From: Marchantia polymorpha subsp. ruderalis
Taxonomy: Eukaryota > Streptophyta > Marchantiopsida > Marchantiales > Marchantiaceae
Assembly (NCBI GenBank): GCA_037833965.1
Contig: AP031353.1
Span: 3,536,501-3,600,500 of the forward strand
Reading direction: 5' to 3'
DNA length: 64,000 nucleotides
Part shown: piece by piece, positions 1 to 64,000 of the stretch
Numbering within the stretch: the first letter of the stretch is position 1
Layout: each line of letters starts with the position of its first letter
Program-made: the position numbers and the translations under genes
The notes under the pieces: generated by a model
What the model was told of the DNA's origin: nothing
The model's database searches: none
What the model saw: the letters and a program-made list of their open reading frames with translations, nothing else

Positions 1-192
1 GATATAAGTCAACCGAAAGTCTGCACCACCGATGATCGTTTTAACATTGCGCAGCATACCTGTAGGCATTCTCCTCGTCTGATCCGCTAATCTCAGCACA
101 CGCCTCGAGGGTTTGTATTGACTGAACCCCAAGGCTCTTGCGGTGTCCTCCGTCATTATGTTGACTCCTGACCCAGAGTCTACTGGTACCCT
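1..192 (-). CDS. Start of Ty3/Gypsy aspartic protease, cut by window edge
   Basis: Read on the minus strand, the first ~190 bases encode VPVDSGSGVNIM followed by a helical stretch (TEDTARALGF). This is the D-S-G active-site motif of a retropepsin, the protease that matures the retroelement polyprotein. It continues leftward out of the window, where RT, RNase H and integrase would be expected. It lies in the -1 frame relative to gag, whose stop codon (180-182) overlaps it; no classical slippery heptamer is visible at the junction, so either a one-base loss or an unusual frameshift site separates the two. The family identity is clear from the motif and from the gag gene directly upstream; whether this copy is functional cannot be judged. 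Confidence 0.8.
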
Positions 193-2501
193 GCGCACAC
201 AACACCTGCTATTTCCACATCGATCTCTGGTGGCCCTTGGTCTTCGCTGGCCACTTGATACACTTGAGAGGATTTGGATGCGCGTGGCTTCCGCGGACGT
301 CGAAACGAAAGCATCAACATCCTTCGATACGTCTTGTTGTCCTCAAGAAGCTGGTTGAACGTGATGTTCACTTTCCGACTCCCGAGATCTTCCACTAAGT
401 CATAGTGGACGCGTTGGGTCGCAAGGGTCGGGGACGACGCCCTGCGAGGTTCCAAAGTGGCTGCCAACTTCACCCCAAAGGAGGGTGACAAGTCTGGCCG
501 CGGGGGGTCTTTTTGAGTGCGGATCGCTTCCTTCAACAGGTTCGTTACCTCGTTGTTGATATCCGGGGCATAGTCCCGTTTCAGCAAGCGTACTGGCTCA
601 TCCTCGACCGATGTCTGGGGGCGCACTGCTGGTGCTTCTCGCGTAACCGAAGACTTTCGTGCAGGTCGCAAGTCGGACTTGCTGGACGCCTTCTCCTTCC
701 CTTTTCCCGTCCGGTCGTCGGCTCTCCGTTCGTGCTTGCGAGTGTCGCGCTCTTGTTCCTTCGATTTCTTGGAACTACGAGTTTCGACTCGTGCGCACAT
801 CACCTCTTCAGCCGGCCATTCTTCATCTTCGTCGTTTCCGTCCGAACCTACTTCGACCTGGTTGACTTGGACGTCCTCCTTGGCAGGAGTGGTCACAAAT
901 CGTACCGATGGCCGAGGAACTGGTGGCTGATCACACTCTGGCGCAGTGTGCCCGGTCTTCTTGCAGTTACTACATGTCGGGACATAATCGTTTCGCCCTT
1001 TTGGATGGGGGCACTGCGGTGAGAAGTGTCCGACTTCTCCACAATTATAACAAGCTCGCGGTGGCGGTGGGTCAAACGTCCCGGGAGGTGCTCTCCGCCT
1101 TACAGGTACCGTAGTGGCCCGATCCACCGGATGATATCGTGGAACCTGCATTGCTGAAACCGCAGTAGGGGTGGGGACCAACTGGACGGCGTAGGCTGTC
1201 TCTTCGCTCGCCTCTCCATAGTACTGGGGGTGTTCTCCATAGTACGGTTGTGCCCACTCCACTGCGTTGACTGGATATGACGGACGGGTGGTAAGACACT
1301 CGGTGTTCGCATGTCCCACCGCTCCGCACGTAGTGCACCACAAGTTCGCCCGCACTCTACCAGGTGATTTTCGGCGATCATGGCCGCCTACCACTTGAAC
1401 TTTGAGGTCGGCGAAGTCCTTCACAAGGGTCTCCATCTTCGAGGCTATGTCTCCCGGCGCTCTGTCCGTAGTCACTCGTCGGGTGCCCTTCTTCTTCGCT
1501 GCCCCATGCTTCTTTCTCTTCTTCTCTTCCTCCGACGATGAGGTTTCCTCTTCTTTGGATGAGGAACGGTTCTCGTCCGAGGACGATTCTTCCGAGGACG
1601 GAGTTGCATCCCTGCGTCGTCTTCGCCCTCCCTTCGGTTTTCGCTCCTTTGACTCACGTCGCTCTCTCCCTCTTCGGTTGAGAGTGGAAGTCTCGAAGGC
1701 TTCGGCCGATGCAATCACATCCTCAATAGTATCGCACTTGCTGCGTCGGCAAAAGGTCTCCATCTCCCGAGTTAAGCCAGTCACGTACCAATCCACAGCT
1801 TGCTGTACCGAGAAAGGGGACCCTGGTCCTGTTTTCGGTATTCTGTCCAGGAGATCCAGAAATCTCTCAGTGTAGTCACGCAGACTCTCCTTCTTTTCTC
1901 GCTGCAGATTACGCAACTTTGTCAATACCCGACTGTCGTAGCAGAGCTCGCGGAAGCGTCGAAGGAACTTTTCCTTCAGCTGGGCCCATGTTGTCAACCC
2001 AGTCGGATCGATGCTCTCGTGATTGTACCAACTTCTTGCTTTCTTCCGCAGAAGACTTGGAAAGATCCTTAGTTGGTCTTCGTCTGCGATCTCGCGATTA
2101 GCAATGGACACCGATTCGAACAACTTGATGTATGAATCTGCATCGTCGTCATCCCCACTCCCTTTATACTTTGGGTAGGAATGTTTAGTAATCGGCTGAG
2201 GTAGCCGCACATTGGCTTGTCCGTCCGCCATCGGTGTGTCTGTCGACGGTTCTCGGGCGGTCGGTTCTAAATCACGAGGGGGGTCCGTGCAAGGAATATC
2301 TAGTAGAACTGTAAGGACCAAGTTTGGTTCCGAGTCACTGGGGGTAGGGTCCCCAAGGATGTCGGCCGAACTGGGCTTAGGTACTCTTTTTGGTGTTTTC
2401 TTGTTTTGACGCCGTGTCTCTTCCACGGCCTTCTCTGAATCTCGTCGGACCCTGCGGGCAGCTCTCGCACTTAGGTTGCTCCCGCTAGCTCCAGTCGACA
2501 T
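180..2501 (-). CDS. gag: Ty3/Gypsy gag (capsid-nucleocapsid) protein, 773 aa
   Basis: This is the structural protein of the LTR-X retrotransposon; it packages element RNA into cytoplasmic particles. Residues ~108-270 match the retrotransposon gag capsid domain (YPKYKGSGDDDDADSY, then the RKKARSWY and FLRRFRE motifs). Three CCHC zinc knuckles follow at roughly residues 390, 485 and 510 (CTTCGAVGHANTEC, CYNCGEVGHFSPQC, CSNCKKTGHTAPEC). Between capsid and knuckles lies a Glu/Ser/Lys/Arg-rich tract. The start is the first ATG after the 5' LTR, leader and primer binding site, 46 bases from the primer binding site. The reading frame is intact over 2.3 kb, making this the best preserved internal region of this family in the window. 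The protease follows in the -1 frame. The zinc knuckles and capsid motifs are seen; RNA packaging is family knowledge. Confidence 0.92.
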   Translation of the reverse strand: MSTGASGSNLSARAARRVRRDSEKAVEETRRQNKKTPKRVPKPSSADILGDPTPSDSEPNLVLTVLLDIPCTDPPRDLEPTAREPSTDTPMADGQANVRLPQPITKHSYPKYKGSGDDDDADSYIKLFESVSIANREIADEDQLRIFPSLLRKKARSWYNHESIDPTGLTTWAQLKEKFLRRFRELCYDSRVLTKLRNLQREKKESLRDYTERFLDLLDRIPKTGPGSPFSVQQAVDWYVTGLTREMETFCRRSKCDTIEDVIASAEAFETSTLNRRGRERRESKERKPKGGRRRRRDATPSSEESSSDENRSSSKEEETSSSEEEKKRKKHGAAKKKGTRRVTTDRAPGDIASKMETLVKDFADLKVQVVGGHDRRKSPGRVRANLWCTTCGAVGHANTECLTTRPSYPVNAVEWAQPYYGEHPQYYGEASEETAYAVQLVPTPTAVSAMQVPRYHPVDRATTVPVRRRAPPGTFDPPPPRACYNCGEVGHFSPQCPHPKGRNDYVPTCSNCKKTGHTAPECDQPPVPRPSVRFVTTPAKEDVQVNQVEVGSDGNDEDEEWPAEEVMCARVETRSSKKSKEQERDTRKHERRADDRTGKGKEKASSKSDLRPARKSSVTREAPAVRPQTSVEDEPVRLLKRDYAPDINNEVTNLLKEAIRTQKDPPRPDLSPSFGVKLAATLEPRRASSPTLATQRVHYDLVEDLGSRKVNITFNQLLEDNKTYRRMLMLSFRRPRKPRASKSSQVYQVASEDQGPPEIDVEIAGVVCAGYQ

Positions 2502-2547
2502 TCACCGAGCATGGCTGCTCGTAAAAACCCCGGTGTTGACGCAACTG

Positions 2548-2565
2548 TCCCCGGCAGCGGCGCCA
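2548..2565 (-). other. Primer binding site, tRNA-Asp type
   Basis: On the minus strand TGGCGCCGCTGCCGGGGA lies 22 nt downstream of the LTR terminus (GGGTTATTACA) and upstream of gag. It is complementary to the 3' end of plant tRNA-Asp with its CCA, as used by Athila/Tat-type Ty3 elements (recalled, with one position differing from the sequence I remember). It fixes element polarity and shows that the LTR ends at 2588. Confidence 0.85.
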
Positions 2566-3550
2566 AAAAGAAGTTGTCGGCTTCTTATGTAATAACCCAC
2601 TAAAGGCTAAAACTGCAATATAGTGGTAGAAAGGTCGAACCCACAGGGACAAAGGAACACACAGGGTACAAATTGTCACGTTTAACAAACTATTGAGGAG
2701 TTTGAATTCTCAGGCGACTGTCACTCCCAGAAATACTGCAAGTGTCCACTCGGAGCGCACTCGGAGGTCGCACAGTGCAGCGTAACACACACACACACAC
2801 ACCTGAAACTACAGAAACACAACCCAGAGATCCGTTAGGACCTCTACTCAAGATTTCAGGGGGAAGGTCTCTCAGGAGTCACTCAGCGAAGCTGCGGGCA
2901 GTGACTTCCAACTCCGGCTTTTACAACACTTCCACTAGCTTGCTGCTAGTGTAGGAAATCCGGTTTGGACTGCCTACTTCGGATCGAAGTCACTCATACG
3001 CGGTGAACAACACTCTCAACTCACAAAACGCGCAGAGAACACAGGTCCGCACTAAAGGACTCACTGTGAAACATTCCAGTAACACAACAACAGTCTATTG
3101 AAGAGTTTGAATTCTCAGGCACTTGTCATTCCCAGAAATACTACAGGGGTTACCCTCAAGGCACCTGCTGCAGCGTAACCTGAATTTACAACCAAGGCTT
3201 ACACGAAGTAGCAAAACTTCACTTTGGCATTCAGGGGAAAAATCCCAAAGGAGTACAATCAGAAAGAAACACTCGAAGGTGTAGGGGCGAAACTGTTCAA
3301 GTATCTAACTAGTCACTGGCTCTTAGCATTGGCAGTCACTCGCAGGTGCAGATCCGAACTACTCAAGTCTCTAACCAATGTGCTAGCTCTTAACATTCGG
3401 CCGAAGGCCTTCAGCTACAAAATGCGGAACGCTAAGTTGTAACTCCTCGTGCGTGGTGACAGAACTCAAGGACACAAACACGCAAAGGAAATGGGTTCCT
3501 GATCTGCACTTCTGAGTTTGGGAAAGAACCCCAGGCAAAACGCCTGGAAC

Positions 3551-3559
3551 TATTTTATA
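3551..3559 (-). promoter_or_regulatory. TATA box of retroelement promoter
   Basis: TATAAAATA on the minus strand, ~35 bp downstream of the gene X stop and ~960 bp before the LTR end. The same TATAAARTAG block recurs in every other copy (near 10948, 18450, 20150, 29660, 31150, 36360, 57970 and 62953), which marks it as the likely U3/R promoter. Confidence 0.65.
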
Positions 3560-3595
3560 CCTTCTAAGTCCTAACTAACACTACACTGCACTACG

Positions 3596-6500
3596 CTACA
3601 CGCCTGCATGGAACCACGCTACACTACACTCCGCGGAACCTGTGCTACGTCTCCTGCGCGACGGACTGCCGCGCACTATCTCCCTACCCTGCCTGTCTTC
3701 CGCTCGACTGCGCAGTCCCAATCGCTGCAACGCCGCGGACACCTCCACTTCGAGGGCGGACATGGTATCCCGCGCCTTCGACAGAAAAGCGTCGAGCTTC
3801 TTTGCTACCTTCCGCCGACTCCTGCTGTCGCCTTACAACAACCCGGCTGCGCGAAGTTCAAACTCACGCAGTGTGAGTTTCTCCTGCGCCGCCACTTCCC
3901 AGTGGGCGGCGAGACGCCTCGCCGTCTCCACCTTTGTGCGATCTGCCTCCTGCCTGCGATCCTCTTCAATTACCACTAATTGCGATTCGGCCTCAGCACG
4001 TTGCGCTCTCAATTCGCCACACTCTGACTATAGCCTGCGGATTAAATCCTCATCCGCCTGTCGTGCGAGCTGACACTGCTCTAACAACCGCGTCTGTCGC
4101 ACGAGCTCCTCTGACAAAATCCGATTCTGGGCCTGCTCAGAAATTAGTGCTTCAGTGACCTTCACCTGCTCCTTGGTGAGCTCTTCCAGTTTCCCATCCC
4201 TCACCTTTTCGGAGTACTTGTAGAATTTCTGATTGAGTTTATACTGACCCCACAAGCATTCATGCTTCTCCTTCAATTCCCTCAACTCCTGGTCCACTCT
4301 AGCTAGTATCTTGCTGGTGTGGACTTTAGTGCGAGTCCGCCTGCGCACTAATTCGATGTAAGATCCCGGCTGATGTGGGTCGGCGTATTTATCGATTTTG
4401 CGATCCAAGTACCTCAGCAACGAAATCACCTGCTCCGAGAACGCCGCCGCCGGCGCTCCAACAATTTCCTCCTCCTCCTCCTCGGTATCCCCTGCTCCTA
4501 ACATTTCTTCGGTGGAGCCTCCGTCGTCATCATCCGAGTGGAGAATTTCAGTCGCCATTGATTGCGTCGGCGACTGACCCGAGTGGGGCTGCACGTCGTC
4601 GACGTGTGCTGCCTGCGAAGGCACTGCTGCAGCCTCGCTGCTCTTTGCCAAAATGTCTAAGGCGGTAGGCGAATGTGCCCGTGCTACATCCCCACCGCCC
4701 TCTTGTTGGTCTTCTACCGTATCCTCTCTGCCGCCGACGTCCGCCGCCGAAGGCGATCGAGCAGAGGATGGCTATGCGGGGTTTGATTGCGCATCGCGCA
4801 CCGAAATTTCATCCCGCGGACAGTCACTCCGCTCCTCCGTCTGTTGCTGCTCCCTTGATCGGTCCGCGGAGGCTGTGCTTGGCCTGTGCGCAGGCGCAAA
4901 TGCCGGCGCCTTGTCCGCCGTAGGCGTAGCGCCTCGGACGTCCACCGCCAAAGGCGACATGGCTGGGGGCCGCTCGCCCGATGTCCCTTGGCCCTGAGGC
5001 CCTACCGCCGAAGGCGCATCTACCGGCCGATCCCGCCCGCCGATGGTGCGGCCTCCGCACGCTCCATGCTCGTATCTCCTCGGTTCGAAGGCCCTAGCAC
5101 CGAAGGCGCAAATCGCGGCGCGTTGTGCGCCGGAGGATCTGGCCCCGAAGGCCGGTGTTTCGTAGGCGGATCCTCCGCCGGCTCCTTCCCCTTCCTACGT
5201 TGGAATGGGGGTGATTCCTGCCTGTGCACAGGCGGCACGTGTGGAGGTGACCTGTGCACAGGCGACCTGTGCATAGGCGAGCGCCTGTGCACAGGCGGAC
5301 TTCTTCTTCCCACGCGTAAGCGTAGGTCTACGTCCGCTTGTGGTCGTCTGTCCGCGGAGTCTCGCCTGTCCGCGGAGGCTCGTCCGTGCGCAAACGGAAC
5401 ACCTGTCCGCAACGCACGTGGTAACTCCGGAGGCCCTTGGCCCGTAGGCGGCCTCTCGTCCGTCGAGGCTGCAGCGTGGTCCGTTGCTCCTGCGGACGTC
5501 CGCGCTCCCTCGTTCTTCTCTGGCGACGCACTTCCTTTCTCCGTCGCAATCGTCGCCGTGTCCGCGCTGTTGGCTGGTAACACCAGTTTGAGCGCCTTCT
5601 GCTTCGGCCGGCTGTATGACTCGTACAACGGCCGCGGTCGAATGGGAGCAGAGGGTTCTTGATGCTGCTCCTCTTCGGACTCCTCTCTCCATCGCCGCTT
5701 CCGCGGCGCTCGTGCTGCAGGAGTGTTCCTCCCTTCGTCCCTCCGCCTTGACGGGGTAGAAGTCGGTGACTCCTCTGCATCAGTGTCGACCTCATTCTCC
5801 TGTACATACTTCCCGGGATGGTCGACGGACAACGGCGGAAAACGTGCAAGCTCCGCCGCTGTCAAACAATTCCGCTGTCGATAAAAATTGATGAGGAAAG
5901 GAGAGAGATGGTTTAGAGTTCCCCCCTTCTCCTCAAAAGCGTGCTGTCGCATCACCCTGTGCAGGATGCTCGCCCAGTGAATTGGAGTTCCCTCGATGAC
6001 GCACTCCACAAAAGAGACCTGCCACAATGTGATGTAGCAGGCGCGGTGTGGCTACAGTAATTGCATCAGCGCCGCGGACAAAGTCCGGCGGAATCGATCC
6101 TTGTAATCGCGGGTCTTGTACCCATTCTTGATAGACCTCCCGGTCTTGAACAGCTCCACAAATTGCGCCTCTTCCTGCTTGGTCACCTTGATGCTCTCAC
6201 TGTCAAAGAGGAGGTGCCCTGGCATGCGAGGGTGGTCCCTGTGGCTCTAGCCACTCGCGCACCATATCCGCACAGATGTAGTTCCATCCCCATAGCAAGA
6301 AATTGAGCTTTCTTGCTATCAAGCGCTCCTCGAAAGCGCGCAGCCCGTTCTGTGGTAGACAGAGCGGCAGCATCCGCAATCGGCCCGGTCTCGTCATTGC
6401 GTTCTTGGAGTTCGCCCGCCCGCTCATTCTACTTCCGCTCCGCTCGAGCTCCTTTCTTCCTCGGCAAACTCTAATCGCCCTCACTTCCAAATCACGCGCA

Positions 6501-6649
6501 CTCACTTCTCCCTCAATCACCAAGAAATCCTCTGCGCGGCGATGTCGAGAATGCTTCGCAGCCAGCAAGTGGACGCGCGCAGCTCGCACTAGAGAATAGA
6601 ATCACGAATTCAAGAATGGGACGCTCTCCGCTGCCCGGTCGAAGGTCAT
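3596..6649 (-). pseudogene. Gene X copy 1 (LTR-encoded coiled-coil protein), degenerate
   Basis: ATG at 6649 (minus), terminal stop at 3596-3598. The N-terminal domain motifs (LLWGWNYIC, NMVREWLEPQ), the repeat linker and the C-terminal coiled coil (LVRQTRLLEQCQLA) are all recognisable. It is broken by a TGA at codon 16 (CGA in other copies), by a ~90-bp deletion near 6225 that removes the DRWTVQDWAQALGRC segment, by frameshifts in the linker, and by a TAG at 4028-4030 where other copies have CAG. Function is unknown; I recognise no named family. It is the gene X of the 5' LTR that precedes the intact gag, so even the youngest-looking element carries a dead gene X. Confidence 0.7.
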
Positions 6650-7836
6650 GGTCGGCTCTTGCTCGTCGAGGACGTCTCAATTGATGGCCGCGCCGGCTCT
6701 ATGCTGAAACGGTCTCCGCTCTCACGTGCGGCTTCACGCTCCGCCGTCGCCGATTAAACTCTCACGCTCGAATTGGCGAGTTTGAACTCCGCGAGCGTAC
6801 TACGCCGCGGACCTGGGTGCGCAGCGCCGAAGGCGGATTTTCCGCCTTGCGCAGTACACTCGTACGTACCGCTCCTCAGCCAATCCTCCTCCGCCTCGGC
6901 GCGTGTGTCCGCATGTCGGACAAAAGTTCAACCCCCGCTTGCGCGCAGGCGGACTCCTCGGCGAATTCTCTGCCGGTTCGGAACTTCACCCTCCTGTGCA
7001 CAGGCGCTCGCCTGTGCGTAGGCGAAGTCTGTCCGCGGCGATGCGCTGGCGCGGAAGGCGTTGACCGCGGTCAACCGACTCCGTCCAGATTGTCCGTTCC
7101 TTGTCTCTTCGTCGGCGCTTCCGCCGCCGCAACTCCGTCCGTCCAAGAGCGCATCCATCCGTCCCGTCCGTACGGTCCGTACGGATTTTACTATTGTGGC
7201 GGCTCCTTGCTCATCCGCGGCGATGCGCTGGCGCAGAAGGTGCCGTACAATTTCTACCTCACAAGGCGCATTTCTAGGGCCCAAGGCGGATTTCCCGCCG
7301 ACGCCGAAGCGCCTGTGCACAGGCAAACTTCGCGCCGATCTCAAAAACCCTATCTCGCCTGTGCGCAGGCGAACTTCCTTCGTCCGCGCATAGGACAAAA
7401 CTTCTCCGCTTGTGCGCAGACGAAGAGCTGAGTATCTTACAACCTTCATAACTCCCGGAGTCCTTATCCGTTGTTGGCGTTCTTGGGCTCGTTGGAATCA
7501 GTGCGTCGAGCTCTTTCTAACCAGACCCTAACTAAGTCAAGGCGTCCGGGGGTTGACCTAAATACGAAGGATTTCCCTACCGCCGCGGACGCAGCTCCGA
7601 AGGCGGGTTTTGCGCCTTGCGCCGTAGGGATCCTAGCTGCAGAGTTCGCAGAGAGGGTAGTGGCCGTCCTTACCGCTGCACCCAACTCCTAGATTCTACG
7701 AGATTCCTCGAGAATCTCTGCGATCTTCCGAATTCACTCTGTTTTGATGCACCGAAGGCTATTTACATTGCTGCCAGGGCACAGTTTTCCAAAAATGTTT
7801 TAAACTCCTCAAAATTACCAAAAGTGGGGTACCACA

Positions 7837-8839
7837 GTAGGCGCAAATCCTTGCGCGTTATCCGCCGAAGGCGCAGCGCCGAAGGCGTCTACCGCCGAAG
7901 GTGATAGAGCCGAAGGCCGCCCGCTTGATGTCCCTTGGCCCGAAGGCCCTTCCGCCGAAGGCGCATCTTCCGGCGGATTCCCCGCCGAAGGTGCGGCCTC
8001 CGCACGCTCCCTGCTTGTAACTCGTTGGCCCAAAGGCCCTAGCGCCGAAGGCGCAAATCCCAGCGCTCTGTCTGCTGGAGAGCCTTGCCCCGAAGGCCCT
8101 TGAGCCGAAGGCGGATCTTCTGCCAGCTCCTTCCCCTTCCTACGTTGCACCAAGGTGAGTCCTGCCTACGCATAGGCGGCCGCATATGCGTAGGCGAACT
8201 TTCTCTGCCTACGCGTAGGCACAGGTCCACGCCTGCAAGGGGTCGTCTGTCCACAGGGAGTCGCTTGTGCGTAGGCGGCACACTCGTCCGCACCGCACGT
8301 GGTAACTCCTGACCCGAAGGCCGTCTCTCGTCCGCTGAGGGTGTAGCGTGATCCACCGCTCCTGCGGACGTCCGCGCAGTCCCCTCCTTCTCCGGGGACG
8401 AACTTTCCTTCTCTGTGGCGATCGTCGCCGTTTCCGCGATGCTGGCTGGTAACACAAGCCTGCGCGCATTTTGCTTCGGCCGGCTGCACACTTCGTGCAG
8501 TGGTCGCTGCCGTATGGGAGCAGTGGGTTCTCGATGTTGCTCCTCCTCCGGTTCCTCTCTCCATCTTCGTTTCCGCGGCACTCTCGCTGCGGGTGTGTTT
8601 CTTCCCTCGTCCCGCTGAGTCGGTGGAGTGGAAGTTGGCGGATCCTCCGCGTCGGTGTCTACTTCGTTATCTCGCACATACTTCCTGGGATGGTCGACTG
8701 ACAATGGCGGAAATTGAGCATGTTCCGCCGCGGTCAAACAATTCCTCTGTCGATAAAAGGTTATCAAGAAGGGGGAGAGATGATTGAGACTTCCTCCTTT
8801 CTCCTCATATGCATGTTGTCGCATCACCCTATGTAGGAT
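7837..8839 (-). pseudogene. Gene X fragment (copy 2) trapped between two insertions
   Basis: Minus-strand fragment covering the end of the N-terminal domain (RQHAYEEKGG, LSPFLITFYRQRNCL) and the beginning of the Arg/Pro-rich linker. It is cut on the right at ILHR|VM by a plus-strand LTR-X terminus starting at 8840 and on the left by the LTR terminus at 7836. An open frame of 262 codons (8039-8827) survives. The linker shows the family habit of being built from CCGAAGGC and palindromic CGCCTAYGCRTAGGCG units read as codons. Confidence 0.65.
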
Positions 8840-9190
8840 TGTGGTATCCCACTTTTGGTATTTTTGAGAAATTTAAAACATTTTTGGAAAACTGTACCGC
8901 GGCAGCAGTGTAAATAGCCATCGGTACATCAAAATAGAGTGAAACTGGAGGATCTCGGAGAATCTTGAAAGATCTCGTAGAATCCAGGAGTTGGGCGCAA
9001 CGTCTGGGACATGCGCCGCCCTAAACACGGGCTCTGAAGGAGTACCCCTTCGGGCGCAAGGCGCGAAATACTTCAGAACCTGGTCAATTCCCAAACGCCT
9101 TTACTTGGTTAGGGTCTCGTTGGAAAGAGCCCTACGCGCTGATTCTAACGAGCCCAAGAACACCACGAACGGATGAGGACTCCGGGAGTT
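8840..9190 (+). mobile_element. LTR-X 5'-terminal fragment
   Basis: Starts TGTGGTATCCCAC and runs through the terminal ~290-bp block into one inverted-repeat module (9108-9190) ending at GGTCGCAAGATAC. It then switches abruptly to unrelated coding sequence. It is inserted into gene X copy 2; the left flank is AGGAT, and no matching right duplication is visible in the window. Confidence 0.6.
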
Positions 9191-9644
9191 ATGAAGGTCG
9201 CAAGATACGCATCTTTGATCTTGCAGAGGTGGGTGGCACTTCTGCATCATGCAGAACCTCACCTCTTTTCTCCTCTGCCCTTGTAATCCTCCTTGCTCTC
9301 CTCGCCACTCTCTCCAGATCAGAGAGATGAGGAGGCTCCTCTGATGAAGTCTCCCCTTGCTCATCCTCATTTTTCTCAGTTTGCATATTGCGATGCATAG
9401 CTCTGGTGGTGACAGTAAGGGCCGGAGCTTCATGCATAATCACATCATCCGAATTTTTCAACTTATAAGTAATAAGGTTAGCATGTGGAGGCCACTGATT
9501 CTGCCTTTGTTCGACTATTCCCTTACCAAGATCAGAGCTACCACGCTGGACATCTCCATCATCGCCATTTGCAAATCTAGCATCTTGAGAGTTTGAAGAA
9601 CATGGATCTGCAAATGAAACCTGTTTTCTGCTGTGGTACCCCAC
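9189..9644 (-). pseudogene. Retroelement polyprotein fragment (gag-protease linker-like)
   Basis: An open frame of 151 codons on the minus strand. Its first codons derive from the adjacent LTR terminus (GTGGTACCCC), so the ATG is fortuitous and the true body is about 9191-9631. The sequence is acidic and hydrophilic, with LTVTTRAM and EEPPHLSDLERVARRARR segments resembling the linker between gag and protease in Ty3 polyproteins. Base composition is closer to the pol gene at 21788-25477 than to LTR-X, so I infer it is a piece of that second family. No catalytic domain is present. Confidence 0.4.
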
Positions 9645-9944
9645 TTTTGGTATTTTTGAGGAAATTAAAATATTTTTGGAAAACTATATCGCGGCAGCAG
9701 TGTAAATAGCCTTCGGTGCATCAAAACAGAGTGAAATCGGAAGATCGCAGAGATTCTCGAGAAACTCGTAGAATCCAGGAGTGGGGTGCAACGTCGGGGA
9801 CGGACACCACCCTCCATGCGGGCTCTGAAGGTATAACCCCTTCGGCGCAAGACGCAAAGTCCGCCTTCGGCGCTGCGCCTTCGGCGCTAGAGGAATCCTT
9901 CAGAACTTGGTCAATTACCAAACGAAAAGAAGTTGAAGTTAGTT
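9632..9944 (+). mobile_element. LTR-X copy, 5' part (continues at 15360)
   Basis: Begins TGTGGTACCCCAC and is collinear with other LTR-X termini up to CCAAACG, where a minus-strand LTR-X element is inserted. The continuation (CGCCTTGACTTGGTTAGG) resumes at 15360, so 9632-9944 plus 15360-17528 were once one plus-strand LTR. Confidence 0.65.
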
Positions 9945-9967
9945 AAAAAGAAGTTGTCGGCTTCTTA
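9945..9967 (-). other. Residual leader of inserted element, truncated at primer binding site
   Basis: Minus strand TAAGAAGCCGACAACTTCTT, as at 2566-2587, directly follows the LTR end at 9968. It then changes to unrelated sequence exactly where TGGCGCC (primer binding site) is expected. The element therefore kept LTR plus leader but lost everything downstream. Confidence 0.6.
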
Positions 9968-10161
9968 TGTAATAACCCACTAAAGGCTAAAACTGCAATA
10001 TAGTGGTAGAAAGGTCGAACCCACAGGGACAGAGGAACACACAGGGTACAAAGTGTCACGTTTAACAGACTATTGATGAGTTTGAATTCTCAGGCGACTG
10101 TCACTCCCAGAAATACTGCAAGTGTCCACTCGGAGCGCACTCGGAGGTCGCACAGTGCAGC

Positions 10162-10200
<39 letters not shown>

Positions 10201-10947
10201 CTGAAGCTACAGAAATACAACCCAGAGATCCGTTAGAACCTCTACTTCAAGATTTCAGGGGGAAAGTCTCTCGCGAGCACACTCGGCAAAGCTGCGGGCA
10301 GTGACTTCCAACTCCGGCTTTTACAACACTTCCACTAGCTTGCTGCTAGTGTAGGAAACCCGGTTTGGACTGCCTACTTCGGATCGAAGTCACTCCTCCG
10401 CGGTGAACAACACTCTCAACTCACAAAACGCGCAGAGAACACAGGTCCGCACTGAAGGACTCACTGTGAAACATTCCAGTAACACAACAACAGTCTATTG
10501 AAGAGTTTGAATTCTCAGGCACTTGTCATTCCCAAAAATACTACAGGGGTTACCCTCAAGGCACCTGCTGCAGCGTAACCTGAATTTACAACCAAGGCTT
10601 ACACGAAGTAGCAAAACTTCACTTTGGCATTCAAGGGAAAAATCCCAAGGGAGTACAATCAGAAAGAAACACTCGAAGGTGTAGGGGCGAAACTGTTCAA
10701 GTATCTAACTAGTCACTGGCTCTGAGCATCGGCAGTCACCCGCAGGTGCAGATCCGAACTACTCAAGTCTCTAACCAATGGACTAGCTCTGAACATTCGG
10801 CCGAAGGCCTTCAGCTACAAAATGCGGAACGCTAAGTTGTAACTCCTCGTGCGCGGTGACAGAACTCAAGGACACAAACACGCAAAGGAAATGGGTTCCT
10901 GATCTATACTTCTGATGGGAAAGAACCCCAGGCAAAACGCCTGGAAC

Positions 10948-10956
10948 TATTTTATA
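10948..10956 (-). promoter_or_regulatory. TATA box of LTR-X (copy at 9968-15359)
   Basis: TATAAAATA on the minus strand downstream of the gene X stop, same context as at 3551-3559. Confidence 0.6.
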
Positions 10957-10992
10957 CCTTCTAAGTCCTACCTAGCACTACACTGCACTACG

Positions 10993-13900
10993 CTACACGC
11001 CTGCACGGAACCACGCTACACTACACTCCGCGGAACCTGTACTACGTCTCTTGCGCGGCGGACTGCCGCGCACTAACTCCCTACCCTGCCAATCTTCCGC
11101 TCGACTGCGCAGTCCCAAACGCTGCAACGCCGCGGACACCTCCACTTCGAGGGCGGACATGGTATCCTGCGCCTTCGACAGAAAAGCATCGAGCTTCTTT
11201 GCTACCTTCCGCCGACTCCTACTGTCGCCTGACAACAACCCGGCTGCGCGCAATTCAAACTCACGCAGTGTGAGTTTCTCCTGCGCCTTCACTTCCCAGT
11301 GGGCGTAGCCCCTGAGACAGTGGGCGACACGCCTCGCCGTCTCCACCTTCGTGCGATCCGCCTCCTTCCTGCGATCCTCTTCAATTATCACTAATTGCGA
11401 TTCGGCCTCAGCACGTTGCGCTCTCAATTCGCCACACTCTGACTGTAACCTGCGGATTAACTCCTCATCCGCCTGCCGTGCGAGCTGACATTGTTCCAAC
11501 AACCGCGTCTGTCGCACGAGCTCCTCTGACAAAATCCGATTCTGGGCCTGCTCAGAAATAAGTGCTTCCTTGACCTTCACCTGCTCCTTGGTGAGCTCGT
11601 CCAGTTTCTCATCCTTCACCTTCTCGGAGTACTTGTAGAATTTCTGATTAAGTTTATACTGACCCCACAAGCAGGCATGCTTCTCCTTCAATTCCCTCAA
11701 CTCCTGGTCCACTCTAGCTTACAGCTTGCTGGTGTGGACTTTAGTGCGAGTCCGCCTGCGCACTAACTCGATGTAAGATCCCGGCTGAAGTGGGTCGGCG
11801 TATTTATCGACCTTGCGATCCAAGTACCTCAGCAACGGAATCACCTGCTCAGAGAGCGCCGCCGCCGGCGCTCCAACAATCTCCTCCTCCTCTTCCTCGG
11901 TGTCCTCTGCTCCTGACATTTCTTCGGTGGAGCCTCCGTCGTCATCATCCGAGTGGAGAATTTCAGTCGCCATTGATTGCGTCGGCGACTGCCCCGAGTG
12001 GGGCTGCACGTCGACGACGTGTGCTGCCTGCGAAGGCACGGCTGCAGCCTCGCTGCTCTTCGCCAAAATGTCTAAGGCGGTAGGCGAATGTGCCCGTGCG
12101 GCATCCCCGCCGCTCGCTTGTTGGTCGTCTACCGTGTCTTCTCTGCCGCCGACGCCCGCCGCCGAAGGCGATCGAGCGGAGGGTGGCTGCGCGGGGTTTG
12201 ATTGCGCATCGCGCATCGAAATTTCATCCCGCGGACAGTCACTCCGCTCCTCCGTCTGTTGCTGCTCCCTTGATCAGTCCGTGGGGGCTGTGCTCGGCCT
12301 GTGCGCAGGCGCAAATTGCGGCGCCTTGTCCGCCGCAGGCGTAGCGCCGCGGACATCCATCGCCAAAGGCGACATGGCCGGGGGCCGCTCGCCCGATGTC
12401 CCTTGGCCTATAGGCCCTACCGCCGAAGGCGCATCTATCGGCGGACTACCCGCCGATGGTGCGGCCTCCGCACGCTCCCTGCTCGTATCTCCTCGGCTCG
12501 AAGGCCCTGGCGCCGAAGGCGCAAATTGCGGCGCGTGGTGCGCCGGAGGGTCTGGCCCCGAGGGCCGGTGTCTCGTAGGCGGTTCTTCCGCCGGCTCCTT
12601 CCCCTTCCTACGTTGGAACGGGGGTGATTCTTGCCTGTGCACAGGCGGCACGTGTGGAGGTGTCCTGTGCACAGGCGACCTGTGCACAGGCGAACTGCTC
12701 CTTCCCACGCGTAAGCGTAGATCCACGTCCACTTGTGATCGCCTGTCCGCGGAGGCTCGTCCGTCCGCGGAGTCTCGTCTGTGCGCAAACGGAACATCTG
12801 TCCGCAACGCACGTGGTAACTCCGGAGGCCCTTGGCCCGTAGGCGGCCTTTCTCCCGTCGAGGTTGCAGCGTGGCCCGTTGCTCCTGCGGTCATCCGCGC
12901 TTCCTCATGCTTTTCTGGCGACGCACTTCCTTTCTCCGTCGCAATCGTCGCCGTGTCCGCACTGTCGGCTGGTAACACCAGTCGGCGTGCCTTCTGCTTC
13001 GGCCGGCTGTATGACTCGTACAGCGGCCGCGGTCAAATGGGAGCAGAGGGTTCTTGATGCTGCTCCTCTTCGGACTCTTCTCTCCATCGCCGCTTCCGCG
13101 GCACTTGTGCTGTAGGGGTGTTTCTCCCTTCGTCTCTCCGCCTTGATGGGGTAGAAGTCGGTGACTCCTCTGCATCAGTGTCGACCTCATTCTCCCGCAC
13201 ATACTTCCCGGGATGGTCGACGGACAATGGCGGAAAATGCTCAAGCTCCGCTGCTGTCAAACAATTCCGCTGTCGATAAAAATTGATGAGGAAAGGAGAA
13301 AGATGGTTTAGAGTTCCCCCCTTCTCCTCAAAAGCGTGCTGTCGCATCACCCTGTGCAGGATGCTCGCCCAGTGAATTGGAGTTCCCTCGATGACGCACT
13401 CCACAAAAGAGACCTGCCACAATGTGATGTAGCAGGCGCGGTGTGGCTGCAGTAATTGCATCAGCGCCGCGGACAAAGTCCGGCGAAATCGATCCTTGTA
13501 ATCACGGGTCCTGTACCCATTCATGGTAGACCTCCCGGTCTTGAACAGCTCCACAAATTGCGCCTCTTCCTGCTTGGTCACCTTGATGCTCTCACTGTCG
13601 AAAAGGAGATGCCCTGGCATGCCAGCACATCTTCCCAACGCCTGCGCCCAATCTTGGACTGTCCACCGATCGACATGCGGACGCAATCCGCGCGAGGGTG
13701 GTCCCTGTGGCTCTAGCCACTCGCGCACCATATTCGCACAGATGTAGTTCCATCCCCATAGCAAGAAATCGAGCTTTCTTGCTATTAAGCGCTCCTCGAA
13801 AGCGCGCAGCCCGTTCTGTGGTAGGCGAAGTGGCACCATCCGCAATCTGCTCGGTCTCGTCATTGCGTTCCTGGGGTTCGCTCGCCCGCTCATTCTACTT

Positions 13901-14115
13901 CCGCACCGCTCGAGCTCCTTTCTCTCTCGGCAAACTCTAATCGCCCTCAATTCCAAATCACGCGCATTCACTTCTCCCTCAATCAACAAGAAATCTCCTG
14001 TGCGGCGACGTCGAGAATGTTTAGCAGCCAGCAGATGGATGCGCGCAGCGCGCACAAGAGATTGGAATCGCGAATTCAAGAATGGGACGTTCTCCGCCGC
14101 CCGGTCGAAGGTCAT
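10993..14115 (-). pseudogene. Gene X copy 3: near-complete 1,040-codon frame with three point stops
   Basis: This is the most informative copy. From ATG at 14115 to the stop at 10993 a single frame spans 1,041 codons with no indel, interrupted only by TGA at 13033 (codon 361), TGA at 12274 (codon 614) and TAA at 11719 (codon 799). Other copies read CGA, CGA and TTA there. The N-terminal domain (1-310) has LDFLLWGWNYIC (~116), DRWTVQDWAQALGRC (~149), NGYRTRDYKDRFRRTL (~199) and HLSPFLINFYRQRNCL (~271). Then come an Arg/Glu-rich segment, a Pro/His/Arg linker with PVHR repeats (~361-700), an acidic DDDD/EEEEEE patch (~715-740), and a coiled coil (~800-930) leading into a conserved GYAHWEV...TLREFELRAA...RLGLRSR end. 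Function unknown; it could be capsid-like, env-like or regulatory. The upstream region is palindrome-rich. Confidence 0.75.
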
Positions 14116-15359
14116 GGTCGGCTCTTGCTCGTGGAGAACGTCTCACTTGATGGCCGCGCCGGCTCTACGCTGGAACGGTCTCCGCTCTCACGCGCGGCTT
14201 CACGCTCCGCCGTCGCCGATTAAACTCTCACGCTCGAATTGGCGGATTTGAACTCCGCGAGCGTATTACCCCGCGGACATGGGGGCGTAGCGCCGAAGGC
14301 GAGTTTTCCGCCTTGCGCGGTACACTTGTTCGTACCGCCCCTCGACCAATCCCCCTCTGCCTTGACGCGTGTGTCCGTATGTCGGACAAAAGTTCAACTC
14401 CTGCCTGTGCGCAGGCAGACTCCTCGGCGGATTCTCCGCCGGCGCGGAACTTCATCCTCCTGTGCACAGGCGCTCGCCTGTGCGCAGGCGAATTCCGTGC
14501 GCGGCGTCGCGCTGGCGCGGAAGGCGTTGACCGTGGTCAGCCGTCTCCGTCCAGTCTGTCCGTTTCTTGTCTCTTCGTCGGCGCTTCTGCCGCCGCAACT
14601 CCGTCCGTCCAAGAGCGCATCCACCCGTCCCGTCCGCATGGTCCGTACAGATTTGATTACTCTGGCGGCTCTTCCGCCGTACGCGGCGCTGCGCTGGCGC
14701 GGAAGGCGCCGTACACTTTCTACCTCACAAGGCGCATTTCTAGGGCCCAAGGCGGATTTCCCGCCGACGCCGAAGCGCCTGTGCACAGGCGAACGCCTGT
14801 GCGTAGGCGGACTTCGCGCCTCCCCAAACCCTACTTCGCCTGTGCACAGGCGAACGCCTTCGTCCGCGCATAGGACAAAACTTGATTCCCCCTTCCGCGT
14901 AGGCGGAATTCCCGCCGGTGGCGAACTCCTTCCGCCGAAGGCGACCGTCTCCGTATCTTCCAATAGTGATAACTCCCTAAGTCCTCATCCGTTCCAAGCG
15001 TTCTTGGACTCGTTGGAATCAGTGCGTCGAGCTCTTTCCAACGAGACCCTAACTTGGTCAAGGCGCCCGAGGGTTGACCTAATTATGAAGGATTTCCCTA
15101 CCGCCGCGGACGCAACCTCCGAAGGCGGGTTTTGCGCCTTGCGTCGTAGGGGTCCTAACTGCAGAGCTCGCAGGGAGGGTGGTGCCTGTCCTTACTGCTG
15201 CACCCCAAATCCTAGATTCTACAAGATCCCTCGAGAATCCCCGCGATCTTCCGGATTCACTCCGTTTTGATGTACCGAAGGCTATTTACAATGCTGCCAG
15301 GGTACAGTTTTCCAAAAATGTTTTAATTTCCTCAAAATTGCCAAAAGTGGGGTACCACA

Positions 15360-17528
15360 CGCCTTGACTTGGTTAGGGTCTTGTTGGAAAGAGCTCGATG
15401 CGCTGATTCCAACGAGCCCAAGAACGCCACAAACGGATGAGGACTCCGGGAGTTATGAAGGTCGCAAGATACTCAGCTTTCCGCCTACGAGTAGGCGAGG
15501 AAAGTTTGTCCTATGCGCGGACGAAGGCAGTTCGCCTACGCGTAGGCAAAATAGGGTTTGACGTAGGCGCGATGTCCGCCGCGAATGTCACCTACGCGTA
15601 GGCGAGGAAACCTTTGCCCAGGCGGACGAGCGAAGTTCGCCTACGCACAGGCGCTTCAGCGTCGGCGGGAAATCCGCCTTCGGCCCTAGAAATGCGCCTT
15701 CAGGGTTAGAAAGTGTACGGCGCCTTCCGCGCCAGCGCAGCAGCACGGACGGGCGAGGAACCACCGGAGTAGTAAAACCCGTACGGACTGTACGGACGGA
15801 TCGGATGGATGCGCCTTCGGTCGGACGGAGTTAAGGCGGCAGGAGCGCCGACGGAGAGGCAAGAAATGGACAGACTGGACGGAGCCTGTTGAACGCGGTC
15901 AACGCCTTCGGCGCCAGCGCAGCAGCGCGGACGGAATTCGCCTACGCGTAGGCGAGCGCCTACGCACAGGCGGATGAAGTTCCGCGCCGGCGGAGATTCT
16001 GCCGGGGATTCCACCTACGCAGAAGGGAGTTCAACTTTTGTCCGATGCGCAGACGATCGCCTTCGGCGGAGGGGGATTGGCCGAGGAGTGGTACGAACGA
16101 GTGTAGCGCGCAAGAAATCCACCTTCGGCGCTGCGCACCCATGTCCGCGGCGTAGTACACTAGCGGAGTTCAAATTTGCCAATTCGAGCGTGTGAGTTAA
16201 ATCGGCGTCGGCGGAGCGTGAAGCCGCGCGTGAGAGTGGAGATCGTTTTAGCGCAGAGCCGGCGTGGCCATCAAGTGATTCGACCCTCACGACCAAGAGC
16301 CGACCATGACCTTCGACCAGGAGACGGAGGGCGCCCCATTCTTGAATTCGCGATTTCATTTTCTAGTGCGAGCTGCGCGCGTCCACCTGCTAGCTGTTAA
16401 ACATTCTAGACATCGCCGCGCGGAGGATTACTTGTTGATTGAGAGAGAATTGAGTGCGCGCGATTTGGAATTGAGTGAGATTAGAGTTTGCAGAGGGAGC
16501 AATGAGCTCGAGCGGAGCAGAGAGAGAACTAGCGAGCAAGCTAATTTCAAGAACGCAATGTCGAAGCTGAACAGATTGCGGATGCTGCCGCTCCGGCTTC
16601 CACAGAACGGGATGCGTGCCTACGAGGAACGGCTGATTGCAAGAAAGCTTGATTTCTTGCTGTGGGGATGGAATTACATTTGTGTGGACATGGTGCGCGA
16701 ATGGCTGGAACCACAGCGACCACCTACACGCGGATTGCGTCTGCCTGTCGATCGGTGGACCGTCCAAGATTGGGCGCAGGCATTGGGGAGGTGTGCCGGC
16801 ATCGACGGGTACCTTCTCTTTGATAGTGAGACCGTCAAGGTGTCGAAGCAAGACGAGGCGCAATTTGTGGAATTGTTCAAGCGGGAGAGGTCCACCAAGA
16901 ATGGGTACAAGACCCGCGAGTACAAAGATCGCTTCCGCCGAACTTTAGCGGCGGTGCTGCTGCAATTGCTGCAGCCACATCGCACCTCCTACATCACCTT
17001 GTGGCAGGTTTCTTTTGTGGAGCTCATCTTGGAGGGAGCTCCAGTTCACTGGGCGAGCATCCTGCACAGAGTGATGCGACAGCACGCATTCGAGGAGAAG
17101 GGGGGAACTCTCAATCACCTCTCCCCTTTCTTGATCAATTTCTATCGGCAGAGGAATTGTTTGACCGCGGCGGAGCTCGCTCGCTTTCCGCCATTGTCCG
17201 TCGACCATCCCGGGAAGTATGTGCGGGATAACGAGGTCGGCACGGATGCAGAGGATTCACCAGCTTCTACTCCGCCGACACGGAGGGACGAGGGAAGAAG
17301 CACACCCGCAGCAAGAGTGTCGCGGAAGCGTCGATGGAGAGAGGAGTCAGAGGAGGAGCAGCATCGAGAACCCACTGCTCCCACACGACAGCGGCCACTG
17401 CACGAAGTGTGCAGCCGGCCGAAGCAGAAGGCGCGCAGGCTTGTGTTACCAGCCAGCAGCGCGGACACGGCGACGATCGCCACGGAGAAAGGAAGTGCGT
17501 CGACGGGGAGAAACGAGGGAGCGCGGAC
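15360..17528 (+). mobile_element. LTR-X copy, middle part (continuation of 9632-9944)
   Basis: Resumes the interrupted plus-strand LTR: an inverted-repeat module (15363-15455), a palindrome-rich region including a perfect CGCCTACGCGTAGGCG (15939-15954), then gene X copy 5 from 16306. It is cut at 17528 by another minus-strand LTR-X element that retains 14 nt of leader (17529-17542). The 3' half of this LTR is absent from the window. Confidence 0.65.
16306..17528 (+). pseudogene. Gene X copy 5, intact N-terminal 400 codons, truncated
   Basis: ATG at 16306 (ACCATGACCTTCGACC context shared by all copies). The first ~400 codons are uninterrupted and include LDFLLWGWNYIC, DRWTVQDWAQALGRC, LSPFLINFYRQRNCL and the RKRRWREESEEEQ basic-acidic segment. 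The frame then enters the leader of an inserted LTR-X element and ends at 17547. It differs from copy 3 by scattered conservative substitutions (for example SARDLELSEIRVCR against NARDLELRAIRVCR), showing a distinct lineage that kept the frame. Truncation is by insertion, not decay. Confidence 0.7.
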
Positions 17529-19188
17529 GTGTCGGCTCCTTATGTAATAATCCACCAAAGGCTAAAACTGCAGTATGGTGGTAAAAAGATCGAACCCACA
17601 GGGACAGAGGCAACACACAGAGTAAAAGTGTCACGTTTTAACAGACTTTTGTATAGTTTGAATTCTAAGGCGACTGTCACTCCCAGAAATACTGCAGTGT
17701 TCGACTCGGAGGCTCGACTCGGAGGAGGATCTCGACTCGGAGGATGCTCGGAGGATGCACAGTACAGCGTAGTCACTCAACACACACACCTGAAACTGGC
17801 AAAAGCACAACTCGGAGGTCGGTCAGGACCTCCGCTTCGGATTTCAGGGGGAAAGTGTCTCAAAAGTTCACTCAGAGGTTCTGCAGGTAGTGACTCCCAC
17901 TCCGGCTTTTACTGCCCTTCCGCCAGGAACTAGCGTAGGGTACCCGGACTGGACTTCCCACTTCGGAACGAAGCCTCTTCATACGCCGTGGACGTCACCC
18001 TCGACTCACACCAAACGCAGGGAGTACAGGCCCGACTGAGAACTTAACTGAGACACAATCCAGTAACACACACACAACCTGAATTGCAAACCAAGGCTTA
18101 TACGAAGTAATAAAACTTCACTTTGGCATTCAGGAGAAACTTCCCATAGGAGTACAATCAGGATATGTCACTCGAAGGAGTAAGGGGGAACTGTTCAAGT
18201 CTCTAACTCGCAGCCGGCTCTGAGCATCAGAAATCACCCGCAGGTGCAGATTCGCACTACTCAAGTCTCTAACCGGGTGCTAGCTCTGAACATTCAGCCG
18301 AAGGCCTTCAACTACAACATACGGTAACTTCGCTATGCTGCAGCTTCTCTACGTGGTGCCAGGATCAAAATGCACAAACACGCCAAGAAAGTGAGTTCCT
18401 GATCTGCACTTCCGAAACTGGAAGAGTCCCCAGGCAAAACGCCTTGATCTACTTTATACCCTCAAAGGTCCTAACTAACACTACGCTATCCTATCTACTA
18501 CTTGCAACACTTGCACGAAACCAAACTATGCTACTGCACTCTGCAGATCCGGTGCTGCGCCTCCTGCGCGCCGGACTGCCTCGCTCTCTATCTCTACCTT
18601 GCCAGTCTTCCGACCGGCTGCGCAACCCCAGACGTCGGAGGGCTGCAGTCACTTCCGACTCCAAGTGCGCCATAGTGTCGCGCGCACCTGACAAGAAGGA
18701 TTCTAATTTCCTTGCTACTCGCCGCCGACTCCGACTGTCACCCTCCGTCAATGCCGCCGCCCGAAGCTCAAACTCCCTGAGTGTGATCCTCTCTTGAGCT
18801 GCCACCTCCCAATGGGCGTATCCTTTTAGACAGTGAGTCACCCGCGTCGCCAACTCTTCTCGCGCCCGGCAGCTGCCTTCCACCTCTGCTAGCTGCATTT
18901 CCGCATCTGCGCGCTGCGCCCCTAAATCCGAGCACTCGGATTGCAAGTTGTGCAACAACTCCTCATCCTCCTTGCGTGTTCTTTGACTTTCTTCTAAGGC
19001 GCGCGTCTGGCGCGCAAGCTCTGCTGCTAAGATGCGGTTTTGCCTCCGCTCTTCGTGCAATTCCGACTCGATCTTTGCCCGTATTAGCTCGGCATCCGCC
19101 TGGTTTTTCGTCGCCGCATCCTCCCTCTGCTGCTGCAAGGTTTGGTATAGCTTCTGTGTGACCGCCAGGTGTTGTCGGAGGGTAGTGT
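17529..19188 (-). mobile_element. LTR-X subfamily B, 3' portion plus 14-nt leader
   Basis: The LTR end is TGTAATAATCCACC at 17543 (reads ...TTATTACA on the minus strand), with leader 17529-17542. Upstream on the minus strand lie the R/U5-like region, a TATA box (TATAAAGTAG near 18450) and the end of gene X. Subfamily B is marked by ACCAAAGG after the terminus and by a shorter downstream region. The copy is cut at 19188 by the next element. Confidence 0.65.
18491..19188 (-). pseudogene. Gene X copy 6, C-terminal coiled coil (subfamily B)
   Basis: About 232 codons of open frame on the minus strand, beginning inside the coiled coil (TLRQHLAVTQKLYQ) and ending SAECSSIVWFRASV. Heptad-rich sequence with LARQTRALEESQR is followed by the family end motif CLKGYAHWEVAAQERITLRE. 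It is 5'-truncated at 19188 by the LTR terminus there. It differs clearly from subfamily A in the coiled coil yet keeps the last ~110 residues, which argues for past selection on that part. Confidence 0.6.
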
Positions 19189-21787
19189 TGTAATAACCCA
19201 CTAAAGGCTAAAACTGCAATATAGTGGTAGAAAGGTCGAACCCACAGGGACAGAGGAACACACAGGGTACAAAGTGTCACGTTTAACAGACTATTGATGA
19301 GTTTGAATTCTCAGGCGACTGTCACTCCCAGAAATACTGCAAGTGTCCACTCGGAGCGCACTCGGAGGTCGCACAGTGCAGCGTAACACACACACACACA
19401 CACCTGAAACTACAGAAACACAACCCAGAGATCCGTTAGGACCTCTACTTCAAGATTTCAGGGGGAAAGTCTCTCACGAGCACACTCGGCAAAGCTGCGG
19501 GCAGTGACTTCCAACTCCGGCTTTTACAACGCTTCCACTAGCTTGCTGCTAGTGTAGGAAACCCGGTTTGGACTACCTACTTCGGATCGAAGTCATTCAG
19601 ACGCGGTGAACAACACTCTCAACTCACAAAACGCGCAGAGAACACAGGTCCGCACTGAAGGACTCACTGTGAAACATTCCAGTAACACAACAACAGTCTA
19701 TTGAAGAGTTTGAATTCTCAGGCACTTGTCATTCCCAGAAATACTACAGGGGTTACCCTCAAGGCACCTGCTGCAGCGTAACCTGAATTTACAACCAAGG
19801 CTTACACGAAGTAGCAAAACTTCACTTTGGCATTTAGGGGAAAAATCCCAAGGAGTACAATCAGAAAGAAACACTCGAAGGTGTAGGGGCGAAACTGTTC
19901 AAGTATCTAACTAGTCACTGGCTCTAAGCATCGGCAGTCACCCGCAGGTGCAGATCCGAACTACTCAAGTCTCTAACCAATGTACTAGCTCTGAACATTC
20001 GGCCGAAGGCTTTCAGCTACAAAATGCGGAACGCTAAGTTGTAACTCCTCGTGCGTGGTGACAGAACTCAAGGACACAAACACGCAAAGGAAATGGGTTC
20101 CTGATCTGCACTTCTGATGGGAAAGAACCCCAGGCAAAACGCCTGGAACTATTTTATACCTTCTAAGTCCTACCTAACACTACACTGCACTACGCTACAC
20201 GCCTGCACGGAACCACGCTACACTACACTCCGCGGAACCTGTACTAGGTCTCCTGCGCGGCCGACTGCCGCGCACTAACTCCCTACCCTGCCAATCTTCC
20301 GCTCGACTGCGCAGTCCCAACCTCTGCAACGCCGCGGACACCTCCCCCTCGAGGGCGGACATGGTATCCTGTGCCTTCGACAGAAAGGCATCGAGCTTCT
20401 TTGCTACCTTCCGCCGACTCCTACTGTCGCCTGACAACAACCCGGCTGCGCGCAATTCAAACTCACGCAGTGTGAGTTTCTCCTGCGCCTTCACTTCCCA
20501 GTGGGCGTAGCCCTTGAGACAGTGGGCGACTCGCCTCGCCGTCTCCACCTTCGCGCGATCCGCCTCCTTCCTGCGATCCTCTTCAAGTATCACTAATTGC
20601 GATTCGGCTTCAGCACGTTGCGCTCTCAAGTCGCCACACTCTGACTGCAACCTGCGGATTAACTCTTCATCCGCCTGCCGTGCGAGCTGACATTGTTCCA
20701 ACAACCGCGTCTGTCGCACGAGTTCCTCTGACAAAATCCGATTCTGGGCCTGCTCAGAGTTGAGTGCTTCCTTGACCTTCACCTGCTCCTTGGTGAGCTC
20801 GCCCAGTTTCTCATCCTTCATCTTCTCGGAGTGCTTGTAGAATTTCTGATTAAGCTTGTACTGACCCCACAAGCACGCATGCTTCTCCTTCAAGTCCCTC
20901 AACTCCTGGTCCACTCTAGCTAATAGCTTGCTGGTGTGGACTTTAGTGCGAGTCCGCCTGCGCACTAACTCGATGTAAGATCCCGGCTGGAGTGGGTCGG
21001 CGTATTTATCGACCTTGCGATCCAAGTACCGCAGCAACGGAATCACCTGCTCAGAGAGCGCCGCCGCCGGCGCTCCAACAATTTCCTCCTCCTCCTCCTC
21101 GGTGTCTTCTGCTCCTGACATTTCTTCCGTGGAGCCTCCGTCGTCATCATCCGAGTGGAGAATTTCAGTCGCCATTGATTGCGTCGGCGACTGCCCCGAG
21201 TGGGGCTGCACGTCGTCGACGTGTGCTGCCTGCGAAGGCACAGCTGCAGCCTCGCTGCTCGTCGCCAAAATGTCTAAGGCGGAAGGCGAATGTACCCGTG
21301 CGGCATCCCCGTCTCTCGCTTGTTGATTGTCTACCGCATCCCCTCTGCCGCCGTCGTCCGCCGCAGAAGGCGATCGAGCGGAGGGTGGCTGCGCGGGGTT
21401 GGATTGCGCATCGCGCATCGAAATTTCATCCCGCGGACAGTCACTCCGCTCCTCCGTCTGCTGCTCCCTTGATCGGTCCGTGGGGGCTGTGCCCGGCCCG
21501 TGTGCAGGCGCATTTGCCGGCGCCTTGTCCGCCGCAGGCGTAGCGCCGGCGTAGCTTCCTTAAACGCTGGAAGCGCGTGAGTAGAGACACCTCAGAAAAG
21601 GAGCTTTTGCCGAAGGCGCCGAAGACATTGGCGCTGGTACATCCGGCTTCGCGATTCTTCGTGACCTCGTGACGATCTCCTCAATCCAGTCTGTTTAACG
21701 TACCCTTTTCTAACTACAAACACTGCTTCGGTACTAGTTTTCTAAAATTGTTTAAATTCTGCAAAAAAACAAAAAGTGTGTTACCAC
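19189..21787 (-). mobile_element. Rearranged LTR-X copy, internally deleted (2.6 kb)
   Basis: On the minus strand it starts TGTGGTAACACACTTTTTG at 21787 and ends GGGTTATTACA at 19189. It therefore has both termini, but the N-terminal half of gene X and the upstream region are missing (junction near 21548). The terminal block (21549-21787) is the AT-rich variant also seen at ~32600-32808. The flanks (AGTGT left, GGACG right) do not match, so it is a recombinant rather than a clean insertion; it abuts the truncated protease of the second retroelement family. Confidence 0.6.
20195..21548 (-). pseudogene. Gene X copy 7, linker and intact C-terminal half
   Basis: An uninterrupted minus-strand frame of more than 400 codons. 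It has a Pro/Ser linker (NPAQPPSARSPSA), an acidic patch (SDDDDGGSTEEM, EEEEEEIVG), the conserved SYIELVRRRTRTKVH block, a coiled coil (VDQELRDLKEKHACLWGQY onward) and the C-terminus SAECSVAWFRAGV. The N-terminal domain was lost in a deletion whose left junction is near 21548. This is the best intact example of the C-terminal half; the internal ATG at 21418 is probably not the original start. Confidence 0.6.
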
Positions 21788-22315
21788 AGGACGTCTGGGG
21801 GTAGTGGTTTGAACATCCTACCTGAACACACCATGAGAAGGTTAGGTTTGAATCTGACAGGCCCCTCACCTTTCATTATCAATATGGCCAATCAGACTTC
21901 GGCTGTACCAGTGGGGATGATTAAAGATTGCCGTTTGTCCACTGGTGGTGAGGAGTACATTGTCACATTTCATGTCATTAAGATGCATTCGAACAGGGAC
22001 ACTTTCCCTATTCTATTGGGCAGACCTTGGTTGAGAATGGCTAATGCCATTGTGGATTGGGGAGGACTGAAGCCATCAATCACATATGGTCCTCAGAATA
22101 ACGGAGTCAAGGTGTCAATAGGGTCCTTAGGTGGAAGGGTGAGAGAGGATCCTGAGTTATCGTCAGGGAAGGAAGAAGAGAAAAACGAGGCCGAGGGTGA
22201 AGACACTTTAGTGGGAGTGGTTCAGTCGAATGGCAGAAAAAATAGATTAGATGTAGGGTCAGGCAGCTTAGGACCTAGTTTTTACAGCAGAAGCGATGAT
22301 GGAGAGTTTGCTTAG
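21776..22315 (+). pseudogene. Truncated Ty3-type protease domain
   Basis: Real homology begins at the LTR junction (21788). The frame reads SGGSGLNIL, the retropepsin active-site region with its Asp lost at the junction, then the second strand motif FPILLGRPWLRMANAIVDW typical of plant Ty3 proteases. A hydrophilic Glu/Lys-rich tail follows and ends at TAG 22313-22315. The upstream GTG at 21776 lies in the LTR and is not an authentic start. The protease is in the same frame as pol, so only that stop codon separates them. The gag part of this family is missing. Confidence 0.75.
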
Positions 22316-22318
22316 TGG

Positions 22319-25300
22319 TTGAGAGATTATCCTGAGTCAGGTTGTGACGCCATGATGATTTCTCATCACGAAATTTCCAAGAAGGAGGTGATCAGTTCAC
22401 AAAGAGAAGAATATCAGTTGCTAGAACCATGTGAGGTTCTTATGGAGGAAGAGTGGATACATGGAGGTCTCACTCCATGGCTGGACGAGTTGGATGTTAC
22501 TGAGGTGGGGTTGGTGCAGGTGGATGGAACTCAAGAGGAGGAGAATACTGTTCAACCTGCGAAGTTGGAGGAACCCTTGCATTTCAAGACTACATCAACT
22601 GGAATATTAGTGGGCCAAGACGTCAGGGACTATCCTCAGGTCCCTCCAGATTGGTATCAAAGCTCGGAGGAACAAACTCATGTGGCAGAGGAAGACTGGA
22701 AATACGTGGAGGTGTCCATCAGAGGAGGAGAGCTGAAGCAAATGAAGATGGGTTCTAAGCTAGGAGAGGATGAGATACGGAAGTACGGTGAGTTGGTGGA
22801 CGAATTCAGTGATACCTTTGCTTGGTCGTATGATGAGTTGAAGGGAGTGCCTCGTGAAATGGTGGAGCATCGGATTTCGCTGGTCCCTGGAGCTAAGCCT
22901 ATTAGACAGAAGGAGAGAAGGATGAACCCACAGTTACAGTTGTTAGTTCGAGCAGAATTGGAGAGATTACTCAAAGCTGGATTCATCAAGCCTGTAGAGA
23001 TCACGGATTGGGTTTCTCCTATGGTTTTGGTCAAGAAGAAGAATGGGAAACTTAGAGTGTGTGTGGATTATAGGAAGCTGAATGCCTGTACTGAGAAGGA
23101 TCACTTTCCTTTACCTTTTATCACGCTGCTTTTGGAGGAAGTTGGAGGTCATGCGAGGTACACGTTCATGGATGGATATGCTGGCTACAATCAGATTTCC
23201 ATAGCTGTGCAGGATGTTCATAAGAAAGCCTTCACAACTCCGTGGGGAACTTTTGTATGGGTTGTTATGCCTTTCGGATTGTGCAATGCACCAGCCACAT
23301 TCCAAAGGTTGGTGATGTATATTTTCACGGATCTGTTATACAAGTCTATGACAGTTTTTGTGGACGATTTTAGCACTCAGTCAAGTGCTAGTGAGCATCT
23401 GCAGTGTGTTAGAGAAGCTCTCATTAGATGTAGAAGAATGCAGCTAGCTCTGAATCCTGAGAAGACCTTCCTAGGTGTTCAGAGAGGAGTTCTTTTGGGT
23501 TATGTTGTGAGTGAGAAGGGAAGAGAACCGGATCCTGATAAGATTGCAGTCATTGAAGGATTGGCAACTCCCACGAATGCCAAGGGTGTAGCCAAGTTAT
23601 TGGGACATGTAGGGTGGTATAGAGAGTTGATTCCTGATTTTGCCAAGATTGTAGTGCCTATTACTCAATTGTTAAGGAAGGAGAACAGGTTTGAGTGGAC
23701 AGATGCTTGTGAAGAAGCCTTTGAAGAGTTGAAGTCCAGATTGAGTACTTATCCGGTGTTGAGGCCTCTTGACTGGAGCATGCCTTTTCACGTTTTCTGT
23801 GATGCAAGTAGTGTAGCAGTGGGTAGTGCCTTGTGTCAGTCTACAGGGGAGAAAGGGAAGGACCTGCCAATCGCTTATGCCAGTAGGCAGTTGAATCCAG
23901 CGGAGAGGAACTATTCTACTACCGAGAGGGAGTGCTTGGCCATGGTTTTTTCAGTCAAGAAGTTTAGACATTATTTGATCTGTAATCCAGTCGTTTTTTT
24001 CGTTGATCATATGGCAATCAAATATCTGGTGAACAAGGCGGAGCTTAGTGGAAGATTGGCCAGGTGGGTTTTATTGCTGGAGGAATTTGACTACACTGTG
24101 GAGTATAAACCTGGTCGCATGCACTTGCAGGCCGATCATCTATCTAGGTTGTCGGAGGATGTAGGGACCAGTCCATTAGATGATAGACTGATAGATGATA
24201 GTCTTTTTGTAGTAACAGCTCAGCCAGAGTGGTACGCTGGAATAGTAGAGTTTTTGACAACTCAGCAGTTGTCAGGTGATTGGACTAAGGAGGAAAGGAG
24301 GAAGGTGAGAGTCAACAGTAGACATTTTGCAGTGATTGATCACAGATTGTTTAGAAGGGGAGCTGATGGTGTTTTGAGAAGGTGTGTGTCAGAAGTGGAG
24401 GTTCCCGCAATTTTAGAGGCTTGCCACGACAGTGCTTGTGGAGGACATTTCTCTGGCCAACTCACAGGTCAGAAAATACTTAGAGCGGGATACTTCTGGC
24501 CTAGGTTGTTTAGGGACTCTCATGAATATGTGAAGCGCTGTGATGCCTGTCAGAGGTATGCTAGGAATGACCTCCGAATGGAGATGCCTCTACACGTTTC
24601 ATTGCCACTTGTACCTTTTGAAAAATGGGGAATTGATTACATCGGTGAGATTCATCCTCATTCGTCAAGAGGCATGGCTTACATCATAGTTGCGACAGAA
24701 TACTTGACAAAGTGGGCAGAAGCAAAAGCGGTGAAGACGAATACGGCTGCTCATGCTGCCACATTCATGTACGAAAACATCATTTCAAGGTTTGGATGTC
24801 CCAAGATTCTGGTTAGTGATAGGGGCAGGCACTTCTTGAATGAGATGTTTCAAGAATTAACAGATAGGTTTGAGATAGATCACAGAAAAACGACTCCTTA
24901 TCATCCGCAGACAAATGGTCAGACAGAGCGAGTCAATGGGACTCTGGTGAGCATTCTTCGCAAAACGGTGGTTGACTCAAAAAGGGATTGGGACACCAAG
25001 CTGACAGCAGCATTGTGGGCTTATCGGACAACTTTCAAGGTGACGACCCAGGCAACGCCGTTTTCGTTAGTGTATGGATTGGAAGCCACTCTTCCCATCG
25101 AATTCGAGGTGGAATCACTCCGAGTTGCAGTGCAGTCACGGCTTACAAACAATCAGTCATTAAGGAATAGGCTAACAACATTAGAAGAGCTTGATGAGAG
25201 GAGAAGAATGAGTGCTCAACATATTGAGGCCATTCAACGGAGGAGAAAAATCACCTTTGACAAGAAGCATAAGAAAAGGACGCTGAGGCCAGGTATGATG

Positions 25301-25477
25301 TTGATGCTCCAGGATGGTAGGAAGCTTGAGTTCCCAGGAAAGTTTGATGCAGTATGGTTAGGGCCTTATCTGATTCGTGAGGTATTTCCAAACAACTCAG
25401 TGCAGTTGGAAACGTTGAATGGAGAAGTTTTCCCCACACGCACAGCGGGAAGTAGATGCAAGCAGTACTGGATTTGA
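22319..25477 (+). CDS. pol: Ty3/Gypsy pol: reverse transcriptase, RNase H, integrase
   Basis: A polyprotein segment of ~1,050 codons that copies element RNA into DNA and integrates it. RT: VSPMVLVKKKNGKLRVCVDYRK (~233), MPFGLCNAPATFQ, catalytic VFVDDF (~346). RNase H: FHVFCDASSVAVG (~490), RNYSTTERECLA, ADHLSRL (~605). Integrase: H-H-C-C zinc finger (HDSACGGHF...CDACQ, ~703-750), then D (GIDYIG, ~772), D (LVSDRGRHF, ~833) and E (NGQTERVNG, ~869). The C-terminus WLGPYLIREVFPNNSVQLE lacks a chromodomain, as in Athila/Tat-like lineages. All catalytic residues are present. The frame is open upstream to a TAG at 22313, so the listed start is only the first position after that stop. A 2.5-kb LTR follows at 25536. 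Confidence 0.93.
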   Translation: MRDYPESGCDAMMISHHEISKKEVISSQREEYQLLEPCEVLMEEEWIHGGLTPWLDELDVTEVGLVQVDGTQEEENTVQPAKLEEPLHFKTTSTGILVGQDVRDYPQVPPDWYQSSEEQTHVAEEDWKYVEVSIRGGELKQMKMGSKLGEDEIRKYGELVDEFSDTFAWSYDELKGVPREMVEHRISLVPGAKPIRQKERRMNPQLQLLVRAELERLLKAGFIKPVEITDWVSPMVLVKKKNGKLRVCVDYRKLNACTEKDHFPLPFITLLLEEVGGHARYTFMDGYAGYNQISIAVQDVHKKAFTTPWGTFVWVVMPFGLCNAPATFQRLVMYIFTDLLYKSMTVFVDDFSTQSSASEHLQCVREALIRCRRMQLALNPEKTFLGVQRGVLLGYVVSEKGREPDPDKIAVIEGLATPTNAKGVAKLLGHVGWYRELIPDFAKIVVPITQLLRKENRFEWTDACEEAFEELKSRLSTYPVLRPLDWSMPFHVFCDASSVAVGSALCQSTGEKGKDLPIAYASRQLNPAERNYSTTERECLAMVFSVKKFRHYLICNPVVFFVDHMAIKYLVNKAELSGRLARWVLLLEEFDYTVEYKPGRMHLQADHLSRLSEDVGTSPLDDRLIDDSLFVVTAQPEWYAGIVEFLTTQQLSGDWTKEERRKVRVNSRHFAVIDHRLFRRGADGVLRRCVSEVEVPAILEACHDSACGGHFSGQLTGQKILRAGYFWPRLFRDSHEYVKRCDACQRYARNDLRMEMPLHVSLPLVPFEKWGIDYIGEIHPHSSRGMAYIIVATEYLTKWAEAKAVKTNTAAHAATFMYENIISRFGCPKILVSDRGRHFLNEMFQELTDRFEIDHRKTTPYHPQTNGQTERVNGTLVSILRKTVVDSKRDWDTKLTAALWAYRTTFKVTTQATPFSLVYGLEATLPIEFEVESLRVAVQSRLTNNQSLRNRLTTLEELDERRRMSAQHIEAIQRRRKITFDKKHKKRTLRPGMMLMLQDGRKLEFPGKFDAVWLGPYLIREVFPNNSVQLETLNGEVFPTRTAGSRCKQYWI

Positions 25478-25535
25478 AGCTGTCTAGCCTGCAGAGCTAG
25501 AGATTCTGGGATCTTCCCCTGATGGTCGCCAATGA

Positions 25536-25560
25536 TGTGAGCACAAAAACTGTGCTCACA
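25536..25560. repeat. Terminal palindrome of second-family LTR
   Basis: TGTGAGCACA / AAAAC / TGTGCTCACA: a perfect 10-bp inverted repeat with a 5-nt loop forming the first 25 bp of the LTR. The truncated copy at 36676 lacks it. Confidence 0.75.
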
Positions 25561-26247
25561 TGTCTTTTTACCCTTATGAGAGTTAAAAGTTTGGATTTAA
25601 GCTCTTGCAACATTATGCTTGGGGTTTTCTGAAAGTTTCTGCAAGATTAGGAGTTGGTGTGATGGTTACGGGGCAAGAGGTGCGGAAGGAGGCCTTCGGG
25701 GCAAGGTCTTCGGCGAAGTGCCTTCGGTGAAATCCCTTCGGGGAAAGGCCTTCGGCGAAGGAGTGAAACTCTCAAAACGTTTTCAATGTGTGACGCCTCG
25801 ACTCAGTTAGGGTCTCGTTGGAAAGAGCTTGCGACGCTCGTTCCAACGAGCCCAAGAAATTGTGAAACGGATGAGAGGTCACTGAGTTATGAGTGGCGGA
25901 AGTTTCTGATATTGAGGGGCCTTCGGCATGTGCACGGGCGAGCCTCGCAGGGCGGACGAGCCTCGACGGACGGGCGAGCCTCGACGGACGGACACCTGCG
26001 CACGGACGCGGACGCTCATAACTTTCTCAATTCTTAGCGGTTTGACTTGATTCGGGTCTCGTTGGAAAGAGCTCGCGACGGTCGTTCGAACGAGACCAAG
26101 AACTCTTGAAACGGATGAGGCATCACCGAGTTAGAAGCGGCGGAAGTTTCTGATATGGAGGGCCTTCGGCGCTAACATTTAGAGGGGCCTTCGGCGTTAA
26201 CAGTTAGAGGGGCGGCTGACGACGCGGACGGCTGACGACGCGGACGA

Positions 26248-26500
26248 CTGTGCACAGGCGGGTTGCAAGTAGGCGGCCTGTGCACAAGCAGGCCTTCGGC
26301 GGAAGAGGCGGATGAGCCTCGACGGACGGACACCTGTGCACAGGCGGACGGTCTGTGCACAGGCGGGTTGCAAGTGGGCGGCCTGTGCACAGGCAGGCCT
26401 TCGGCGGAAGAGGCGGACGAGCCTCGACGGACGGACACCTGTGCACAGGCGGACGGCCTGTGCACAGGCGGGTTGCAAGTAGGCGGCCTGTGCACAGGCC
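26248..26500. repeat. 105-bp tandem repeat, 2.4 units
   Basis: Units start at 26248, 26353 and 26458 with CTGTGCACAGGCGGGTTG. Each contains palindromic CTGTGCACAGG boxes and GGCCTTCGGCGGAAG. Because 105 is a multiple of 3 and stops are rare, all frames look open on both strands; I regard those frames as spurious. Confidence 0.75.
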
Positions 26501-26859
26501 GCCTGTGCACATTCCGCCGATTTTACCCTTCGGCGGAAGGGTAAAATCGACATAGTGTTTTCAATTCTTATTGGTTTGCGGTGGTTAGGGTCTCGTTGGA
26601 AAGAGCTCGCGACGCTCGTTCCAACGAGCCCAAGAACGCCTGGGACGGATGGGAATTTAGGGAGTTAAGACTATCGGAAGATACGTAGATGTTCTCCTTC
26701 GGCCCTAGATGTTCGCCTTCGGGGTTACGCTTCCGGGAATTCCGCTTTCGGATGTAGGGAGATCAACTTTTGTCCGATGCGCGGACGGACGCCTTCGACG
26801 GTTGTAAGCCTTCGGCGGAAGAGTAAAACAGTGATAACTTTCTCAATTCTTATCCGTTT

Positions 26860-26952
26860 GACTTGGTTAGGGGCTCGTTGGAAAGAGCTCGCCACGCTCG
26901 TTCCAACGAGCCCAAGAACGTTGCAAACGAAGCAGGGATCCGTGAGTTATGG
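26860..26952. repeat. Inverted-repeat module M, best example
   Basis: GGGCTCGTTGGAA (26871-26883) and TTCCAACGAGCCC (26901-26913) form a perfect 13-bp inverted repeat with a 17-nt spacer. It is followed by AAGAACG, an AAACG-A-GC block and GAGTTATG. Related modules occur at about 7487, 9108, 14992, 15363, 25801, 26046, 26583, 29253, 31640, 32480, 36901, 37085, 37350, 37628 and 59513, in both LTR families and both orientations. Confidence 0.75.
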
Positions 26953-27419
26953 GCGTCGGGGTGACTGTTAGAGATTGACAAGGTGTGGAAGTGCGTCTTT
27001 GGCGGTTGGACGCATTCGGCGGTGCGCGGAAGGAGATTTCCTCCGGCGAGGATCGGGTGGTCATGAATGTAGAATGTTCAGGTGTGGCAGTGGCGGCGGC
27101 GTGAAGTCAAGTTGGTGTGGCAGAGACGGCGGGGCATAAAGTCGCGCATGGGAAGTAGGTGTGACCCATCATTGCGGGTGGGGCATTCAGGCGGGCTGTG
27201 GTGTGTTCGGCCTGGAAGCTGAGACCTGGTGGGGAGTTCGGCCTTGGGGCGGAGAGCTTGTAGTGTACCAGTGTGCGCGTGCTGGGATTGTGTGGTGTGC
27301 CATTGTGTGGAGACGCTGGTGGGATCAGTAGGAGGATAGAGTGTGGAGAGTTCGAAGGAAGAGGAAGCAAACTCTCGTGGATGGAGAGTTGTATCTGAGT
27401 GTGAAATTAGATCGAGATC

Positions 27420-27680
27420 CGAGATTGAAGTGTAATCTGTGAGTGGAAGACCTGAGAGTGGGAGCTGAGATTGAAGTGTAATCTATGAATGGGATCCGAG
27501 ATTGAAGTGTAATCTGTGAGTGGGATCCGAGATTGAAGTGTAATCTGTGAGTGGGAGCTGAAATCCGAGTGGAAGATCTGTGAGTGGGATCTGAGATTGA
27601 GGTGCGAAAATCTGTGAGTGGGAGCTGAAATCCGAGTGGAAGATCTGTGAGTAGGAGCTGAGAGTGAAGTGAAATCTGAG
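27420..27680. repeat. Degenerate ~33-bp tandem repeats in LTR
   Basis: Repeated GAGTGGGATCYGAGATTGAAG / TGTAATCTGTGAGTGGGAG units. The homologous region in the second copy (38190-38375) has six cleaner 33-bp units. Low-complexity frames across it are not genes. Confidence 0.65.
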
Positions 27681-28042
27681 ACTGAAATCTGACAGTCGGG
27701 ATCTGAATTTGAAACTGAAAAGGGAGAGTGGAATCTGAGTAGGAATTGGGAGTGGAACTCAAAGCTAGGATAAACCACAGCGGTTGTGGTATTGAGAAAG
27801 TCACCCAGAGTTGGGTTAGATCTTTATGTAACAAAGAGCTTGTCTGCTGCTCTTGTGGGGATAGCAGACAGCAAGTTATTATTTTCAGTTCTGGATAATT
27901 TGTCTGTGAAAGAGCAAGTGTTATGATCTCATTGTCTTGAATACACTTTGACCACATGGTTGAGATCAGAGAAGTTAGATTATGGGAGCTCGAACCCCCA
28001 CCTGGACTACAAACGCTGAAGGGTGGGGAGTTTAGGCTCACA

Positions 28043-28309
28043 GATTTCCCTACCGCCGCGGACGCAGCTCCGAAGGCGGGTTTTGCGCCTTGCGCCGTAG
28101 GGATCCTAACTGCAGAGCCCGCAGGGAGGGTGGTGCCCGTCCTTACCGCTGCACCCAACTTCTAGATTCTACGGGGTAACTCGAGAATCTCTGCGATCTT
28201 CCGAATTCACTCTGTTTTGATGCACCGAAGGCTATTTACATTGCTGCCGGGGTACAGTTTTCCATAAATGTTTTAATTTCCTCAAAATTACCAAAAGTGG
28301 GGTACCACA
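28043..28309 (-). mobile_element. LTR-X terminal fragment
   Basis: On the minus strand it begins TGTGGTACCCCAC at 28309, inserted in the N-terminal codons of gene X copy 8. It is cut at 28043 (GATTTCCCTACC) by the end of the second-family LTR. Confidence 0.6.
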
Positions 28310-28378
28310 AGCTCGCACTAGAAAATGGAATCGCGAATTCAAGAATGAGGCGCTCTCCGTCTCCCGGTCGAAGGTCAT
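28310..28378 (-). pseudogene. Gene X copy 8, first ~23 codons
   Basis: ATGACCTTCGACCGGGAGAC start at 28378 followed by LNSRF and FLVRA, then interruption at 28309 by an LTR-X terminus. It is identifiable only by near-identity with the starts at 14115, 16306 and 60450. Confidence 0.55.
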
Positions 28379-29616
28379 GGTCGGCTCTTGATCGTGAGGG
28401 TCGACTCAATTGATGGCCGCGCCGGCTCTACGCTAAAACGGTCTCCGCTCTCACGCGCGGCTTCACGCTCCGCCGACGCCGATTTAACTCACACGCTCGA
28501 ATTGGCGAATTTGAACTCCGCGAGCGTACTACGCCGCGGACATGGGTGCGCAGCGCCGAAGGCGGTTTTTCCGCCTTGCGCGGTACACTCGTTCGTACCG
28601 CTCCTCAGCCAATCCTCCTCTGCCTCGGCGCTCATCCGCACGTCGGACAAAAGTTAAACTCCCGCCTGTGCGCAGGCGGACTCCTCGGCGGATTCTCCGC
28701 CGGCGCGGAACTTCACCCGCCTGTGCGCAGGCGCTCGCCTGCGCGTAGGCGAATTCCGTCCGCGTCGCTGCGCTGGCGCGGAAGGCGTTGACCGCGGTCA
28801 ACAGTCTCCGTCTAGACTGTCCGTTCCTTGTCTCTCCGTCGGCGCTCTCACCGCCGCAACTCCGCCCGACCAAGAGCGCATCCATCCGTCCCGTCCGTAC
28901 AGTCCGTACGGTCCGTACGGATTTTACTACTCTGGCGGCTCCTTGCTCGTCCGCGCCGTTGCGCTGGCGCAGAAGGCGCCGTACAATTTCTACCTCCGAA
29001 GGCGGATTTCCCGCCGACGCCTTAGCGCCTGTGCGCAGGCGAACGCCTGTGCGTAGGCAAACTTCTCGGTGGCCTAGGCAGAGGTTTCCTCGCCTTTGCG
29101 TAGGCGACATTTGCGCCTACGCCAAAACCCTATTTCGCGTGTGCGCAGGCGACATTCCTTCGTCCGCGAATAGGACAAAACTTTCTTCGCCTATGCGCAG
29201 GCGGAAAGCTGAGTATCTTGCGACCTTCATAACTCCTGGAGTCCTCATCCATTTGTGGCGTTCTTGGGCGCGTTGGAATCAACACGTCGAGCTCTTTCCA
29301 ACAAGTCCTTAACCAAGTTGAGGCGTTTGGGGGTTGACCTAAATATGAAGGATTTCCCTAGCGCCGAGGGCCAGCGCCGAAGGCGGATTTTGCGCCTTGC
29401 GCCGAAGGGATCATACCTTCAGAGCTCGCAGGGAGGGGGGTGCCCTTCCTTGACATTGCACCCAACTCCCAGATTCTACGAGTTCCCTCGAGAATCTCTG
29501 CGATCTTCCGAATTCACTCTATTTTGATGCACCGAAGGCTATTTACACTGCTGTCGCGGTATAGTTTTCCAAAAATGTTTTAATTTCCTCAAAATTACCA
29601 AAAGTGGGGTACCACA
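28310..29616 (-). mobile_element. LTR-X upstream half with start of gene X
   Basis: TGTGGTACCCCAC at 29616 (minus), terminal block to ~29330, inverted-repeat module (29253-29320), palindrome-rich upstream region, and the gene X start at 28378. It ends after ~23 codons because another LTR-X copy is inserted at 28309. It gives a clean view of the putative gene X promoter region, with CGCCTGTGCGCAGGCG boxes and TCCGTACGGTCCGTACGG. Confidence 0.65.
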
Positions 29617-30241
29617 GTAGTGCAGTGTAGTGCTAGTTAGGACTTAGGAGGTATAAAGTAGTTCAAGGCGTCTTGCCTTGGGATCTTTCCCAACATCAGA
29701 AGTGTAGATCAGGAACTCATTTTTTCTGCGTGTTTGTGTCCTTAGTTCTGTCACCACGCACGAGGAGCTACACCTTAGCGTTCCGCATTGTGTAGTTGAA
29801 GGCCTTCGGCCGAATGTTCAGAGCTAGTACATTGGTTAGAGACTTGAGCAGTTCGGATCTACACCTGCGGGTGATTGCCGATGCTTAGAGCCAGTGACTA
29901 GTTAGATACTTGAATAGTTTCGCCCCTACATCTTCGAGTGTTTGTTCCTGATTGTACTCCTTCGGGATTTTTCCCCTGAATGCCAAAGTGAAGTTTTGCT
30001 ACTTCGTGTAAGCCTTGGTTGTAAATTCAGGTTACGCTGCAGCAGGTGCCTTCAGGCTAACCCCTGTAGTATTTCTGGGAATGACAAGTGCCTAAGAATT
30101 CAAACTCTTCAATAGACTGTTATGGTGTGTTAGTGGAATGTTTCTCAGTGAGTCCTTCAGTGCGGACCTGTGTTCTCTGCGCGTTTTGTGAGTTGAGAGT
30201 GTTGTTCACCGCGTATGAGTGACTTCGATCCGAAGTAGGCA
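29617..30241 (+). mobile_element. LTR-X downstream region, left half (host of solo LTR)
   Basis: Plus-strand R/U5-like part beginning TAGTGCAGTGTAGTGCTAG with a TATA box (GGTATAAAGTAG ~29650). It is interrupted at GAAGTAGGCA by the solo LTR 30242-32808 and continues at 32809 to its TTACA end at 33204. Confidence 0.65.
30237..30241 (+). repeat. Target-site duplication AGGCA, left
   Basis: AGGCA precedes the LTR at 30242 and recurs at 32809-32813 after it. Joining the flanks with a single AGGCA restores the uninterrupted GTAGGCAGTCC seen in other copies. Confidence 0.85.
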
Positions 30242-31162
30242 TGTAATAACCCACCAAAGGCTAAAACTGCAGTATGGTCGTAAAAAGATCGAACCCACAG
30301 GGACAGAGGCAACACACAGAGTAAAAAGTGTCACGTTTAACAGACTTTTGTAGAGTTTGAATTCTCAGGCGACTGTCACTCCCAGAAATACTGCAGTGCT
30401 CGACTCGGAGGCTCGACTCGGAGGATGCTCGGAGGATGCACAGTACAGCGTAGTCACTCAACACACACACACACACACACACCTGAAACTGGCAAAAGCA
30501 CAACTCGGAGGTCGGTCAGGACCTCCGCTTCGGATTTCAGGGGGAAAGTGTCTCAAAAGTTCACTCAGAGGTTCTGCAGGTAGTGACTCCCACTCTGGCT
30601 TTTACTGCCCTTCCGCCAGGACCTAGCGTAGGGAACCCGGACTGGACTTCCCACTTCGGAACGAAGCCTCTTCATACGCCGTGGACGTCACCCTCGACTC
30701 ACACCAAACGCAGGGAGTACAGGCCCGACTGAGAACTTAACTGAGACACAATCCAGTAACACACACACACAACCTGAATTGCAAACCAAGGCTTACACGA
30801 AGTAATAAAACTTCACTTTGGCATTCAGGGGAAACTTCCCGTAGGAGTACAATCAGGATATGTCACTCGAAGGAGTAAGGGGGAACTGTTCAAGTCTCTA
30901 ACTCGCAGCCGGCTCTGAGCATCAGAAATCACCCGCAGGTGCAGATCCGCACTACTCAAGTCTCTAACCGGGTGCTAGCTCTGAACATTCAGCCGAAGGC
31001 CTTCAACTACAACATACGGTAACTTCGCTATGCTGCAGCTTCTCTACGTGGTGCCAGGACCAAAATGCACAAACACGCCAAGAAAGTGAGTTCCTGATCT
31101 GCACTTCCGAAACTGGAAGAGTCCCAGGGCAAAACGCCTTGAACTACTTTATACTCTCTAAG

Positions 31163-31213
31163 GTCCTAACTAACACTACGCTACCCGCTAGGGTGCGTAG
31201 TGTTAGTTAGGAC
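31163..31213. repeat. 19-bp perfect inverted repeat at gene X deletion point
   Basis: GTCCTAACTAACACTACGC (31163-31181) and its exact reverse complement (31195-31213), 13-nt spacer. The arm is the beginning of the TATA-bearing block, duplicated in inverted orientation where gene X would otherwise lie. Confidence 0.7.
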
Positions 31214-31456
31214 AGATCCTACACCTGAGGAGTCGGCGGCTACCTTCCCCTCTAACTTACAACCTAAATTTAACCCTAACCCTAAATCTGAATCCTAAGC
31301 CTACTGTACAGAGCCGCCAGCGTCTTTACATCCGAGATCTGAGGCTGAATATTTGCAGGCATGCGTGGCCGACTTAGATCAACGGCCCCACCAAATTTCA
31401 GATCCATCCGACCGTCCATCGCAAAGATATGGACTCCGCAAGATCTCTGAACCGCA

Positions 31457-31542
31457 TCCGGTTTGCCGACTCCGAGTTTGCCGACTTGAAGTTCGCCGAC
31501 CTCGAGTTCGCCGACCTCAAGTTCGCCGACTCCGAGTTCTCC
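31457..31542. repeat. Small 15-bp minisatellite array
   Basis: Five to six copies of TTCGCCGACCTCAAG / TCCGAG variants, the same unit as the larger array at 31804. Confidence 0.7.
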
Positions 31543-31803
31543 GAAGGCGTTGACCGCCGAAGACGCACTTCCGCACCTTTGCCTATTTGTAACAGTCACT
31601 CCCGACACCCATAACTCACAGATCCTTGATCCGTTTCAAGAGTTCTTTGGCTCGTTGGAACGAGCGCGTCGAGCTCTTTCTAAAGAGACCCTAACTGAGT
31701 CAAACCGTTACGATTTGAAAGAGTTATGCCGGTTTTATCCTTCGCCGAAGGTACACTGTCGAAGGCTTGTTATCTGTTATCGCCGAAGGCGCCCGCACGA
31801 TGT

Positions 31804-32356
31804 TTTGCCGACTCCAAGTTCTCCGACCTCGAGTTCTCCGACTTGAAGTTTGCCGACCTCAAGTTCGCCGACCTCAAGTTCTCCGACCTCGAGTTCTCCG
31901 ACTTGAAGTTCGCCGACCTCGAGTTCGCCGACCCCGAGTTTGATGTTTCGCCGACTCCGAGTTCGTTGACTTGAAGTTCGCCGACCTCGAGTTCGTCGAC
32001 CTCAAGTTTGCCGACTTCGAGTTTGCTGACTTGAAGTTCTTTGACCTCGAGTTTGCCGACCTCAAGTTTGCCGACTCCGAGTTTGCTGACTTGAAGTTCG
32101 CCGACCTCGAGTTCGCCGACCTCAAGTTTGCCGACTCCGAGTTTGCCGACTTGAAGTTCTTTGACCTCGAGTTCGCCGACCTTAAGTTTGCCGACTCCGA
32201 GTTTGCCGACTTGAAGTTCTTTGACCTCGAGCTCGCCGACCTCAAGTTTGCCGACTCCGAGTTTGCCGACTTGAAGTTCTTTGACTCCGAGTTCTCCGAC
32301 CTTGAGTTCGCCGACCCCGAGTTCTCCGACTCCGAGTTTGCCGACTTGAAGTTGAC
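31804..32356. repeat. 15-bp minisatellite, about 37 units
   Basis: Tandem TTYGCCGACYTSRAG units (alternating ...CTCGAG, ...CTCAAG, ...TCCGAG, ...TTGAAG), with a higher-order period of ~60 bp near 32050-32280. Because the unit is 15 bp, frames read FADLK/FADLE on plus and VGELE/VGKLG on minus without stops; these long frames are products of the repeat. Confidence 0.85.
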
Positions 32357-32808
32357 CCGAAGACGTCCGTCGCGGAAGGCGAACATCTAGGGCCGAAGGT
32401 GGATATTCTGCCGACGACGAACTCCTTCCGCCTATCCGTAGGCGTTCTCCTTCGCATCTTCCGACAGTCACAACTCCTTGAGTTCTCATCCGTTCCAAGT
32501 GTTCTTGGGCTCGTTAGAACAAGCGCGTCGAGCTCTTTCTAACGAGACCCTAAGTAATTCAAGGCGTTAAGAATTGAGGAAGTTATGAGTGATCTACCGC
32601 CGAAGGTGCTCGAAGCGAGTCCTGGAGTGTGAACCGCCCGTTCCATTCCAAGCGTTCCACTGTGGCCTAAGCCCAAAACCCCTTGACTGTCCTCGATCCT
32701 CTTTTTACTCTGGCTTTGCGTACCGATTACTATTTACAGCTGCTACCACGGTACTTACTAATCAAAAATGTTTTAGTTCCGGCGAAAAACAAAAAGTGGG
32801 TTACCACA

Positions 32809-33204
32809 AGGCAGTCCAAACCGGGTTTCCTACGCTAGCAGCAAGCTAGTGGAAGTGTTGTAAAAGCCGGAAGTTGGGAGTCACTACCCGCAGCTTCGCT
32901 GAGTGTACTCTTGAGAGACTTCCCCCTGAAATCTTGAGTAGAGGTCCTAACGGATCTCTGGGTTGTGTTTCTGTAGTTTCAGGTGTGTGTGTGTGTGTGT
33001 GTGTGTTACGCTGCACTGTGCGACCTCCGAGTGCGCTCCGAGTGGACACTTGCAGTATTTCTAGGAGTGACAGTCGCCTGAGAATTCAAACTCCTCAAAT
33101 AGTCTGTTAAACGTGACACTTTGTACCCTGTGTGTTGCTCTGTCCCTGTGGGTTCGACCTTTCTACCACTATATTGCAGTTTTAGCCTTTAGTGGGTTAT
33201 TACA
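32809..33204 (+). mobile_element. LTR-X downstream region, right half
   Basis: Begins with the duplicated AGGCA (32809-32813), then GTCCAAACCGGG, a GT microsatellite (~32982-33004) and the end GGGTTATTACA at 33204. It is collinear with the part at 29617-30241. No leader follows, so it is a 3' or solo LTR end. Confidence 0.7.
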
Positions 33205-36200
33205 GGCTTAGGCCGAGGTCGAGCGCCTTGGACGGAACGGACAGTTCCTATTGAGGGATGCGCCTTTGGCAAAAGCTCATTTGTTCAGGTGTGTTTAGCT
33301 GAAGGGACTTTGGCGCAAGCAAAAGTAAGCACCTTCGGCTCATACGCATGCAAAGAAGCTTTTGCTAAAGACATACGAAGCATGCGACACATAATGCCTT
33401 TGTCACAGGGAAACGACCTCATCACTTCAAGCGCATTCGGCGGTAGATTCCTTCACCCCAGCGCCTTTGTCGCTAGCGTCGTCTTCGTCGTTAGGTTTCG
33501 CCTCACGTATGCTCCTTCAGTGGAAGGATGCGCCTTCGGCGGAAAAAGAAAGGACAAAGAAAACGGCGGCAGACTGTAGCTTCCCAGCGAGCACCTTCGT
33601 CGCTAGTGCCTTCGGCGGTGTGCCTTCGGCGGTACGCGGACGGAGAACGGCGTCGGCGGAAATCAGCGGGATCAAGATTGAATGTACAAGTGTGAAAGTC
33701 CGCGCAACAGCGGAGCGTGAATTCGCGCCTGCGAATTGGACCGTTACGCCTCTACGCCGGCATAGCATTCAAGCGAGCCGCAGCCAGCTCAAGTGTCGAA
33801 CGATGAGCAATCTTGATCACCGAAGGAAGGGACTCACTCTCACATTTTCAATTTTGCATTTGCAAGAGCTCGCGACGCGCAGCAGCCGATTTCACAAAGA
33901 GTCAATAGAGACTTTGCAAAGAGTCTGCAAGGAGTTCGCGGCAGAAGAGAGCGGGAGCGCGCAGAGACTCTTAAGAGTTCAATGGCCTGGTCAATTCAAG
34001 TGCGGATGGTCCCACTGAGAGTGCCGTAGATCAGTCTGCGCACATTTCAAGACGAGTTGATGGCAGTAAAACTCGAGTTCCTCCTAAGGGGATGGAATTG
34101 GGTGTGCCCGGTGATGGTCCGGGAGTGGCTGCGAGAGAAGAACCAACCTTCGCGAGGTTATATACCGCAGCCGGAGAGATGGCAAGTTAGCGATTGGTAG
34201 CAGGTCTTGGGAAGGTGCGCAGGAGAGAAAGGCGACCTCCTCTCCGAGTGTGAGAGTGTGGAGGTCACGAAGGAAGAAGAAATTTCCTTCGGTGCACTTT
34301 TCAAGAACTGCAAGTCGAGCAAGAACGGGTACAAGACCCGTGACTACAAGGATCGCAAGCGGAGGAATGTCGCGGTAGCACTCCTCAAGATTTTACAGCC
34401 GCACAGGACCACCTACATGACATCTTGGTAGGTGGGGTTTGTGAAGCTGGCGTTGGCGGGAACTCCGATTCATTGAGCTCGGATTTTGTGGAAGGCAACG
34501 CGACAGCACGCGCAGGAGGAGAAGGGGGGATCGATCAATCACTCTCCCCCTTCCTGATCAATTTCTATCGGTCGATGGGGTGTTTGACAACAACGGAGAG
34601 TGTACAATTTCCCTTGCTGTCACGAACAAATCCGGGTAGGTATGTGAAGGACGTCGAGGTTGACACCGACACCAACGAAGCGCCCGCCAGCACTCCACCA
34701 GCTCGACCAAGAGCGGATGACGAACCGCGGGGAGCGCGAGCATCTCGGAAGCGGAAGTGGGATGGAGAAGCGGACCAGAGCCAACGGGAAGTGCCTACTG
34801 CTCCAGTCAGACGTCGGGCGAACCACGAGCCCGCAAGTCGACCCAAGCAGAAGGCACGCAAGCTTGTTCTGCCGGCAAGCAATGCGGACACAGGGCGAGC
34901 CGCGGACACGAGAAACTCACCATCCTCGGAGGAGGATGTGAGTGCAAAAGTTCTTGGGAGGTCAGCTGACCTACCTGCACCGAAGGCACGGACGCCTTCG
35001 GAGGAAGCGCGTAGGCCTTTGGGCCAAGGAAGACGGCATGCTGCAACGGCCAACATGCCTGTGATGGAGAAGTGCTTGCCTTCCGAGCAAGTACCATTTG
35101 ATGACTCGCCTTCGGGTCAAGAGCCTTCGGCGCATGAGCAATGTAGGGAGGAGCCTTCGGCTCAACGGACTTTGGGTCAAGCGCCTTCAGCAGAAACGCC
35201 TTCAGCGCAGAAGCATCAGGAGCAGGTTGCGGCGGACGAAGGCAGAGAGAAGGAGTCACGTGTGCCTTCGGCGGTAGCAGTCCGGGCAGGTGAAGCAGGC
35301 CCACCGGGAGCAAGTTCTTCCACCCCGTTGGAGGTGTTGGCAGGACGTAGAGCGGAGGTCGCGGCAGAAGAAGCTGCGCAACTCAGCTCGAGAGAATCGC
35401 CGAGGATTTCTACAGCGACAAAGATCCTCGAGATCGAAGACGACACGGCTTCGGAGGAAGAGGAAGTGGAGTCGGTGCGAGGTACATCGACCGGGGTGCT
35501 CTGCGAGCAGGTGGTACCACTACTATGGTACCTTGATCGCAAAGCGACTAGGTACGCGGATCCTAGCCATCGTGGATCCTACGTTGAGCTAGTCAGGATT
35601 CGGACTCGGATCAAGTAGCGACGAATCCCCAGTTGATAGCACTGGACCAGAAGTACCGGCAGCTAGAGGAGCGCTACGATTTCCTGCAGGACCAGTTTAC
35701 CTTTCACGGAAACTGTAGAAGAAACCGCTTGAGCTGCGAGATGATAATGGTGGTCACTGCCTAGCGCGAAATTGAAGATCAGCGTGCGAAGATCGGGGCG
35801 GAGCTCAATTCCTAGCGAGCTCAACATTGCATCTTGGTAGATGAGCTCGTGCGGCAGACGCGGTTGCTGGAGTAGAGTGAAATCGCACGTAAAGCGGATG
35901 AGGAATTACTGCGTCGACTGCAATCGTAGTGCGACGAATTGAGAGCACAACGTGCGGAGGCGGAGTTACAGTTGGTGGAGTTTCAAGGCCACAACCGGCG
36001 CGCGACAGATCGCACGCGGGAGGAGTTAGTGTCGCGAGTGTCTTAGAGGTTATACTCGCTGGGAGATTGCGGCGCGGGAGAGAATGACCTTGCGCGAGAT
36101 GGAGATTCGTGCGGCATCTTTGATGTCAGGTGACAGTCAGAGTTAGCGGCGCGTGGCAAAGCGGTTGGAGTCATTCCTCTCGAGGTCGCGGGACGCCATT

Positions 36201-36675
36201 GCGAATCTTGAGGCAGAGGTGACCAAGGTGTTGCGGCGGCTTGGACTGCGTAGGAGAGCAGACGATTGGACGGGCAGGGAGTTAGTGCGTAGTCGGCCTT
36301 CGCATAGGAGGCATTGCAGATGAAGTGTAGAGTAGAGTGTTAGGTAGTTAGGACTTTGTGTGTATAAAGTAGTTCAAGGCGTTGACCTTGGGGGATTTTC
36401 CAGTTTCGGAAGTTCAGTTCAAGAACTCATTTTCTCTGCGCGTTTTTTGTGTACTTCGTTCTGTCACCGCGCAAGAGGAGCTACAGCTTGTTGAAGTTAC
36501 CGCATTTTGTAACTAAAGGCCTTCGATCGAATGTTCTGAGCTAGTAGATAGTTTAGTCAGGATATTCAATTCGGACTTACACCTTCAGACGATTTTCCCC
36601 CTTTGGATTCCTTCGGGATTTTCCCCTTGAATGCCAAAATGAAGTTTTGTTAACTCTGGAGTAAGCCTTGGTTGA
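33205..36675 (+). mobile_element. Old LTR-X copy, subfamily C, truncated at both ends
   Basis: Palindrome/GCCTTCGGC-rich upstream sequence (33205-33800), degenerate gene X (33802-36323), then a diverged TATA-bearing block (GTGTATAAAGTAG ~36358) cut at 36675 by the second-family LTR. It differs strongly from subfamilies A and B and is the oldest recognisable gene X lineage here. Confidence 0.6.
33802..36323 (+). pseudogene. Gene X copy 9 (subfamily C), decayed but full-span
   Basis: Start near 33802. Recognisable blocks include RMVPLRVP (stop where other copies have Gln), KLEFLLRGWNWVCPVMVREWL, a 74-codon piece 34207-34431 (NGYKTRDYKDRKRRN), and a 397-codon open frame 34425-35618 holding SPFLINFYRS, the RKRKW basic block, a Ser/Pro/Glu linker, the acidic EEEEVESV patch and the SYVELVRIRTRIK block. 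The coiled coil 35640-36320 (LVRQTRLLE, DELRAQRAEAE, RRLGLRRRADDW) carries several in-frame TAG codons and a frameshift. The linker is unlike subfamilies A and B, yet domain order is conserved. Confidence 0.65.
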
Positions 36676-38842
36676 AGTTATGAGAGTTAAAATTTTGGAT
36701 TTAAGCTCTTGCGAAATTATGCTTGGGGTTTTCTGAAATTTTTGGCAAGAATAGGATTTGGTGTGATGGTTAGGGGGCAAAAGGTGCGGAAGGAGGCCTT
36801 CGGGGCAAGGTCTTCGGCGAAATGCCTTCGGTGAAGTCCCTTCGGGGAAAGGCCTTCGGCGAAGCAGTGAAACTCTCATAACGTTTTCAATGTGTGACGC
36901 CTTGACTCAGTTAAAGTCTTGTTGGAAAGAGCTCGCGACGCTTGTTCTAATAAGACCAAAAACTCTTGAAACGGATAAGGCATCACCGAGTTAGGAGCAG
37001 CGGAAGTTTCTGATATGGAGGGCCTTCGGCGGTTGCAAGCCTTCGGCGGAAGGGTAAAACCGTGATAACGTTTTCAATTCTTAATGGTTTGAGTTAGTTT
37101 AGGTCTCGTTGGAAAGGGCTTGACACGCTCGTTCTAACAAGCCCAAGAACGCTTAGAACGGATGAGGACTTAGGGAGTTATGACTATCGGAAGATACGTA
37201 AACGTTCGCCTTCGGCGGAAGGAGTTCGCATCCGGCAGGAAATCCGCCTTTGGCCCTAGATGTTCGCCTACGGGGGAAGGGACTTCGGCGGTTGCAGGCC
37301 TTCGGCGAAGCAGTAAAACCGGCATATCTTTTTCAACTCTTAGCGGTTTGACTTGATTCAGGTCTCGTTGGAAAGAACTCTACGCGTTGGTTTCAACAAG
37401 ACCAAAAACTCTTGAAACGGATTAGTCATCACTGAGTTATGAGCGTCGAAAGCGGCTGTCATGGTTAGGCGAGAGGCCTTCGGCGTTAACAGTTAGAGGG
37501 GCCTTCGGCGTTAACATATAGAGGGGCCTTCGGCACAAGGAGTTGCGAGTAGGCGGCCTGCGCATAGGCAAACGCCTTTGGCGGAAGAGTAAAACAGTGA
37601 TAACTTTCTCAATTCTTAACGGTTTGACTTAGTTAGGGGCTCGTTGGAAAGAGCTCAACACGCTCGTTCCAACAAGCCCAAGAACGTTTCAAACAAAGCA
37701 AGGATCTGTGAGTTATGAGCGTCGGGGTGATTGTTATAGATAGGCAAAGGTGCGGAAGAGTGTCTTCGGCGGGGGGATGCCTTCGGCGGTGCGCGGAAGA
37801 AGATTTCGGACGGCGGATGTTGACGTGGTCATAAATAAAGACTGTACAGGTGTGGCAGTGGCGGCGTCGTGAAGTCTGGCGTGGGAAATAGGACGGCGGG
37901 GCATGAAGTCGCACATGGGAACCAGGCCGTTGCCCATCATCGCGGGAACGGCATTCACGCGGGCTGTGGATAACTCTGCCCTTGAACGTTGGAAAGGAAT
38001 TTTTGGCTTGGGGATAGAGATCGTGTGGTGTGCCATTGTGTGGAGACGCTGGTGGGATTGGTCGCAGGAATAGAGTGTGGATGTGAGTGATTTTCGCAGG
38101 GAAGTGGTGAGAATTAGGAGGGGAGTGTGGAGAGTTCGAAGTAGGAGGAAGCAACCTCTTGTGGGTGGAGAGTTGTATCTGAGAGTGAAATTAGATTGGG
38201 ATCTGAGATTGAAGTGCGAAATCTGTGAGTGGGATCTGAGATTGAGGTGCAAAATCTGTGAGTGGGATCTGAGATTGAGGTGCGAAATCTGTGAGTGGGA
38301 GCCGAGATTGAAGTGCGAAATCTGTGAGTGGGAGCCGAGATTGAAGTGCGAAATCTGTGAGTGGGAGCTAAAATCAGAGTGGAAGATCTGAGAATGGGAG
38401 CTGAGAGTGAAATGAAATCTGAGACTAATATCTGATAGTCAGATCTGAATTTGAAACTGAAAAGTGAGAGTTGAATCTGAGAGAGGAATCTGGTGGGGTC
38501 TGAAGGTGGAAGCTCAGAAATCGACACTGAAATCTAAGTAGGAATTGGGAGTGGGACTCAGAGCTAGGATAGACCACAGCGGCTGTGGTATTGAGAAAGT
38601 CACGCAGAGTTGGGTTAGATCTTTATGTAACAAAGAGCTTGTCTGCTGCTCTTGTGGAAATAGCAGACAGCAAGTTATGATTTTCAATTCTGGATAATTT
38701 GTTTGTGAAAGAGCAAGTGCTTATGATCTCATTGTCTTGAATATACTTTGACCACATGGTTGAGATCAGAGAAGTTAGATTATGGGAGCTCGAACCCCCA
38801 CTTGGACTACAAACGCTTAAGGGTGGGGAGTTTAGGCTCACA
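36676..38842 (+). mobile_element. Second-family LTR, copy 2, 5'-truncated
   Basis: Matches 25572-28042: TTATGAGAGTTAAAAT start region, four inverted-repeat modules (36901, 37085, 37350, 37628), tandem 33-bp units, and the GGAGTTTAGGCTCACA end at 38842. The first ~36 bp including the terminal palindrome are missing. It marks the left border of the PPO region. Confidence 0.72.
38190..38375. repeat. 33-bp tandem repeat, about six units
   Basis: Unit GTGAGTGGGATCTGAGATTG continuing with AAGTGCGAAATCT; part of the second-family LTR. Confidence 0.75.
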
Positions 38843-40140
38843 CGTCCCACGGCCGAATATTAGGTCTTTGACATTGTTGGCTGATGATGTGTTAACTCGT
38901 GTTAGTCCTTAGTACTCGTCTTTGACATTGTCAGGATGAAGTCGAAATGTAAAGAGTCCGTTGTGGCCTTTTTTGACAGTTTCAGGCCACGTATGTGTGC
39001 CGTAATAGTTAATAGTAGGAAATTCCGTCAGCATTTCGCTGAGTATCGGCTTCGTGCATACTTCACATATTGATTTAGATCTTCCGTTTTTCTCTTGTGG
39101 CATTAAACAAAATAAGCTCGGTATATACCATCTGACATGGGATCGGATAAAAGATACGGGTGTATCCGAAGCTCAGGGGCTTACATTGAGAGACGAAATA
39201 AAGTGTTACAATCTCAGAATGACTAATCTGTATGGTTTCAAACCAAAGCAGGTAAATGGATGTACCTTCCAGGCCATAGGCTTCCGCCTAATCTGATGAT
39301 TGTAGCAAGTTAGTAGAGGATAAACCGTAGTAAATGTCAAGAGTCAGGAGATGCTGATTGCGAATGCTGATTACAAATATCTGTTTGCGGCTCCAGATAT
39401 TCCGACTTTAAATATCAAGTATCACAAGTAGTTGTCTCTCCAGCAGAATGAAGTAAGTATCAAAGTATTTAGCAATGTGTTACTACATCCTTATAAGCTT
39501 TCAACTTAGAAGTAGAAACAGTAATTTCCACTTGCATGCCTTGCATAGTACCCGTATCGTGCTGTGTGAAATGAAAGTAGATTCCGAAAGACCTGTGAGC
39601 TGCATTTATTTCCTTTCCAACCCAAATCAGGGGCCATGCACGGCAGAAGTACTGTCTATTTTGATAAGGTACATATGATCCAAAAGAAAGTACTGTGAAG
39701 CAAAAAATAGTCTCACTAAAGGGGCAAGTGTCTGGGTATTCTTCACCGAGTTCCATGTCCCTCTCTTCTCGGCTGTTCCCAACCTTTCGCTGTGAAGAGA
39801 TTTGGATAGGACTTTCCACGGACCGTACCACATGCGTAAGCATGTAGTACGGTCCGTGCTGATCTTGCCTCTAATTTCTTTTCCTCGTGATAGAGGCAAG
39901 TATATGCAGTTTTCTGCTCCTAGTAATATCGTTTTGACTTTCAGAACTCAATAGCCAGCCAAGTTTGTAAGATTTTGCATGAAGCTCATCTGATGAGCTT
40001 CCTGATCAGATAACATAGACAAATATACTACGCTGCTCCTGTTGTTTCTGACTGAACTCAGTATATACCACCTGAGATCAGTCTGGCTTACAATATTCAC
40101 AGACAGCAACAAAGCCTAGAAGAAAGGAGGGCAAAAAGAC
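38843..40140. other. Unassigned host sequence between LTR and PPO cluster
   Basis: No recognisable gene. Three modest minus-strand frames exist (38909-39103, 39469-39843, 39627-39899); none shows a domain I know, and two overlap each other. A strong hairpin lies at 39817-39858. Confidence 0.5.
39817..39858. repeat. 19-bp inverted repeat (hairpin)
   Basis: CACGGACCGTACCACATGC (39817-39835), loop GTAA, and a right arm complementary at 18 of 19 positions (39840-39858). It is not part of any coding region I can support. Confidence 0.75.
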
Positions 40141-40436
40141 TTGCGGTTTGACAATTTTACAACCAAACATCTTGAAGATTACACTCTACACAACATGCAA
40201 GTACTTTCCAAATGAAGTTTAACGACCAATCAGAATGGGCTGCCGAAACTCGATTCAAAGGTTGGAACAATTTACAAATTGCATGGAAGTTATGACAAAT
40301 TAGCCTGGGATTATTCACAAAAATCGCCTGCTCCTACTAACCATCACCTGTGTGACTATTCCCAGTCTGATAGTCGACACAAGGCCATTGAATTTCAATG
40401 TGTTTATCCTCACTCTAGATTTTACTTATTCCTCGT

Positions 40437-40485
40437 CAGTTCGTCCGACGAACTGGAAGCGACGACGAACTTCGTCGTCGCTTCC
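40437..40485 (-). terminator. Paired palindromes in PPO 3' flank
   Basis: CAGTTCGTC/C/GACGAACTG (40437-40455) and GGAAGCGACGACGAA/C/TTCGTCGTCGCTTCC (40455-40485) lie 38-86 bp downstream of the PPO stop codon. Both have single-base loops. The role is unknown; a 3'-end or RNA-stability element is possible. An identical pair is found at 53918-53966. Confidence 0.5.
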
Positions 40486-40522
40486 AAGAATATGAACGCG
40501 GGTCGCGTTGCCTACCTATGCA

Positions 40523-41731
40523 CTAAGGGGCACCTGGGCTCGTGGAATTGTCGAAGAAGATCCAACTGGCGTCATTCACCTCCTCATACCTGTACCCGAG
40601 GGCATTCAAATCCACAAAGTCCCTTGTCTTGACTCGCCTCAGCACTGCATTCTCATCCCAGAAGAGAAATGTTGCATCGAGCCAGTCTGGGTCAGTCGGA
40701 TCGTCATTGCCGTAGCCCAGCTTGCGCCACACGCTCCAGAGTCGCTCCATGTTTGCATGGAAAGGGTAAAAGATGGGGTCGATGGGCGCAGTACCGGGCT
40801 GCATCATCCATCCTCCGATATAAGCGTGCAGCGTATTGTGGGGCAACATCTCGATCGTACCAGCTCCTGCAGCTGGGATCAGAATTTGCGCGTCGCCGAC
40901 TCTGTAAGGCTTCCCGATGAAGCTGGTGGTATTTCCAAGGGTGATCATCGATCTGTGCATGATTTCTCTGTTCATCCGCGTTTGTTCCTCCACGGTGTTA
41001 TTGGGGAAGGTGGGAGGGCCCAGTACAGGGCTCCACTGCGAAAGGTCGAACGCTAAGTCCACGGCCCTATTGGGCTCGAAGGCCATGAAAGAGCGATTAG
41101 CTTCAAATGTTGCTTTCGACGGATCGTTGTACATCGGCGGCACGAAATGACCAGCCTTGTAGCAACCATGGGATCCATGTCTTGGTTTCGCTGTGACGCT
41201 GTTGTCGAAATTCCAGAAATGGAGACTGAATTCGGGATCTCCGAGTAACTTCTGCAAAATCTTCTCGTGAAAGTACACGAACATGCGGTGCCAGGGCAGG
41301 AAGTGCCAATTCAAGTGAATGTCTATGGTGAGGTTGGTGGAGCCATCCTGGATGAAGGAGGCCGTCCCGTATGCACAATGAATCGCGTTCTGCCTTTTGA
41401 ACGACCGCGGATCACTGTCTGGAAGAGCCCGCATAAGAGCGTATCCTCTCTCCAACTTCCTTGTATAGGTCTTCAGCTCATGGCCACTGAGACATTGTAA
41501 TGCCTTCCTGACCCTCAAAGGTTTAGCAGCATCGTATTGCGGGCAGAAATCTACAATGGGTCCTTTTATGACCTTGGGAGGGCAGCAATCAGATGGAATT
41601 CCGACCCAATTCCCCGGACGGCACGTTCTAAACGTTTCCCGGGTGATATTGATGGGTGCTGCTAGAGTGGTTGTCAGCAGAATGGAAAGGAGACATTGAA
41701 TGAAGAGAACTAGGGCTACAGTGGATGCCAT
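40523..41731 (-). CDS. Secreted polyphenol oxidase (catechol oxidase/tyrosinase), copy 1
   Basis: A 402-residue type-3 copper enzyme oxidising o-diphenols to o-quinones. Residues 1-25 form a hydrophobic secretory signal (FIQCLLSILLTTTLAAP) rather than a chloroplast transit peptide, and six N-glycosylation sequons fit the secretory route. The N-terminal CCPP motif (49-52) is typical of plant PPO. CuA histidines are H118 (IHCAYG), H139 and H148 (LPWHRMF); CuB are H298, H302 (HNTLH) and H325 (YPFHANMERLW). A DWL domain follows (DWLDATFLFWDENA, 349-362), and the protein ends without the C-terminal KFDV/shielding domain of seed-plant enzymes. The thioether cysteine expected four residues after the first CuA His is Gly (HCAYG). 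Single exon; first ATG chosen because it starts the signal peptide. Its protein is identical to that at 54004. Confidence 0.93.
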   Translation of the reverse strand: MASTVALVLFIQCLLSILLTTTLAAPINITRETFRTCRPGNWVGIPSDCCPPKVIKGPIVDFCPQYDAAKPLRVRKALQCLSGHELKTYTRKLERGYALMRALPDSDPRSFKRQNAIHCAYGTASFIQDGSTNLTIDIHLNWHFLPWHRMFVYFHEKILQKLLGDPEFSLHFWNFDNSVTAKPRHGSHGCYKAGHFVPPMYNDPSKATFEANRSFMAFEPNRAVDLAFDLSQWSPVLGPPTFPNNTVEEQTRMNREIMHRSMITLGNTTSFIGKPYRVGDAQILIPAAGAGTIEMLPHNTLHAYIGGWMMQPGTAPIDPIFYPFHANMERLWSVWRKLGYGNDDPTDPDWLDATFLFWDENAVLRRVKTRDFVDLNALGYRYEEVNDASWIFFDNSTSPGAP

Positions 41732-43160
41732 GATGATTTAAACGTTCAGTGAAATGTTGTTGGATCTCTAAGATCTCAAGAATAGCCCTCTGTGATTGAG
41801 AAAAGTATGAAATTTGACGTTTGACTCCTCCCTGAAGAGAACATCAGCGATGTCATGATTTGGTAGCAAATATCCTTTCATCAAAATCGTTCATCACAGA
41901 TCTTCTTACAACTGAACTCCCGTGAGGGAACTGTCAGGTAGCTAATGTCAGATGCAAAAGATTGAAGTGGTAGTTCTACAATGATATCTGGATCGCAAGT
42001 TTGTGAGGTGAACAATAATGCAAGTCCAGATGGAGAACCAACGAAGAGGGAAATGTAAGTGCGGAGACGAGATTCCGGTTGCAGCTAGATACAAAATTTT
42101 CAGCTCATACAAACGAGATACATGACCAGCAATCAGAAGACGTTATACATCCAACAATCAAAGAAACATCTCATACGTCCATATACCTCGAGCTTTGGGC
42201 TGAATTAAGAATGGACTGGTGATGAACTCGTGGCCATGGGATAGCCAACACCGTCGAAGTCCCAAGCTCCAGGAGAGAACACCCACTGATGTGAACTCGC
42301 TCACGAAATCTCAGACTTTATTCACTTACGAAGATCGACTGTAAAATATTCGATTGAAAATCGAATATTTTACAAATTGCACGACATCAGCGCAAAAGAA
42401 GTATATAATCATCACTGAGGTTTCGGAAGATATCATGTACGTCAGGGGCATGTCTGATGATCAACGTACGGATCTGAGAACCCAAGGCGAGTTTCGAGAG
42501 CAGAATAAAGCGAGCTGGTGAAAGCAGTGGCAGCTCTGACCTTTCACGTGGATGTAGAAGCAAAGAGAGAAATTGTTGACTATTATTAGAATGCAGAAAA
42601 TGTCAAACTTTAGTATAGAATACGTAACGAGTGCTTTCCTCTCATACTCTTTATCTTGTGTCGTGAAATTATGCTCATAGTTTTCTCTTGTACGGAGAGA
42701 TCTCTGGGCTGCAATTATTCTCTACGCAGCGCAAGGCATGGTTACTTCATGCAAGATTAAAATACTGGGCTTTATAATTGACGCAACATCTTAAAATAAT
42801 GGTCGCGTGCAAGGAATGATTCAACTCTGTCTAGTTCAAGGAGATGCAGTCTGGTGTTTTCAGTCGAAGACCAGATGCAAAATCATTATCTATAAATCAT
42901 GCATAGGTCAATTTGAAGCACTACTGCTTCTGCAGTATTCACTTTCTTTTCTACAAATTTTTCTCTCAGCTCCCATGACCATTGCTGTGTGAGTGGGTGT
43001 GTGGATTGGCACTTCATCTGAATGCAGCGCATTAAAATTCATGGAATGAAACACCCTCAATTCTTGCCGCTGAAGCTTGTGACCTTTTGACTTCACGCGC
43101 GGAAACAATGCAATAACAGGCCTTCCCACTTGAAATCGTATACATGCATATAGTTTACAA
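41732..43160. promoter_or_regulatory. PPO upstream region, conserved among the three copies
   Basis: No gene. The segment is alignable with 55213-56468 (direct) and with about 47995-49440 (inverted), including the shared AATAAAGTCTGAGATTTC block, so regulatory sequence was duplicated with the gene. It contains a perfect 15-bp inverted repeat GTAAAATATTCGATT/GAA/AATCGAATATTTTAC at 42341-42373 that is degraded in the direct copy near 55806. I cannot place a TATA box with confidence. Confidence 0.5.
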
Positions 43161-43451
43161 GAGGTTCGGTTAATCGCGATCCATGCTTCCCTTGTGATCA
43201 ATCTGTGAACCATGTGAGCACTTCCTTCTTCGTCTTCTGCGAATTTCTTCTGTAATTGCATTGCCCTCCACAGTCGACCAGTGGCTAACACGTTGGGTCT
43301 GTGGTTGGCCCCCGGCGCATTCCAAGTGGCCGTGAGAGAAATATTCTCATTACAGAGTCACTTGTTGCGCTTTACATGTCCTCTGGCGGGATCTCCACCC
43401 GGAAGGCATCTTGGCGCTGGGCCTTCTCTTTCGGCTTTGGGTAGCAGAAAC

Positions 43452-43591
43452 ATGCGGGGTACATGGCAGCAACACCTGAAGAAGGTGTTGCTGCGATGTA
43501 CCCCGCATCTCTGTTGTTCTCTGCAATGCTCTCCGCACATTACGCTGCACACTTATTGATGCGGGGTACATCGCAGCAACACCTTCTTCAG
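43452..43591. repeat. Triple foldback: nested inverted repeats
   Basis: ATGCGGGGTACATSGCAGCA... occurs three times. Arms 43452-43477 and 43483-43508 pair at 25 of 26 positions with a 5-nt loop. Arms 43476-43509 and 43558-43591 pair perfectly over 34 bp with a 48-nt spacer. It is GC-richer than its surroundings and looks like a foldback element or small-RNA hairpin precursor; no protein homology is evident. Confidence 0.75.
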
Positions 43592-44232
43592 CTTCTGATT
43601 GACTTGTCTCAGCTTTCGGTGCGCCAATTGAACACTTATATACCGGAAAGATGCAGTTCTATTTTCCATGTCCACTCCAAACAGACAATTCACAACCTTA
43701 CAGTAGTGCTCCCGTGGATCCAAACGTACACCTTAGACAGTGATTGGTGATGCCTCAACGCTTGCTGCAAACACATCAACTGCCACATTCACCTCTTGCC
43801 TATAAGCATATGAGCGAACAAATCCACGATCACATCTATACCTAACTTGTGATTACACATCCTGCAACATTCCTTGGGTGTCATCCAAAGTCTCTATCAG
43901 CTCCTAAATTTGAATGACCAGTTTGAACTTCACGCTTACACTAATTGATAGTCCAAGCAGTCCAAACACATTCATGATAGAGTCACTTCTCTATCACGAT
44001 AACCTTCATCTGCGACTTTCCTATGTTTTTACTAGACTCTTTGCAGGTGTAGGCAAACTGCTCTACATCATTCTAGCCAATGTAATACCATCACAATCAA
44101 TTGTAGATGAGATTTCTCACCTTTATGGATGTTCATGCTAACAAACATGTTATTGAAGAAACTGTAAAAAATGTGTGAGACAAGCGGGAGCAAATCCTAA
44201 AAAAATTTGACTAAATATTTGAACCTAAAATA
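43592..44232. other. AT-rich intergenic sequence
   Basis: Nothing recognisable. A 75-codon frame (43914-44141) shows no family features; it immediately precedes the kinase remnant and could contain former intron. Confidence 0.4.
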
Positions 44233-44635
44233 GTGGCAATTGAATCAATACATAAGCACAAATACATTCATAGGGATATCAACACTGATAATGTTTTCTT
44301 GGACAAAGGAGTACAAAAAACTCTCATACTTTCGACTTTCTAAACCGCTTTACTGCAGCTGTCTACCGACCTGGCAAGAGAAATAAAACAATCTTACGCA
44401 ATGAATGGCGATGTAACGTACAAATCTCAATCGCAACATGAACAACTTCTGGATTAGAAATGCAAAATGCGCATGCATGTATATTCCACCGTAACCACAC
44501 CTTACTACATTGAGCTTGGTGTGAAACTCCAGAAGGGTTATATTATAAAGAGCAACCGGTGATCTTTTGGAGCCATAATGGACAAAATGCTTGTTGATTA
44601 TACTCCTTCATATATAGATAATTCCATATGTATAC
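44233..44635 (+). pseudogene. NDR/LATS-type AGC protein kinase remnant
   Basis: The plus strand reads VAIESIHKHKYIHRDINTDNVFLDKG, matching the catalytic loop of NDR kinases (HRD present, Lys of HRDIK changed to Asn). Then comes a decayed DFG region (LSTF then TAA) and, in a shifted frame, VYSTVTTPYYIELGVKLQKGYII and SFGAIMDKMLVDYTPSYID, corresponding to the activation segment, GTPDYIAPE-like motif and the SLGAIM helix. The Trp before SFGAIM is now TGA. DFG Asp is changed and several frame breaks are present, so it is inactive. No intron is obvious inside the segment, so a processed copy is possible, but I cannot show a poly(A) tail. Confidence 0.75.
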
Positions 44636-45715
44636 TCCAAGTATGTTTGTGTGTTGGATCTTTTTGGTGGAATTGGAATTGTTTTGACTATGGTGTTACT
44701 ATCAAATATTCTTGTACAGAGATACTTATATTTGGAGAAGTATGAGACTGCACGTTAAGTTTCTTTATGTCATATTCTACAGTTGATGAAGCATTAGACT
44801 TCATTGTTTCCACGATCAACTGTTTTATAACCTCCGGGCTGACTCTCATTCAGGTCTAGCTCAGATGGTTTTTGATAGTGTATCATGATTCTAGAAAACT
44901 AAGATCATTCTTCATGCTCATGTTTCAAACATACTCTCACACATTGACTCAATTTATCACTCAAATTCACACACACACATTGACAATCGAAGATCCTGAA
45001 AATCGTCACTCTCTCAAATATGGAACATGGCTCTACACATAAACTCTCTTAACTTGCTTGAGAGTCTTTCCTTTAACTCTCTACTTATACTATTTGGAAA
45101 GTTACCATAATAGCAAATAGCTTTAATGGCTAGTAATTATAGTAACTTTCTATCTAGCTTACTTTTACAAAGATAAACCATAGTAAGTTTAACTAGTTAC
45201 CAATACTTGGCAACATGACATTGGTTTGCTAAATCTCCTAGATGTGTACTAATCCCTAGATTGAGTTGACTACATGCCATTTGTGACTATCCAACTTCTA
45301 GAATCTCCACTTGTCACTAAGTGAACATTAGATTTAATCAAACCAATGAATTCTCAATTACTAAGTCAAAGCAATCAAATTGAACACGAAACCAAAAGTT
45401 TTTTTCTTTGATTTTAGACTTTTGTACAAGACAAAATAGAAGTGTTCACTCAAATCTTCTAAAAGTTTTTTAATTATATTGCCAAGTATAGACATTATAG
45501 CTAAACATAAATATAAATTAATAAACTTAGTTATAACTAGCTAGATTTAATCAAAACTAGCTATATTTAGTCATAACTCAGCTAATCATGATTAGCTACT
45601 TGGCTGCTTCTAGTTCTATTTCACACATACAACATCCGATTATAAATTTACCTCCGAACCAAGAGTGCACTACGCTCTTAGAGTAAAAGAATATGATCTT
45701 TAATGAACTAGTTCT
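44636..45715. other. AT-rich intergenic sequence
   Basis: No gene, RNA or repeat recognised; long stretches exceed 65% A+T. Confidence 0.45.
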
Positions 45716-45905
45716 TCGTGGTTGACTTAATCAAAATGTCGTACTCTTTGTAATAATAGATAATTACCAAAATGATGAGTATAATGATAAAGATCTGATT
45801 CCACAAGGAGAGAAACAACACAAAGATCAAAGAAGTGTCACATATTAATAATGTATTTGAAGAGTTTGAATTCTCATTTGAATCACTCGTCATTTGAATT
45901 TTTTT
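45716..45905 (-). mobile_element. Ancient relic of an LTR-X-like LTR end
   Basis: TGTCGTACTCTTTGTAATAATAG-like leader/terminus, then AAAGATCTGATTCCACAAGG, AGAAACAACACAAAGAT, AGTGTCAC and GAGTTTGAATTCTCA follow in the same order and spacing as the LTR-X end at 17529-17690. Many substitutions have accumulated, but order and the core GATC-GA-CCACA-GGA block are kept. It lies in otherwise host sequence, so it records a much older insertion. Confidence 0.6.
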
Positions 45906-47994
45906 CCCCAGCGGCTCCATCTTTTACTTCAATGGAGATCCGCCGCCGGAATTCCTTCGTAGATAACTCCAAAGACTATAGTGCCGAAGCCCAAATACCC
46001 CCTGTCAAAGTCTGTACTAGGCCTTTGAGAAAACCGGGTCTGTGATTCATCTCTTCGTAGCTCAGATGCCATTAGCCCATTCCTCCCGTTCTTGACTTCG
46101 TTAGTATTAGCAGACCAAGCTCTATCTAATGAAAATCTTCATATTTCCTACTCCTACTCAGTGGCTACGCTGAAATTCCTTATTCACTACTCTACTAAAA
46201 CCTATTACTCTAAAAGTTGAAACTTACTTGTATTTACCTCCCAAAGTACATTATTTCCAAAAAAATGAAAAAACTGCACTATTCATATGACTCCACTCCA
46301 TATACCATCCAAGAAGATGAATATCTGGTAGATGTATTCTATGTCGTCCGATATTCCCACAAGATAGCATGCATCTTCTTGTCTAAGTTTTGATAGCTCA
46401 CATCCATGTTTGCATCTTTTGCCAACATAATACAAAGATTGTAGTTGAAATCAATATTTTGGATTTGCACACAATTTGTCCGTGAACAATTTTTATATTC
46501 TCAAAGATCATTGACTAAAAATCATCATCTAATCTCTAGACCATTGACTCAAAGATCATTAACTAATATTTTAAAAATTTAAATTTCAAACCATCACATG
46601 ATAAATATAACACATCCTTTATCCAAAAGATCATAAATCATAATTCGAAGAAATTATCATAGAATGTGTCAATACAGACCATCATATTGCTTATAAAATG
46701 ATTCATGAACATTATTTTTGGAAAACTTCAATACTATTCTTGACTAACTTTGACTCAATTAAGTTAAATATCTTTGTGTTGCTATCAAATATCATTGCTA
46801 CTACAATTTTTATTTCTCAAGAAAAATCACTGAAAGTTAAGTATTACGATACATCGAAAATTCGATGTACCCAATTCTTCCAACCTTTGCACTCTGCATG
46901 TAGTCTAATCAAGCTACAATATTAAAGGCATATACAAGCCAAATGATACAGAATCAAAATTGAATTTGATAATATCTTGTAACTCAATCTTCTTGCTGAT
47001 GCCTATTCACAGTAACGGGCTGGCATGCTTAACTGCTTCTGGTCACGATTCCTTATTGTACATTGTTGATACTTACTATTGAATATCTTGGGGATGATCA
47101 ATTATGTTCACAACTTTAATTTTGGAGCCTAATGGTGTAACAACATAAATAGACAGATTTTTGATCAAAAAGTTATCTTGTATATCTTGTATAATACCTT
47201 GACGCATTAGCATGCGTCAAAGAATAAAGCAGAATATACGTCATATTTTTCATAATGTTAAACTGTGAACGGAATCAACGGATTATGCATGTCTCTTTAA
47301 AGTAGCAGTATTTTCCAAAAATTAGGTGAACAATATTCCTTTTGAGTCATTAGAACATAGAAGTGACTTCGTGTCAAAATGTATGAACATTATTACTCTC
47401 CTCAAATATAGCTTGTCTGTTCGCTCAACGAACTTCTTTGCAAGGTTATCTTTCTCACCGAAGTTGAGATCCTGTTTGACTACTTTTGTAGATTTTTTTT
47501 TTAGTATTTTATATTTCATAGGTTGTTTTATCTATATAGTTTTATATATAAAATGCCTTATAAGAAAATAATAATTCTGTGATTTTGGAACTAGCCCTAC
47601 CCCACACGTTATGAATTCAGCAGTTTGTGATTCTTTGGCTCGATCTTGACTACTTGCGACCAACAAAGAAAACGCAGTGAAAATGGAGTATATCCATTTT
47701 CACATTCGCTGCTAACCCCTGAACCTCCAGTCCTTCAAGTGCCTTGAGCCTGCTGATCCCACTAGCAGGCCTACTGCCAAGGCCTACTGCCAAGGCCTTC
47801 TGGGTGGAAATCCTAAACCCCGCCACAGGACCCGTAATGCCGAAAAATAAATTATCAATACTTAATATTAATCACTACTCGCCATTTGCTGGCACTGCCT
47901 TTGCAGACGAATCAAACACAACAGGAAGAATCAGGTGTTTGGCACCGCTCACAGCATGATCAGACATGACTGCGGATCGCCATTATCCGAGGGT
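45906..47994. other. AT-rich intergenic sequence, no gene supported
   Basis: Several short frames (46698-46925, 47326-47571, 47744-47959) lack known motifs. Composition is strongly AT-rich until ~47600. Nothing further is recognised. Confidence 0.45.
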
Positions 47995-49440
47995 TATATT
48001 CACTTTATGAATGTATACAATTTCAAGTGGACAGGCCTGTTGTTGCATCGTTCCGGCGCGTGAGTCCAAAGGACCACAAGCCTTCACGGCAAATTTGGAG
48101 GATGTGTGCTTCGATGAATTTCGATGGGGACATATTTTTAAACAGACTTCAGTGCCAGCCCACAATCAATCATTAATGGTCATGGCAGCTCAGAGAAAAG
48201 TTGCGACTCCCAGATAGAGTGAACACGGCATAAACAGCAGTGCTTTGAACTGATCTATGCATGATATACGGATATGGATTTCTCGTCTGGTCTTCGACCG
48301 ACCGTCCCATACTGTACCTACTTTTATTGGATTCAGCTGATTCATGGCTTGCACAGGACAATTCGAATAAAATACTACTTAAATCATAAAGCTAAGTCAA
48401 CGAGGCTTGCATGCTTCCTTCATGCCAAGAATAGGCGCAGCCTGAGGTCTTTCCGAACAACAGAGAACTATCAGCATACTTTCACGTCACAAGCAAAAGT
48501 TCATGAGAGGAAAGCTCTGAATTCGTTATTGTATATTATATCAATTTCCAACTTCGTCATTCGCTACTACATCCACGTGAATATTAACTGCTATCGCCAG
48601 CTCATTTTATTCTACTGTCCATTTCGCTCTTGGTTTTCGGCTCCTTACCCCGATAGAGTTGCTGTAGATGTCTCCCGAAAGAATCAAGGTTTCTGCTCCA
48701 GTATTGTTAATATGTTTCTTCTGCGCTAATGTCGTAAATGTGACTATGCGAGTTTGAATGAGATTCGATCATCAGTATTCTAGTGTATACACTCGCCCTT
48801 CGTAAGTCAATAAAGTCTGAGATTTCATGAGTGAGCTCTCGTCCGTGGCTTGGGACTTCGATAGTCCTATCTATCCCAAGACCGCGAGCTCACCATCAGT
48901 TCATAATCACTTCAGCCCAGATCTCCAGGTACATATAGGTCATAACAGCTTCCCTTGCTATGAGATGATCTCTTCATTTCTTCGATATATATCGCCCTCT
49001 GATTGCCTCGTATAAGAAATTTGTTTTAAGCTGCGACTCCACTCAAGTCTCCGCTCTTACATTTCCATCTTCGATTCTTCTGCATATAGACTTGCGTAAA
49101 GATCAAATTCACAAATTCGTCATGCGATCCAGATAATATTGTGGAATGGTCAGCTCTGCAATCTTCTACATCTGACATTAGCTGCCTCCGAATGTGTGTT
49201 TCCATGCTCAGTCGTGACAAGATCTGTGATTTTGAAAACTGATTGGAAGATAATGGCAAACGAACCCTGTCTTTGCTGGTATGTGTTCAGGGACGAGTCG
49301 AAGTGTACCAACATTTCCATCGCCAGAAGACTCGGTAGTGCAGTGTCGTACTCTCCATGTCATATGTGGTGTCATCCACAGAAGGACGAATTTAGAGATT
49401 TCAGAGATTCTATAGGATTCCACCTTATGTTTTACACACA
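47995..49440. repeat. Inverted, diverged copy of PPO upstream region
   Basis: Aligns in reverse complement with about 43160-41732: shared blocks include CAGGCCTGTCCACTTGAAAT / GCCATGACCATT (near 48000-48190) and AATAAAGTCTGAGATTTC (~48808). It precedes the plus-strand PPO paralogue. Confidence 0.65.
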
Positions 49441-50651
49441 ATGACGTCAACTGTGGCCCCAGTTCTCTTCATTCAATATCTCCTTTCCATTATGCTGACA
49501 ACCACTCTAGCAGCGCCTATCACCATCACCAGGGAAACATTTAGAGCGTGCCGACCAGGGAATTGGGCCGGAATTCCATCTAATTGCTGCCCTCTCAAAG
49601 TCATTGAAGGACCTATTGTCGATTTCCGCCCGAAATACGATGCGTCTAAACCTTTGAGGGTCAGGAAGGCCTTACAATGTCTCAGCGGCCATGAGCTACA
49701 GACCTACTTGCAGAAGTTGGAGAAAGGATATGTTCTGATGCGGGCTCTTCCAGACAGTGATCTGCGCTCTTTCAAAAGGCAGAACGCGATCATTGTGCCT
49801 ACGGGACGGGCTCCTTCCTCCAAGACGGCTACACCAACCTCACCATCGACGTTCACTTGAACTGGCTCTTCCTGCCCTGGCACCGCATGTTCGTGTACTT
49901 TCACGAAAAGATTTTGCAGAAGTTGCTCGGAGATCCCGAATTCAGTCTTCATTTCTGGAATTTCGACAACAGCGTCACAGCGACGCCAAGACATGGATCC
50001 CGTGGCTGCTATTTCAAGGCTGGTCATTTCGTGCCGCCGATGTACAACGATCCGTCGAAAGCAACATTTGAAGCTAATCGCTCAATCAGGGCCTTCGACC
50101 CCAACAGGGCCGTGGACTATGTGGACTATGTGTACAACTGGAACCCTCTTATGGTACCTCCTGCCTGGCCCAACAACACCGTGGAGGAACAAACGCGGAT
50201 GAAACGAGAAGTCATGCACAGATCGATGATCACCCTCGCAAATACCACCAACTTCATCGGGAAGACTTACAGAGTCGGAGACGCGCAAATTCTGATCCCA
50301 GCGGTAGGAGCTGGTACGATCGAGTTGGTACCCCACAATACGCTGCACGCTTGGATCGGAGGATGGATGCTGCAGCCCATTACTGCGCCCATCGACCCTC
50401 TATTATACCCTTTCCATGCGAACATGGAGCGACTCTGGAGCGTCTGGCGCAAGCTGGGTTACGGCAATGACGATCCGACTGACCCAGACTGGCTCGATGC
50501 AACATTTCTCTTCTGGGATGAGAATGCAGTGATGAGGAGAGTCAAAGTGAGGGACTTTCTGGATTTGAATGCCCTCAGGTACAGGTACGAGAAGGTGAAT
50601 GACGCGAGTTGGATCTTCTTCGACAACTCCACCAGCCCCAGTGCTCCTTAA
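49441..50651 (+). pseudogene. Polyphenol oxidase paralogue with frameshift in CuA site
   Basis: Secreted PPO of the same type, roughly 90% similar to the copy at 40523. ATG 49441 opens a frame with signal peptide, CCPL (CCPP in the others) and LRVRKALQCLSGHEL. It shifts at 49790/49791, where one T present in the other genes is missing, immediately before the first CuA histidine codon. The correct continuation resumes in another frame to the stop at 50651 with CuA H2/H3 (PWHRMF), CuB (HNTLH, YPFHANMERLW) and the DWL domain (DWLDATFLFWDENA) intact. Only this single-base deletion breaks the gene, so it is either a recent pseudogene or a sequencing/assembly error. It is head-to-head with copy 1 and tail-to-tail with copy 2. 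Confidence 0.85.
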
Positions 50652-51392
50652 TGCGTAGGTAGAAGGCATTACGCGAATTCATGTTCTCGGAAGCGACGAC
50701 GAACTGATTTATGATAATCAGTTCGTCGAGCTTACATGAACTCATAGCAATTTGATGATTTTGGATTGACTGGGAATAGTCATACATTGGATGGTCAGCA
50801 GGAGCAGGCGATTTTAGTGAATAATACCGGGCTCACTTGCCATAGATACCTTGCGATTCATTCACTGCCAACATTTGGAGCAATAAGACGGCCCCGATAT
50901 TTCTGTTCAACCGATGAAGCTGAACGGGCTCTCGCAAGCCCGTTCACCTTCATCCAGCGAGTACTTACAGCTACTCCTGCGAATTCTTTTCTCATGCCGT
51001 AGAGTTCAATTCTACTCTACGCTTGACCTAGAACTCTTCTATTTACTCTTGCTTAGACGCACCGAGTTAGTTAGGTGCGAGCAAATAACAAGGGGTGCCG
51101 TTGCATAGGTAGTGAGACGGCCAAACTATCAATCTATTGTGAACAACATCCAAAGGCAGAGTCAGTTTAGTGCTATTGCCGTGGAATGCTGAAATGTAAT
51201 TACATCCATACAAAGCTGCTTCCATGACACGTGAACAAGGAGCTTACATAAACCCCACGAACTTGAGAATCTCTTCTCCTCCAATTTTAATTGTCAGAAA
51301 GTTTGATATTATTTCCCCGTTTGTCTGTAGTAAGCTTTTCTTGTATGCATTGTAGCTGTTTTCACATTTTCTCAATAGCAAAGTGTTTCAAA
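50652..51392. other. 3' flank of PPO paralogue and unassigned sequence
   Basis: Homology with the 3' flank of copy 1 continues to ~50830 (inverted), including AGGAGCAGGCGATTTT. Beyond that nothing is recognised. Confidence 0.45.
50697..50728 (+). terminator. Hairpin in 3' flank of PPO paralogue
   Basis: CGACGAACTGATT/TATGAT/AATCAGTTCGTCG, a perfect 13-bp stem with a 6-nt loop, 46 bp after the stop. It occupies the place of the paired palindromes of copy 1 but with different arm sequences. Confidence 0.5.
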
Positions 51393-52016
51393 TGAACAGC
51401 CTGATCACTACCAACGGCTGGCAAACTGTCTCCACCGTTCGGCCTACGCTTCATGTCCGTGGACTCCGCCATATTCACAAGGCCCCGATTTCTCCGACAA
51501 AGAATCGGCTGAAGGAGAACATGCGAGCATCGAAGGCTCAAAGCGTCTCCTCTAGCTCCTTCTTCCGACATCAGACTCTAGCTCCAACGCGCAATGGCGA
51601 TTAAAAAAGCAGTCCGCCTCTCTCGGCGAAGGAGGCGGAAGGCACCGCAGGGTTGTCATGGATAAGGATTACAGGATCCTTCGATTCCGAGGAATCGAAG
51701 GATATTTCCTAGGAATTATAAATTCCTCACAACACCATTCTCATTCCCTCCAAGGAAGCTCTTCTGGCACATCTATCGATGACGGAGAGGGAAGATCGCC
51801 TTTGCTGCGTCCAGCGTAGAACTATTCAAATTCATTATAAAAATTCTATCTTCAAAGACCTATGAACGCCAACAGCTTCACGAAAACTAACTCTTCTCCA
51901 CCATGGGACACTTATGTCTGTTTGACCCATGAGTGAGCACAGCTGTGACATAGGCTATGTGGATTTAAAAATTAAAACAGTTAGGTAGGTACCCCATGAT
52001 TCTGGTATAAAATAAC
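51393..52016. repeat. Inverted duplication partner of 56469-57059
   Basis: The ~0.6-kb block from CACTACCAACGGCTGG to the ATGGGGTACC/TATTTTATACC end recurs in reverse complement at 56469-57059. It contains a short frame (51594-51662, MAIKKAVRL) of unknown meaning. A perfect 13-bp hairpin (ATCCTTCGATTCC/GA/GGAATCGAAGGAT, near 51672-51699) occurs only in this copy. Confidence 0.65.
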
Positions 52017-53621
52017 AGAAATGTCATGTTTGCGACAAATTTTCATTGAGTTATCTGGAGGCAGATAAAAATTTCCTGCATGCATTTCAAAGGAATGAAG
52101 CATAATGGAATTGACCATCACATGCTATGGATGGTATATATGCAAATTAATGAAGAATCCTAGAGATAGCATACTTAGCCTTAAACCTACACATGACATA
52201 TCATGTTTATAAATTAGATCATGATTAATGATGTGACTCGAAATCAGAGATGGCAGTTGAGATTTGCGAGTGTTTGAAAATCTTTAACGATAAATACCAA
52301 TGACATAAGTATATATTAATATATATTAGTATATCTTTATACTATGTAATAATTATCAAACAAAAGCTTGATGAGACACAGTGCGAATGAAGGAACAATG
52401 ATTTCTTCGCATCTCTTGCTGGTGCCACCAAATTTGCCACTGCTGGAAAGAACAAAGATTTACAGAAACACGTATCATCCGCTTACTTTATTTTTTATCT
52501 GTACAATTAGTGATCCAGCGAAATTAGAGAAACTCAGAGAATCATTTTTTCACATGCAGGTGAGATTATTTGTGCCCAAGTTATTTGATAAAATTTGAGA
52601 CTAAGTCAACGTTGCATGTACAATAGACTTCTTCGAGAACCTTGAAGCACATGGCTGTAGAGTATTATCCTGGATTTCCCAAGTGAGCTGTCACTTTTTT
52701 CTCAAAGATTCTCCCAAATGCGATGAAAAAGTCCCTTTGTCCTTGATTTAGACCTAATTTTTAACTTATGCTACTACTGTGTTCTCACCATCAAACATTT
52801 TTGTCCTCGTACCATTTGTCGCCACCAGCATCCGTCGTCCGCTGACACTTGTCTTGGCATCAACGACGCAATCTATGAACAAAAGTGGGCTCCTTGCTCT
52901 CAAGCTCATCACCTTATGGAGCACTTCAGTCCTAGATGCATCTACTCTTAAAAAATACTTGTCATCGGGCCAGCTTCGATAAAAACCTTCAGCTGACTGG
53001 CAGGTCTTGGAACTTTATATTAAAGTTGAAGGTTGCACAGCTTAACCCAGGTGGTTTGCAAACAGATAACCATTACTATCTTGATAAGGTGATGGTTGAT
53101 ACAGACAGAAGACATGGTGCAAGGAGGAGAGGGTACAGGACTTTCAGAGGTCTCACATTGGATGGGTAACATCATGAAGCTTTTGGAACTGTTGTCATTG
53201 CTTTCTAAACTTGGATCAAAAAGTGGTTTCATGACTCGCCTCTTCGGATTTTCCTTCTTCCTCGACTCCATGACTCTTGGAACATGAGAGTTTTGCACAA
53301 TTTTGAAATTCTTATTTGTCTGCAGTAGTCTTCCCACTAAGTACGCAGCTTGATCTTGGGAGGATTGTGCGTGCTTATCCTTATCCAGTAGGTGCGTACT
53401 TACGCGAATCAGAACCCTGAACTCATTTAAATTTACTAAAATTTCATACTGAAGTATATATATATATATATATTCATTCCGGTGAACGCATACTAAGCGA
53501 GGTTCTCTTTTCTTCAAATAGGACAAACCTACCAAAAATAACTAGTAAACTTATGAGAGGTTCATATAAAAGTTTTAGATCCTTTTCTCAATTTTAAGCG
53601 GTAACAATCCAACAACAATCC
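52017..53621. other. AT-rich intergenic sequence with a TA microsatellite
   Basis: No gene supported; the longest frame (53020-53535, minus) reads through a (TA)n run at 53455-53473 and has no family features. Confidence 0.45.
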
Positions 53622-56468
53622 TTGCGGTTTGCCAATTTTACAACCAAACAACTTGAAGATTACACTCTACACAACATGCAAGTACTTTCCAAATGAAGTT
53701 TAACGACCAATCAGAATGGGCTGCCGAAACTCGATTCAAAGGTTGGAACAATTTACAAATTGCATGGAAGTTATGACAAATTAGCCTGGGATTATTCACA
53801 AAAATCGCCTGCTCCTACTAACCATCACCTGTGTGACTATTCCCAGTCTGATAGTCGACACAAGGCCATTGAATTTCAATGTGTTTATCCTCACTCTAGA
53901 TTTTACTTATTCCTCGTCAGTTCGTCCGACGAACTGGAAGCGACGACGAACTTCGTCGTCGCTTCCAAGAATATGAACGCGGGTCGCGTTGCCTACCTAT
54001 GCACTAAGGGGCACCTGGGCTCGTGGAATTGTCGAAGAAGATCCAACTGGCGTCATTCACCTCCTCATACCTGTACCCGAGGGCATTCAAATCCACAAAG
54101 TCCCTTGTCTTGACTCGCCTCAGCACTGCATTCTCATCCCAGAAGAGAAATGTTGCATCGAGCCAGTCTGGGTCAGTCGGATCGTCATTGCCGTAGCCCA
54201 GCTTGCGCCACACGCTCCAGAGTCGCTCCATGTTTGCATGGAAAGGGTAAAAGATGGGGTCGATGGGCGCAGTACCGGGCTGCATCATCCATCCTCCGAT
54301 ATAAGCGTGCAGCGTATTGTGGGGCAACATCTCGATCGTACCAGCTCCTGCAGCTGGGATCAGAATTTGCGCGTCGCCGACTCTGTAAGGCTTCCCGATG
54401 AAGCTGGTGGTATTTCCAAGGGTGATCATCGATCTGTGCATGATTTCTCTGTTCATCCGCGTTTGTTCCTCCACGGTGTTATTGGGGAAGGTGGGAGGGC
54501 CCAGTACAGGGCTCCACTGCGAAAGGTCGAACGCTAAGTCCACGGCCCTATTGGGCTCGAAGGCCATGAAAGAGCGATTAGCTTCAAATGTTGCTTTCGA
54601 CGGATCGTTGTACATCGGCGGCACGAAATGACCAGCCTTGTAGCAACCATGGGATCCATGTCTTGGTTTCGCTGTGACGCTGTTGTCGAAATTCCAGAAA
54701 TGGAGACTGAATTCGGGATCTCCGAGTAACTTCTGCAAAATCTTCTCGTGAAAGTACACGAACATGCGGTGCCAGGGCAGGAAGTGCCAATTCAAGTGAA
54801 TGTCTATGGTGAGGTTGGTGGAGCCATCCTGGATGAAGGAGGCCGTCCCGTATGCACAATGAATCGCGTTCTGCCTTTTGAACGACCGCGGATCACTGTC
54901 TGGAAGAGCCCGCATAAGAGCGTATCCTCTCTCCAACTTCCTTGTATAGGTCTTCAGCTCATGGCCACTGAGACATTGTAATGCCTTCCTGACCCTCAAA
55001 GGTTTAGCAGCATCGTATTGCGGGCAGAAATCTACAATGGGTCCTTTTATGACCTTGGGAGGGCAGCAATCAGATGGAATTCCGACCCAATTCCCCGGAC
55101 GGCACGTTCTAAACGTTTCCCGGGTGATATTGATGGGTGCTGCTAGAGTGGTTGTCAGCAGAATGGAAAGGAGACATTGAATGAAGAGAACTAGGGCTAC
55201 AGTGGATGCCATGATGATTTAAACGTTCAGTGAAATGTTGTTGGATCTCTAAGATCTCAAGAATAGACCTCTGTGATTGAGAAAAGTATGAAATTTGACG
55301 TTTGACTCCTCCCTGAAGAGAACAACAGCGATGTCATGATTTGGGAGCAAATAGCCTTTCATCAAAATCGTTCATCACAGATCTTCTTACAACTGAACTC
55401 CCATGGGTGAACTGTCAGGTAGCTAATGTCAGATGCAAAAGATTGAAGTGGTAGTTCCACAATGATATCTGGATCGCAAGTTTGTGAGGTGAACAATAAT
55501 GCAAGTCCTGATGAAGAACTAATGAAGAGGGAAATCTTAGTGCGGAGACGAGACTCCGGTTGCAGCTAGATACAAAATTTTCAGCTCATACAAACTAGAT
55601 ACATGACCAGCAATCAGAAGACGTTATACATCCAGCAATCAAACGTCCATATACCTGGAGCTTTGGGCTGAATTAAGAATGGACTGGTGATGAACTCGTG
55701 GCCATGGGATAGCCAACACCGTCGAAGTCCCATGCTCCAGGAGAGAACAGCCACTGATGTGAACTCGCTCACGAAATCTCAGACTTTATTCACTTACGAA
55801 GATCGACTGTTACAATTATATTATCGAAAATCGAACATTTTACAAATCGCTAAGTCACATGCACGACATCAGCACAAGAAGTATATGATCAGCACTGAAG
55901 TTTCGGAAGATATTATGTACGGCAGGGGCATGTCTGATGATCAACGTACGGATCTGAGAACCCAAGGCAAGTTTCGAGAGCAGAATAAAGCGAGCTGGCG
56001 AAAGCAGTGGCAGCTCTGACTTTTCACGTGGATGTAGAAGCGAAGAGAGAAATTGTTGACTTATATTAGAATGCAGAAAATGTCAAACTTTATTATAGAA
56101 TACGTAACGAGTGCTTTCCACTCATTCACTTTATCTTGTGTCGTGAAATCATGCTGATAACTTTCTCTTGTACGGAGAGATCTCTGCAATTATTTTCTAC
56201 GCAGCACAAGGCATGGTTACTTCATCCAAGATTAAAATACTGGGCTTTATAATTGACGCAACATCTTAAAATAATGGTCGCGTGCCAGGAATGATTCATA
56301 TCTGTCTAGTTCAAGGAGATGCAGTCTGGTGTTTTGAGTTGAAGACCAGATGTAAAATCATTATCTATAAATCATGCATAGGTCAATTTGAAGCACTACT
56401 GTTTCTGCAGTATTCACTTTCTTTTCTAGCAATTTTTCTCTCAGCTCCCATGACCATAGCTGTGTGAG
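53622..56468. repeat. Segmental duplication, right copy (PPO unit)
   Basis: Direct copy of 40141-42990. The boundary on the right is sharp: homology stops at GTGTGAGTG (56468), where the inverted block 56469-57059 begins. Confidence 0.85.
54004..55212 (-). CDS. Secreted polyphenol oxidase, copy 2 (identical protein)
   Basis: Its 402-residue protein is identical to that at 40523, with the same signal peptide, CCPP motif, six copper-binding histidines (118, 139, 148, 298, 302, 325), Gly in place of the thioether Cys, and DWL domain without a C-terminal shielding domain. The coding DNA also appears identical base for base, as does ~350 bp of 3' flank, whereas the 5' flank differs by several percent. 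This points to recent gene conversion or very recent duplication followed by exchange upstream. Same single-exon structure and orientation as copy 1; tail-to-tail with the frameshifted paralogue. Confidence 0.93.
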   Translation of the reverse strand: MASTVALVLFIQCLLSILLTTTLAAPINITRETFRTCRPGNWVGIPSDCCPPKVIKGPIVDFCPQYDAAKPLRVRKALQCLSGHELKTYTRKLERGYALMRALPDSDPRSFKRQNAIHCAYGTASFIQDGSTNLTIDIHLNWHFLPWHRMFVYFHEKILQKLLGDPEFSLHFWNFDNSVTAKPRHGSHGCYKAGHFVPPMYNDPSKATFEANRSFMAFEPNRAVDLAFDLSQWSPVLGPPTFPNNTVEEQTRMNREIMHRSMITLGNTTSFIGKPYRVGDAQILIPAAGAGTIEMLPHNTLHAYIGGWMMQPGTAPIDPIFYPFHANMERLWSVWRKLGYGNDDPTDPDWLDATFLFWDENAVLRRVKTRDFVDLNALGYRYEEVNDASWIFFDNSTSPGAP

Positions 56469-57059
56469 TGTTATTTTATACCAGAATCATGGGGTACCTA
56501 CCTAATTGTTTTAATTTTTAATCCACGTAGCCTATGTCACAGATGTGCTCACTCAGTGGTCAAACAGTGTCCCATGGTGGAGAAGAGTTAGTTTTCTTGA
56601 AGCTGTTGACGTTCATAGGTCCTTTGAAGATAGAATTTTTATAATAAATTTGAATAGTTCTACGCTGGACCCAGCAAAGGCGATCTTCGCTCTCCGTCAT
56701 CGGTGGATGTGCCAGAAGGGATTCCATGGAGGGAGTGAGAATGGTGTTGTGAAGAATTTATAATTCCTAGGAATTATCCTTCCATTCCGAGGAGCAGTGT
56801 AATCCTTATCCATGACAACCGTGCGGTGCCTTCCACCTCCTTCGCCGAAAGAGGCGGACTGCTTTTTTAATCGCCATTGCGCGTTGGAGAATCTGATGTC
56901 GGAAGAAGGAGCTAGAGGAGACGCTTTGAGCCTTCGATGCTCGCATGTTCTCCTTCAGCCGATTCTTTGTCGGAGAAATCGGGGTCTTGTCAAGATGGCG
57001 GAGTCCACAGTCATAAATCGTAGGCCTAACGGTGGAGACAGTTTGCCAGCCGTTGGTAG
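56469..57059. repeat. Inverted duplication partner of 51393-52016
   Basis: Reverse complement of the 51393-52016 block, diverged by substitutions and indels. It is cut at 57059 (CGTTGGTAG) by the terminus of an LTR-X element. Confidence 0.65.
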
Positions 57060-58018
57060 TGTAATAACCCACCAAAGGCTAAAACTGCAGTATGGTGGTA
57101 AAAAGATCGAACCCACAGGGACAGAGGCAACACACAGAGTAAAAGTGTCACGTTTAACAGACTTTTGTAGAGTTTGAATTCTAGGCGACTGTCACTCCCA
57201 GAAATACTGCAGTGCTCGACTCGGAGGCTCGACTCGGAGGAGGATCTCAACTCGGAGGATGCTCGGAGGATGCACGGTACAGCGTGGTCACTCAACACAC
57301 ACACACACACACACCTGAAACTGGCAAAAAGCACAACTCGGAGGTCGGTCAGGACCTCCGCTTCGGATTTCAGGAGGAAAGTGTCTCACAAGTTCACTCA
57401 GAGGTTCTGCAGGTAGTGCCTCCCACTCCGGCTTTTACTGCCCTTCCGCCAGGAACTAGCGGGGGTACCCGGACTGGACTTCCCACTTCGGAACGAAGCC
57501 TCTACGTACGCCGTGTACGTCACCCTCGACTATCACACAAAACGCAGGGAGTGCAGACCCGACTGAGAACTTACTGAAAACACGATCCAGTAACACACAC
57601 ACAACCTGAATTACAAACCAAGGTTTACACGAAGTAATGAAACTTCACATTGGCATTCAGGGGAAACTTCCCGTAGGAGTACAATCAGGATATGTCACTC
57701 GAAGGAGTAAGGGGGAACTGTTCAAGTCTCTAACTCGCAGCCGGCTCTGAGCATCAGAAATCACCCGCAGGTGCAGATCCGCACTACTCAAGTCTCTAAC
57801 CGGGTGCTAGCTCTGAACATTCAGCCGAAGGCCTTCAACTACAACATACGGTAACTTCGCTATGCTGCAGCTTCTCTACGTGGCGCCAGGACCAAAATGC
57901 ACAAACACGCCAAGAAAGTGAGTTCCTGATCTGCACTTCCGAAACTGGAAGAGTCCCAAGGCAAAACGCCTTGATCTACTTTATACTCTCAAAAGATCCT
58001 AACTAGCACTACGCTATC

Positions 58019-59208
58019 CTATCTACCACTCGCAGTATCTGCGCGAAACCAAACTACTCTACTGCACTCAGCAGATCCGGTGCTGCGCCTCCTGCGCGCC
58101 GGACTGCTCCGCTTACTATCTCTACCTTGCCAGTCTTCCGACCGGCTGCGTAACCCCAGGCGTCGGAGCGCTGTGGTGACTTCCGACTGCAAGTGCGCCA
58201 TTGTGTCGCGCGCACCCGACAAGAAGGTTTCTAATTTTCTCGCCACTCGCCGCCGACTCCGACTGTCACCTTCCGTCAATGCCGCCGCCCGAAGCTCGAA
58301 CTCCCTGAGTGTGATCCTCTCTTGAGCTGCCACCTCCCAATGGGTGTATCCTTTTAGACAACGAGTCACCTGTGCCGCCAACTCTCCTCGCGCCCTGCAG
58401 CTGCTCTCCACCTCGGCCAGCTGCATTTCTAATCCCGCACGTTGTGCCCTCAAATCCGAGCACTCGGATTGCAAGTTGCACAACAACTCCTCATCCTCCT
58501 TGCGGGCTCTTTGACTTTCTTCTAAGGCGCGCGTCTGGCGCGCAAGCTCGGCTGCTAGGACTTTGTTCTGTCTCCGCTCCTCCTGCAGTTCCGACTCGAT
58601 CTTTGCCCGTATTAGTTCGGCATCCGCCTGACTTTTCGTCGCCGCATCCTCCTTCTGCTGCTGCAAGGCTTGGTATAGCTTCTGGGTGACCGCCAGGTGT
58701 TGTCGGAGGGCGGTGTTCCTTTCCACATATACTTGGCAACTAGAGGCCCACTTTGCCACCTTGATCCTCGTCCTTCGCCTGATAGTCTCCACATAAGACT
58801 GTGGTTTTAAGGCACTTCCGTATTTGGATGTCTTGCGATTTAGATATCGCAGGAGTGGAACTATCTGTTCGCACAGCACCCCTGTTGGCGTTTTCTGCAC
58901 CGAATCCGCTTCTTGCTCTTCCGAGCTCGTCTCATCCTCAGTCTCGAGGATTTCAGTCGCCACCGAATCCCTTGGCGACTCCCTGGAACTGTGGCGCGCA
59001 GCAGCTTCCGCTGCGACTGCTGCTCCACTGCCTGCTAAAATATCCAGGGCAGTGGGAGATCCCTCTGCTTGAGCCCCTGTTCCGGCTCGATCTTCGGTTT
59101 GTGAAGGGATCGACGCCGCAGTGACTTTTGTCACTCTTGCACCGCCCGCTTCTGCTGCCTGTCCTTCCGGCACAATCTGCGCGGAAGGTGTCCTTGCTGA
59201 AAGTGCGT
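58019..59208 (-). pseudogene. Gene X copy 10 (subfamily B), C-terminal half
   Basis: About 396 codons of uninterrupted minus-strand frame from the insertion point to a stop at 58019. It has a linker ending SARTPSAQIVPEG, a Ser/Glu acidic patch (ETEDETSSEEQEADS), the SYVETIRRRTRIKV block, a coiled coil (ALRQHLAVTQKLYQALQQQ), the GYTHWEVAAQERITLREFELRAA motif and the C-terminus SAECSRVVWFRAD. The frame continues across the inserted LTR into 64000-63926, where it still reads without stops. The apparent extension into 59209-59389 is LTR sequence. This could be a functional gene interrupted only by the insertion. Confidence 0.65.
59204..59208 (+). repeat. Target-site duplication TGCGT, left
   Basis: TGCGT immediately precedes TGTGGTACCCC at 59209 and recurs at 63926-63930 after TTATTACA. 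The two flanks also join into one gene X reading frame. Confidence 0.88.
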
Positions 59209-60449
59209 TGTGGTACCCCACTTTTGGCAATTTTGAGGAAATTAAAACATTTTTGGAAAACTGTACCCTGGCAGCATTGTAAATAGCCTTCGGTACATCA
59301 AAACAGAGTGAATCCGGAAGATCGCGGGGATTCTCGAGGGATCTTGTAGAATCTGGGATTTGGGGTGCCGCAGTAAGGACAGGCCCCACCCTCCCTGCGA
59401 GCTCCGCAGTTAGGATCTCTACGGCGCAAGGCGCAAAACCCGCCTTCGGAGGTTGCGTCCGCGGCTGTAGGGAAACCCCCGTAATTAGGTAAACCCTCAG
59501 GCGCCTTGACCAAGTTGGGTCCCGTTGGAAAGAGCTCGACGCGCTGATTCTAACGAGCCCAAGAACGCTTGGAACGGACGAGGACTTAGGGAGTTATCGC
59601 TACTGGAAGAAACGGAGGCGGTCGCCTTCGGCGGAAGGAGTTCGCAACCGGCGCGAATTCCGCCTACGCGGAGGGGGATTCAAGTTTTGTCCTATGCACG
59701 GGCGAAGGCGTTCGCCTGTGCACAGGCGTAGTAGGGTTAGGGAAGGCGCGAAGTTCGCCTACGCACAGGCGAACGCCTGTGCACAGGCACTTCGGCGTCG
59801 GCGGAAAATCCGCCTTGGGCCCTAGAAATGCGCCTTGTGAGGTAGAAAGTGTACGGCGCCTTCCGCGCCAGCGCAGCGCAGCGTACGTCGGAGGAGCCGC
59901 CAGAGTAATCCAATAGGTACGGACCGTGCGGACGGCACGGGTGGATGCGCTCTTGGACGGACGGAGTTGCGGCGGCGGAAGCGCCGACGGAGAGACAAGG
60001 AACGGACAGACTGGACGGAGACGGCTGACCACGGTCAACGCCTTCCGCGCCAGCGCAGCGCCGCGGACGGAATTCGCCTGCGCACAGGCAAACGCCTGTG
60101 CACAGGAGGATGGAGTTCCGCGCCGGCGGAGAATCCGCCGAGGCTCCTGCCTGCGCACAGGCAGGAGTTGAATTTTTGTCCGACATGCGGACACACGCGT
60201 CAAGGCAGAAGGAGATTGGCCGAGGGGCGGTACGAACAAGTGTACCGCGCGAGGCGGAAAACTCGCCTTCGGCGCTACGCCCCCATGTCCGGAGGGTGAC
60301 ACGCTCGCGGAGTTCAAATCCGCCAATTCGAGCGTGAGAGTTTAATCGACGACGGCGGAGCGTGAAGCCGCGCGTGAGAGCGAAGACCGTTCCAGCGTAC
60401 AGCCGGCGCGGCCATCAAGTGAGACGTTCTTCACGACCAAGAGTCGACC

Positions 60450-62916
60450 ATGACCTTCGACCGGGCGGCGGAGAACGTCCCATTCTTGAATTCGCGATTC
60501 CAATCTCTTGTGCGCGCTGCGCGCATCCATCTGCTGGCTGCGGACCATTCTCGACGTCGTCACACAGGAGATTTCTTGTTGATTGAGGGAGAAGTGAGTG
60601 CGCGTGATTTGGAATTGAGAGCGATTAGAGTTTGCCGAGAGAGAAAGAAACGCGGACAGTGCGGAAGTAGAATGAGCGGGCGAGCGAACCCCAGGAACGC
60701 AATGACGAGACCGAGCAGATTGCGGATGGTGCCACTTCGCCTACCGCAGAACGGGCTGCGCGCTTTCGAGGAGCGCTTAATAGCAAGAAAGCTCGATTTC
60801 TTGCTATGGGGATGGAATTACATCTGCGCGAATATGGTGCGCGAGTGGCTAGAGCCACAGAGACCACCCTCGCGCGGATTGCGTCCGCATGTGGACCGGT
60901 GGACAGTCCAAGATTGGGCGCAGGCGTTGGGAAGATGTGCTGGCATGCCAGGAAATCTCCTTTTCGACAGTGAGAGCATCAAGGTGACCAAACAAGAAGA
61001 GGCGCAATTTGTGGAGCTGTTCAAGACCGGGAGGTCAACCAAGAATGGGTACAGGACCCGTGATTACAAGGATCGATTTCGCCGGACTTTGTCCGCGGCG
61101 CTGATGCAATTACTGCAGCCGCACCGCGCCTGCTACATCACATTGTGGCAGGTCTCTTTTGTGGAGTGCGTCATCGAGGGAACTCCAATTCACTGGGCGA
61201 GCATCCTGCACAGGGTGATGCGACAGCACGCGTTTGAGGAGAAGGGGGGAACTCTAAACCATCTTTCTCCTTTCCTCATCAATTTTTATCGACAGCGGAA
61301 TTGTTTGACAGCGGCGGAGCTTGAACATTTTCCGCCATTGTCCATCGACCATCCCGGGAAGTATGTGCGGGAGAACGAGGTCGATACTGACGCAGAGGAG
61401 TCACCGACTTCTACCCCATCAAGACGGAGGGACGAAGGGCGACACACTCCTGCAGCGCGAGTGCCGCGGAAGCGGCGATGGAGGGAAGAGTCCGAAGAGG
61501 AGCAGCATCAAGAACTCTCTGCTCCCATTCGACCGCGGCCGCTGTGCGAGCCATACAGCCGGCCGAAGCAGAAGGCACGCAGACTGGTGTTACCAGCTGA
61601 CAATGCAGACACGGCGACGATTGCGACGGAGATAGGTAGTGCGTCGCCAGAGAGGCGAGAGGAAGCGCGGACGACCGCACGAGAGACGGGCCACGCTGCA
61701 ACCTCGTCGGGAGAGAGGCCGCCTACGGGCCAAGGGCCTCCGGAGTTACCACGTGCGATGCGGACAGAGGTTCCGTTTGCGCACAGGCGAACCTCCGCGG
61801 ACGGACGAGCCTCCGCGGACCGGCGAGCAGAAGTGGACGTGGATCTACGCTTACGCGTGGGAAGGAGCAGTCCGCCTGTGCACAGCACACGTCGAGGACG
61901 TGCAGCCCCACTCGGGGCAGTCGCCGACGCAATCAATGGCGACTGAAATTCTCCACTCGGATGATGACGACGGAGGCTCCACGGAAGAAATGTCAGGAGC
62001 AGAAGACACCGAGGAGGAAGAGGAGGAAATTGTTGGAGCGCCGGCGGCGGCGCTCTCTGAGCAGGTGATTCCGTTGCTGCGGTACTTGGATCGCAAGGTC
62101 GATAAATACGCCGACCCACTCCAGCCGGGATCTTACATCGAGTTAGTGCGCAGGAGGACTCGCACTAAAGTCCACACCAGCAAGCTATTAGCTAGAGTGG
62201 ACCAGGAGTTGAGGGACTTGAAGGAGAAGCATGAGTGCTTGTGGGGACAGTACAAGCTTAATCAGAAATTCTACAAGCACTCCGAGAAGATGAAGGATGA
62301 GAAACTGGGCGAGCTCACCAAGGAGCATGTGAAGGTCAAGGAAGCACTCGATTTTGAGCAGGCCCAGAATCGGATTTTGTCAGAGGAGCTCGTGCGACAG
62401 ACGCGGTTGTTGGAACAATGTCAGCTCGCACGGCAGGCGGATGAAGAATTAATCCGCAGTTTGCAGTCAGAGTGTGGCGAATTGAGAGCGCAACGTGCCG
62501 AAGCCGAATCGCAATTAGTGACGATTGAAGAGGATCGCAGGAAGGAGGCGGATCGCACGAAGGTGGAGACGGCGAGGCGAGTCGCCCACTGTCTCAAGGG
62601 CTACGCCCACTGGGAAGTGAAGGCGCAGGAGAAACTCACACTGCGTGAGTTTGAATTGCGCGCAGCCGGGTTGTTGTCAGGCGACAGTAGGAGTCGGCGG
62701 AAGGTAGCGAAGAAGCTCGAGGCCTTTCTGTCGAAGGCACAGGATACCATGTCCGCCCTCGAGGGGGAGGTGTCCGCGGCGTTGCAGCGGTTGGGACTGC
62801 GCAGTCGAGCGGAAGAGTGGCAGGGTAGAGAGTTAGTGCGCGGCAGTCGGCCGCGCAGGAGACGTAGTACAGGTTCCGCGGAGTGTAGTGTAGCGTGGTT
62901 CCGTGCAGGCGTGTAG
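60450..62916 (+). pseudogene. Gene X copy 4, two intact halves joined by a frameshifting deletion
   Basis: The first frame, 60450-61946, opens with ATGACCTTCGACC and holds the complete N-terminal domain (LDFLLWGWNYIC, DRWTVQDWAQALGRC, HLSPFLINFYRQRNCL), the basic-acidic segment and part of the linker without any stop. Near 61880 a deletion joins CTGTGCACAG to CACACGTCGAGGAC, removing several hundred bases of linker and changing frame. The second frame, up to 62916, carries the acidic patch, the SYIELVRRRTRTKVH block, an intact coiled coil (VDQELRDLKEKHECLWGQY onward) and the C-terminus SAECSVAWFRAGV. Apart from this deletion both halves are intact. It might still express an N-terminal protein of ~480 residues. 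Function unknown. Confidence 0.75.
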
Positions 62917-62952
62917 CGTAGTGCAGTGTAGTGCTAGGTAGGACTTAGAAGG

Positions 62953-62961
62953 TATAAAATA
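62953..62961 (+). promoter_or_regulatory. TATA box of solo LTR-X
   Basis: TATAAAATA 37 bp after the gene X stop; the downstream LTR part (~965 bp) would be R plus U5. Confidence 0.6.
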
Positions 62962-63925
62962 GTTCCAGGCGTTTTGCCTGGGGTTCTTTCCCATCAGAAG
63001 TGCAGATCAGGAACCCATTTCCTTTGCGTGTTTGTGTCCTTGAGTTCTGTCACCACGCACGAGGAGTTACAACTTAGCGTTCCGCATTTTGTAGCTGAAG
63101 GCCTTCGGCCGAATGTTCAGAGCTAGTACATTGGTTAGAGACTTGAGTAGTTCGGAACTGCACCTGCGGGTGACTGCCGATGCTCAGAGCCAGTGACTAG
63201 TTAGATACTTGAACAGTTTCGCCCCTACACCTTCGAGTGTTTCTTTCTGATTGTACTCCTTGGGATTTTTCCCCTGAATGCCAAAGTGAAGTTTTGCTAC
63301 TTCGTGTAAGCCTTGGTTGTAAATTCAGGTTACGCTGCAGCAGGTGCCTTGAGGGTAACCCCTGTAGTATTTCTGGGAATGACAAGTGCCTGAGAATTCA
63401 AACTCTTCAATAGACTGTTGTTGTGTTACTGGAATGTTTCACAGTGAGTCCTTCAGTGTGGACCTGTGTTCTCTGCGCGTTTTGTGAGTTGAGAGTGTTG
63501 TTCACCGCGTCTGAGTGACTTCGATCCGAAGTAGGTAGTCCAAACCGGGTTTCCTACACTAGCAGCAAGCTAGTGGAAGCGTTGTAAAAGCCGGAGTTGG
63601 AAGTCACTGCCCGCAGCTTTGCCGAGTGTGCTCGTGAGAGACTTTCCCCCTGAAATCTTGAAGTAGAGGTCCTAACGGATCTCTGGGTTGTGGTTCTGTA
63701 GTTTCAGGTGTGTGTGTGTGTGTGTGTTACGCTGCACTGTGCGACCTCCGAGTGCGCTCCGAGTGGACACTTGCAGTATTTCTGGGAGTGACAGTCGCCT
63801 GAGAATTCAAACTCCTCAATAGTCTGTTAAAACGTGACACTTTGTACCCTGTGTGTTCCTCTGTCCCTGTGGGTTCGACCTTTCTACCACTATATTGCAG
63901 TTTTAGCCTTTAGTGGGTTATTACA

Positions 63926-64000
63926 TGCGTCCGCCGAAGGCGTCCGCACACTGGTCGTTGGCCCCATCCGTCTCGCAGTCGGCGAATCCGGCTGACTCTC
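63926..64000 (-). pseudogene. Continuation of gene X copy 10 beyond the solo LTR
   Basis: The first five bases repeat the TGCGT duplication. The minus strand then reads a Pro/Ser/Thr-rich linker (SQPDSPTARRMGPTTSVRTP) in frame with 59208-58019. It continues past the window end. Confidence 0.6.

What the first reader, a model, noticed from the sequence alone, without database searches (positions are those of the whole stretch)
59209..63925. A retrotransposon LTR that encodes a ~1,040-codon protein (gene X in U3)
Seen: a 4.7-kb unit with TG...CA ends, flanked by perfect TGCGT duplications, contains gene X but no gag, pol or internal direct repeat. The same unit at 2588-7836 is followed directly by a leader, a tRNA-Asp primer binding site and gag. 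A conserved TATA box lies downstream of gene X. Known: LTRs end at the primer binding site, and recombination between the LTRs of one element leaves a solo LTR with its target duplication. Inference: gene X lies in U3 and would be at the 3' end of genomic RNA, analogous in position to LTR genes of some retroviruses. I know of no described plant Ty3 family with this arrangement.
Basis: partly seen in the sequence, partly recalled or inferred. Interest (0 to 1): 0.92.

Follow-up and report, generated by a model that had tools for sequence, protein, structure and literature searches.

The report
Protein gene inside retrotransposon's terminal repeats
In a liverwort genome, a family of jumping genes keeps a large, evolutionarily protected protein gene inside each of its two end repeats, where such elements normally keep only control sequences, so the gene is copied twice per jump and can outlive the rest of the element.

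Summary
The 59209-63925 unit is a solo LTR with a 5-bp TGCGT duplication. Its own gene X is broken: about 0.7 kb is missing and the frame shifts. The same genome (taken as Marchantia polymorpha) holds full-length copies whose direct terminal repeats are 5,358-5,412 bp, flank 5.8 kb of gag-pro-pol and contain gene X (1,034-1,051 codons where open, sense) in both repeats. Gene X is under purifying selection: pN/pS is 0.098 in its N-terminal domain and 0.085 in pol; the LTR regions before and after it give 0.57-1.13. A second diverged family has the same layout. The only TATA box shared by the six copies scanned lies just downstream of gene X, which puts the gene in U3 if that TATA drives genomic RNA. 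The protein has an N-terminal domain, a low-complexity middle and a long coiled coil, matches no Pfam family convincingly and is not env-like. None of my ten paper searches turned up a plant LTR described as coding. Expression and function are inferred, not shown.

The parts
59209..63925 (+). Solo LTR (copy W1) of the family-A element, 4,717 bp; undeleted relatives 5,358-5,412 bp
   Evidence: TG..CA ends and TGCGT duplication; same unit is the direct terminal repeat of full-length elements
59204..59208 (.). Left copy of 5-bp target site duplication TGCGT
63926..63930 (.). Right copy of 5-bp target site duplication TGCGT
60450..61889 (+). Gene X, N-terminal part (aa 1-480 of the 1,034-aa protein of copy C9b, 97% identical)
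61864..62916 (+). Gene X, C-terminal part (aa 685-1034, 97% identical) with the coiled coil; shifted in frame from the N part
61883..61887 (+). Junction of the ~0.7-kb deletion that breaks gene X in this copy; CAG at both ends of the lost piece
62953..62962 (+). TATAAAATAG, the only TATAA shared by the six LTR copies scanned; presumed promoter of genomic RNA
   Evidence: TATAAAGTAG at the corresponding place in families B and C
62990..63925 (+). Presumed R-U5 (start inferred from the TATA); as a whole the most conserved region of the LTR between copies
   Evidence: mean pairwise difference 0.0125 in LTR 4351-5359 against 0.053 in LTR 1-1245
2588..7836 (-). 5' LTR (copy W3) of an element that runs off the left side of the window; gene X decayed (5 stops)
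2548..2565 (-). Primer binding site TGGCGCCGCTGCCGGGGA (tRNA-Asp type by recall)
180..2501 (-). gag ORF, 773 aa (Retrotrans_gag, zinc knuckles)
9968..15359 (-). Another LTR of the family, 5,392 bp, gene X with 3 stops
57060..59203 (-). 3' part of an LTR of a second family (B), with the C-terminal part of its gene X from 58019; the solo LTR W1 is inserted in it

Best explanation
This is a Ty3-type LTR retrotransposon of Marchantia polymorpha whose ~5.4-kb LTR carries a large accessory gene. Shown: gene X is in both LTRs of full-length elements, in sense with gag-pol, between the LTR 5' end (which follows the polypurine tract) and a conserved TATA box; it is under purifying selection; and at least two diverged families share the layout. 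Inferred: the TATA starts genomic RNA, so gene X lies in U3. Only the copy in the 3' LTR is then part of that RNA, and reverse transcription copies it into both ends of the new element. LTR-LTR recombination removes gag-pol but leaves a solo LTR with gene X. Most likely (inferred, about 55%) the protein is made from a spliced subgenomic RNA that joins the leader to gene X in the 3' LTR, as for sag or env; a TATA-less promoter in the first 1.2 kb of the LTR is the main alternative (about 35%). Most likely function (inferred): a coiled-coil-forming, nuclear accessory protein with a basic N-terminus that acts in trans for the family, not an envelope. Most likely origin (inferred): a third gene 3' of pol became part of U3 when the polypurine tract in use came to lie upstream of it, directly after pol.
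For: Direct repeats that include gene X, with matching TSDs at three places. 1-11 substitutions between the LTRs of eight pairs. GGGGGGCA before 3' LTRs and leader plus PBS after 5' LTRs. The pol ORF ends 37 bases before the 3' LTR in the two copies read (C4, C7), so no other third gene lies between. Gene X without a stop or gap of note in 8 of the 14 genomic LTRs examined whole: C9a/b, C3a/b, C4d/e, C5a/b. The last 538 codons are open in 21 of 30 loci. pN/pS: N-domain 0.098 (0.057-0.163), C-terminal 0.238, whole gene 0.298, against 1.2-1.5 in four of the five other frames; the fifth is the antisense frame that shares third positions, 0.370; pol 0.085 in six copies. Family B: gene X DNA repeated at 10,658-10,661 bp in eight intervals at six places; one of these has a first LTR of 4,870 bp, TSD CTCAT and the same PBS. 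One shared TATA. C-terminal coiled coil with pLDDT above 90 in its core. No transmembrane-like stretch; best 19-residue mean hydropathy 1.14.
Against: No RNA or protein data: promoter, splicing and translation are untested. Elements whose gene X is damaged in both LTRs exist: C7 lacks about 511 codons in frame, C4a-c share a stop at codon 849, and L010/L025, presumably the two LTRs of one element, share a deletion. So gene X is not needed in cis by every copy, and dispensability cannot be excluded. 6 of the 14 genomic LTRs, 9 of the 30 loci and all three window copies are not intact, and the 30 loci are the best matches to the query, which favours young copies. The N-domain model is poor (pLDDT 46). 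The antisense frame that shares third positions also has low pN/pS (0.128 in the N-domain), as expected from the sense constraint but not separable from it by this test alone there.
Confidence: 0.8

Rival explanations
1. The true LTR is only the ~1-kb TATA-to-TTACA part; gene X is an internal gene present once per element.
For: The TATA lies 1 kb from the LTR end, and ~1 kb is a common LTR length (recalled).
Against: Both repeats of full-length elements begin at the unit's first base, after GGGGGGCA or the TSD, and include gene X. Family B gene X is also repeated at constant spacing.
Confidence: 0.01
2. Gene X is a fortuitous long ORF in GC-rich LTR DNA without function.
For: Several long antisense ORFs also exist in the LTR. 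Some gene X copies are broken.
Against: pN/pS 0.098 in the N-domain, close to pol, with four of the five other frames at 1.2-1.5 over the whole gene. Protein related between families at 44-60% identity.
Confidence: 0.02
3. Transcription starts upstream of gene X, so the gene lies in R/U5 and is the first ORF of the genomic RNA; the TATA after it serves something else.
For: Nothing direct; the first ~60-100 bases of the LTR are somewhat conserved between families. One annotated M. polymorpha protein joins a gene X C-part to gag (P0049).
Against: No TATAA shared by the six copies upstream of gene X; the one shared TATA and the most conserved region lie downstream. It would need a terminal redundancy of more than 3 kb.
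Confidence: 0.12
4. Gene X is a captured host gene or remnant of another transposon that inserted into an ancestral LTR, rather than a third gene overtaken by U3.
For: The only named relatives found are from Marchantia, so an independent origin cannot be excluded.
Against: Same order with respect to the TATA and LTR end in families A, B and C. No single-copy host homologue came up, though only the best candidates were scored and none was looked for specifically.
Confidence: 0.3
5. Gene X is an env-like gene moved into the LTR.
For: Position 3' of pol in sense, as env-like ORFs of plant elements (PMC7264820, parts 1-2 of 3 read).
Against: No hydrophobic segment; coiled coil and basic N-terminus instead.
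Confidence: 0.05

Closest known systems
Plant non-chromovirus Ty3 elements with a sense 3' additional ORF (Athila; sunflower Athila 14 aORF with partial Transposase_32 similarity and a nuclear signal, PMC11728184, passages seen)
   Same: Sense extra gene 3' of pol; tRNA-Asp-type PBS (recalled); no chromodomain found by Pfam
   Different: Here the gene lies beyond the PPT, inside the LTR, and is present twice. No Transposase_32, plant mobile domain, Transposase_28 or Athila ORF-1 match was among the families listed for 50 gene X proteins (25 of 30 families shown). PF20167 gave no match in the genome search, which rang in no control either; the same search for PF10536 did not complete.
MMTV sag and other retroviral genes in or overlapping the LTR (recalled; MMTV papers with 'LTR encodes' or 'LTR contains an ORF' appear in the listings, not read)
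   Same: Protein gene in U3, carried at the 3' end of genomic RNA (for gene X inferred)
   Different: No sequence relation looked for or claimed; gene X has 1,034-1,051 codons, in a plant Ty3 element without an internal env, and is conserved across families
Large-LTR plant non-chromoviruses (LTRs up to about 5 kb, PMC6317226 section 13 read) and barley LARDs (recalled)
   Same: LTR length around 5 kb
   Different: Those long LTRs are not described as coding in the sections read; the elements here also carry gag-pro-pol
Maize Grande gene23 and other antisense 3' ORFs (PMC7264820)
   Same: Accessory gene kept by many copies; nuclear protein in Grande
   Different: Antisense and between pol and the 3' LTR; gene X is sense, in the LTR and double

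Membership tests
Ty3/Gypsy LTR retrotransposon | pol order RT, RNase H, integrase | tested here: met
   RVT_1 130-289, RNase H 353-482, zinc domain 585-640, rve 658-757 in the 946-aa ORF
Ty3/Gypsy LTR retrotransposon | gag with zinc knuckle, aspartyl protease | tested here: met
   Retrotrans_gag and zf-CCHC; Asp_protease_2 at E 4.8e-5
Ty3/Gypsy LTR retrotransposon | direct LTRs with TG..CA ends, 5-bp TSD, PBS, PPT | tested here: met
Chromovirus | chromodomain after integrase | tested here: not met
   none found by Pfam in two pol ORFs at E up to 0.1
Tat (Ogre, Retand) | additional RNase H domain | tested here: not met
   only one RNase H region found in two pol ORFs and one gag-pro piece
Athila | placement in the Athila clade by RT-RH-INT phylogeny | not tested
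   no labelled reference set at hand; nearest named pol relatives are Riccia sorocarpa, 71-76% for the top three named (best 120 of 5,287 listed)
Transposase_32 / plant mobile domain / Transposase_28 / Athila ORF-1 accessory proteins | match to PF20167, PF10536, PF04195 or PF03078 | tested here: not met
   not among the families listed for 50 gene X proteins at E up to 1 (25 of 30 shown); hhalign against one Transposase_32-bearing protein, probability 0.3-0.4%, a weak test because that domain is cut short there
Env-like protein | transmembrane segment | tested here: not met
   best 19-residue hydropathy 1.14 in one copy; no dedicated predictor run
LTR-encoded gene of the sag kind (works like) | intact conserved gene in U3 of both LTRs | tested here: met
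   U3 assignment rests on the TATA
LTR-encoded gene of the sag kind (works like) | expression from a spliced or LTR-driven RNA | not testable with these tools
   no RNA data available
LARD (non-autonomous large LTR element) | no gag-pol | tested here: not met
   gag-pro and pol ORFs present

The most novel reading that the evidence does not exclude
The LTR is itself a mobile, self-sufficient gene: solo LTRs left after recombination go on expressing gene X, and this pool of proteins serves the whole family in trans. Elements with a broken gene X can then still move, while selection keeps gene X intact at the level of the family. LTR-LTR recombination, normally a loss, would here preserve the accessory gene.
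Probability: 0.25. Interest if true: 0.88.

Novelty: new variant of a known kind. Interest (0 to 1): 0.76.

Why it matters
Plant LTRs are treated as non-coding control regions, and searches for additional genes look between them. A gene of more than 1,000 codons kept in both LTRs, under selection about as strict as pol in its N-terminal domain, breaks that assumption. It doubles accessory gene dosage per insertion, leaves the gene behind in solo LTRs, and suggests a simple route (a change in which polypurine tract is used) by which a third gene can enter an LTR. Marchantia is a tractable model, so expression, promoter use and function can be tested directly. It may also explain a set of 'hypothetical proteins' in the M. 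polymorpha annotation as products of LTR genes.

Tried and rejected
Rejected: repeats limited to ~1 kb; fortuitous ORF; envelope. Homology of the N-domain to Transposase_32: I recalled a resemblance of motif order, but Pfam on 50 proteins, the PF20167 genome search (no control rang) and hhalign against one Transposase_32-bearing protein gave nothing, so it stays a lead. PDB sequence search: no match. The N-domain structure prediction was too poor to search with and the coiled coil would give meaningless fold matches, so no fold search was run. Rfam on family C R/U5 and the family B leader: nothing. W1's deletion as a spliced intron: the ends are not GT..AG but share CAG, so microhomology deletion fits better. 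One search stopped with an error after its first block; one search replaces it. One search's sub-region pN/pS values were spoiled by slicing windows across the deleted copies; one search replaces them. Its whole-gene values and LTR pair counts stand. In one search one pol piece of seven (L042, 450 bases) was dropped as too short.

Papers: ten answered searches listed no paper whose title or abstract start describes a coding plant LTR; the listings are capped, subscription papers are mostly missing and bioRxiv is not held. What I saw of papers: PMC6317226 sections 7 and 13 and two passages; PMC7264820 parts 1-2 of 3; PMC11728184, PMC12885004 and PMC9985172 passages only; others as search listings.
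Full report
What was checked. The unit at 59209-63925 has TG..CA ends and a TGCGT duplication on both sides. The related copy at 2588-7836 (-) is followed by 22 bases, a PBS and gag. None of the three main window copies has an intact gene X: the solo copy lost about 0.7 kb and shifted frame, and the others have 3 and 5 stops.

Full-length elements. The window lies in a 241-Mb, 9-contig genome. One annotated M. polymorpha protein matches it at 100% over 299 aa, so I take the host to be M. polymorpha. Among the 44 matches to the LTR 3' part (40 candidates scored of 2,809), six intervals of 11,154-11,204 bp separate neighbouring copies at five places. Seven places were fetched as 17 stretches. 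The whole unit, 5,358-5,412 bp in the 12 undeleted LTRs measured, is the direct repeat: C3 (TSD CCTGT), C4 7.21 Mb (three LTRs, two internal regions, TSD ACCAG), C7 (TSD ACGTG, LTR 3,829 bp with part of gene X deleted in both LTRs), and C9, C5, C6 and C4 10.4 Mb, for which no matching TSD pair was established. The eight LTR pairs compared differ by 1, 9, 1, 3, 4, 1, 1 and 11 substitutions. The C4 10.4-Mb pair shares its outer flank, so it may be a segmental duplicate, and by their flanks the C9 and C5 pairs are neighbouring LTRs of arrays. Internal regions are ~5.8 kb, with gag-pro and RT-RH-INT ORFs in one frame separated by TAG. The pol ORF stops 37 bases before the 3' LTR in C4 and C7, and the bases before the LTR are GAGGAGGGGGGCA in C9.

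Gene X. It runs from the first ATG for 1,034-1,051 codons in 8 of 14 genomic LTRs examined whole. C4a, C4b and C6a have one stop and C4c two; C7a and C7b have a gap of about 511 codons that keeps the frame. In 30 loci that hold only the last 538 codons, 21 are fully open and 9 are not. These 30 are the best matches to the query, include several LTRs of the same elements and the window copy, and overlap the 14. Selection was measured on ten copies, one per element, aligned over the whole LTR. pN/pS is 0.386 for aa 1-89, 0.098 for 90-320, 0.503 for 321-690, 0.238 for 691-1034 and 0.298 overall. The other frames over the whole gene give 1.220, 1.357, 1.277, 0.370 and 1.467; the 0.370 frame is the antisense one that shares third positions. 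The region before gene X gives 0.72-1.13 and the region after it 0.57-0.94 in the six frames. pol in six copies gives 0.085. An earlier alignment gave similar values (0.362, 0.095, 0.490, 0.226, 0.287).

Other families. DNA from family B's gene X (window 58050-59200) gave 40 listed matches of 2,022 candidates; eight intervals of 10,658-10,661 bp at six places and one of 10,618 bp separate neighbouring copies. One triplet (C6 21.29 Mb) was read at its ends: first LTR of 4,870 bp, TSD CTCAT outside the first and third LTR, the same PBS after the first two LTRs and none after the third, and an open N-terminal part of gene X, 498 codons to the edge of the piece. Family C (C8 0.395 Mb) has a gene X frame open for 740 codons from stop to stop, then TATAAAGTAG, R/U5 and the LTR end, without a PBS after it. 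No close pairs were seen among its 40 scored candidates of 4,745, so for C the two-LTR layout is not shown.

Protein. Relatives found by profile search: 49 (7,994 candidates scored). A single-sequence search gave four of these. Pfam: nothing convincing. PDB sequences: none. In the C-terminal 350 residues a 181-residue helix is predicted, with pLDDT above 90 in its core. The N-domain model is poor. There is no strongly hydrophobic segment, and the N-terminus is basic (pI 11.6 for aa 1-89).

Signals. Only one TATAA is shared by the six copies scanned, 36 bases beyond the gene X stop. The region after gene X is the most conserved part of the LTR as a whole (0.0125 mean difference against 0.040 in gene X and 0.053 before it), although one 150-base bin of the N-domain is as low. 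Together these favour gene X in U3, by inference.

Reading. The simplest account is an accessory gene in U3. Copies with damaged gene X in both LTRs (C7, C4 7.21 Mb, presumably L010/L025) show that some elements persisted or moved without an intact own copy, which fits action in trans or dispensability. The nearest published relatives in position are sense 3' ORFs of Athila-type elements (PMC7264820; PMC11728184), which are described between pol and the 3' LTR.

Noticed in passing
L032:936-944 and 12 further rows (some loci overlap): gag-pro and RT-INT are in one frame separated by TAG followed by CAATTA (12 rows) or CAGTTA (1 row), the tobacco-mosaic-virus type of readthrough context (motif recalled). 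Suggests that pol is made by stop codon readthrough.
   Followed up: partly
2548-2587 (-) and the same place in related loci: 22-23 bases with an AAGAAG..CTTCTT inverted repeat lie between the LTR end and the PBS. The right end of the reverse transcript would carry these extra bases, so the integrase would have to trim far more than usual (expectation recalled).
   Followed up: partly
G000 C4:7210663-7238328, C6:21293116-21319305, C5:19699130-19721602, C9 14.40 Mb and C5:11.02 Mb: Head-to-tail arrays with three or more LTRs and shared internal regions (the last two judged from flanks, the third from spacing alone). Two have matching TSDs at their outer ends (ACCAG, CTCAT).
   Followed up: partly
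59204-63930: The solo LTR W1 is inserted in gene X of a family B LTR: all 75 bases of its right flank match family B gene X at 100%.
   Followed up: yes
63363-63419 and 63772-63828: A ~57-base motif occurs twice in R/U5, with matches in families B and C. Its core in family C, GAGGA TTCAAAC TCCTC, resembles a tRNA T-arm (recalled). No Rfam match.
   Followed up: partly
P0049 (MARPO_0006s0274, partial): Annotated protein that joins a gene X C-terminal piece to a gag domain; could be a fused gene model or a readthrough/spliced transcript.
   Followed up: no
54004-55212 (-), 40523-41731 (-): 402-aa ORFs in repeated DNA; the one at 54004-55212 is a tyrosinase/polyphenol oxidase, the other lies in a related copy and was not scanned.
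   Followed up: no
31744-32381: Array of 15-bp repeats overlapping a minus-strand ORF of 242 aa.
   Followed up: no
25748-27004 and 36852-37747: Repeated copies of the LTR segment around position 300-450, possibly amplified upstream control sequence.
   Followed up: no
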